Source: an uncultured Clostridia bacterium
GTDB taxonomy: Bacteria > Bacillota > Clostridia > Oscillospirales > Ruminococcaceae
Direction of reading: 5' to 3'
Assembly: GCA_947629335.1 (NCBI GenBank)
Contig: CANRDI010000020.1
Span: forward strand, 1-32,413
Length of the DNA stretch: 32,413 bases
Positions within the stretch are counted from its first letter, which is position 1. The number at the start of each line of letters is the position of its first letter. Made by a program: the position numbers and the translations under genes. A model generated the notes under the pieces. That model searched no databases. It saw only the letters and a list, made by a program, of their open reading frames with translations, and was not told the origin of the DNA. This document shows, in pieces, positions 1 to 32,413 of the stretch.

Positions 1-438
1 CAAAAAACTTATGTAACGCGCCTTATGGCGCGGTAGGAGTGCCATTCGGTTTTTCCTCTGCCGCGCAAGCGGCAGCATAAAAGTTTTTAAAAGGGAGGTT
101 TGGAGGGGAAACTTTTTTCAAAAAGTTTCCCCTCCAATGTCACCGCTTTACTTGATAGTTGAGGGGAAAACTTTTTTGAAAAAAAGTTTTCCCCTCAAAC
201 TCCCCTTTCAAAAAACTTATGTAACGCGCCTTATGGCGCGGTAGGAGTGCCATTCGGTTTTTCCTCTGCCGCGCAAGCGGCAGTACAAAAATTTTTAAAA
301 GGGTGGTTTGGAGGGGAAACTTTTTTCAAAAAGTTTCCCCTCCAATGTCGACAGTTAGTGCAATAGTTAAGGGGAAAACTTTTTTGAAAAAAAGTTTTCC
401 CCTCAAACTCCCCTTTCAAAAAACTTATGTAACGCGCC
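1..438. repeat. Tandem palindromic repeat block 1 (208-bp unit, two copies plus a partial third)
   Basis: The sequence at 1 recurs at 209 and again at 417, giving two full 208-bp units and a short third start that ends near 438. Each unit carries palindromes: a GC hairpin (gcgcc/ggcgc), a second GC hairpin (gccgc/gcggc), a hairpin of type GGAGGGGAAAC..GTTTCCCCTCC, and a hairpin of type GAGGGGAAAAC..GTTTTCCCCTC. No convincing gene is present; open frames here are by-products of the repeats. The block lies directly downstream of the hydrogenase stop codon, and its last hairpin could end that transcript. It shares modules with the blocks at 7441-8262 and 20837-21730. Confidence 0.9.
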
Positions 439-447
439 GATTTTATC

Positions 448-1869
448 TCATTTTCCCAACGTCGAAACCGCGCCGAGAATTGTCTTTTCAAGTGCCTCCC
501 TGCCGTATTTATCGACCTCTGCCTTGTTCTTCTCGCCGTGCGTCAAGCAGCCCGCGCCGCCTATACATCCGCCTATACAAGCCATTCCTTCAATAAAGTT
601 CGCGTCAAGCATATTCTTGCTCTTTTTCAAAAGCGCGACCTTACAAGCCTCAATTCCGTCGCAAACGCACGCCTTTAACTCAACATCCAGATTTTGCTCT
701 TTGATGCCCTCTTCAACCGCGTCTGCAAGTCCGCCGCTTCTTGCAAAAATTCTTCCGAAATAAGACGCATTGTCGAGGTATTCTTCATCAAGCGTCGTAA
801 TATCGATATCCCTGCTGTCAAAAAGCGCCTGTAATTCCTCAAACGTCATCGCAACGTCAACATACGGCTTTACCGTGTCTTTTTGCACTTCCATTTTCTT
901 CGCGGTACACGGACCGATAAATACGACCTTTGCCTTTTCATCAGTGCTTTTTATAAACTTCGCAATAGTCGCCATAGGCGAAAGATTATGAGAAATATGC
1001 TGTACCATATCGGGGAAATTCTTGTGGATAAAATCAACAAATGCAGGACAGCAAGAACTTGTGAGATAACCCTTTTCGGCAAGCTCCGCGCTCTCCGCCT
1101 GAGCTACCATATCCGCGCCGAGCGCCGCTTCTACTACCGTATGAAAACCTAACTTTTTAAGTCCGGCGACGACCTGTCCGGGCTTTGCATAGCTGAATTG
1201 ACTGACAATTGCAGGCGCAACAACTCCATACACCCTCGTCCCGTTCTTCTCGCTCTTTTTGAGCATATCTACAACGTTTATTATGTACGATTTGTCCATA
1301 ATTGCTCCGAACGGACACATATAAACACACGCTCCGCAGGAAATGCACTTCGAGTTGTCAATCTTCGCCGCGCGGTTTTCGTCCATTTCGATAGCTTTGA
1401 CCTTGCAGGCGCTCTGACACGGACGCTTTCTGCTTACAATCGCGGTATACGGGCAAACTTTTGCGCAAGCCCCGCACTCTTTACATTTAGACTTATCTAT
1501 CTGTGCTTCGTGGTTCTGGTTAAAGGAGATAGCCCCAAATCTGCATGCGTCCTCACAGCGGTGAGCAAGACAGCCTCTGCATGCATTTGTGACCTCAAAA
1601 CCGCCCACAGGACACTCGTCGCACGCTATGCTTATTACCTCGATAACATTCGGGTTTTCCTTGTCGCCGCCGATTGCAACCTTTACGCGCTCTGCCAAAA
1701 TTGCGCGCTCCTTATATACGCAGCAGCGCATTGTCGGAGTATTTGTCGGCACTATAATTTTCGGGATATCGAGAAGATTATCGTACAGCGTGCCTTTAAA
1801 CGCCTGTCTTGCGACCTCTCTCAATACCTTATATTTTAAGTACTGGACCTTTGTATCAAATTTTCTCAT
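448..1869 (-). CDS. Monomeric [FeFe] hydrogenase, group-B-like
   Basis: 473 residues. It interconverts protons and H2, probably in the cytoplasm, disposing of fermentation electrons. All three H-cluster motifs are visible: TSSCCP with Cys273/Cys274, GPCTAKK with Cys321, and MACIGGC with Cys431/Cys435. An N-terminal Cys-rich stretch is followed by two [4Fe-4S] ferredoxin motifs (CKECGACAKVCP and CISCGACVYMCP), so electrons could enter from ferredoxin. The length and the TSSCCP form of the first motif fit the clostridial monomeric group B enzymes rather than the longer group A HydA; the group assignment is from memory of the family. It is the last gene of a three-gene operon, 9 bp after the [2Fe-2S] protein. 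A repeat block follows immediately. Confidence 0.93.
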   Translation of the reverse strand: MRKFDTKVQYLKYKVLREVARQAFKGTLYDNLLDIPKIIVPTNTPTMRCCVYKERAILAERVKVAIGGDKENPNVIEVISIACDECPVGGFEVTNACRGCLAHRCEDACRFGAISFNQNHEAQIDKSKCKECGACAKVCPYTAIVSRKRPCQSACKVKAIEMDENRAAKIDNSKCISCGACVYMCPFGAIMDKSYIINVVDMLKKSEKNGTRVYGVVAPAIVSQFSYAKPGQVVAGLKKLGFHTVVEAALGADMVAQAESAELAEKGYLTSSCCPAFVDFIHKNFPDMVQHISHNLSPMATIAKFIKSTDEKAKVVFIGPCTAKKMEVQKDTVKPYVDVAMTFEELQALFDSRDIDITTLDEEYLDNASYFGRIFARSGGLADAVEEGIKEQNLDVELKACVCDGIEACKVALLKKSKNMLDANFIEGMACIGGCIGGAGCLTHGEKNKAEVDKYGREALEKTILGAVSTLGK

Positions 1870-1878
1870 AATTTATCC

Positions 1879-2124
1879 TCAATTCATTTTTGATAGAATT
1901 TCAGCATTGAAAAATTCGTCAACATTTTCGGGCATGACCGAGAAAATTTTATCATCGACCATAACTCTTACGCCGTCTTCTCCGCATTTTTTCATACAAA
2001 ATGCGCCGGTCATTTCAGCCTTTTCCGTAAGATTATTGTCTGCAATAAGCTCCTGAAGACGATTTACGACCTTTTTTGAACCTTTAAGGTGACAGGCGCT
2101 TCCTATGCAAATAGTTATCTTCAT
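1879..2124 (-). CDS. Small thioredoxin-like [2Fe-2S] ferredoxin (NuoE/HydC-type)
   Basis: 81 residues from the ATG at 2124, which has a good GGAGGT ribosome site; the frame extends eight residues further upstream, but that start would overlap the previous gene and lacks a ribosome site. Four cysteines fit the thioredoxin-like [2Fe-2S] pattern: C-x4-C in CIGSAC and C-x3-C in FCMKKC. Proteins of this type relate to the NuoE subunit of complex I and to the small subunits of electron-bifurcating hydrogenases. The position directly upstream of the hydrogenase suggests it passes electrons to or from that enzyme (inference). There is no NuoF-like flavoprotein in the window. Confidence 0.85.
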   Translation of the reverse strand: MKITICIGSACHLKGSKKVVNRLQELIADNNLTEKAEMTGAFCMKKCGEDGVRVMVDDKIFSVMPENVDEFFNAEILSKMN

Positions 2125-2137
2125 ATTTACCTCCGTT

Positions 2138-2881
2138 TTATATAACATTAGCCCATTTTAGCAGGAAATCGTGTTCTTCTGTTTTTTCGTGCGAAAGTCT
2201 TGCTGCTGCCATAATAGGCATCCACCTGTGGACATAGCGTTTATCGATATTGCTCTTTTCGCAGAACAACTCCAAATATTTTTCCGCGCTTTCCTCGCCC
2301 CACGACATAAAGAGCGTAAGATAGCTCCACGCCGCGTCGCCCGACGCATTTCCCTGCGAAACCTGAGACCAGTCCACGATATACGGCGTACCGTCTTCTG
2401 TTATTATGATATTTGACGGGCAAAAATCGCCGTGGCAGATCTTGTTGTGTTTCGGCATGCCTTCAAGTCTTGCGTGAAGGTCATAGCGCGTCGTCGCGTC
2501 AACCTCTGACGCGCATATCTCGCGGTGGAGCTTATCTCTGAGCTTTATAAGCAGATTGTTGCTTTTTGAGTGTACCTCGGTCTGAAGATCTACAAGCAGC
2601 TTCAGATGTTCCTCGCGTTTTTCGGGAAATTCTTTCATAAGCGCCGAGAGGGTTTTTCCCTCGATAAACTCCGAAACGATAGACCACTGACCGTTGATTT
2701 CCGTAACATCAAGGATTTTCGGAATTTTAAGTCCCGTTTCCTCAACTCTCGACTGGCTGAGAGCTTCATTCAATACGTCCGACTTTGTAAATTCGCTTCC
2801 AAAGCCTTTTATGCATTTGTTTCCCTCGCGGTAGACTTTTTTAGTCTGACGCTGAGCAATAATATTTCCTGAATTATCCAT
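2138..2881 (-). CDS. APH/choline-kinase-fold phosphotransferase family protein
   Basis: 247 residues. The kinase-like core is recognisable by the Brenner-type catalytic motif HGDFCPSNII and the metal-binding IVDW motif about 20 residues later. The family includes aminoglycoside phosphotransferases, choline/ethanolamine kinases and small-metabolite kinases, and the sequence does not reveal the substrate; calling it antibiotic resistance would be unsafe. The start at 2881 has a G-rich ribosome site (AGGGGG) and a TTGACG-17-TATAAT promoter upstream. It is the first gene of an operon with the [2Fe-2S] ferredoxin and [FeFe] hydrogenase, 13 bp ahead of the former. That pairing is unexplained. Confidence 0.8.
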   Translation of the reverse strand: MDNSGNIIAQRQTKKVYREGNKCIKGFGSEFTKSDVLNEALSQSRVEETGLKIPKILDVTEINGQWSIVSEFIEGKTLSALMKEFPEKREEHLKLLVDLQTEVHSKSNNLLIKLRDKLHREICASEVDATTRYDLHARLEGMPKHNKICHGDFCPSNIIITEDGTPYIVDWSQVSQGNASGDAAWSYLTLFMSWGEESAEKYLELFCEKSNIDKRYVHRWMPIMAAARLSHEKTEEHDFLLKWANVI

Positions 2882-2907
2882 AACTTACCCCCTATCACAC
2901 ACATATA

Positions 2908-2936
2908 ATTATACAAAATTTTTTACGTTTCGTCAA
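2908..2936 (-). promoter_or_regulatory. Promoter of the phosphotransferase-hydrogenase operon
   Basis: On the minus strand TTGACG (2931-2936) and TATAAT (2908-2913) are separated by exactly 17 bp, about 27 bp upstream of the start codon. The -35 and the next bases (ATTGACGAAACG) are identical to those of the promoter at 13299-13327. Confidence 0.8.
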
Positions 2937-3310
2937 TAGTAAAACCGTAATTTTTTTTTAGTAATTTTATCATTGACATTTTAGATGACAGTTTTGTACA
3001 TCCTTAATTAAGGCGGCTGTCTCTGTTTACGGCATAAAAGGAGCAGGAAAGCGGACTATAAGGAAATTTTTGAAATATTTAAGGCAATGCCGAACAAAAA
3101 TATTGTGCAAAGACTTTAGTCGGTATTTATGGGGTATTGCCTTGATATTACATTTTTTCAGCATTAACGTTTTTAAATAATTCGGCAATTTTGCAAAGCG
3201 GCAAATGTCTCCGACAGTCAAGAACGAAATTTTATCAGACTGTATAAAAAACCAAATCTCAGGCTTTATCGACAGCCTGAATTTATTTGTAAATTTTTTT
3301 CTAAAATATG
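2937..3310. other. Non-coding gap upstream of the dut leader
   Basis: No gene with a credible start, ribosome site or family signature is visible on either strand. A hairpin TCAGGCT..AGCCTGA at 3259-3280 is followed by a T-rich run ending about 3300 and could be a plus-strand terminator of an unseen or decayed transcript. AT-rich tracts fill the rest. Confidence 0.5.
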
Positions 3311-3339
3311 TTGCAAATAATTTTCACATATGATATAAT
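3311..3339 (+). promoter_or_regulatory. Promoter of the dut leader
   Basis: TTGCAA (3311-3316), a 17-bp spacer, then a perfect TATAAT (3334-3339). Predicted transcription start is near 3346, leaving a leader of about 220 nt before dut. Confidence 0.75.
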
Positions 3340-3342
3340 AAT

Positions 3343-3545
3343 TGCAGAGCAATTATTATAGATTTTAATGCCTTGCGTATACGTTCGCTCTGTTAGAACT
3401 GTTCTATTATTTAATCTGAAATTACTGTTTCGGTTTGCTGCGGGGGCATTGTCTCCGAATCCGCCTAAAGGCGTATTATCCGCCTGTTGCGGATAATACT
3501 GCAAGCTCATTTGGAATCCTTTACTATTCCGTTAGAGCTTTTTAC
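3343..3545 (+). ncRNA. Candidate structured leader or small RNA upstream of dut
   Basis: The stretch begins at the predicted start of a strong promoter and ends in a terminator-like hairpin. Visible pairings are CAGAGC near the 5' end with GCTCTG some 40 nt later, an 11-bp perfect stem GTATTATCCGC/GCGGATAATAC (3473-3483 with 3489-3499, 5-nt loop), and a final interrupted stem AAGCTC..GGAAT..ATTCC..GAGCTT (3503-3540) followed by TTTTTAC. It matches no riboswitch or 6S RNA consensus that I can recall. It could be a separate small RNA or an attenuating leader for dut. Only the structure is seen; function is unknown. Confidence 0.4.
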
Positions 3546-3565
3546 TTAATTCAAGGAGTTTAATT

Positions 3566-4054
3566 TTGAAACGAATTGCCGAATTTCATAAAGTCAGCTT
3601 AGAACAATTCTTGATCGACTGTACCCGTGAAAACGCTAAAAGCGTCTACGGCGCAATTAAACTTCCAAAGCGCGCTACAAAAGGCTCGGCCGGTTATGAT
3701 TTTTACGCGCCGTATGATATAGAACTTAAACCTGGCGAAACCGCAAAAATACCTACGGGTATCCGCGCGGAGATAGACGAGGGGTGGGTACTGTCCGTTT
3801 ATCCGAGAAGCGGTCTTGGGTTTAAGTTCAGACTACAGCTTGACAACACCGTCGGAATTATCGACAGCGATTATTTTAATTCCGACAACGAAGGTCACAT
3901 AATGATAAAGATCACAAACTGCTCAAACGAGGGAAAAACGCTGTTTATCCCCACAGGGAGCGGATTTGCACAGGGAATTTTTACCGAATACGGCATTACC
4001 CGCTCGGATAATGCCGAAAACGAGCGCAACGGCGGCTTTGGCAGTACGGGATAA
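3566..4054 (+). CDS. dut: dUTP diphosphatase (dUTPase)
   Basis: 162 residues. It hydrolyses dUTP to dUMP and PPi, keeping uracil out of DNA and supplying the dTMP pathway. The five trimeric dUTPase motifs are present in order: AGYDFYA, PRSGLGFK, NTVGIIDSDY (with the catalytic Asp), GFAQGIF, and the C-terminal ERNGGFGSTG arm that closes over the nucleotide. An insertion after motif 3 (YFNSDNEGH) resembles a form I recall from Firmicutes and phages. The start is a TTG codon with AAGGAG at 3553-3558; no ATG is better placed. The rare start plus a long structured leader suggest modest or regulated expression (inference). A strong terminator follows. Confidence 0.95.
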   Translation: MKRIAEFHKVSLEQFLIDCTRENAKSVYGAIKLPKRATKGSAGYDFYAPYDIELKPGETAKIPTGIRAEIDEGWVLSVYPRSGLGFKFRLQLDNTVGIIDSDYFNSDNEGHIMIKITNCSNEGKTLFIPTGSGFAQGIFTEYGITRSDNAENERNGGFGSTG

Positions 4055-4139
4055 AAACCGCCCGAAAGCTCGGAAGGCTGTTTACAAAGCCTAATCTAAA
4101 ACAGCTTACTGATTTTTTTCTTCCTCTATATTCTTATGT

Positions 4140-4186
4140 CAAATCTGCCGGTTTTCACAATGAAAGCCGGCAGATTTGCTTTTATT
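4140..4186 (+). terminator. Rho-independent terminator after dut
   Basis: Perfect 12-bp stem CAAATCTGCCGG (4140-4151) with CCGGCAGATTTG (4167-4178). The helix can extend inward through a G-U pair and TTTC/GAAA, leaving a loop of about 5 nt. CTTTTATT follows. It lies between convergent dut and the histidine kinase; the T-run favours the plus direction. Confidence 0.8.
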
Positions 4187-6770
4187 ACGTTTGTTTTTCG
4201 GTCAGAATGTTTGTCACGACCTCAATCAGCTTTTCAATGTCGATAGGCTTTGCAACGTGAGCGTTCATTCCGCTTTCGATAGCACGCTTTTTATCCTCTT
4301 CAAATGCGTTTGCTGTCATTGCGACAATGGGTATTTCGGCTATTGCGGGATTTTCGAGCGCACGGATTTTCTTTGTCGCAGTATAGCCGTCCATTATCGG
4401 CATCTGTACGTCCATAAGTATCAGCTTATAATAGCCCTCGGACGAGCCTGAGACCATATCGACGGCTTCCTGACCGTTTTCGGCTTTTTCAACCACAAAC
4501 CCGCGCTCTGTCAAAAGTTCTTCGGCAATCTCGCGGTTCAACTCATTATCCTCGACAAGCAGCAGCCTCGTACCCTTTATAAGCTCGTTTTCAGCAGGTT
4601 TTTCTTCAATTTTTTCCGTTTTCCCGTCGCCTGCCGCCGTAGCAAGTATATCCCGAAGCTCGGAGAGGAAGATCGGCTTGCTGCAAAATGCCGTAACGCC
4701 CGCTGCGCGAGCCTCTTCTTCTATATCTGTCCAGTCATACGCCGTTATAATTATTATCGGCGCGGAATCGCCTATGACCGCGCGTATCTCGCGGACAACC
4801 TCAATTCCGTTTAAGTCGGGCAAAAGCCAGTCGATTATATACGCCTTGTATTCATCGCCCAGCTCATATGCCTGTTTTGCATGAAGAACGGCTTCTTTTC
4901 CGTGAAGTACCCAGTCTGGACGCATTCCTATCTGATGAAGCATTTTTGAAACGCTGTCGCAAGTAGAAAAATTGTCGTCGGCAATAAGCGCCCGAAGCCC
5001 ATTAAGCTCGCGGACTGTTTCCGGTTTTTTCGGCTCTGACTGAAGCCTGAATTCAAGGTTTATAACAAACTCTGTTCCTTTTCCCTTTTCGGACTTTACT
5101 TTGATAGTTCCGCCCATTGCGTCGACAATGTTCTTAGTTATCGCCATTCCCAGACCCGTACCTTGGATACCGCTTATAGTTGATGTGTGTTCGCGCTCGA
5201 ACGGCTCGAAAATGTGCTTTACAAATTCCTCGCTCATACCTATTCCCGTATCTTTGACGGTTATTTCATAAGCACCGAATCCGCTCGGAGCATTCGGTTT
5301 TTGACGAATTGTAAGTCCGACCGTTCCGCCCACGGGAGTAAATTTTATAGCATTTGATAGCAAGTTCAGAATGACCTGATTTGTGTGCAGTTTATCACAG
5401 TAGATATTTTCATCGATAACGTCAACCGTATCCATATAGAAGCTGAGCTGTTTTGACTTCATCTGCGTCTGTATAATATTTCGCATATCGCGGAATATAT
5501 CGGAGATAGAACATTCTTTTTCCTCGATATTGAGTTTTCCCGATTCAATGCGGCTCATATCGAGAATGTCGTTTATAAGGCTCAGCATATGGTTGCTGGA
5601 CGAGAGTATTTTCTTTAAGTACTCCTCGGTTTTCTCGCGGTTGTCGAGGTTTGCCTGTACGAGCGTTGTATAGCCGATAATGGCGTTCATCGGCGTTCTT
5701 ATGTCATGCGACATATTTGACAAGAACATACTTTTGGCTTTATCGGCAGCTTCGGCTTTTTTGAGTTTTTCGGTAAGCACCGCCTGCTTGACAGCCTGTT
5801 TTGTATAATCGCGGTAATTTTTAGTGACCCAGAGATAATAAATGACCATTGCCGCAAGAAGAATAATTCCCGCGACAAGCCAGATTTTCTGAACTGCAAA
5901 AACGCTTGCAAAGGCTTCTTTTTCGGGGACTTGTACGGCTATTACCCATTTATTCATTCCCGCGGGAGCATAGTACATATACTGCCAGCCATCCGTCCTC
6001 GGAGTTTTGAAAATGACATACCCGCTTTTAAGGTCGAGCATATCTTTAGTATACTCGTCCCAGGTCTTATCGCCCTTTGTAACTCTCCCATAACCCTCGC
6101 CCGTATAATCCTTAATGCCTAAAAGCCCGCTATGGAATGTATCAAGCACGAAATTTCCCGTTTCCGACTCGACAATATACACGTCCGCAGAAGCGTTATA
6201 GATATTGTCGATATTAAGGTTTGCCTCAAGCGTATCAAGCTCCGTAATTCCATAAAGCATAGCCGCAACTTTTCCGTCGCGCATGATCGGGACAAAATGG
6301 CGCAAAACCGGCTGTTCGCTTGAAATGCTGTAAACACGGTTTGAAACGTGTTCTCCCAAAGCCGACTCTTCCGCAAAAGAAATGTCGTCAAAAAGCTCTG
6401 CGTTTAAGATATGTCCGTCGGTCGTGATGATAGTTTCATCAGGCATAAGTATGCTTATCTGCATCATTTCAAAAAGCGAAGAGTTCGCCGACATTATCGC
6501 CTGTGCCGAATTTGTATCAAAGTTTTCCGCCTTTGAAAGCATCTCGGCGGTCGCGTTTAAAATCTTGCTGTCACGGCTGAATTTAGAGGTCACTTCGCTT
6601 ACAACTGTCGAAACTCCCTCTTCCATTCTGCCTATTGCACGCTTGCGCAAACCGTCTACTATCATTAAATATGCGACAGTAAGGCAGACAATTATGGTAA
6701 CTATCATAAGGCTCGTCGGGAAAAGACTTTTATTTAGCTGTTTGCCTTTTCTCACGATTTTTTTCAGCAT
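4185..6770 (-). CDS. Hybrid sensor histidine kinase (Cache-type sensor, HisKA, HATPase, two receiver domains)
   Basis: 861 residues, inner membrane. Two transmembrane segments (about 20-40 and 300-320) bracket an extracytoplasmic domain of about 260 residues with dCache-like features. The cytoplasmic part has a HisKA box with phospho-accepting His355 (NMSHDIRTPMNA), an HATPase_c domain (N box NLLSNAIKF, then DTGIGM and GTGLGM), and two receiver domains with probable acceptor Asp647 (IIDWLLPDLNG) and Asp787 (LMDVQMPIMDG). No DNA-binding or Hpt domain is attached. The start has GGAGAG upstream and a consensus promoter. The divergent neighbour is a single-domain receiver protein, a likely partner in a phosphorelay. 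The signal sensed is unknown. Confidence 0.93.
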   Translation of the reverse strand: MLKKIVRKGKQLNKSLFPTSLMIVTIIVCLTVAYLMIVDGLRKRAIGRMEEGVSTVVSEVTSKFSRDSKILNATAEMLSKAENFDTNSAQAIMSANSSLFEMMQISILMPDETIITTDGHILNAELFDDISFAEESALGEHVSNRVYSISSEQPVLRHFVPIMRDGKVAAMLYGITELDTLEANLNIDNIYNASADVYIVESETGNFVLDTFHSGLLGIKDYTGEGYGRVTKGDKTWDEYTKDMLDLKSGYVIFKTPRTDGWQYMYYAPAGMNKWVIAVQVPEKEAFASVFAVQKIWLVAGIILLAAMVIYYLWVTKNYRDYTKQAVKQAVLTEKLKKAEAADKAKSMFLSNMSHDIRTPMNAIIGYTTLVQANLDNREKTEEYLKKILSSSNHMLSLINDILDMSRIESGKLNIEEKECSISDIFRDMRNIIQTQMKSKQLSFYMDTVDVIDENIYCDKLHTNQVILNLLSNAIKFTPVGGTVGLTIRQKPNAPSGFGAYEITVKDTGIGMSEEFVKHIFEPFEREHTSTISGIQGTGLGMAITKNIVDAMGGTIKVKSEKGKGTEFVINLEFRLQSEPKKPETVRELNGLRALIADDNFSTCDSVSKMLHQIGMRPDWVLHGKEAVLHAKQAYELGDEYKAYIIDWLLPDLNGIEVVREIRAVIGDSAPIIIITAYDWTDIEEEARAAGVTAFCSKPIFLSELRDILATAAGDGKTEKIEEKPAENELIKGTRLLLVEDNELNREIAEELLTERGFVVEKAENGQEAVDMVSGSSEGYYKLILMDVQMPIMDGYTATKKIRALENPAIAEIPIVAMTANAFEEDKKRAIESGMNAHVAKPIDIEKLIEVVTNILTEKQT

Positions 6771-6839
6771 AACATCTCTCCGTTCATTTTAAGGAAAATT
6801 TTACCGATCAATTAAGTTATTTAAGCATTATCATATTTA

Positions 6840-6868
6840 ATTATATCATCACCGTCAGTTTTTGTCAA
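6840..6868 (-). promoter_or_regulatory. Promoter of the hybrid histidine kinase
   Basis: On the minus strand a fully consensus TTGACA (6863-6868), 17-bp spacer and TATAAT (6840-6845). Confidence 0.85.
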
Positions 6869-6904
6869 GTAGCAAAGCGCCCTTGATATATCACAAGGTT
6901 TACG

Positions 6905-6922
6905 AATTTTTTATAAAAAATT
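6905..6922. promoter_or_regulatory. 18-bp perfect palindrome between the divergent signalling promoters
   Basis: The sequence AATTTTTTATAAAAAATT is exactly self-complementary and lies 12 bp upstream of the -35 of the receiver gene and about 37 bp upstream of the kinase -35. It could bind a dimeric regulator or be a bend-promoting A/T tract. A weaker inverted repeat CCTTG-N8-CAAGG sits beside it at 6881-6898. Confidence 0.4.
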
Positions 6923-6933
6923 TCACTAAGATA

Positions 6934-6962
6934 TTGAAATTTTCATTAAAATATGCTATACT
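6934..6962 (+). promoter_or_regulatory. Promoter of the stand-alone response regulator
   Basis: TTGAAA (6934-6939), 17-bp spacer, TATACT (6957-6962), about 50 bp upstream of the start codon. Confidence 0.75.
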
Positions 6963-7011
6963 AAATGCAAGTAAGTAATTTTCAGACTGTGAAAGGTGGT
7001 TTACAGGAATT

Positions 7012-7410
7012 ATGATTACAATAGACAAAAAGAGGATAATGGTTGTAGACGACGAGCCGATGACATTAAAAATGTGTGAATATATATTACAGAACGAGGG
7101 ATTTTTAGTAAGCACTGCGAACAGCGGGAGGGAATGTCTTGACTATCTCCGCGGGGAATACACTCCGAAGATAGACCTTATACTGCTTGATATTGAGATG
7201 CCGGTATTGAATGGTTATACTACGCTTTCGACCATACGGCAGATTGACGGCATAAAGGATATACCTGTTATATTTCTTACGGCGACTGCGACGCAGCAGA
7301 CGGTTCAAGCGGCAATAAAACTTGGCGTTAAAGACTACATAAAGAAGCCGTTTGATCCGTTGGAGCTTATAGCTAAGATTAAAAATGCACTTGAAACGAC
7401 CGACTTGTAA
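7012..7410 (+). CDS. Single-domain response regulator (CheY-like receiver)
   Basis: 132 residues, a complete receiver fold and little else. The acidic pair is in VVDDEP, the phospho-acceptor Asp in LILLDIEMPVLNG (about residue 63), the conserved Thr in FLTATA, and the Lys in YIKKPFDP. No output domain is present, so it probably works through protein contact or as a phosphorelay intermediate. A GGTGG ribosome site lies about 14 bp upstream of the chosen ATG, somewhat far; a later in-frame ATG would cut into the first beta strand. It is divergent from the hybrid kinase, its probable partner. Confidence 0.9.
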   Translation: MITIDKKRIMVVDDEPMTLKMCEYILQNEGFLVSTANSGRECLDYLRGEYTPKIDLILLDIEMPVLNGYTTLSTIRQIDGIKDIPVIFLTATATQQTVQAAIKLGVKDYIKKPFDPLELIAKIKNALETTDL

Positions 7411-7435
7411 TTTTGCAAGTCGGTTTTAATTTTTT
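7399..7435 (+). terminator. Rho-independent terminator after the response regulator
   Basis: Stem ACCGACTTG (7399-7407) with CAAGTCGGT (7416-7424), 8-nt loop, then TTTAATTTTTT. The 5' arm overlaps the last codons of the gene. Confidence 0.85.
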
Positions 7436-7440
7436 AGAGG

Positions 7441-8262
7441 TAAGAAAGACGGACAGCGCCTTTCCCTTACAGCAAGTTGCATAAAAATTTTGAAAAGGGG
7501 TTTGTGGGAAAACTTTTTCAAAAGTTTTCCCACAAAAAATTTTAAGCGAGTTATTTTGTTGCTTTGTTCAAACGCACGAACCATTTCATTTTCCGTTTAC
7601 TTTATACTGTGGGAAAACCAAACCGCGGAGGGAACCTGCCGGTTCCCCCGCTCCCCCTCCAGCGGATTGCCGTTTTAAATGCCTGCATTTGAAACGGCAA
7701 TGCGGGGAAAACTCTTTTTTTCCCCACACCCAAGATAAAAAGCCATAGGCTTTTTATCTGATGCGCTTCGCTGACGCGAAGTTTCGCGGCTTCGCCGCGA
7801 CCAGAGAGGAAACTTTTTTGAAAAAAAAGTTTCCTCTCTGGTCTCTCCTTCAAAAAACTTATGTACCGCCGCTTGCGCGGCGGTCGGAGAGTGGAAACGC
7901 CTTTCCCTTATAGCAAGTTACATAAAAGTTTTGAAAAGGGGCTTGGGGGAAAACTTTTTCAAAAGTTTTCCCCCAAAAAAATTCGCAAAAACTTTCGTAC
8001 CGCCGCTTGCGCGGCGGTCGGAAAGTGGAAACGCCTTTCCCTTACAGCCAATTACATAAAAGTTTTGAAAAGGGGCTTGGGGGAAAACTTTTTCAAAAGT
8101 TTTCCCCCAAAAAATTCGCAAAAACTTTCGTACCACCGCTTGCGCGGCGGTCGGGAAGTGGAAACGCCTTTCCCTTACAGCCAATTACATAAAAGTTTTG
8201 AAAAGGGGCTTGGGGGAAAACTTTTTCAAAAGTTTTCCCCAAAAAAATTTTCCAAAAATTCA
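7441..8262. repeat. Modular palindromic repeat block 2
   Basis: The left part (about 7460-7860) is an inverted copy of the ~414-bp unit seen at 20837-21250: shared landmarks include a fold-back AAAAC..GTTTT hairpin, the ATTTCATTTTCCGTTT stretch, the CGCGGAGGGAACC arm, a variable hairpin at 7667-7700, CGCGGCTTCGCCGCG, and an AGAGGAAAC..GTTTCCTCT hairpin. The right part is three tandem units of about 133 bp starting at 7863, 7997 and 8130. Each has a GCCGC..GCGGC hairpin and a GGGGGAAAAC..GTTTTCCCCC hairpin. All open frames across the block, on both strands, come from the repeats and have no family signature. The block fills the convergent gap between the response regulator and the clostripain-like gene. 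Confidence 0.88.
7667..7700. other. Variable hairpin of the repeat element (version 1)
   Basis: Stem TTGCCGTTTTAAATGC with GCATTTGAAACGGCAA, one G-U pair, 2-nt loop. Flanks match, in inverted orientation, those of the different hairpins at 21082-21116 and 21495-21529. Confidence 0.85.
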
Positions 8263-8265
8263 ACA

Positions 8266-10596
8266 TCAGCGCACGATTATCGCCTCTGACCAGTATTCCT
8301 GATTATAAATGTCCGTAAAAAGATACATTATCCTCGCTTCATTCGAGCCGACACTGACGTTTGTTATCTCCATTGTTTCCGTAACTGTCATCTGCTCGCC
8401 GAGATAATAGCTGTCCTGATACTGCATATCGCGCGAGTAAAAGTCGCAGATAAAATCAAGCTTGTCGCCTGTGTTGAGCTGTATCAGGTTCTTCGCAACA
8501 GTCTCAGTCTCGCCGTCATAGTCGTAGGTTGCTCCCGCTATATAGGCGCTCGTTCCCTCAAAAACAATTATCAGCTTCACGCGCGTTCCGTTCAGCATTG
8601 CCGGCACATATCCCACAATATAGCTTCCGTCGGCGTTTTCAATCGTGTCGGTATGATAATACGCCACGGGCTGACCGTTTATAGCTACCCAGTTCTTTTC
8701 AGTATCCGCAACAAGATTTCCGTTGTCATCAAACGTGAAAACATTGTCTATCCCCATGTCAACATAGCCCGTGCCGTCAAAATAGAACATATTCATATCA
8801 AGCGCGTGTACAAGCTCCCATTGTTCCTCGGAAAGCTCCATTATATACTTCCCGTCCGTCTTTTTCCAAACGAGTTTGCTTGCGTCAAGATAATTCTCTG
8901 CAAGATACTGTGAAACAGAATTTATGTCCTGACCCTGCATAAAGTCGGTGTTTGTGCTGTCAAGTTCGTCTATTGACCTGTTCGAGTTTAAAAAAGCGCT
9001 CAAAAGTCCGCTTATTATGTCGGCACTTCCCGAAGAACCGCTCGGACTGCTCTGTCCGAAAAGCGACGAGATAGGCGAAGAACTGCCGCCTGCGGCTATC
9101 TGTCCGCTTGTTTCCAATTGCGCAAATTTCTTTATGCAATTTGCATACTCGTCGTCCATTCCGATAAGCTCGTATGTGTCGCAGGCTTCGTCAACATAAG
9201 ACGTCCTCTTATACGGAAAATATATGGAAACTCCATAAGCCTTTGTCATATTCGACGAAGTACGGTTATATTTTACTGCATTTCTGACAACGCTGCTGAG
9301 GGCGTTTCCCTCGGAAGAGTTCATATTCATTGCAAGATCGGCGAGATCTACCTGATCTATTTTGGAGCTTACGGCAAACTCGCGGGTATTATAGCGCGCG
9401 TCGGAAACTTCTTTGTAATTGTTCTGAGAAATTTTATTGCTTACAGAGCGCGAAAAGTCCACGAGCTTTTCGGGAACAGTATGCGCAAATTCCGCAAGGT
9501 CAATGACCGAAAGCGTTGTTTTCTGTCCTCGGCATTCGCTCGCGCATTTTGTCACAAAATCATCGACGATATCCTTTCCGATTTCGAGAGTTGACATTGA
9601 CGTGTTCTTTGCAAAGCTGTTCAGCCAGTTTGTATAGTACCAGCCTATTCCCGGCTCGGTTTCCTCGCTTGCAATAAGATAATCGGCATATTTATCGAGC
9701 ATAATGGCGTTCTCTGCCGTTGCCATTAGGCAGGCGTCAAAGCCTATAAAATCAAATGTTGTTCCGCCCGCTTTAAGCGCCTTGTCGATTTCCGCAAGGC
9801 TCATAGAGCCGGAATGTTTTTCGTCATAGCCGTAGCCGCTTACAGAACCGCCGCCGTGATCCCACAAAATAAGCTCGTTTCGGTTTGCAGGATAATTCGC
9901 GCTGCAATATTTAATAAAGTCCGAAAGCGTGTCGGGATTTGTCATAGACTTTGCGCTTTCGCTTTTCAAAAGCGTTCTGCGACCGTTTTTAATTGAAAAA
10001 ATCTGGTTTTGCGAATTGCTGATGTCAGAGCTTTGCCATTTTTTACAGCCGCCCGTGTAGACGATTACATTAAAATTGTCGCCGAAATTCCTGCTCGCGG
10101 CGAGCATTTCGTCCATATCCGCCGAAGCCATTCCGTATTTGCTTTCAAGGTCCGTCCCGCACATATAGACCATTAACGTTACAACATCTCTGTTCGACCC
10201 TAAAATCTGCGTGCGCTTTGCTCTCGAACCTGCGGCGACATTATTGTTCAGATTTCCCGCAGCTCCCGAATTTATCCCGACGTCAGAGTTTCCGCCGCTG
10301 CTTAATAAATTGCCGCAAACGCCGTTGTTGAAAAGCAAAATCAAGCACACAATCAAGCCTATAATGCCGCTGCCGCCTATTGCAGCTCTTTTTACGCCGC
10401 TTCCTCCCGAATAAGACCTTCTGCCGCCCGAACTGCCGAAATTGCCGGAACTTCCCGAACTGCCTGAACTGCCCGATGAATTGTAGTCGTGAGAGCCGAC
10501 TCTGCCCGTGCCGAGACCGCTGCCTCTGCGGTGAACGCCGCTGCTCTGTCCGCTGACATTTTTATCGCGGGAATGGGGTCTGTTTTTGTTGTCCAT
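8266..10596 (-). CDS. Membrane-anchored clostripain-family (C11) cysteine peptidase
   Basis: 776 residues. The first 70 residues are a Ser/Gly-rich, Arg-containing cytoplasmic tail. Residues about 71-90 form one transmembrane segment, followed by a Ser/Gly/Asn linker and the peptidase domain. The caspase-like dyad is visible: His247 in ILWDHGGGS and Cys289 in FIGFDACLMATAE, both typical of the C11 family, which usually cleaves after Arg or Lys. A low-complexity Ser/Gly linker (around 500-525) separates a C-terminal domain with no recognised family. The topology suggests an extracellular protease tethered at the membrane. The start has GGAGGAAAAATT upstream and a consensus promoter. It appears monocistronic, with a repeat block right after its stop codon. 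Confidence 0.9.
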   Translation of the reverse strand: MDNKNRPHSRDKNVSGQSSGVHRRGSGLGTGRVGSHDYNSSGSSGSSGSSGNFGSSGGRRSYSGGSGVKRAAIGGSGIIGLIVCLILLFNNGVCGNLLSSGGNSDVGINSGAAGNLNNNVAAGSRAKRTQILGSNRDVVTLMVYMCGTDLESKYGMASADMDEMLAASRNFGDNFNVIVYTGGCKKWQSSDISNSQNQIFSIKNGRRTLLKSESAKSMTNPDTLSDFIKYCSANYPANRNELILWDHGGGSVSGYGYDEKHSGSMSLAEIDKALKAGGTTFDFIGFDACLMATAENAIMLDKYADYLIASEETEPGIGWYYTNWLNSFAKNTSMSTLEIGKDIVDDFVTKCASECRGQKTTLSVIDLAEFAHTVPEKLVDFSRSVSNKISQNNYKEVSDARYNTREFAVSSKIDQVDLADLAMNMNSSEGNALSSVVRNAVKYNRTSSNMTKAYGVSIYFPYKRTSYVDEACDTYELIGMDDEYANCIKKFAQLETSGQIAAGGSSSPISSLFGQSSPSGSSGSADIISGLLSAFLNSNRSIDELDSTNTDFMQGQDINSVSQYLAENYLDASKLVWKKTDGKYIMELSEEQWELVHALDMNMFYFDGTGYVDMGIDNVFTFDDNGNLVADTEKNWVAINGQPVAYYHTDTIENADGSYIVGYVPAMLNGTRVKLIIVFEGTSAYIAGATYDYDGETETVAKNLIQLNTGDKLDFICDFYSRDMQYQDSYYLGEQMTVTETMEITNVSVGSNEARIMYLFTDIYNQEYWSEAIIVR

Positions 10597-10625
10597 AATT
10601 TTTCCTCCATATTTTATATGGCTTT

Positions 10626-10654
10626 ATTATACACTTTTTTTCAATATTTGTCAA
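10626..10654 (-). promoter_or_regulatory. Promoter of the clostripain-like gene
   Basis: On the minus strand TTGACA (10649-10654), 17-bp spacer, TATAAT (10626-10631), about 30 bp upstream of the start codon. Confidence 0.85.
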
Positions 10655-10701
10655 GTAGACGGCTGATATTCGGCATTTATATAAAAACGGCTTTCACTTT
10701 G

Positions 10702-10741
10702 CAAAAAAATTGCGAGGAAACTCCGCAGCGGTTTCCTCGCA
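10702..10741 (-). terminator. Rho-independent terminator after the CapA pair
   Basis: Perfect 11-bp stem TGCGAGGAAAC (10711-10721) with GTTTCCTCGCA (10731-10741), 9-nt loop. Read on the minus strand it is followed by ATTTTTTTGC. Confidence 0.85.
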
Positions 10742-10804
10742 CCATATTGTAAAATTGTAAAAACGTTATGCCTTAATATTTCGACCCGAAAATTTTAAAT
10801 TCTG

Positions 10805-12001
10805 TCAGGGCAGATAATCGACTATTTTAAGCTGCTTATCAAACTGCTGTTTTGCCATACTGTATGTAAAGCTCGGACAGCCGTGCTTTGCGGCAAGCTC
10901 TTCGGTATAGTCCTCCCAGAGATAGATCTTCAAATTTGAATTAGCCGCGTCGTTGTCATAATGCGAAACTATCGGAACAGCCTCAGGTTCGGAAAGTATG
11001 ATCTTCCCTGTTTCAAGATCTTTTGTCACTGTCAGCTCGCCTATCATTCCCAACATTCCGAGCGGAACATCCATATGCGATACAAAATTTCCCAGGCAGT
11101 AGAACACGAACGCTTCCGTGCCGTCGGGCTTTGTTACATACTCCATAGGCTGGACGGTGTGAGCCTGTGTGCCGACTATTATGTCCGCGCCCCAGTCTAC
11201 AAGTTTTTGCGTCATCTGCTTCTGGTCGTCCGTAACGACGCCCGTTGTTTCAACGCCGTAATGCGGACTTACCACAACAACATCCGCCATTTCGTCCGCT
11301 TTTTGCACGAGCATTTTTATTCTTTCCGTTTCAGAAAGATATGTTATCTTCATATCCGAGCCGCTTGGGATAGTGATGCCGTTTGTATGTTCGGGAAATC
11401 CCAAAAAAGCAAATGTTATGCCGTTTATTTCTGCAACAGGGATATGATCCATTTCTTCCATAGTAGAAGCGCCGTATACAATTGTATTCGGGTGATTTTC
11501 TTTCCAGTATCTGAGCGTAGCTTTCAGCCCCGCAATGCCCTTATCGAGGACATGGTTGTTGCTGATAGATATAGCGTCAAAACCTATCTCGACCATTTGG
11601 TCGCCGCATTTTCCCGGAGTAACAAAGCTCGGATATCCCGAAGCGGCAAACTCGTCTGTGACAAGCGTTTCCTGATTAAGTATCGCAAGGTCAGCCGCCG
11701 CTACAATGTCCTTTACATCTTCATATACTGGCATAAAATCATATCCGTTTCCGCCCGTTCTCTGAAAAGCCTGATCGTAAATGGTGGTATGGATAAGGTT
11801 ATCTCCCGCGCACAAAAGTCTTACGGTAGGATTTTCGGGCGCAGCAGGCTCGGAACTTTCCTCGGCGGAGCTGTTCGATCCGTCCTGTGAGCCGTCTTGT
11901 GAAGACTGACTGCCGGAAGATGAATTTAAATCAGTCTGAGTGCTTGTACAGCCTGCAATAAGGCAAACCGAGATTATCAAAGGGATAATTTTCTTTTTCA
12001 T
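10805..12001 (-). CDS. CapA-family lipoprotein (copy 1)
   Basis: 398 residues. The N-terminus is a lipoprotein signal with lipobox LIAGC, followed by a Ser/Gln-rich linker, so the protein should sit on the outer face of the membrane. The rest is a CapA/PGA_cap domain with a metallophosphatase-like fold: landmarks are LLCAGDNLIH, AILNQE, SISNNHVLDKG, VVSPHYG, GTQAHTVQP and FYCLGNF. CapA relatives take part in poly-gamma-glutamate capsule anchoring or export, but no capB/capC genes are nearby, so the role is open. It lies 38 bp downstream of a close paralogue with no promoter in the gap, so the two are probably co-transcribed. A terminator follows. Confidence 0.88.
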   Translation of the reverse strand: MKKKIIPLIISVCLIAGCTSTQTDLNSSSGSQSSQDGSQDGSNSSAEESSEPAAPENPTVRLLCAGDNLIHTTIYDQAFQRTGGNGYDFMPVYEDVKDIVAAADLAILNQETLVTDEFAASGYPSFVTPGKCGDQMVEIGFDAISISNNHVLDKGIAGLKATLRYWKENHPNTIVYGASTMEEMDHIPVAEINGITFAFLGFPEHTNGITIPSGSDMKITYLSETERIKMLVQKADEMADVVVVSPHYGVETTGVVTDDQKQMTQKLVDWGADIIVGTQAHTVQPMEYVTKPDGTEAFVFYCLGNFVSHMDVPLGMLGMIGELTVTKDLETGKIILSEPEAVPIVSHYDNDAANSNLKIYLWEDYTEELAAKHGCPSFTYSMAKQQFDKQLKIVDYLP

Positions 12002-12039
12002 TGCTGTAACGTCCTTTCTGAGAAATTTGTCATAATGAT

Positions 12040-13245
12040 TTACGGAAGATAGTCAACTATCTTTAAAACCTTTTCAAACTGTTTTTCTGCAAAACTGTAA
12101 GTAAAATACGGGCAGGCGTTCTTTTCTGCAAGCTCTTTTGTATAGTTCTCAAAACGATATATCTTCACATTTGCATAGCCGCTTTCATAGTGTGTGACTA
12201 TCGGCACGGCTTCAGGATCGGAGAGAATTATCTTTCCCGTTTCGAGGTCTTTTGTAACCGTCAGCTTGCCGAGCATTCCTATCATTCCGAGAGGCTGATC
12301 CATTACAGATACCAGATTTCCAAGACAGTAGAACACAAACGCCTCCGTACCGTCGGGTTTTGTAACATATTCCATAGGCTGGGCGGTATGGGGCTGGGTG
12401 CCGATTATGATGTCCGCGCCCCAGTTTACGAGATCTTGTGTTATCTGTTTTTGATCGTCTGTAACTTCATCCGTTACTTCAAGTCCGTAATGCGGACTTA
12501 CCACAACAACGTCCGCCAGCTTGTCCGCTTTTTCCACGAGCATTTTTATCCGCTCTGTTTCTTTCAGATATGTTATTTTCATATCCGAGCCGCTCGGAAG
12601 CGAAAGTCCGTTCGTATGCTCCTGAAAGCCGAGAAAGGCGAAAGTAATGCCGTTTATTTCCGCAATGGGTATCTCGTCCATTTCCTCTTTTGAAGAAGCT
12701 CCGTAAACAATAATATCGGGGTGTTTTTCACTCCAGTATTTCAACGTAGCTTTAAGACCTGCTTCGCCGCGGTCAAGAACGTGGTTATTGCTGATTGAAA
12801 CAGCGTCAAATCCCATTTCTATCATCTGGTCGCCGCAGTCTTCGGGAGTGCAGAAGCGGGGATAATTCGACGGAACAAACTCATCGGTGATTATAGTTTC
12901 CTGATTTAACACAGCAAGATCCGCTTCGGCTATAAGGTCTTTAACTTCCTCATACACGGGTCTGAAATCATAGCCGCTTCCGCCTGTTCTTGCGCTTGCT
13001 TGTTTATAGATAGGGCTGTGGATAAGGTTGTCTCCTGCGCAGATAAGAGTTGCGGTCGGATTTGGACGTTCTTCGTGTTCGGAAGAATTTTCAGTATTTG
13101 AAGAACTTTCAGAACTGCTGTCAAAACTATTGCTGCCGACAAACTCCGAGGACGTTGAGCTGCTGAGAGTTGATGGATCTATCTGTGTGTTTGTACATCC
13201 TGCCAATAATAATACCGAGATGATTATAGGAATGATCTTTCTCAT
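12040..13245 (-). CDS. CapA-family lipoprotein (copy 2)
   Basis: 401 residues from the ATG at 13245. A longer GTG-started frame reaches 13293, but that codon falls at or before the predicted transcription start and would spoil the lipoprotein signal MRKIIPIIISVLLLAGC. It has the same layout as the next gene: lipobox, Ser-rich linker, then the CapA domain (LICAGDNLIH, AVLNQE, SISNNHVLDRG, VVSPHYG, GTQPHTAQP, FYCLGN). The two proteins align along their whole length and differ mostly in the linker, which indicates a tandem duplication. It has its own promoter. Confidence 0.88.
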   Translation of the reverse strand: MRKIIPIIISVLLLAGCTNTQIDPSTLSSSTSSEFVGSNSFDSSSESSSNTENSSEHEERPNPTATLICAGDNLIHSPIYKQASARTGGSGYDFRPVYEEVKDLIAEADLAVLNQETIITDEFVPSNYPRFCTPEDCGDQMIEMGFDAVSISNNHVLDRGEAGLKATLKYWSEKHPDIIVYGASSKEEMDEIPIAEINGITFAFLGFQEHTNGLSLPSGSDMKITYLKETERIKMLVEKADKLADVVVVSPHYGLEVTDEVTDDQKQITQDLVNWGADIIIGTQPHTAQPMEYVTKPDGTEAFVFYCLGNLVSVMDQPLGMIGMLGKLTVTKDLETGKIILSDPEAVPIVTHYESGYANVKIYRFENYTKELAEKNACPYFTYSFAEKQFEKVLKIVDYLP

Positions 13246-13298
13246 AGTAATTTCAACCCTTTTCAAATTAAAATTTTCTGATAATATTGGCACTTATA

Positions 13299-13327
13299 AT
13301 TATAATCTGCGAACGGCGTTTCGTCAA
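13299..13327 (-). promoter_or_regulatory. Promoter of the CapA pair
   Basis: On the minus strand TTGACG (13322-13327), 17-bp spacer, TATAAT (13299-13304). The predicted start near 13292 supports the ATG at 13245 as the start of the first CapA gene. Confidence 0.75.
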
Positions 13328-13434
13328 TAATTTATTTCTTACGATTTACTTACGATTTATTTACAATTTTCTTGCGACAGCGCCGTGCAAAGACCGAATT
13401 ATGTATTTGTATCCATTCGCGCTGCTGTTTTTTT

Positions 13435-14553
13435 TTATTTTACAACAAACGCCGCGGGCAGTTTCCAAGAGGACTGATTATAATAAAACGTTACGCTGTT
13501 CTGAAGATATTTGTCGCCGTAGTACATACAAGTCGAGCTTCCGCCGTCAAGATTTGCGGCGTTTACCGCGCCATAGCGCGTCATTATTTCGATAAGATCC
13601 GCCGCAGACGCGCCGACATGACCGCTCGCTCCGCGTCCGTCTGTCACCAAAAGCAGCATTGCGCCGTCTGCGCGCTGTCCTATAGCCGTTCGGGGATTAA
13701 GACCGCTTCCCGCGCCGTTTACCTCGCGCGGAACGCCGTTAAGCACTAACTGTACGAAGTGGTTGCTTTCTGCGCTTGTATTATCGGGGAAGCATACCGC
13801 GTCGCGTATTCCTTTTTCTTCTATCATAGCTTTACATTCTGCGGCGCTCATCTTGCTGATATCGACGATTTGCAGAATGTTGTTATTTGTAAGTCCGACG
13901 AGTACAAGTCCCGGCCACTCCTGCGGGTGGTTTCTGATAATAACGCCGTTTGAAACCAAAACGCCGTATGCACAGCCTCCGCAGTTGTTTGTTGAATTAT
14001 ATATGCCGCCGTTTATTCCGCCGACCGCTCCCGCTTTTTCCACAAGTTCTTTAAGCGGAACACCTACCTGCCAGTTGTCATATCCCAAAGCCGTAGAAGC
14101 TATGCTCACTCTTGAAGGATCTTTAACGATCATAAGCGTTGCTTTATATGTAAGTCCCGCTATCTCGATGATCTCTATGCTCTGCATATCTTCGCCTTCG
14201 ACATTTTCATTCGTCTGAGGGAGAGTTATCATTCCCTCGTTTATGTTTGTATCGCCGATATCTTCGAGCGAAGTTTTGTTTATTATCTCCTCTATTTCGC
14301 TTTTGGGCAATGCAAGCGAAGCTAAAAATTTCATCTGTCCCGATTCGAGAACGGTCGTTACAAAAGTGCTTTTAGACGCCTTATAAGAGCATATCACCTT
14401 TAGCATTATAAACAGCGTAACGGCTATTATCAAAATAAATACGCCTATAAAAGCGAATATCTTTCCTATGAGCTTCGGCACGGATAATTTTGCCGCTTCG
14501 GGAAGTTTTTCGTTTACCGATGATGTTCTTCTGTACTTTTCTTTAAGCAGCAT
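13435..14553 (-). CDS. Membrane-anchored phosphodiester glycosidase (NAGPA) domain protein
   Basis: 372 residues. A short cytoplasmic tail and one transmembrane segment (about 28-52) precede an extracellular NAGPA domain. Landmarks are GINGGIYNS, NPRTAIGQRADGAMLLLVTDGR and NAANLDGGSSTCMYY near the C-terminus. Family members cleave phosphodiester-linked sugars, and bacterial ones are often annotated as exopolysaccharide-related; the substrate here is unknown. An AGGAGG site lies 8 bp upstream of the start. The start overlaps the end of the upstream 509-residue gene by 11 bp, so the two are translationally coupled and probably act together at the cell surface. No clear terminator separates it from the CapA pair. 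Confidence 0.87.
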   Translation of the reverse strand: MLLKEKYRRTSSVNEKLPEAAKLSVPKLIGKIFAFIGVFILIIAVTLFIMLKVICSYKASKSTFVTTVLESGQMKFLASLALPKSEIEEIINKTSLEDIGDTNINEGMITLPQTNENVEGEDMQSIEIIEIAGLTYKATLMIVKDPSRVSIASTALGYDNWQVGVPLKELVEKAGAVGGINGGIYNSTNNCGGCAYGVLVSNGVIIRNHPQEWPGLVLVGLTNNNILQIVDISKMSAAECKAMIEEKGIRDAVCFPDNTSAESNHFVQLVLNGVPREVNGAGSGLNPRTAIGQRADGAMLLLVTDGRGASGHVGASAADLIEIMTRYGAVNAANLDGGSSTCMYYGDKYLQNSVTFYYNQSSWKLPAAFVVK

Positions 14554-16072
14554 TTGCTTCGCCTCCTAAATTCTCATGCATTACCGCAATTTTCCAACTT
14601 CCGTCGCTGACCTTTGTAAAATAAATTATGTTATTGAACGAGTCGCTTCTTTTGCCCATATAAATGCCGTTTCGATATGTTTCCATATTCTTGTTGAAAC
14701 TTACGGTACATGAAAAACAGCTTTCGCTGTACTGTATAAAATGACTTACTTTCACATCGGAAAATCCCAGAAGAATGTGATCGGCGATAAATGTTATATC
14801 TATTCCGTAAGCCCACTGTTTGGCATATTTATAATATTCCGAATCGGGGATAAGATATTTGGAGATAACGCTTAATCCGTTGTCCCAGCCGCCGATGTCG
14901 TCCGTCATAAAATTGCTCCAAAGTTTTGCTACAGCCAAAACGTCGATCTCTTTCGTGATTTCCTCAGGAACTGCGTCGAGCATTTCGGGAGAAAGGGTCG
15001 AATTTCCGTAAGGGACATTGAAATTTTTGGAAGAAGCGCCGTCGGAAACTGTCGCCGAAACCTTGTCGCTAAAGAGAGAAAACGTATAGCCGTTCTGTTT
15101 TGAAAGAGTCACTCCCGCGTATTTCAAAAGCTGTTCAGCGTCGGGAGAATCCGACGTTACAGGTTCGGGGAGAGCCGCGCCGTCTATTGAAAGCGTACAG
15201 TTTTCGGGAACGAAAACGCTGTAATCAAAAAGCGGTATCTCCTCCCCGTCTATATATTTATATCCCGCGCCCATACAGTCTTTTATGAGAATGTCGGGTT
15301 CTTCCATTTCACGCACGCTGTAAATAACGTCATTTCCGCTCGGCGTTCCCGAAACTTTCTCATCGTTTACCGTAACGCTCACGCTTTTCGGAAGCGTCAG
15401 CCGATAATCGTACATAATAGGCTTTACGGTGTTGTCCTCGACTTTATACGGAACTTCGTTTCCATCTTTATCGGTAAATTTTATCGCCGGTTCATTCATA
15501 AGTCCCGAAAGGGAATATGACGGAGTTCCCGAAAGCGCCTCTCTTTCGTCCTCAGACAGCTCAACGCCGTTTATCGTCGCCCTGATCCCCTCAGGGCAGC
15601 ATACGCGGATATCATATACCGTGTCTGAGACCACAGGTATAAACGCGCTTAAACTCCAATCCGCAAAAGTGAAAAACATCAGCTTCGTTCTGGGATTTTT
15701 TCCGCTCAAAACAACTTTACCGACGTTTTCCTCGCCGCTTTTGATGATATAAGTTTTTTGAAGTTCGCCGCTTTCCGACGCAACAATTTTATATGTAAGA
15801 TCTTTTCCGACGACCTTTGACGAATATTCCTGCTTGAATTTATCGGGGTCGTTGTTTTCATAGCGGTTTGTGCAGAGCTTTTCAAAGTCTATCTCCGATA
15901 ACAGCGAGCCGCTTTTCAGTCCGTTTATCTTATCTTCGACAATATTTTCGGGCTGAACTCGGTCATATTCGCTTACGACGATATTCACATAAATGATGAA
16001 AGCGCCGCAGAATATCGCAAGAACAGCCGCGAAAATAATCAAAGCAACAATAAATCTGCTTTTAAGTTTCAT
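14543..16072 (-). CDS. Membrane-anchored extracellular protein with repeated beta units and a C-terminal NTF2-like region
   Basis: 509 residues; no named family recognised. One N-terminal transmembrane segment (about 7-31) anchors an extracellular part. Three similar segments recur, each with a pattern like Y-x-V-x-x-P-x-x-x-x-x-x-I/V-N/D-G: IRVCCPEGIRATINGVEL, YRLTLPKSVSVTVNDEKV and YSVFVPENCTLSIDGAAL. Such units resemble those of TcaA-like surface proteins (impression only). The last ~120 residues (from about ITKEIDVLAVAKLWSNFM to SWKIAVMHENL) have the feel of an NTF2/SnoaL-like domain. It is the first gene of a pair with the NAGPA protein, which it overlaps by 11 bp. Its job may be cell-wall binding or support of that enzyme (inference). 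Confidence 0.75.
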   Translation of the reverse strand: MKLKSRFIVALIIFAAVLAIFCGAFIIYVNIVVSEYDRVQPENIVEDKINGLKSGSLLSEIDFEKLCTNRYENNDPDKFKQEYSSKVVGKDLTYKIVASESGELQKTYIIKSGEENVGKVVLSGKNPRTKLMFFTFADWSLSAFIPVVSDTVYDIRVCCPEGIRATINGVELSEDEREALSGTPSYSLSGLMNEPAIKFTDKDGNEVPYKVEDNTVKPIMYDYRLTLPKSVSVTVNDEKVSGTPSGNDVIYSVREMEEPDILIKDCMGAGYKYIDGEEIPLFDYSVFVPENCTLSIDGAALPEPVTSDSPDAEQLLKYAGVTLSKQNGYTFSLFSDKVSATVSDGASSKNFNVPYGNSTLSPEMLDAVPEEITKEIDVLAVAKLWSNFMTDDIGGWDNGLSVISKYLIPDSEYYKYAKQWAYGIDITFIADHILLGFSDVKVSHFIQYSESCFSCTVSFNKNMETYRNGIYMGKRSDSFNNIIYFTKVSDGSWKIAVMHENLGGEANAA

Positions 16073-16294
16073 ATTATTTCCTCCGAATTATATCTGCGAA
16101 TATTTTCTGACGTTGGGTCAAATGGTTTTTAAAATCACATTCTTTATTATAACATATTACTTTCTTTTTTTCAATACTTTTTTTCGTATAATTATACAAA
16201 AATCTACTTTATTTTCCGCAATATCCTACAAAAATATTTTTTTGGCAGACGATATTCTCGTATAGGAAAAATTCCGAAAAAAGTTTGATAATTC

Positions 16295-16323
16295 TTGACA
16301 AAACAGAAAAGATATGCTATAAT
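16295..16323 (+). promoter_or_regulatory. Perfect consensus promoter of the SGNH hydrolase
   Basis: TTGACA (16295-16300), 17-bp spacer, TATAAT (16318-16323): both hexamers are exact consensus. Confidence 0.88.
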
Positions 16324-16330
16324 CATATTA

Positions 16331-16349
16331 ACCTACATGAAAGGTAGGT
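16331..16349 (+). promoter_or_regulatory. Inverted repeat at the transcription start of the SGNH hydrolase
   Basis: ACCTAC (16331-16336) and GTAGGT (16344-16349) are perfect inverted arms around a 7-nt centre, beginning 8 bp after the -10. The site could be an operator placed to block a strong promoter, or a 5' mRNA hairpin. Confidence 0.5.
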
Positions 16350-16392
16350 AAATAATCAAAAAGTATAAAGTTTTATTTATCGAGGAATTGTT

Positions 16393-17019
16393 ATGAAACG
16401 GATAATTGCATTTGGAAATTCAAACACTTGGGGGTATGACGCCAAAACGCGCGGGAGATATTCTTCTGAAGTGCGGTGGACGGGTATTGTACAGAAAAAA
16501 CTTTTCGGAGCAGAGATAATAGAAGAAGGATTTTGCGGGAGAACAACTGTTTTTGACCGAGGCAGAAAAGGCATCTGCGGTCTGGAGAGCTTATGCGGAC
16601 TTGAAAATAACCGTATTCGGGCGGACGGGGCTATAATAATGCTTGGGACAAACGACTGCAAAACGGTATACAATGCCGAAGCGACGGACATAGGCAGAGG
16701 AATGGAACAATGCCTTAACATACTCGAAAATATTGTCGGAGCGAAAAATATCCTGCTTGTTTCGCCGATACTGCTCGGAGATGATGTTTATACGAAAGAC
16801 CCCGACTTTGGCGAAAAGTCGGTAAAGGTATGCCGACAGATCAGGGAAGTCTACAGGGAAATTTCCGAAAAGCACGGGACAGAGTTTCTTGACGCGGCTC
16901 AATTTGCAGAGCCGTGCAAAGAGGACAGCGAACACCTGGACGAAAAAGGTCATTATGCGCTGGCTTTAGGGATACTGGGATCAAACTTTATCAAAAGCCG
17001 TTTTCCGAATATGGGATAG
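16393..17019 (+). CDS. SGNH/GDSL-type hydrolase
   Basis: 208 residues, no signal peptide, so cytoplasmic. The SGNH blocks are visible: block I GNSNTWG with nucleophile Ser10, a Gly in GFCGRTT, block III GTND with Asn87, and block V DSEH with Asp178/His181 before the usual L-D-x-x-G-H. Family members are esterases or lipases, often acting on acetylated sugars or acyl groups; the substrate is not evident. The start has GAGGAA upstream. It has its own very strong promoter with an inverted repeat at the start site, so it may be tightly repressed. Confidence 0.9.
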   Translation: MKRIIAFGNSNTWGYDAKTRGRYSSEVRWTGIVQKKLFGAEIIEEGFCGRTTVFDRGRKGICGLESLCGLENNRIRADGAIIMLGTNDCKTVYNAEATDIGRGMEQCLNILENIVGAKNILLVSPILLGDDVYTKDPDFGEKSVKVCRQIREVYREISEKHGTEFLDAAQFAEPCKEDSEHLDEKGHYALALGILGSNFIKSRFPNMG

Positions 17020-17364
17020 CTCCCCCCTGCCGCTTCAGAGCGCAAATGTTGTCGGAATGCCTGTAAGCTCCGATATATCCTCAAAACTTTCCGAGTGTCT
17101 TTTTATGTTTCACTAATGTTTCATTTGGTTTTCTATTGACAAATAATGCTTTTTATGTTAAAATAAATACGCAATATTTTCCGTGACAACTGACGAATAT
17201 GTTTCGGAAGCGTTTTTTTGCTTTGCCGCTTCACTCTCCGACACTACAGCCGTCAGCGGGATATATTTCAGGTTTTTAAAAAATATTATAAATATTTCAA
17301 AAACATCAGATAATAATTTTCACAAAACGGACTTTTTAAGTCCTGCCGAAAGGAAACATCAAAA
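17020..17364 (+). promoter_or_regulatory. Intergenic region with the promoter of the MORN lipoprotein gene
   Basis: TTGACA (17136-17141), 17-bp spacer and TAAAAT (17159-17164) give a good promoter and a leader of about 195 nt. No gene is seen on either strand, only a short coding-like remnant on the minus strand near 17038-17100. Confidence 0.65.
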
Positions 17365-19878
17365 ATGAAAAAGATAATTTTATCAGCAATTGCCCTTGTG
17401 ACCGCCGCGGCAGTCATAAGCGGGTGTTCAGGCACACAGAACGAAAGCGGCTCTGACGAGCTTAAAGAAATGACAATAAACTCTGTCACGGGTATATCGA
17501 CCGAAGCGCCGACTTTGGCTTCGGATCTTATCGACGGCACTAAGACCGCACTTTCCGACGAAGAGACAACGGAACTTGACAGTCTGCTGAAAAAAGCGTC
17601 ATCTGCTGTCGCTACAAAAATTGAAGAACGCGAATGGACCAAATACTCCTGTTCTGCCGCAAAAAGCAGCCTCACAGGCGCGGAAGCTACGTTTTACGAC
17701 AGGCTCCACGAGGTGTGCGGAGGCTATCTGAGCCAATCTATGTACCAATCCGCAGATTTTTCGGAAAGAAAGGTTTTAAGAGGCGCAAAATATTCGGACC
17801 TGGGGCTTAGCATTGACGAAGCAGCAAATGTTGCGTTCTGGTTCAGACTTAATAATCCGCAGTATTTCTTTCTCGACAACTCTGTGTTCTATTCTACCAC
17901 ATACGTTTATTTTTGTCTCGGAGATTTTATGAATGACATTGAAGATCCCGCTAAAACTGCAAACGAGCTGTTTGCAAAGCTCGACGAATGGATTGGAGAA
18001 TGCGGCGGCGAAGAAACGGCGGATCTTGATAAAATGCTTGCTGCAAACAGCATTATTTGTACAAACACCGCGCGCTCGTCCGCAGAAGAGCTTGGAGATG
18101 AATACAAGTCGATCTACTCCGTTCTTATGAACGGGGACGCCGTATGCACGGGATATGCGCTTACTTTCTGTTCAATGGCAAACGCAATGGGTATCGAAAC
18201 CTTTACGGCTCAGAGCGGTAACTATATCTGGAACGTTTTTGAGGCTGACGATAAAAAATATTATTATGCCGACATATGCCTTAATGACAAAGAAAACAGC
18301 TTCGGCGAAAGCTGTCTCGGCATAGGTACGGAATACACCCTTGCCCTTGACGGCAGAGACAATACTCACGTTTATTCGGATATTTACGCCGCGTGGCTGC
18401 CGACAGCTTCACAAGAAAGCCTTGAGATATTCTCACAGTCGGTTTCAGCGCCCGCTCCCCGCGTAAGCGGCAGCGGAGGCTCTGCCATTAAGCTCGAATG
18501 GAACGCGGCAGAAAATGCGCAAGGATATGAATATCTTGTCTATAACGAAAAAAATATAGTTTCGGCGGGAATTGTTTCCGAGCCGCTCGTTTATGTTTCT
18601 ATATCTTCGGGAACAAACTCGGCAGATGTAAAAATACGCACCATAATAACTGAAAACGGAAAGACCGTAAATTCGGATTGGGCGGAGCTTACCGCGCTTT
18701 ACGACAACTCTTCCGGCAGACCTGCCGCTCCCTCAGACGTAAAAGCCGAAATGCGCACGGGCGAGGGCATAGCTGTCACATGGAAAAACAACGACGGAGC
18801 TGACGACCACATTTTCTTCAGTATCAACGGTACTCTTACAGATGTGCTTGGGTACAGCTATTCCGAAGGAAAAAGCGGCATTTTGATGAAGGGCTATGAG
18901 CCGACAGAAGATTGTTATTTCAGGATACTTTCCGTAAAAAGATCCGGAAATGTTGAAATTTACTCCGACCCCGTAACATTCAAATACAACGTTTCGGAAG
19001 GTCTGCAAAAAATAAACGAGATCGAAACGGGGAGAAATATTGTCAAAAATTATTCCGACGGCGTATATGTCGGCGATCTTACCGACGGAAAGAGAAACGG
19101 GACAGGTACAATGACCTTCTCAAACGGTGACGTTTACAGCGGCGAATGGTCAAACGACATCTACAGCGGCACAGGAAAACTTTCACTGATGAACGGCACA
19201 GTTTATGAAGGCGAGTTTTCCGAAGGCGAAATGAGCGGAAGCGGAAAAATGACGACAACATATACAAACGGCGATATAAGCGTTATAGAAGGCACATTTG
19301 AAAAGGGTCAGGCTTCAGGTCAGATAAGAATGAAGTATACCTTTGCCGACGGCGCGTCGTTTGTCTATGACGGCGAATATAAAAGCGGAAATATGAACGG
19401 CACAGGAGTAAAAACAACTTATACGGGCGGAAATGTTATGGAAGAAACAGGAACGTTCGTAAACGGAAATCTCAGCGGCACAGGCACAAAAACCGTCAAG
19501 TACTCAAGCGGAACGGTATATCTGTACGAAGGCGATTTTGTTGACGGCAAATTCACCTGTACAGGTACGAGAACGATAAAATACAAAAGCGGCGATAAGA
19601 GCGTAATTGAGGGCAATTTTACCGACAGCGACATAAGCGGTCAGGTAAAAATGACATATACCTTTGCGAGAGGCTCTAAATTCATCTATGAGGGAGAATA
19701 TTCAAATAACGCTCTGAACGGTCAGGGAATAAAGACGACCTACCGCACGGATAATTCATCTACTGTTGAAGAAGGAACTTTCAGAAACGAAAAGTTATAT
19801 AACGGAGTTTATACCCAATACAGCAGCGACGGCTCGATAGTTGTACAGAGAGAATATGTAAACGGTCAGCCAAGATAA
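17365..19878 (+). CDS. Lipoprotein with transglutaminase-like, FN3-like and MORN-repeat regions
   Basis: 837 residues. The lipoprotein signal ends at lipobox VISGC, placing it outside the membrane. Residues about 235-320 resemble a transglutaminase/protease core: Cys261 in DAVCTGYALTFC and Asp303 in YYADICLND. The His of the usual HAWN is replaced by Tyr287 (NYIWN), so the domain may be inactive or use altered chemistry. Residues about 357-447 and 448-542 look like two FN3 domains. From about 563 to the end there are roughly ten MORN repeats (YVGDLTDGKRNGTGTMTF type). A block of them is duplicated with a period near 107 residues (GQIRMKYTFADG and GQVKMTYTFARG). MORN repeats usually bind membranes or partner proteins. 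AAAGGA precedes the start. It appears monocistronic. Confidence 0.85.
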   Translation: MKKIILSAIALVTAAAVISGCSGTQNESGSDELKEMTINSVTGISTEAPTLASDLIDGTKTALSDEETTELDSLLKKASSAVATKIEEREWTKYSCSAAKSSLTGAEATFYDRLHEVCGGYLSQSMYQSADFSERKVLRGAKYSDLGLSIDEAANVAFWFRLNNPQYFFLDNSVFYSTTYVYFCLGDFMNDIEDPAKTANELFAKLDEWIGECGGEETADLDKMLAANSIICTNTARSSAEELGDEYKSIYSVLMNGDAVCTGYALTFCSMANAMGIETFTAQSGNYIWNVFEADDKKYYYADICLNDKENSFGESCLGIGTEYTLALDGRDNTHVYSDIYAAWLPTASQESLEIFSQSVSAPAPRVSGSGGSAIKLEWNAAENAQGYEYLVYNEKNIVSAGIVSEPLVYVSISSGTNSADVKIRTIITENGKTVNSDWAELTALYDNSSGRPAAPSDVKAEMRTGEGIAVTWKNNDGADDHIFFSINGTLTDVLGYSYSEGKSGILMKGYEPTEDCYFRILSVKRSGNVEIYSDPVTFKYNVSEGLQKINEIETGRNIVKNYSDGVYVGDLTDGKRNGTGTMTFSNGDVYSGEWSNDIYSGTGKLSLMNGTVYEGEFSEGEMSGSGKMTTTYTNGDISVIEGTFEKGQASGQIRMKYTFADGASFVYDGEYKSGNMNGTGVKTTYTGGNVMEETGTFVNGNLSGTGTKTVKYSSGTVYLYEGDFVDGKFTCTGTRTIKYKSGDKSVIEGNFTDSDISGQVKMTYTFARGSKFIYEGEYSNNALNGQGIKTTYRTDNSSTVEEGTFRNEKLYNGVYTQYSSDGSIVVQREYVNGQPR

Positions 19879-19879
19879 A

Positions 19880-19904
19880 CGGAAAAGCCGAACGAACTTT
19901 TCCG
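19880..19904 (+). terminator. Weak terminator-like hairpin after the MORN lipoprotein gene
   Basis: Stem CGGAAAAG (19880-19887) with CTTTTCCG (19897-19904), 9-nt loop. No T-run follows directly, so it may only stabilise or attenuate the transcript. Confidence 0.4.
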
Positions 19905-19954
19905 CCGGTTCGATAATATAATTTTTGAAGCTGAAAGAATTGAGAGGTCAGACT

Positions 19955-20428
19955 ATGAAAAGAATACTTTTCGTCTGTCACGGAAATATATGCCGTTCGC
20001 CAATGGCAGAATATATCTTTAACGATATGGTGAAAAAGCGTGGGATAACGGGAATTATCTCTGAATCTGCCGCGACTTCGACGGAAGAACTCGGAAACGG
20101 CGTTCACCGAGGAACATCCGCCATTCTGCGAAGGCTCGGAATAGACTGTTCGGCAAAACGCGCAAGGCAGATGAACGCGGGTGATCTTGAAAAATTTGAC
20201 CTGATAATCGGTATGGACAGCGCAAATATTCGCAACATAAAGCGAATTGCGGGCGAAAAATACAACGAAAAAATATTCAGGCTTTTAGATTTTTCGGACA
20301 ATACCCGCGACATTTCAGACCCGTGGTATACGGGTGATTTTGAAAGCACTTACCGAGATATTTCGGAGGGTTGCGAGGGGCTTTTAAAACGGATTTCAGA
20401 TAAAGAAAATCAATTTTTGAACGAATAA
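19955..20428 (+). CDS. Low-molecular-weight protein tyrosine phosphatase
   Basis: 157 residues from the ATG at 19955, which has GAGAGG upstream; a longer frame from 19925 lacks a usable start. The P-loop CHGNICRS supplies nucleophile Cys8 and Arg14 at the very N-terminus, as the family requires. The general acid is Asp122 in SDPWYTGD. These cytosolic enzymes remove phosphate from protein tyrosine, and in bacteria often regulate exopolysaccharide kinases; some act on arginine phosphate. No partner tyrosine kinase is visible here. The membrane HExxH gene follows 40 bp downstream, probably in the same transcript. Confidence 0.93.
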   Translation: MKRILFVCHGNICRSPMAEYIFNDMVKKRGITGIISESAATSTEELGNGVHRGTSAILRRLGIDCSAKRARQMNAGDLEKFDLIIGMDSANIRNIKRIAGEKYNEKIFRLLDFSDNTRDISDPWYTGDFESTYRDISEGCEGLLKRISDKENQFLNE

Positions 20429-20468
20429 AATTATTGCTCTCAAAAACGTTTGATACGAGGTGAACCGA

Positions 20469-20852
20469 ATGACGGTTTTGTACGTTATTTTACAATGCAC
20501 CTGGGGAATTTTGCAGACGTTTGCGGGAGCAGTGTTGTTTTTGCTTGTCGGCAGTAAAAAGCGTTTTTTTCATCACGGCGCGATAGTCAGCGAATGTAAA
20601 TTCAGCGTATCTCTCGGAATGTTTGTATTTATCCGCTCGAACAACAGCGAGCTTTTGCGTCATGAATATGCTCACACAATACAGTCGCTTATGCTCGGAC
20701 CGCTTTATTTGATAGTTGTGGGATTGCCGTCTATTATCTGGGCGGGGCTGTTCAACAAATACAGAAAGCGCAGGAATATCCCATACCGCTCGTTTTATAC
20801 GGAAAAATGGGCGGACAGTGTCGCTGAAAATTTATTGGGGGAAAACTTTTGA
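20469..20852 (+). CDS. Small membrane protein with an HExxH (metalloprotease-like) motif; C-terminus donated by a repeat
   Basis: 127 residues from the ATG at 20469 with GAGGTG 6 bp upstream; a GTG at 20460 overlaps the ribosome site. Hydrophobic segments lie about 5-27 and 75-93. The zinc-type motif is HEYAH in LLRHEYAHTIQSLMLGPLYL, followed by FYTEKWAD near the end; I recall this pattern from small uncharacterised bacterial membrane proteins. No second metal-ligand motif is certain, so activity is not proven. The last residues (about LLGENF) and the stop codon lie in the palindromic repeat that begins at 20837, so the native C-terminus seems to have been replaced by the repeat. Confidence 0.75.
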   Translation: MTVLYVILQCTWGILQTFAGAVLFLLVGSKKRFFHHGAIVSECKFSVSLGMFVFIRSNNSELLRHEYAHTIQSLMLGPLYLIVVGLPSIIWAGLFNKYRKRRNIPYRSFYTEKWADSVAENLLGENF

Positions 20853-21730
20853 AAAAGTTTTCCCCCAAACCCCTTTTCAAAACTTTTATGTAACGTGCTG
20901 TAGAGGAAAACGTATCCTCTCTCCGACCGCGCCGCAATGCGCGGCACATAAGTTTTTTGAAGGAGAGTCCGGAGAGGAAACTTTTTTTTCAAAAAAGTTT
21001 CCTCTCTGGTCGCGGCGAAGCCGCGAAACAAGCGTTAGCTTTGCGCTAAAGGGTGTGGGGAAAACAAGAGTTTTCCCCACATTGAGATTTTCAAAATGAA
21101 ATTTTGAAAATCTCAATCCGCTGGAGGGGGAGCGGGGGAACCGACAGGTTCCCTCCGCGGTTTGGTTTTCCAACAGTATAAAGAAAACGGAAAATGAAAT
21201 GGGTGCGTGCGTTTAAAGCAAAGCAACAAATTACGAGCTTAAAATTTTTTGGGGGAAAACTTTTTTAAAAGTTTTCCCCCAAACCCCTTTTCAAAACTTT
21301 TATGTAACGTGCTGTAGAGGAAAACATATCCTCTCTCCGACCGCGCCGCAAGGCGCGGCACATAAGTTTTTTGAAGAAGAGTCCAGAGAGGAAACTTTTT
21401 TTCAAAAAAGTTTTCTCTCTGGTCGCGGCGAAGCCGCGAAACAAGCGTTAGCTTTGCGCTAAAGGGTGTGGGGAAAACAAGAGTTTTCCCCACATTGAGA
21501 TTTTCAAAATGAAATTTTGAAAATCTCAATCCGCTGGAGGGGGAGCGGGGGAACCGACAGGTTCCCTCCGCGGTTTGGTTTTCCAACAGTATAAAGAAAA
21601 CGGAAAATGAAATGGGTGCGTGCGTTTAAAGCAAAGCAACAAATTACGAGCTTAAAATTTTTTGGGGGAAAACTTTTGAAAAAGTTTTCCCCCAAGCTCC
21701 TTTTCAAAACTTTTATGTTACTTGCTGTTG
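20837..21730. repeat. Modular palindromic repeat block 3 (414/413-bp tandem units plus a partial third)
   Basis: GGGGGAAAAC starts at 20837, 21251 and 21664, giving two nearly identical units and a truncated third. Each full unit has, in order: a GGGGGAAAAC..GTTTTCCCCC hairpin, a GCGCCGC..GCGGC hairpin, an AGAGGAAAC..GTTTCCTCT hairpin, CGCGGCGAAGCCGCG, a GTGGGGAAAAC..GTTTTCCCCAC hairpin, a 35-nt hairpin with a 16-bp stem, a GGGAACC..GGTTCCC hairpin and an AT-rich tail. The units differ by small indels and substitutions. The block fills the convergent gap between the HExxH gene and the 190-residue membrane protein gene. Open frames inside are repeat by-products. Confidence 0.92.
21082..21116. 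other. Variable hairpin of the repeat element (version 2, first copy)
   Basis: Perfect 16-bp stem TTGAGATTTTCAAAAT with ATTTTGAAAATCTCAA around a 3-nt loop. It occupies the same place between conserved flanks as the unrelated stem at 7667-7700. An identical copy is at 21495-21529. Confidence 0.85.
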
Positions 21731-21737
21731 TGTATTT

Positions 21738-22310
21738 TCATTTCGATTTCTTGACAGTATTTTTTATTATAGCAATTATCAGGATTACAATATTGAACAT
21801 CAGACAAGCCGCTCCGCCGAAAATTACAGAATACAGCGTAAAAGACCAGTAGTTCGGCATTATCTTTATAATGTTATTTTCACGGATATACCAATTCCCG
21901 TCAATTTCAGTGTTTTTCTCATCGCTTATTGTATTGCCGTTCGGGACGTAAACATATACATCTCCCGAAAGCCTTGCCATAGGAGAAACAGTACAGCTCT
22001 CGGCAGGAACGATATAGCGGTCGGTGTACATAAATCCCCTTGTATGCAGATAATGAAAGCCGTTTTCGGTCTTGTCGTATTTCCAGCCCGAAAGCAGACC
22101 TGAACCGTAAATGTCATACTCGCTGTGATCTTGTTCGGTACGGACGGCGCTGACTGAATTCAATATGAACAGCGCGATATACCCCGTGCAGAAAACAGCG
22201 TTTACAATAACGGCAGTCTTTCTTATTGTCCTGCCGCCCTTTAAAAACGGAAACACACCAATTGCCGTGGCAACGACAATAATTATAGCACCAATTCCTA
22301 TCAGCTCCAT
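21738..22310 (-). CDS. Small multi-pass membrane protein, function unknown
   Basis: 190 residues; no family recognised. Three hydrophobic segments are seen: about 4-22, 34-52 and 157-180. Between the second and third is a polar region of about 100 residues, probably extracytoplasmic, with paired aromatics and a VYVYVPNGN stretch. A Lys-rich tail ends the protein. An AGGAGG site precedes the start. It is the last gene of the operon running down from 26024, 20 bp after the pectinesterase gene. Repeat block 3 lies directly downstream. Confidence 0.75.
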   Translation of the reverse strand: MELIGIGAIIIVVATAIGVFPFLKGGRTIRKTAVIVNAVFCTGYIALFILNSVSAVRTEQDHSEYDIYGSGLLSGWKYDKTENGFHYLHTRGFMYTDRYIVPAESCTVSPMARLSGDVYVYVPNGNTISDEKNTEIDGNWYIRENNIIKIMPNYWSFTLYSVIFGGAACLMFNIVILIIAIIKNTVKKSK

Positions 22311-22330
22311 CTAAATTCCTCCTAAAAACT

Positions 22331-23275
22331 TTATCTGTTTAATTCCCCGTACAACCCGTTCATTTGTCTGAGCAATTTTTTCGCATATTCCTCCGAAACA
22401 ATTTTCACAAACGGCGCTGTCGGAATGAACGAAGTGCCGTTTTTCGTGCAGTTAAATACAGCGTAAAACGCGTTTTCGCGGGCGTTTTCCTTGTTCCAGT
22501 CATGAAAGCCTTCATCGCGGATATGATTGCCGAAATCGCAGTTGATGTAAACCGTTTTCGCATAGTCGCGCCAAGGTCTGCCGAGATAGACAGAATTTTC
22601 GGGACAGTCGCTTGTAAGTCGGCAATTGTACAGCACATAACCCGTTTCGCTGTCCTTATATGTAGACGCGGCGGTCACATAGCCGTTAATTTCCTTATTA
22701 CAGTTGTACGAGAAAATCTCGCAGCCGTCAAAATACGCCTCGGCGCTGCCGAAAATGAAATCAACTTCACCCGATATAAAACAATTCCTGTACAGCTGTT
22801 TTCCCTGAATACGCGGCGCAAACTCTGTCGGACCGCGAAAACCGCCTTTTTCGTATTCCTGCTCAGGCAGCGGACCTGTGAACAGCGTATCCTGATGACC
22901 GATTAGCCTGCAATTATCAAAAAAGATATTGTTGCCCTCGGCGTAAACCGCTATAGCTTGCCCTACCTCGCTCCCGAAGCCCGCCGAGTTTTTTATCGTC
23001 ATGTTTTTGCAGGCGAAGTTGTCGGTATTTACAAGCATTGTGTAGCTTCTGAACGTTCCGCGCTTGATACCGTCGGGCATTATCATTCGCGCATAATAAT
23101 TAAAGTCAAGCACGGTGTCTTCCGCACTCTCGCCGATTAAAGTCAGATTTGGAGTTTTAACTTCAACGCGCTCTTTATAAACGCCGTTTTTGATGAATAT
23201 CTCGTCGCCGCTTTTCGCAGCATCAACTGCCTGCTGAATAGTTGTAAATTCACCGTCTTTTGACACTGTTATCAT
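22331..23275 (-). CDS. Pectinesterase (pectin methylesterase, CE8-type beta-helix)
   Basis: 314 residues, no signal peptide, so apparently cytosolic. It removes methyl esters from (oligo)galacturonate, releasing methanol. Landmarks fit the family: GEFTTIQQAVDAA at the N-terminus, QAIAV, GHQDTLF with Asp129, GEVDFIFG with Asp172, and LGRPW with Arg233, together the acid/base, nucleophile and substrate-binding Arg. A cytosolic location suggests it works on imported oligomers. Its start overlaps the stop of the FNT-channel gene by 4 bp, so the two are translationally coupled. No pectate lyase or sugar transporter is in the window. Confidence 0.92.
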   Translation of the reverse strand: MITVSKDGEFTTIQQAVDAAKSGDEIFIKNGVYKERVEVKTPNLTLIGESAEDTVLDFNYYARMIMPDGIKRGTFRSYTMLVNTDNFACKNMTIKNSAGFGSEVGQAIAVYAEGNNIFFDNCRLIGHQDTLFTGPLPEQEYEKGGFRGPTEFAPRIQGKQLYRNCFISGEVDFIFGSAEAYFDGCEIFSYNCNKEINGYVTAASTYKDSETGYVLYNCRLTSDCPENSVYLGRPWRDYAKTVYINCDFGNHIRDEGFHDWNKENARENAFYAVFNCTKNGTSFIPTAPFVKIVSEEYAKKLLRQMNGLYGELNR

Positions 23276-23874
23276 ACTTTTTGCTCCTCCTTGGCTTTGC
23301 CTGCAAAAATCAATGCTCTTACTATATTGCTGCCGAGGGTGTTTCCCGCAAACGCAACAAGCAAAAGCGGAATGTCCGCGATGTTATAAACTCCCGAAGC
23401 TCCATAATAAAACATATCCGCGACAGTATGGTCAAATCCGCACAAAACGAAAATCGGAACGGCGAATATTATCCCGATAAATCTTCCCTTTTTCTTGTAG
23501 AAATCAACGCCCAAGTATATCAACATTCCGCAGAAAATCGCCGAAACGAACATCCACAAAACGCCCTTTTCGATTTTCCCCGCGCACACCGCCGCGGCTT
23601 TTTCTTTGCAGGCGGGATTGAATGACGCAAGAAATCCGAGCGCAAATGCAAAAACGCAGTTTATTCCCGTTGCCGTAAAAAACGGCGCGACGTTCGTTTT
23701 GTTTATGTACCCCGCCATTCCCGTAAACAGGCTCATTCCATACGCGCAGATAACGACAAGCCCGAATGCGAATAATGCCGCGCCGATATAGCTGTTGCCG
23801 CAGACGAGATTGCAGTATGAAACTATCGAAATAAGCAGAGCCGCGCTTATTGCATTAGCGATAATTTTTTTCAT
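23272..23874 (-). CDS. Short formate/nitrite transporter (FNT) family protein
   Basis: 200 residues with about six hydrophobic segments. FNT signatures are seen: GMSLFTGMAGY corresponds to the GxELFTGN motif, and CGFDHTVADMFYY to the GFEHSVANMF motif with the central His that gates anion transport. It is clearly shorter than classical FocA/NirC channels (about 260-280 residues), with reduced termini and loops. The substrate could be formate or another small monovalent anion. A GAGGTG ribosome site precedes the start, 11 bp after the 712-residue gene. The overlap with the pectinesterase suggests handling of a small product of that pathway (inference). Confidence 0.83.
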   Translation of the reverse strand: MKKIIANAISAALLISIVSYCNLVCGNSYIGAALFAFGLVVICAYGMSLFTGMAGYINKTNVAPFFTATGINCVFAFALGFLASFNPACKEKAAAVCAGKIEKGVLWMFVSAIFCGMLIYLGVDFYKKKGRFIGIIFAVPIFVLCGFDHTVADMFYYGASGVYNIADIPLLLVAFAGNTLGSNIVRALIFAGKAKEEQKV

Positions 23875-23885
23875 AAAATCACCTC

Positions 23886-26024
23886 TTAAATGTCTACACC
23901 GTATGAACGGAGAATTTCAGTGTTTTGGGCTTTTCGGCGTTCAAGTTCTTCCTGAACCTCTTTATATAAATCCGGATCGTCCTGAACCCTTTCAAAATAA
24001 TCTTCCTTGCTCAGCGCGGCCTTGCCGGTGGCATTTTTTATTATGTTTTCATAAACGCTCCTGTCGGTTTTGAAATACAATATACTCTCGTTATAATAAC
24101 CGTCTCCGTATTTTGTTCCAAAACTTCCGTCATCATATATGTTAAGATCAATATTAAGTTCAAAATCATTTTCTATACAGGACTCGATAGTCATCGCCTT
24201 GTCAAGCGCAGGCAGAAGAAAACGTTTCGTAAGCGACAGCTGGTATTCCATTTCATCAAGTATATCTTCGGGCTTGCTTGCATGATAATACAGATTATGT
24301 TTCAGCTCTTCGTCAAGTTCTTCAAGACCGTGTCTTAACCTATTGATATAGATATCGCAATTATTTGTAAGCCAGTTTTCATCTCCGGGAGTGCGCGAAA
24401 AATCAATTTTTTGACGGTAGACAGTCGCCACACCGCCTTTTATTGCAATATTATTTTCATTAGGGTAATGCTTAGCGTTGTAATAAGAAATAACGTGAAT
24501 TATCTCGTCGCTCACGGCTCTCACATAATACGGGTGCTTACTTTTTATCAGCTTATATCCGAGCGGTTCAAGCGCCGCGTCGAAAACTTTTTTGAATGCA
24601 GCGTTTAATGAAAGGGGCTTTGCGGGCTTTTGCGGTTTTGGTTCGTCAAAAAGCCCGTAGGATTTCAGAAGTTCAATATTGTTGGCTTTGCACCTTTCCA
24701 TTTCGTCCAGAACCCTTTTGTTTAGTTCTGGATTGTTAATCATCTCCATGCGGAGATTATATTGCGCCTCACGTTCATCATTCTTTTTCTTTAAAAATCT
24801 GTCCATATCTTCCTTTTTGGGATTTTTACCAAGGAAGAATTTGAAGTCATAATCATCATACCCCTTTTTTATTCGTATAAGGCTGTCGTCCATGTCGCGC
24901 GTTTTGACCAGCAAAAGAGCCTCACTCCAACCGGTGTATTTTGACGTAATAAATTCATCAAGCGGATATAATTGCATACCTTTATAGGCTTTGAAATATT
25001 CTATACACGTTTTAAGGTCGGTCATTTTGTTAATGGCAAGTTCCAAAATACCCATTGTGTTATTAAACACCTGTTCAAGTGTGCGAAGCATTTCCCCTCT
25101 GTCGTTTGCATTACATAAATAAAATGCTGATGGTTGATTGACAGACGGATCAATCTTACCGCTATCAACGCCGTCTTTGTAAAGATGATATATATTTGTT
25201 AAAATACTATGCGGCTCAACAGTGAAATCAATTTCTCGCCGATAAAGCGTAATAACCCCACTATATACCGAAAATTCTTTATAGCCTATTTTGGGCGAAG
25301 TTGTTTGACGATACGAAACGACATGAAGAATATCTCCGTTTACAACACGAACGAAAAACGGGTATTTGTTGTCAAGTTTTTTTAGTCTTTTATAGCCGAG
25401 TGGTTCAAGCCCCTCTCCGAAAACCTTGACAAACGCGGTTCTCAGCGTCAGCGGTTTTTCGGCTGCTTTTGTAAAATAAAGCACATCGTCCGACTTTTCC
25501 AAGATCTCGTCATAGTCCGCGTCAATGTAATAGGGATCAATTCCCAAAAGCTCTGCTATAACCGATAATGTTTCTTCTGCGAAAACGTCGTCCTGTCCGA
25601 CTGTATCGAGAAATTTTTCACAATCCCCGTTTTTTATCAGCGGTTTCCAATCGTCAACTTCAAACGGGGCTTTTTCCACCCCGTAACCCTCGCCGTCGCC
25701 CACGACAATCTTGCTTGTCCTGCCGGATGAATTAAGGCAAAGTATCGCAAAATCGCTGTCCACAACTTCAACCGTAAACGCCGCCGTTTTCATTTCTTCG
25801 GAGATAAGCTTTCGATCGTCATACGCTGCTTCGGTATTATCCTTGTAATCTTCGTTTGCAAGCGTAACCCAACCCTTCCCGAAAGCAAGCGCGTATGAAA
25901 CTGCCGCCTCGTCCTCATTACACTTAACAAACCCGCGCTTTTTCATCATCTCGCAGAATGATTTCAAAAAGCCCTTGCGGTCGGAATTATTCTTGATGTT
26001 CAAAGTTGTAGAAAATCTGCCCAT
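23886..26024 (-). CDS. Large cytosolic protein with an internal duplication, function unknown
   Basis: 712 residues; no signal peptide or transmembrane segment. Residues 1-190 form one domain (FLKSFCEMMKKRGF, then YALAFGKGWVTLANEDY). Residues 191-460 and 470-712 are clear duplicates: PLTLRTAFVKVFGEGLEPLGYK against PLSLNAAFKKVFDAALEPLGYK, then FFVRVVNGDILHVVSYR against YYVRAVSDEIIHVISYY. Both copies end in an E-R-x-K-A-x-N-x-E-x-L-x-S-Y-G motif. The repeats recall the DUF4304 type (pattern impression only). It heads the operon with the FNT channel and pectinesterase; a link in function is not evident. AGGAGG precedes the start. Confidence 0.7.
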   Translation of the reverse strand: MGRFSTTLNIKNNSDRKGFLKSFCEMMKKRGFVKCNEDEAAVSYALAFGKGWVTLANEDYKDNTEAAYDDRKLISEEMKTAAFTVEVVDSDFAILCLNSSGRTSKIVVGDGEGYGVEKAPFEVDDWKPLIKNGDCEKFLDTVGQDDVFAEETLSVIAELLGIDPYYIDADYDEILEKSDDVLYFTKAAEKPLTLRTAFVKVFGEGLEPLGYKRLKKLDNKYPFFVRVVNGDILHVVSYRQTTSPKIGYKEFSVYSGVITLYRREIDFTVEPHSILTNIYHLYKDGVDSGKIDPSVNQPSAFYLCNANDRGEMLRTLEQVFNNTMGILELAINKMTDLKTCIEYFKAYKGMQLYPLDEFITSKYTGWSEALLLVKTRDMDDSLIRIKKGYDDYDFKFFLGKNPKKEDMDRFLKKKNDEREAQYNLRMEMINNPELNKRVLDEMERCKANNIELLKSYGLFDEPKPQKPAKPLSLNAAFKKVFDAALEPLGYKLIKSKHPYYVRAVSDEIIHVISYYNAKHYPNENNIAIKGGVATVYRQKIDFSRTPGDENWLTNNCDIYINRLRHGLEELDEELKHNLYYHASKPEDILDEMEYQLSLTKRFLLPALDKAMTIESCIENDFELNIDLNIYDDGSFGTKYGDGYYNESILYFKTDRSVYENIIKNATGKAALSKEDYFERVQDDPDLYKEVQEELERRKAQNTEILRSYGVDI

Positions 26025-26058
26025 AAAATCCTCCTGTTTTTAACTGCTTATATTCTTA

Positions 26059-26088
26059 ATTATAAAGCATTTTCAGCACAGATGTTAA
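26059..26088 (-). promoter_or_regulatory. Promoter of the 712-residue/FNT/pectinesterase operon
   Basis: On the minus strand TTAACA (26083-26088), 18-bp spacer, TATAAT (26059-26064). Confidence 0.65.
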
Positions 26089-26201
26089 ACTTTCTGTAAA
26101 TTAGTGATTTTACACAATCAATAATAGTTAATTTTACGAATAATTTCCAAATAAAACGTAAAACTAAATTTTAAAAGATTATAGAATTAGGAGGACATTT
26201 T

Positions 26202-26858
26202 ATGGCTAAATTTAAATGCAAATTGTGCGGAGAAATATTCGACGCGCCCAACCGCGCGGAGGCTGTCTGCCCGAAATGCAAGGCGACAGGCGAACATCTT
26301 GAAGAAATTGCTCCGGGAAACAACAACAAGTACGCAGGAACAAAGACCGAGCGCAACCTTGAAGCGGCATTTGCGGGAGAATCACAGGCGCGCAACAAGT
26401 ACACCTATTTTTCTTCCGTCGCCAAAAAAGAGGGTTTTGAACAGATCGCCGCAATATTCACCGAGACCGCCAACAACGAAAAAGAACACGCGGAAATATG
26501 GTTCAAGGAGCTTTGCGGAATAGGAACGACAGCGCAGAACCTTAAATCGGGAGCGGAGGGCGAAAACTACGAATGGACGGAAATGTACGAGGATTTCGCA
26601 AAGACCGCAGATGAAGAGGGATTTCATGAGCTTGCCGACAAATTCCGTATGGTAGGACAGATAGAAAAACGCCATGAGGAACGATACAGGGCGCTGCTCA
26701 AAAATGTTGAGATGCAGGAAGTATTCAGCAAAAGCGAGGTCAAGGTCTGGGAGTGCCGAAACTGCGGACATATCGTCGTTGGAACGAACGCGCCCGAAGT
26801 CTGCCCCGTCTGCTCTCACCCGCAGAGCTATTTTCAGTTGGCTGCCGAAAATTACTGA
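26202..26858 (+). CDS. Rubrerythrin with N- and C-terminal rubredoxin-type sites
   Basis: 218 residues, cytoplasmic. It reduces hydrogen peroxide with electrons from rubredoxin or NAD(P)H systems, protecting an anaerobe from oxygen. An N-terminal rubredoxin-like site (Cys6, Cys9, Cys23, Cys26) is followed by the ferritin-like diiron domain ([30 protein letters not shown] carry the Glu/His ligands). A second rubredoxin site ends the protein (WECRNCG and CPVCSH). Classical rubrerythrin has only the C-terminal one, reverse rubrerythrin only the N-terminal one. An AGGAGG site precedes the start. No clear PerR box was found upstream. A terminator is shared with PPDK. Confidence 0.93.
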
Positions 26859-26878
26859 GGTTCATAAAACACAAAAGA

Positions 26879-26916
26879 CCCGAATCTTCCGACAATCGAA
26901 AGATTCGGGCTTTTTT
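26879..26916. terminator. Bidirectional terminator between rubrerythrin and PPDK
   Basis: Stem CCCGAATCTT (26879-26888) with AAGATTCGGG (26900-26909), followed by CTTTTTT on the plus strand. On the minus strand the stem is followed by TCTTTTGTGTTTT, so it can serve both convergent genes. Confidence 0.88.
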
Positions 26917-26926
26917 CAAGGCTTAA

Positions 26927-29566
26927 TTACTTCATTTCCGCTATAGCCGCCTGCGCCGCCGCAAGTCTTGCGATCGGAACACGGAACGGAGAGCATGAAA
27001 CATAGGTAAGTCCTATCTTGTGGCAGAACTCAACGGACGAGGGATCGCCGCCGTGCTCGCCGCAAATGCCGATATGCATTTCGGGACGTACTTTCTTTCC
27101 GAGCGTTACCGCCATTTCCATAAGTTTTCCGACGCCTGTCTGATCGAGCTTCGCAAACGGGTCGTTCTCAAATATCTTTGTGTCATAATAAGCGTTCAAG
27201 AACTTTCCTGCGTCGTCGCGTGAGAAGCCGTAGGTCATTTGCGTAAGGTCGTTCGTTCCAAAGCAGAAGAACTCGGCTTCTGTTGCAATATCATCAGCCG
27301 TCAGCGCTGCACGAGGAATTTCTATCATTGTGCCGACTTCGTACTTCATATTGCTTCCCGCAGCCTTTATCTCTTCATCTGCTACCGCAACAACAATGTC
27401 CTTTACAAACTTTAACTCTTTTACATCTCCGACAAGCGGTATCATTATTTCGGGAACTAAATTCCAGTCGGGGTGAGCCTTCTGTACATTTATCGCCGCG
27501 CGGATAACCGCTCTTGTCTGCATTTTTGCGATTTCGGGATAAGTTACCGCCAGACGGCAGCCGCGGTGTCCCATCATCGGGTTGAACTCGTGGAGCGAAG
27601 AAATGATGTTCTTTATCGTTTCAACGGACTTGCCCTGTGCGTCTGCAAGAGCCTTTATGTCCGCTTCTTCCGTAGGAACAAACTCGTGAAGAGGCGGGTC
27701 GAGGAAACGAATTGTAACGGGGTTGCCTTCAAGAGCCTCATAGAGCTTTTCAAAGTCGCTCTGCTGCATCGGAAGAATTTTATCCAGAGCCTTTTCGCGC
27801 TCTTCAACGGTGTCCGAGCAAATCATCTCACGGAATGCCGCAATTCTGTCCGCAGCGAAGAACATATGCTCCGTACGGCAAAGACCGATACCCTCTGCGC
27901 CGAGTTCTCTCGCCTTTTTCGCGTCAGTCGGCGTGTCAGCATTTGTGCGGACTTTAAGTTTTCTGTACTTGTCAGCCCATGCCATAATTCTTCCGAACTC
28001 GCCCGCGATTTTCGCGTCAACTGTCGGGATAATGCCGTCGTAGATGTTTCCTGTCGAGCCGTCTATTGAAATGGGGTCGCCCTCGTGATAAGTCTTTCCC
28101 GCAAGAGTGAACTTCTTATTTGCCTCGTCCATAGCAATATCGCCGCAGCCAGAAACGCAGCAAGTACCCATTCCTCTTGCAACAACGGCAGCGTGAGAGG
28201 TCATACCGCCTCTTACTGTCAAAATACCCTGAGCCGCTTTCATACCCGTGATGTCTTCGGGAGAAGTTTCAAGGCGCACCAGAACGACCTTTTCGCCTCT
28301 TGACTTCCATTCTACGGCGTCGTCGGCGCTGAATACTATCTTACCGCAAGCAGCTCCGGGAGACGCTCCCAAGCCCTTTCCAACGGGCGTTGCAGCTTTA
28401 AGAGCAGCCGCGTCGAACTGCGGGTGGAGCAGCGTGTCGAGGTTTCTGGGGTCTATCATTGCGACAGCTTTCTTCTCGTCTATCATTCCCTCGTCAACGA
28501 GGTCGCAAGCTATCTTCAGCGCAGCCTGCGCGGTTCTCTTGCCGTTTCTGCACTGGAGCATATAGAGTTTTCCGTTTTCAACGGTGAACTCCATATCCTG
28601 CATATCTCTGTAATGGTCTTCAAGTATACCGCAGACCTTTACGAAATCCGCATATGCTTCGGGGAACTTGTCAGCCATCTGTGCGATAGGCATAGGAGTA
28701 CGAACTCCTGCAACAACGTCCTCGCCCTGTGCGTTGAACAAAAACTCGCCCATAAGTTTCTTTTCGCCTGTAGCGGGGTCGCGCGTAAATGCAACGCCCG
28801 TTCCCGAATTGTCGTTAAGATTTCCGAATACCATCGGCATAACGTTTACTGCCGTGCCCCAGCTATAGGGGATATCGTTGTCGCGGCGGTATACATTAGC
28901 GCGCGGGTTGTCCCAAGAGCGGAATACTGCCTCAATTGCAAGTTTAAGCTGTTCTACGGGGTCGGACGGGAAATCCTTTCCGAGCTGTTTTTTGTATTCT
29001 GCCTTGAACTGCGACGCGAGTTCTTTAAGATCAGCAGCGGTAAGGTCAACGTCGAACTTAACGCCTTTCTTCGCTTTCATTTCGTCGATAAGCTGTTCAA
29101 AATATTTCTTTCCGACCTCCATAACAACGTCGGAGAACATCTGGATAAATCTTCTATAGCTGTCGTAAACAAATCTCTCAAACTTCGGGTCGGGATTTCC
29201 CGCGATCATAGCGTTTACGACCTCGTCGTTAAGACCGAGGTTAAGGATAGTATCCATCATACCCGGCATAGAAGCTCTTGCGCCCGAACGAACGGAAACC
29301 AAAAGCGGATTTTTAAGGTCGCCGAACTTTTTGCCGTTTTCCTTTTCCATCCAAGCAACGCCTTCCATTGCCTGAGCCATAATTTCATCGTTGATTTTTC
29401 TGCCGTCCTCATAATACTGGGTACAAGCCTCTGTCGTAATGGTGAAACCCTGTGGAACAGGCAGACCGATCTCGGTCATTTCGGCGAGATTTGCGCCCTT
29501 GCCTCCGAGCAGATTACGCATTGTCATATTACCTTCTTTAAAGGTATAGACCCATTTTTTAGCCAT
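26927..29566 (-). CDS. ppdK: Pyruvate, phosphate dikinase
   Basis: 879 residues, the usual full length. It interconverts pyruvate + ATP + phosphate with PEP + AMP + PPi and gives PPi-linked glycolysis or gluconeogenesis in anaerobes. The N-terminal ATP-grasp domain starts at GGKGANLAEM. The swivelling phosphohistidine domain has GGMTSHAAVVARGMG with catalytic His458. The C-terminal PEP/pyruvate barrel ends with GICGEHGGDPSSV and catalytic Cys835. These positions agree with the well-studied clostridial enzyme within a few residues. A GGAGG site precedes the ATG. A TATAAT at 29640-29645 (minus strand) with a weak TAGAAA -35 is the likely promoter. It appears monocistronic. Confidence 0.97.
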   Translation of the reverse strand: MAKKWVYTFKEGNMTMRNLLGGKGANLAEMTEIGLPVPQGFTITTEACTQYYEDGRKINDEIMAQAMEGVAWMEKENGKKFGDLKNPLLVSVRSGARASMPGMMDTILNLGLNDEVVNAMIAGNPDPKFERFVYDSYRRFIQMFSDVVMEVGKKYFEQLIDEMKAKKGVKFDVDLTAADLKELASQFKAEYKKQLGKDFPSDPVEQLKLAIEAVFRSWDNPRANVYRRDNDIPYSWGTAVNVMPMVFGNLNDNSGTGVAFTRDPATGEKKLMGEFLFNAQGEDVVAGVRTPMPIAQMADKFPEAYADFVKVCGILEDHYRDMQDMEFTVENGKLYMLQCRNGKRTAQAALKIACDLVDEGMIDEKKAVAMIDPRNLDTLLHPQFDAAALKAATPVGKGLGASPGAACGKIVFSADDAVEWKSRGEKVVLVRLETSPEDITGMKAAQGILTVRGGMTSHAAVVARGMGTCCVSGCGDIAMDEANKKFTLAGKTYHEGDPISIDGSTGNIYDGIIPTVDAKIAGEFGRIMAWADKYRKLKVRTNADTPTDAKKARELGAEGIGLCRTEHMFFAADRIAAFREMICSDTVEEREKALDKILPMQQSDFEKLYEALEGNPVTIRFLDPPLHEFVPTEEADIKALADAQGKSVETIKNIISSLHEFNPMMGHRGCRLAVTYPEIAKMQTRAVIRAAINVQKAHPDWNLVPEIMIPLVGDVKELKFVKDIVVAVADEEIKAAGSNMKYEVGTMIEIPRAALTADDIATEAEFFCFGTNDLTQMTYGFSRDDAGKFLNAYYDTKIFENDPFAKLDQTGVGKLMEMAVTLGKKVRPEMHIGICGEHGGDPSSVEFCHKIGLTYVSCSPFRVPIARLAAAQAAIAEMK

Positions 29567-29904
29567 TGGAATAATCCTCCTGATTTGAAATTCTGAACTT
29601 AGACGCGGGCAAATGCGCCGCGCATAAACTCTACCAAATATTATAACATAAATATGCCGAAATTTCTATATAATTTTTAAATTTTTTTGGAAAAATTATC
29701 AGTTTTTTTGTTTGTAACTTACGTTTTAACTCAAAATGCAGGGAAAAACTTTTTTGCAAAGGGATTTTCAGTGATTTTCGGGAGTTCGCAAAGGATAATT
29801 CACAAGGTACGGCACAACGGCTTTCAACATGACTTGCAATCAAAAATTGTTCAAAAGTACTATATTTTCTTTTAATTTTTATTAAACTTTGTTAATTATT
29901 TATA

Positions 29905-29933
29905 TTGCGAAAATAGATAAAAGATGTTATAAT
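29905..29933 (+). promoter_or_regulatory. Promoter of the sdpRI-like operon
   Basis: TTGCGA (29905-29910), 17-bp spacer, TATAAT (29928-29933). Confidence 0.75.
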
Positions 29934-29950
29934 AAAAATTAAAGAAATTA

Positions 29951-29976
29951 TTCATTTAACCATTTGGTTAAATGAA
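29951..29976 (+). promoter_or_regulatory. 26-bp perfect palindrome, likely autorepressor operator
   Basis: Arms TTCATTTAACCA (29951-29962) and TGGTTAAATGAA (29965-29976) are exact reverse complements around a 2-bp centre. The site lies about 11 bp downstream of the predicted transcription start and 29 bp ahead of the ArsR-type gene. Its symmetry and position fit a binding site of that dimeric repressor. Confidence 0.75.
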
Positions 29977-30005
29977 CTCGAAAATCAATAGCTAAGGAAT
30001 GGGTT

Positions 30006-30257
30006 ATGGATAAAATTCTGAAAGCTGTATCGGATCCAACACGGCGAGAAATATTGCAATTGCTAAAAGACGGAAGCAAATCTGCCGGAGAGATCTCTGA
30101 TAAATTCGCTATTTCCGATGCTGCTATCTCTAAACATTTATCTATATTAAAAGAGGCAGATTTGGTTCGCACACATAGACGAGGTAAATATATTATTTAC
30201 GAAATCAATTTAAGCGTGGTAGAGGAAATAATTACTTGGTTTGCTAATTTCTTTTAG
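30006..30257 (+). CDS. sdpR: ArsR-family autorepressor, SdpR-like
   Basis: 83 residues, almost only a winged helix-turn-helix: DPTRREILQLLKDG, SAGEISDKFAISDAAISKHLSILKEADLV, then the wing THRRGKYIIYEIN. There are no Cys metal-ligand motifs of the metal-sensing ArsR type. DPTRREIL and the short length fit SdpR-like autorepressors. In Bacillus subtilis SdpR represses the sdpRI operon and is captured at the membrane by SdpI when toxin is present. Here the next gene is SdpI-like, 11 bp downstream, and a perfect palindrome lies upstream, so the same loop is likely (inference). Codon use is markedly AT-rich. Confidence 0.85.
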   Translation: MDKILKAVSDPTRREILQLLKDGSKSAGEISDKFAISDAAISKHLSILKEADLVRTHRRGKYIIYEINLSVVEEIITWFANFF

Positions 30258-30268
30258 GAGGTATCATT

Positions 30269-30925
30269 ATGAAAAAGCGTCACTTTTCTTGGTTCATATC
30301 ACCCGTTATTATAGTGCTAATGATAGTCACGGGGCTTATATTTCTTCCTCATTTACCTGATCAGATTGCAGTTCAATGGAACGAGAGCGGAGCAACCGGC
30401 TTTGCTGAAAAATATATTATTTTCGTTTTCCCTCTTCTGGGTGGGGCTATTGCCGTGCTGCAATTTTTACAATATTACAAATCAAAAGATCAACGCAAAT
30501 ATGGATTACTTAACTCTGTAATCAGTATAATTTTATATATATTGCAATTTGTAATCTGTTTAAGTTCTTTAGGGTACATTAATATGGAGAAAGTTAATTT
30601 TAAATTGGCCGGCTTACTTGTTATGATTGCCTGTGGATCATTATTAATATATTTCGGAAATAGGTTACCAAAATATGCGAAAAATTTCTACATTGGCGTA
30701 AAAGCACCCTGGGCGTATGAAGATAATGATATATGGACAAAAACCCAAAGCTTTGCCGGCAAAATATGGTTTTTCGGCGGCGGTTTCATTATACTTTTAG
30801 GTGTTGTCGGCTATTTTCTAAATATTCAGGTAAGTGCAGTTCTTTTGCTGTTTTGCTTACTTTTTATAACATTTGCTCCGAGGTTATATAGCAAATACTT
30901 ATATGAACATAAATCCAATGGATAG
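30269..30925 (+). CDS. sdpI: SdpI-family membrane protein (immunity/signalling)
   Basis: 218 residues with about six hydrophobic segments. Two SdpI-family signatures are visible: the N-terminal LPDQIAVQWNESG (DUF1648 type) after the first segment, and NFYIGVKAPWAYEDNDIWTKTQSFAGKIW in the second half. In Bacillus, SdpI gives immunity to the SdpC peptide toxin and recruits the SdpR repressor. No sdpABC toxin genes are present in the window, so it may protect against peptides of neighbours or respond to envelope stress. An AGGAGG site precedes the ATG. The stop is TAG, after which the same frame stays open for 66 codons. Confidence 0.85.
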   Translation: MKKRHFSWFISPVIIVLMIVTGLIFLPHLPDQIAVQWNESGATGFAEKYIIFVFPLLGGAIAVLQFLQYYKSKDQRKYGLLNSVISIILYILQFVICLSSLGYINMEKVNFKLAGLLVMIACGSLLIYFGNRLPKYAKNFYIGVKAPWAYEDNDIWTKTQSFAGKIWFFGGGFIILLGVVGYFLNIQVSAVLLLFCLLFITFAPRLYSKYLYEHKSNG

Positions 30926-31126
30926 AACAGGAGGATATTTAGATTAAACGATATTGAAGAGTTAAATGATTGTATTCCGATTCCGCTAACTCAAAACATC
31001 ACATATATTCGAAAAGAAAAGAATGATTTTTATACATTTTATTCGGCTTGCGAATATACAAATGAATTGGTTACAATAAAAATCGGGCTGCGCAATGGCA
31101 GCCCGATGTGTTATTCATTTATTTAA
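30926..31126 (+). pseudogene. Open frame after sdpI without a start codon (possible decayed gene or extension)
   Basis: Directly after the sdpI stop the same frame is open to TAA at 31124-31126. From 30941 it encodes a protein-like, non-repetitive 61 residues (RLNDIEELNDCIPIPL near the start). AGGAGG lies at 30929-30934, yet no ATG, GTG or TTG follows in that frame at a suitable distance. A short ATG frame at 30918 would join it after a one-base change near 30942. It may be a gene that lost its start, a readthrough extension of sdpI, or chance. No family recognised. Confidence 0.3.
31082..31118. terminator. Terminator between the sdp operon and the MORN-like lipoprotein gene
   Basis: Perfect 10-bp stem ATCGGGCTGC (31082-31091) with GCAGCCCGAT (31098-31107), 6-nt loop. 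T-rich sequence follows on the plus strand (GTGTTATTCATTT) and TTTTATTGT on the minus strand, so it may serve both directions. Confidence 0.75.
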
Positions 31127-31800
31127 TTCATCGTTCCGTAATCAACGATTTTCTTTCCTTTATACATGACATACTCACAAGGTCTTGTCATACCACTGTC
31201 AGCCAATACGCCTGTTAACTCCATACGATCATACCCATATTCGTCGGCGTATTCGTCGTTATAGTAAATTGTTATTTCGCCCTCTCCCTGAGCAAGGTTA
31301 TGTACAAAATTCCCTTCAATTATAACACAAGACACGCCTTCGTAGTCTTCGTTGTTTTCGTTACAATAAGAAGTCTGCTTGCCATCGCCTTCAAGGAATC
31401 CGTCAATAAAATCACCCTCTGATATTGAGCGAGAAATACCAAATATTTCAGCCATATCGGCGTCATATGTAACTTCTAATACCGCATCTCTTACCACTGA
31501 ATCAGATTCAAAATCTCCGGACAATTCGACTTTACCGCCATCAGACGACTTTCCCGAAAAAGTACCCTCGCCATCCGGTTCTCCGGATGAAGTTTTTCCG
31601 GTATAAGTTCCTTTATATTTATAACCATCAATAGTAATTGACAAAGATAATTCCTTATTTTTATCCGACTTTTTATCCTCTAACTCCTCTGTCTCTTCTG
31701 ACTCCCGATCGGAGGTAGATGCGCACCCGCTTGTTGTCACCGCCATAACAGCCACGGTGATTACCGAAAAGATTTTAACCGCCAAATTTTCCTTTTTCAT
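31123..31800 (-). CDS. Lipoprotein with MORN-like repeats
   Basis: 225 residues from the ATG at 31800, chosen because it starts a proper lipoprotein signal (MKKENLAVKIFSVITVAVMAVTTSGC); GGAGG lies 11 bp upstream and a longer frame only adds residues ahead of the signal. An acidic, Lys-rich linker follows, then degenerate MORN-like repeats: YKGTYTGKTSSGEPDGEGTF, SEGDFIDGFLEGDGKQT and IEGNFVHNLAQGEGEIT. The style matches the C-terminal part of the 837-residue lipoprotein at 17365, so the two may have related surface roles. It has its own consensus promoter. Confidence 0.75.
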   Translation of the reverse strand: MKKENLAVKIFSVITVAVMAVTTSGCASTSDRESEETEELEDKKSDKNKELSLSITIDGYKYKGTYTGKTSSGEPDGEGTFSGKSSDGGKVELSGDFESDSVVRDAVLEVTYDADMAEIFGISRSISEGDFIDGFLEGDGKQTSYCNENNEDYEGVSCVIIEGNFVHNLAQGEGEITIYYNDEYADEYGYDRMELTGVLADSGMTRPCEYVMYKGKKIVDYGTMN

Positions 31801-31859
31801 AAATAATTTTTCCTCCATAGTTAAATATTTTGTAAAGTAATTTTCCATATTACTACAAC

Positions 31860-31888
31860 ATTATATCACCGCAATTTTAGGTTGTCAA
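31860..31888 (-). promoter_or_regulatory. Promoter of the MORN-like lipoprotein gene
   Basis: On the minus strand TTGACA (31883-31888), 17-bp spacer, TATAAT (31860-31865): exact consensus. Confidence 0.85.
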
Positions 31889-31948
31889 GCGTAAAAAAAT
31901 GCAATTTGTTATATTAAAGTAATTTATGATAAATCATGTGGAATTTTT

Positions 31949-32218
31949 ATGAATGTTGCACAAAGACTTGTCGAGCTGCGCGAACGCCGCGGCATAACCA
32001 CAAACAAGCTCGCTAATCTCGCGGGCGTTTCGCAAAGCCATCTGCGCGAAATTGAGCTTGGAACGAGAAATCCAACTGTCGAGACGCTTTCGTACTTTTG
32101 TGATGCTCAGGGAATAAGCCTCGAAGAGTTTTTTTGTGAAGAAAAGCGTGAGCTTGACCCTGCGCTTCTATCCTCGCTTAAAAAAGCTCACCCCAAAACA
32201 ACAGCAAGCTCTCGCTGA
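31949..32218 (+). CDS. XRE-family helix-turn-helix regulator, frameshifted near its C-terminus
   Basis: 89 residues as read. A standard XRE domain occupies residues 1-65: RLVELRERRGITTNKLANLAGVSQSHLREIELGTRNPTVETLSYFCDAQGISLEEFF. It probably binds DNA as a dimer; no partner gene is evident. After SSLKK the frame reads AHPKTTASSR and stops. Skipping one base in the A6 run at 32180-32185 gives KLTPKQQQALADFLNSIT with a stop at 32238-32240, which looks like the natural end of this family. The shift could be a sequencing error, a mutation or a slippage event; the DNA-binding domain is unaffected. No clear ribosome site was seen upstream. Confidence 0.8.
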   Translation: MNVAQRLVELRERRGITTNKLANLAGVSQSHLREIELGTRNPTVETLSYFCDAQGISLEEFFCEEKRELDPALLSSLKKAHPKTTASSR

Positions 32219-32274
32219 TTTTCTGAATTCGATAACTTAATTTTGCAAAAATTTAAAAAAATTTTAAAAACCTC

Positions 32275-32303
32275 TTGACAATGGAGAAATAATGTGGTAC
32301 AAT
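32275..32303 (+). promoter_or_regulatory. Promoter of tRNA-Thr
   Basis: TTGACA (32275-32280), 17-bp spacer, TACAAT (32298-32303), about 35 bp upstream of the tRNA. Confidence 0.85.
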
Positions 32304-32337
32304 ATATAAGTCGCGGGACGAATTGGTTTTGCGAAAT

Positions 32338-32413
32338 GCTGGTGTAGCTCAGTTGGTAGAGCAGCTGATTTGTAATCAGCAGGTCGGGGGTTCGAGTCCG
32401 TCCACCAGCTCCA
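32338..32413 (+). tRNA. tRNA-Thr (anticodon UGU)
   Basis: 76 nt with CCA encoded. Acceptor stem GCTGGTG pairs with CACCAGC, followed by discriminator T and CCA. The D arm contains AGCTCAGTTGGTAGAGC, the anticodon stem GCTGA/TCAGC holds loop TTTGTAA with anticodon TGT at 32371-32373, and the T arm contains GGTTCGAGTCC. It ends exactly at the window edge, so a downstream tRNA cluster cannot be excluded. Confidence 0.97.

What the first reader, a model, noticed from the sequence alone, without database searches (positions are those of the whole stretch)
7441..21730. Family of modular palindromic repeats in three blocks (1-438, 7441-8262, 20837-21730)
The three blocks are built from the same interchangeable parts: GGGGGAAAAC..GTTTTCCCCC-type fold-backs, GC hairpins, AGAGGAAAC..GTTTCCTCT fold-backs and linkers such as CTTTTCAAAACTTTTATGTAAC. 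They are arranged in tandem units of different lengths (208, about 133 and about 414 bp), and one 414-bp type appears in both orientations. No transposase is present. This resembles BIME/REP-like or MITE-like elements, perhaps mobilised in trans, and I know of no named family with this structure.
Basis: partly seen in the sequence, partly recalled or inferred. Interest (0 to 1): 0.7.

Follow-up and report, generated by a model that had tools for sequence, protein, structure and literature searches.

The report
Modular hairpin elements that colonise terminators
A gut bacterium's genome is strewn with non-coding, hairpin-built repeats; in related species such elements insert at the stem-loops where genes end and copy the stem-loop, which explains where the repeats sit and hints at a little-documented way for mobile DNA to choose its targets.

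Summary
The three blocks are real (units of 208, 133, 413 bp) and belong to a high-copy intergenic family: the 413-bp unit gives 257 matches in its own genome. The hallmark hairpin GGGGAAAACAAGAGTTTTCCCC is in 20 of 43 genomes of the genus (1-89 copies, control 0) and in none of 391 other genomes of the order. All three blocks are missing at the orthologous gene ends I read (0 of 10, 0 of 9, 0 of 3), where ordinary terminators are common. REP/RAYT mobilisation is not supported: Y1 transposase is absent in 11 of 14 genomes. In relatives, elements with CAG...CTG-type ends, some carrying the same hairpin, lie between direct repeats of 15-30 bp (13 of 46; 0 of 904 mismatched pairs), mostly a whole terminator-like stem-loop (stem of 7 bp or more in 13 of 15, expected about 5%); an orthologous empty site has one copy. 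Best reading: MITE-like elements that target stem-loops and duplicate or supplant terminators. In the window's genome no duplication was found (0 of 44 clusters), so there the mechanism is inferred from homology. No transposase was identified.

The parts
1..438 (.). Block 1: two 208-bp units plus a partial one, cut by the contig start; hairpins at 100-137, 159-198, 308-345, 367-406; abuts the 3' end of the hydrogenase gene 448-1869 (-)
7441..8262 (.). Block 2: fills the gap between convergent genes 7012-7410 (+) and 8266-10596 (-)
7457..7542 (+). Leader (TTGCATAAAAATTTTGAAAAGG) plus hairpin A, first of four copies of an 86-nt unit
7533..7972 (-). Full multi-hairpin unit in reverse orientation (81% to the block-3 unit); hairpin B at 7799-7843, hairpin D at 7663-7704
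7898..8250 (+). Three more leader + hairpin A copies (7898-7983, 8032-8117, 8165-8250) as a 133-bp tandem array
20821..21728 (.). Block 3: two 413-bp units bounded by three copies of hairpin A; between convergent genes 20460-20852 (+) and 21738-22310 (-); supplies the stop codon of the former
20835..20868 (.). Hairpin A copy 1 (further copies 21248-21283 and 21662-21695)
20969..21009 (.). Hairpin B (second copy 21383-21422)
21054..21081 (+). Hairpin C, the hallmark GGGGAAAACAAGAGTTTTCCCC with closing pairs (second copy 21467-21494)
21081..21117 (.). Hairpin D, the variable-stem slot (second copy 21494-21530)
21134..21155 (.). Hairpin E GGGGGAACC..GGTTCCCTC (second copy 21547-21568)
3236..3280 (.). 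45-bp possible remnant or minimal element with CAGACTGTATAAAAA and TTTATCGACAGCCTG ends like those of the related mobile elements; not part of the three blocks

Best explanation
The blocks are arrays of non-autonomous, MITE-like elements built from swappable hairpin modules. The family is moved in trans by a transposase I did not identify, and its target is not a sequence but a stem-loop, chiefly the intrinsic terminator at the 3' end of genes. SHOWN in relatives of the same genus: elements with ends close to 5'-CAGNYTGT(AT/CG)AAAA ... TTTTACANRCTG-3' sit between two copies of a terminator-like hairpin, the repeat edges touching the element ends or lying within 2 bp of them, and an orthologous empty site has one copy; eight such elements in one species (G012) carry the family's hallmark hairpin C. 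SHOWN in the window's genome: the family is high copy, lies right behind stop codons, is enriched between convergent genes, and the three blocks of the window stand where the relatives examined have no unit and often an ordinary terminator. INFERRED: strand transfer at the 5' feet of an extruded target hairpin, then gap repair, copies the whole stem-loop; in other cases the stem-loop is lost and supplanted; because the elements consist of hairpins they become targets themselves, which builds the tandem and nested arrays (A-unit-A-unit-A in block 3). The hairpins probably also serve as new 3' ends of the flanking transcripts.
For: Copy number and restriction. Position: 17 convergent, 18 tandem, 6 divergent of 41 scorable own clusters against 12, 45, 24 of 81 repeat-free gaps of 60 bp or more (p 0.0016 for convergent). 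Gain in the own lineage: no leader motif within 300 bp (135 in one) of the stop in 10 of 10 hydrogenase orthologues (block 1) and 9 of 9 clostripain orthologues (block 2), most with an ordinary terminator by eye; block 3 absent at the orthologous gene end in L145, L282, L283; recF-remB gap with a unit in the own genome and under 30 bp without one in the seven closest relatives L312-L318. Target: 8 of 39 hairpin-C loci have flanking direct repeats, 0 of 155 mismatched pairs; 13 of 46 elements with paired ends, 0 of 904 controls; hairpin edges within 2 bp of the repeat edges in 11 of 13 (search limited to 8 nt beyond the repeat); 13 of 15 duplicated stretches have stems of 7 bp or more, expected 4.7-4.9%; empty site L155 against filled L135 (this element lacks hairpin C).
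Against: No target duplication in the own genome: 0 of 44 clusters, and none of the 7 own elements among the 46. Cluster edges in the named relatives show no excess either (3 of 106 at score 16 or more, controls 5 of 422). 33 of 46 elements lack a duplication, and of the three species tested for hairpin-C elements (G012, G015, G048) only G012 shows it. Block ends in the window carry no intact CAG/CTG ends against a duplicated hairpin. A clear run of T follows the right copy in only about 7 of 13 cases by eye, so some targets may be other stem-loops. At the L195 site the near relative G050 (L342) has a similar hairpin unit, so that copy is not specific to the own genome, and three other gaps are occupied in two species. 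No transposase with these ends was found in 20 small contigs of G012 (10 of their proteins scanned) or between paired ends in the loci held (the two candidates encode an amidohydrolase and DUF5682/AAA proteins). Repeat length correlates only loosely with measured hairpin length (0.40, n 13). Gene calls come from a simple longest-ORF script.
Confidence: 0.62

Rival explanations
1. Selected bidirectional 3'-end modules: the repeats are the lineage's own terminators or transcript insulators, amplified and homogenised by recombination and kept by selection, with no dedicated mobility.
For: Median distance from stop codon to repeat is 21 nt in 51 gene ends, and only 6 of the 51 keep an ordinary terminator before the repeat, against 25 of 93 elsewhere (p 0.036). 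Strong palindromes on both strands. Slot D keeps a stem of 10 bp or more in 132 of 146 distinct segments, 0 of 146 mononucleotide shuffles, in 102 different sequences.
Against: Direct repeats at the element ends and an empty site show insertion. Copy number of hairpin C runs from 0 to 89 between species of one genus, more like bursts of mobility. Only 4 of the 45 gene ends without a terminator before the repeat find one within 120 nt.
Confidence: 0.14
2. Ordinary MITEs of an IS1202/IS481-like DDE element that makes long target duplications of set lengths; terminators are hit only because 3' flanks are the tolerated places.
For: IS1202-group elements make duplications of 5-6, 15-17 or 24-29 bp (PMC10045372, passages; PMC10132070, abstract and passages). 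The ends seen here contain TGT..ACA-like motifs.
Against: The duplication coincides with the stem-loop edges (11 of 13 within 2 bp), and hairpins are 13 of 15 where about 5% are expected in 3' flanks. Lengths run through 20-32 bp rather than in separate classes. No such transposase was found, and none was searched for by family.
Confidence: 0.12
3. REP/BIME elements moved by a RAYT (HUH Y1) transposase.
For: Palindromes, high copy, extragenic, arrays with mixed orientation.
Against: Y1_Tnp absent in 11 of 14 genomes, including G005, G007 and G010 with 84, 89 and 85 copies of hairpin C. The three own copies look like an IS200-type element with unrelated ends.
Confidence: 0.03
4. A family of structured non-coding RNAs.
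For: Low folding energy and compensated closing pairs of hairpin C: C-G 84, T-A 49, G-C 22, others 15 of 170.
Against: Structure is equally good on both strands; G-T and A-C mismatches in D stems are equally rare (5 and 5 in 1727 pairs; 42 C-C mismatches are the commonest), as for DNA-level palindromes; no Rfam match besides one tRNA; no orientation bias in tandem gene pairs (29 sense, 24 antisense).
Confidence: 0.05
5. Palindromes grown and kept perfect by replication slippage and template switching (quasi-palindrome correction), without transposition.
For: Stems stay perfect while their sequence changes; arrays of different unit length.
Against: Dispersed near-identical copies at unrelated loci and target duplications need a copying-and-inserting step.
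Confidence: 0.04

Closest known systems
Pneumococcal BOX elements (with RUP, SPRITE)
   Same: Modular, 67-637 bp, intergenic, stem-loops, clustered and inserted into one another, over-represented between convergent genes (PMC3049150, passages)
   Different: Sequence similarity to BOX was not tested; stem-loop-sized target duplications are not mentioned in the passages I read
IS1272 and its proposed structure-dependent transposition (PMC5678879, passages)
   Same: Targets are inverted repeats of unrelated sequence and the target stem-loop is replaced; [quoted passage not shown]
   Different: IS1272 is an autonomous IS; the cases in those passages are replacements without duplication; here duplication is what is seen in relatives, and no transposase is linked
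REP/BIME with RAYT (PMC2817692, passages)
   Same: High copy, palindromic, extragenic, mosaic arrays
   Different: No REP-type transposase linked; conserved dispersed unit of about 60 bp or more; a REP tag was not searched for
IS1202-group insertion sequences (PMC10132070, PMC10045372, passages)
   Same: Unusually long target duplications (up to 28-29 bp)
   Different: The passages name dif-like targets for one subgroup and no target for the long-duplication subgroup; no such transposase was found or searched for here

Membership tests
MITE (non-autonomous inverted-repeat element) | Short, no transposase gene | tested here: met
   Elements of 103-490 bp; no protein family recurs widely beside own clusters (largest group 7 of 157 proteins, about 25-33% identity)
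MITE (non-autonomous inverted-repeat element) | Terminal inverted repeats | tested here: inconclusive
   46 elements of the genus found by searching for such paired ends, so met there by selection; the window blocks show only imperfect inverted ends
MITE (non-autonomous inverted-repeat element) | Target-site duplication | tested here: inconclusive
   Relatives: 13 of 46 elements, 0 of 904 controls. Own genome: 0 of 44 clusters. Named-relative cluster edges: no excess
MITE (non-autonomous inverted-repeat element) | Ends shared with an autonomous partner | tested here: inconclusive
   No partner in the loci held nor in 20 small contigs of one relative; whole genomes not read
REP/BIME | 20-40 bp palindromic unit (size from the abstract start of PMC3733652, listing) | tested here: inconclusive
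   Hairpin A alone is 34 bp, but the dispersed conserved unit is about 60 bp or more
REP/BIME | Associated RAYT (Y1) transposase | tested here: not met
   Y1_Tnp absent in 11 of 14 genomes
BOX element | boxA-boxB(n)-boxC modules | not tested
   No comparison with BOX sequences was run
IS1272-type structure-dependent transposition | Target is an inverted repeat regardless of sequence | tested here: met
   In relatives: 13 of 15 duplicated targets are hairpins (stem 7 bp or more) of unrelated sequence
IS1272-type structure-dependent transposition | Replacement of the target without duplication | tested here: inconclusive
   Would fit the own genome, but relatives show duplication
IS1272-type structure-dependent transposition | IS1272-like transposase | not tested
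   No search for that transposase family was run
Known Rfam RNA family | Match above the gathering score | tested here: not met
   Only a tRNA at 32338-32410 in the seven sources searched

The most novel reading that the evidence does not exclude
A class of mobile DNA that reads shape instead of sequence: it inserts at the feet of any terminator-like stem-loop, copies the whole stem-loop as its target duplication (the outcome the IS1272 authors drew as an alternative pathway), and, being built of stem-loops itself, keeps making new targets, so that hairpin-in-hairpin growth turns gene ends into modular palindromic arrays.
Probability: 0.45. Interest if true: 0.8.

Novelty: new variant of a known kind. 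Interest (0 to 1): 0.66.

Why it matters
Terminators are a large set of safe, structurally alike, sequence-unrelated sites in a compact genome. An element that recognises them by shape could spread without breaking genes, rewrite 3' ends genome-wide and cause rearrangements between arrays. The relatives hold dozens of insertions of different age, so hairpin-directed strand transfer, which I know only as a drawn model, can be tested, and the enzyme, if found, would be a shape-guided insertion tool.

Tried and rejected
REP/RAYT: rejected on absence of Y1_Tnp in 11 of the 13 hairpin-C carriers tested. Rfam families: none. Viral origin: the hallmark hairpin has no exact match in viral contigs. A recurrent neighbour gene as mobiliser: none. 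Autonomous partner: two candidate intervals were ordinary genes; 20 small contigs of G012 gave no paired ends. A polarity test of hairpin A against gene direction was contaminated because the motif also matches inside the hairpin; redone with a longer motif it shows no clear bias (21 and 17, 4 without, of 42). Built-in stop codons: TAG stops are enriched next to repeats in relatives (25 of 91 against 29 of 425), but not in the own genome (3 of 50 against 16 of 160), so I do not use it as general evidence. Species clustering of the core: 77 label changes on the tree against 103 or more in 50 shuffles, so copies cluster by species, but concerted evolution and separate bursts cannot be told apart. 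Shared gaps with species-specific versions (three pairs) come from a sample picked for holding the repeat. A first terminator scan that started after the stop codon missed overlapping terminators and was replaced. In one search several orthologue flanks were shown on the wrong side (loci are in contig orientation); one search repeats them correctly and is the one cited.

Literature: search listings only; the hairpin string is in no held paper; by titles and abstract starts, none of the listings showed a report of elements flanked by duplicated terminators. Passages read: PMC3049150, PMC2817692, PMC10132070 (with its abstract), PMC10045372, PMC10969869, PMC5678879; outline and abstract: PMC2267715.

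Full report
OBSERVATION. The blocks at 1-438, 7441-8262 and 20837-21730 are as described. Block 3 is A-unit-A-unit-A, with hairpin A at 20835-20868, 21248-21283 and 21662-21695 and, between the copies, hairpins B, a GC hairpin, C, D and E. Block 2 holds four copies of a leader + hairpin A unit and a reversed full unit. Block 1 alternates two fold-backs with a GC-hairpin linker. Both strands of the 413-nt unit fold much better than shuffles.

FAMILY. In the own genome the 413-bp unit has 257 matches and a 64-bp leader + hairpin query 150, with 40 of 178 candidates scored. Both counts include both-strand hits on the same palindrome. Sixty intervals in the fetched stretches sum to 29.1 kb, so at least about 1.2% of the 2.48-Mb assembly. 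Many contigs end in a repeat, so copy number is a lower bound. Hairpin C, GGGGAAAACAAGAGTTTTCCCC, is in 20 of 43 genomes of the genus: 42 copies in the own genome, 84, 89 and 85 in G005, G007 and G010, only 5 in G050, which has the closest hydrogenase (95%). The backwards-read control is 0 in all 43. In the order-wide sample it is in 3 of 394, all of this genus. The 413-bp unit has weak matches (best E 3.1e-5) in 3 of 16 genomes of other families, which I did not examine, so 'genus-restricted' is claimed for hairpin C only.

ARCHITECTURE. Hairpin C is nearly invariant in the own genome, although own loci were chosen by other modules: of 30 own rows, 28 are exact and 2 have one mismatch (up to 3 mismatches and six loop types were allowed). 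The next slot, D, has a stem of 10 bp or more in 132 of 146 distinct segments, shuffled 0 of 146, in 102 different sequences. The pair closing C varies in a compensated way (C-G 84, T-A 49, G-C 22, others 15, of 170). The relatives' rows were picked by the exact hairpin C, so only the flanking slots are free to vary there. G-T and A-C mismatches in D stems are balanced (5 and 5 of 1727 pairs; 42 C-C are the commonest), which gives no sign of selection as RNA on one strand. In several relatives the element is a mirror pair of such half-units; in G048 it is a single half of about 250 bp.

POSITION. Of 59 own clusters, 17 lie between convergent genes, 18 tandem, 6 divergent, 17 at contig or stretch edges and 1 far from a gene. 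Repeat-free gaps of 60 bp or more are 12, 45 and 24 (p 0.0016 for convergent, 0.079 for divergent). At least two of the six 'divergent' calls rest on ORFs that overlap the repeat. Fifty-one gene ends abut a repeat, 42 of them within 60 nt of the stop codon, and 6 keep an ordinary terminator before it, against 25 of 93 elsewhere. The ORF 20460-20852 reads its stop codon inside block 3.

GAIN. For the window itself: the 3' flank of the hydrogenase gene (block 1) has no leader motif within 300 bp in 10 of 10 orthologues, and that of the clostripain gene (block 2) none in 9 of 9 (135 bp available in one); ordinary terminators are visible in most of them. Block 3 is missing at the orthologous gene end in the three relatives read, L145, L282 and L283. 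Synteny on the other side of block 2 is broken in the relatives, so only one flank is compared there. Elsewhere: the recF-remB gap of the own genome holds a unit, while the seven closest relatives (L312-L318) have gaps under 30 bp; among the other printed relatives I saw no unit, one (L319) has a longer gap through a repeated recF end, one (L334) is not syntenic, and the rest of the output was cut. At the Na/Pi-transporter 3' end (L195) relatives L348 and L349 have heptamer repeats and an ordinary terminator, but the nearest relative G050 (L342) has a similar hairpin unit. Three other gaps are occupied in two species by species-specific versions.

TARGET. In G012, elements with hairpin C lie between two copies of a hairpin; a clear run of T follows the right copy in about 7 of the 13 curated cases by eye. 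Tested without using the hairpin as a criterion, 8 of 39 hairpin-C loci of G012, G015 and G048 have such direct repeats, all 8 in G012, and 0 of 155 mismatched pairs do (9 of 48 loci were dropped for two hairpins or short flanks). Among loci L070-L177, L181-L220, L222-L444 and the window, 46 elements with paired CAG..CTG-type ends were found; 13 have a direct repeat touching the ends or within 2 bp, 0 of 904 mismatched pairs. Adding two G012 sites, 13 of 15 duplicated stretches form stems of 7 bp or more, against 4.7% of random intergenic and 4.9% of 3'-flank stretches of the same lengths. In 11 of 13 curated cases hairpin and repeat edges agree within 2 bp. L155 shows the empty site of L135 with one hairpin; the L135 element carries no hairpin C. 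The weaker cases are L362 (15 bp, stem 5) and L408 (stem 5 with one mismatch allowed). Against: cluster edges show no excess of direct repeats in the own genome (0 of 44; controls 2 of 173) nor in the named relatives (4 of 106 at score 14 or more; controls 10 of 422). The targets lie mostly 3' of genes; three (L305, L088, L400) lie between convergent genes with 29-47 bp to each, a placement like that of the window's blocks 2 and 3.

MECHANISM. Shown: insertion, inverted ends, duplication of the stem-loop in relatives, non-coding content, no Y1 transposase in 11 of 14 genomes. Inferred: a DDE-type enzyme acting in trans that recognises an extruded stem-loop. Wan et al. (PMC5678879, passages) proposed that strand transfer at the 3' feet of a cruciform replaces the stem-loop, as seen for IS1272, and that transfer at the 5' feet would duplicate it. 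The relatives here look like the second outcome and the own genome could be the first, but in the own genome no duplication was found, so that step rests on homology of the core and on position. Growth of arrays by insertion at resident hairpins is my inference; it predicts units separated by copies of one hairpin, as in blocks 2 and 3.

COMPARISON. The nearest described kind is the pneumococcal BOX/RUP/SPRITE set: modular, nested, enriched between convergent genes (PMC3049150, passages). REP/BIME membership fails on the transposase. IS1202-group elements share long duplications (PMC10132070 and PMC10045372, passages). 'New variant of a known kind' reflects MITE-like anatomy with a stem-loop target.

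Noticed in passing
window 3236-3280: A 45-bp element with CAGACTGTATAAAAA and TTTATCGACAGCCTG ends, possibly a minimal or collapsed copy of the mobile element.
   Followed up: partly
L052, L050, L062, L187, L190: Heptamer arrays such as (TTAGAGG)n on one side and the inverted (CCTCTAA)n on the other flank several clusters; their sequence differs between species but stays inverted (by eye).
   Followed up: partly
named relative loci L070-L177: Genes next to the repeats use TAG stop codons more often (25 of 91) than other genes (29 of 425), 11 of the 25 followed by AGG, as if the array supplied the stop; not so in the own genome.
   Followed up: partly
L178, L179, L180 (G000 C10, C15, C16): Three near-identical copies of what looks like an IS200-type element; one lies next to a lone repeat hairpin, one inside what looks (from recall) like an IS3-type transposase gene.
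   Followed up: no
L206:5989-6673: A further tandem array with a 163-bp spacing in the own genome.
   Followed up: no
L140:1309-1449: A heptamer-bounded insert is also flanked by two copies of a 31-bp hairpin, so heptamer elements may use the same kind of target.
   Followed up: no
L305:265-435 (G049): A 121-bp element between two identical 25-bp hairpins in a genome without an exact hairpin C, so the hairpin-duplicating elements reach further than the hallmark.
   Followed up: partly
window 448-10596 against G002, G005, G007, G010: Hydrogenase and clostripain genes are on the same strand in the own genome but on opposite strands of one contig in these relatives: a rearrangement, perhaps with a breakpoint at block 2.
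   Followed up: no
L433 (G012 C78): Small contig with a rolling-circle replication initiator and a C-5 cytosine methylase, perhaps a small plasmid or integrated element.
   Followed up: no
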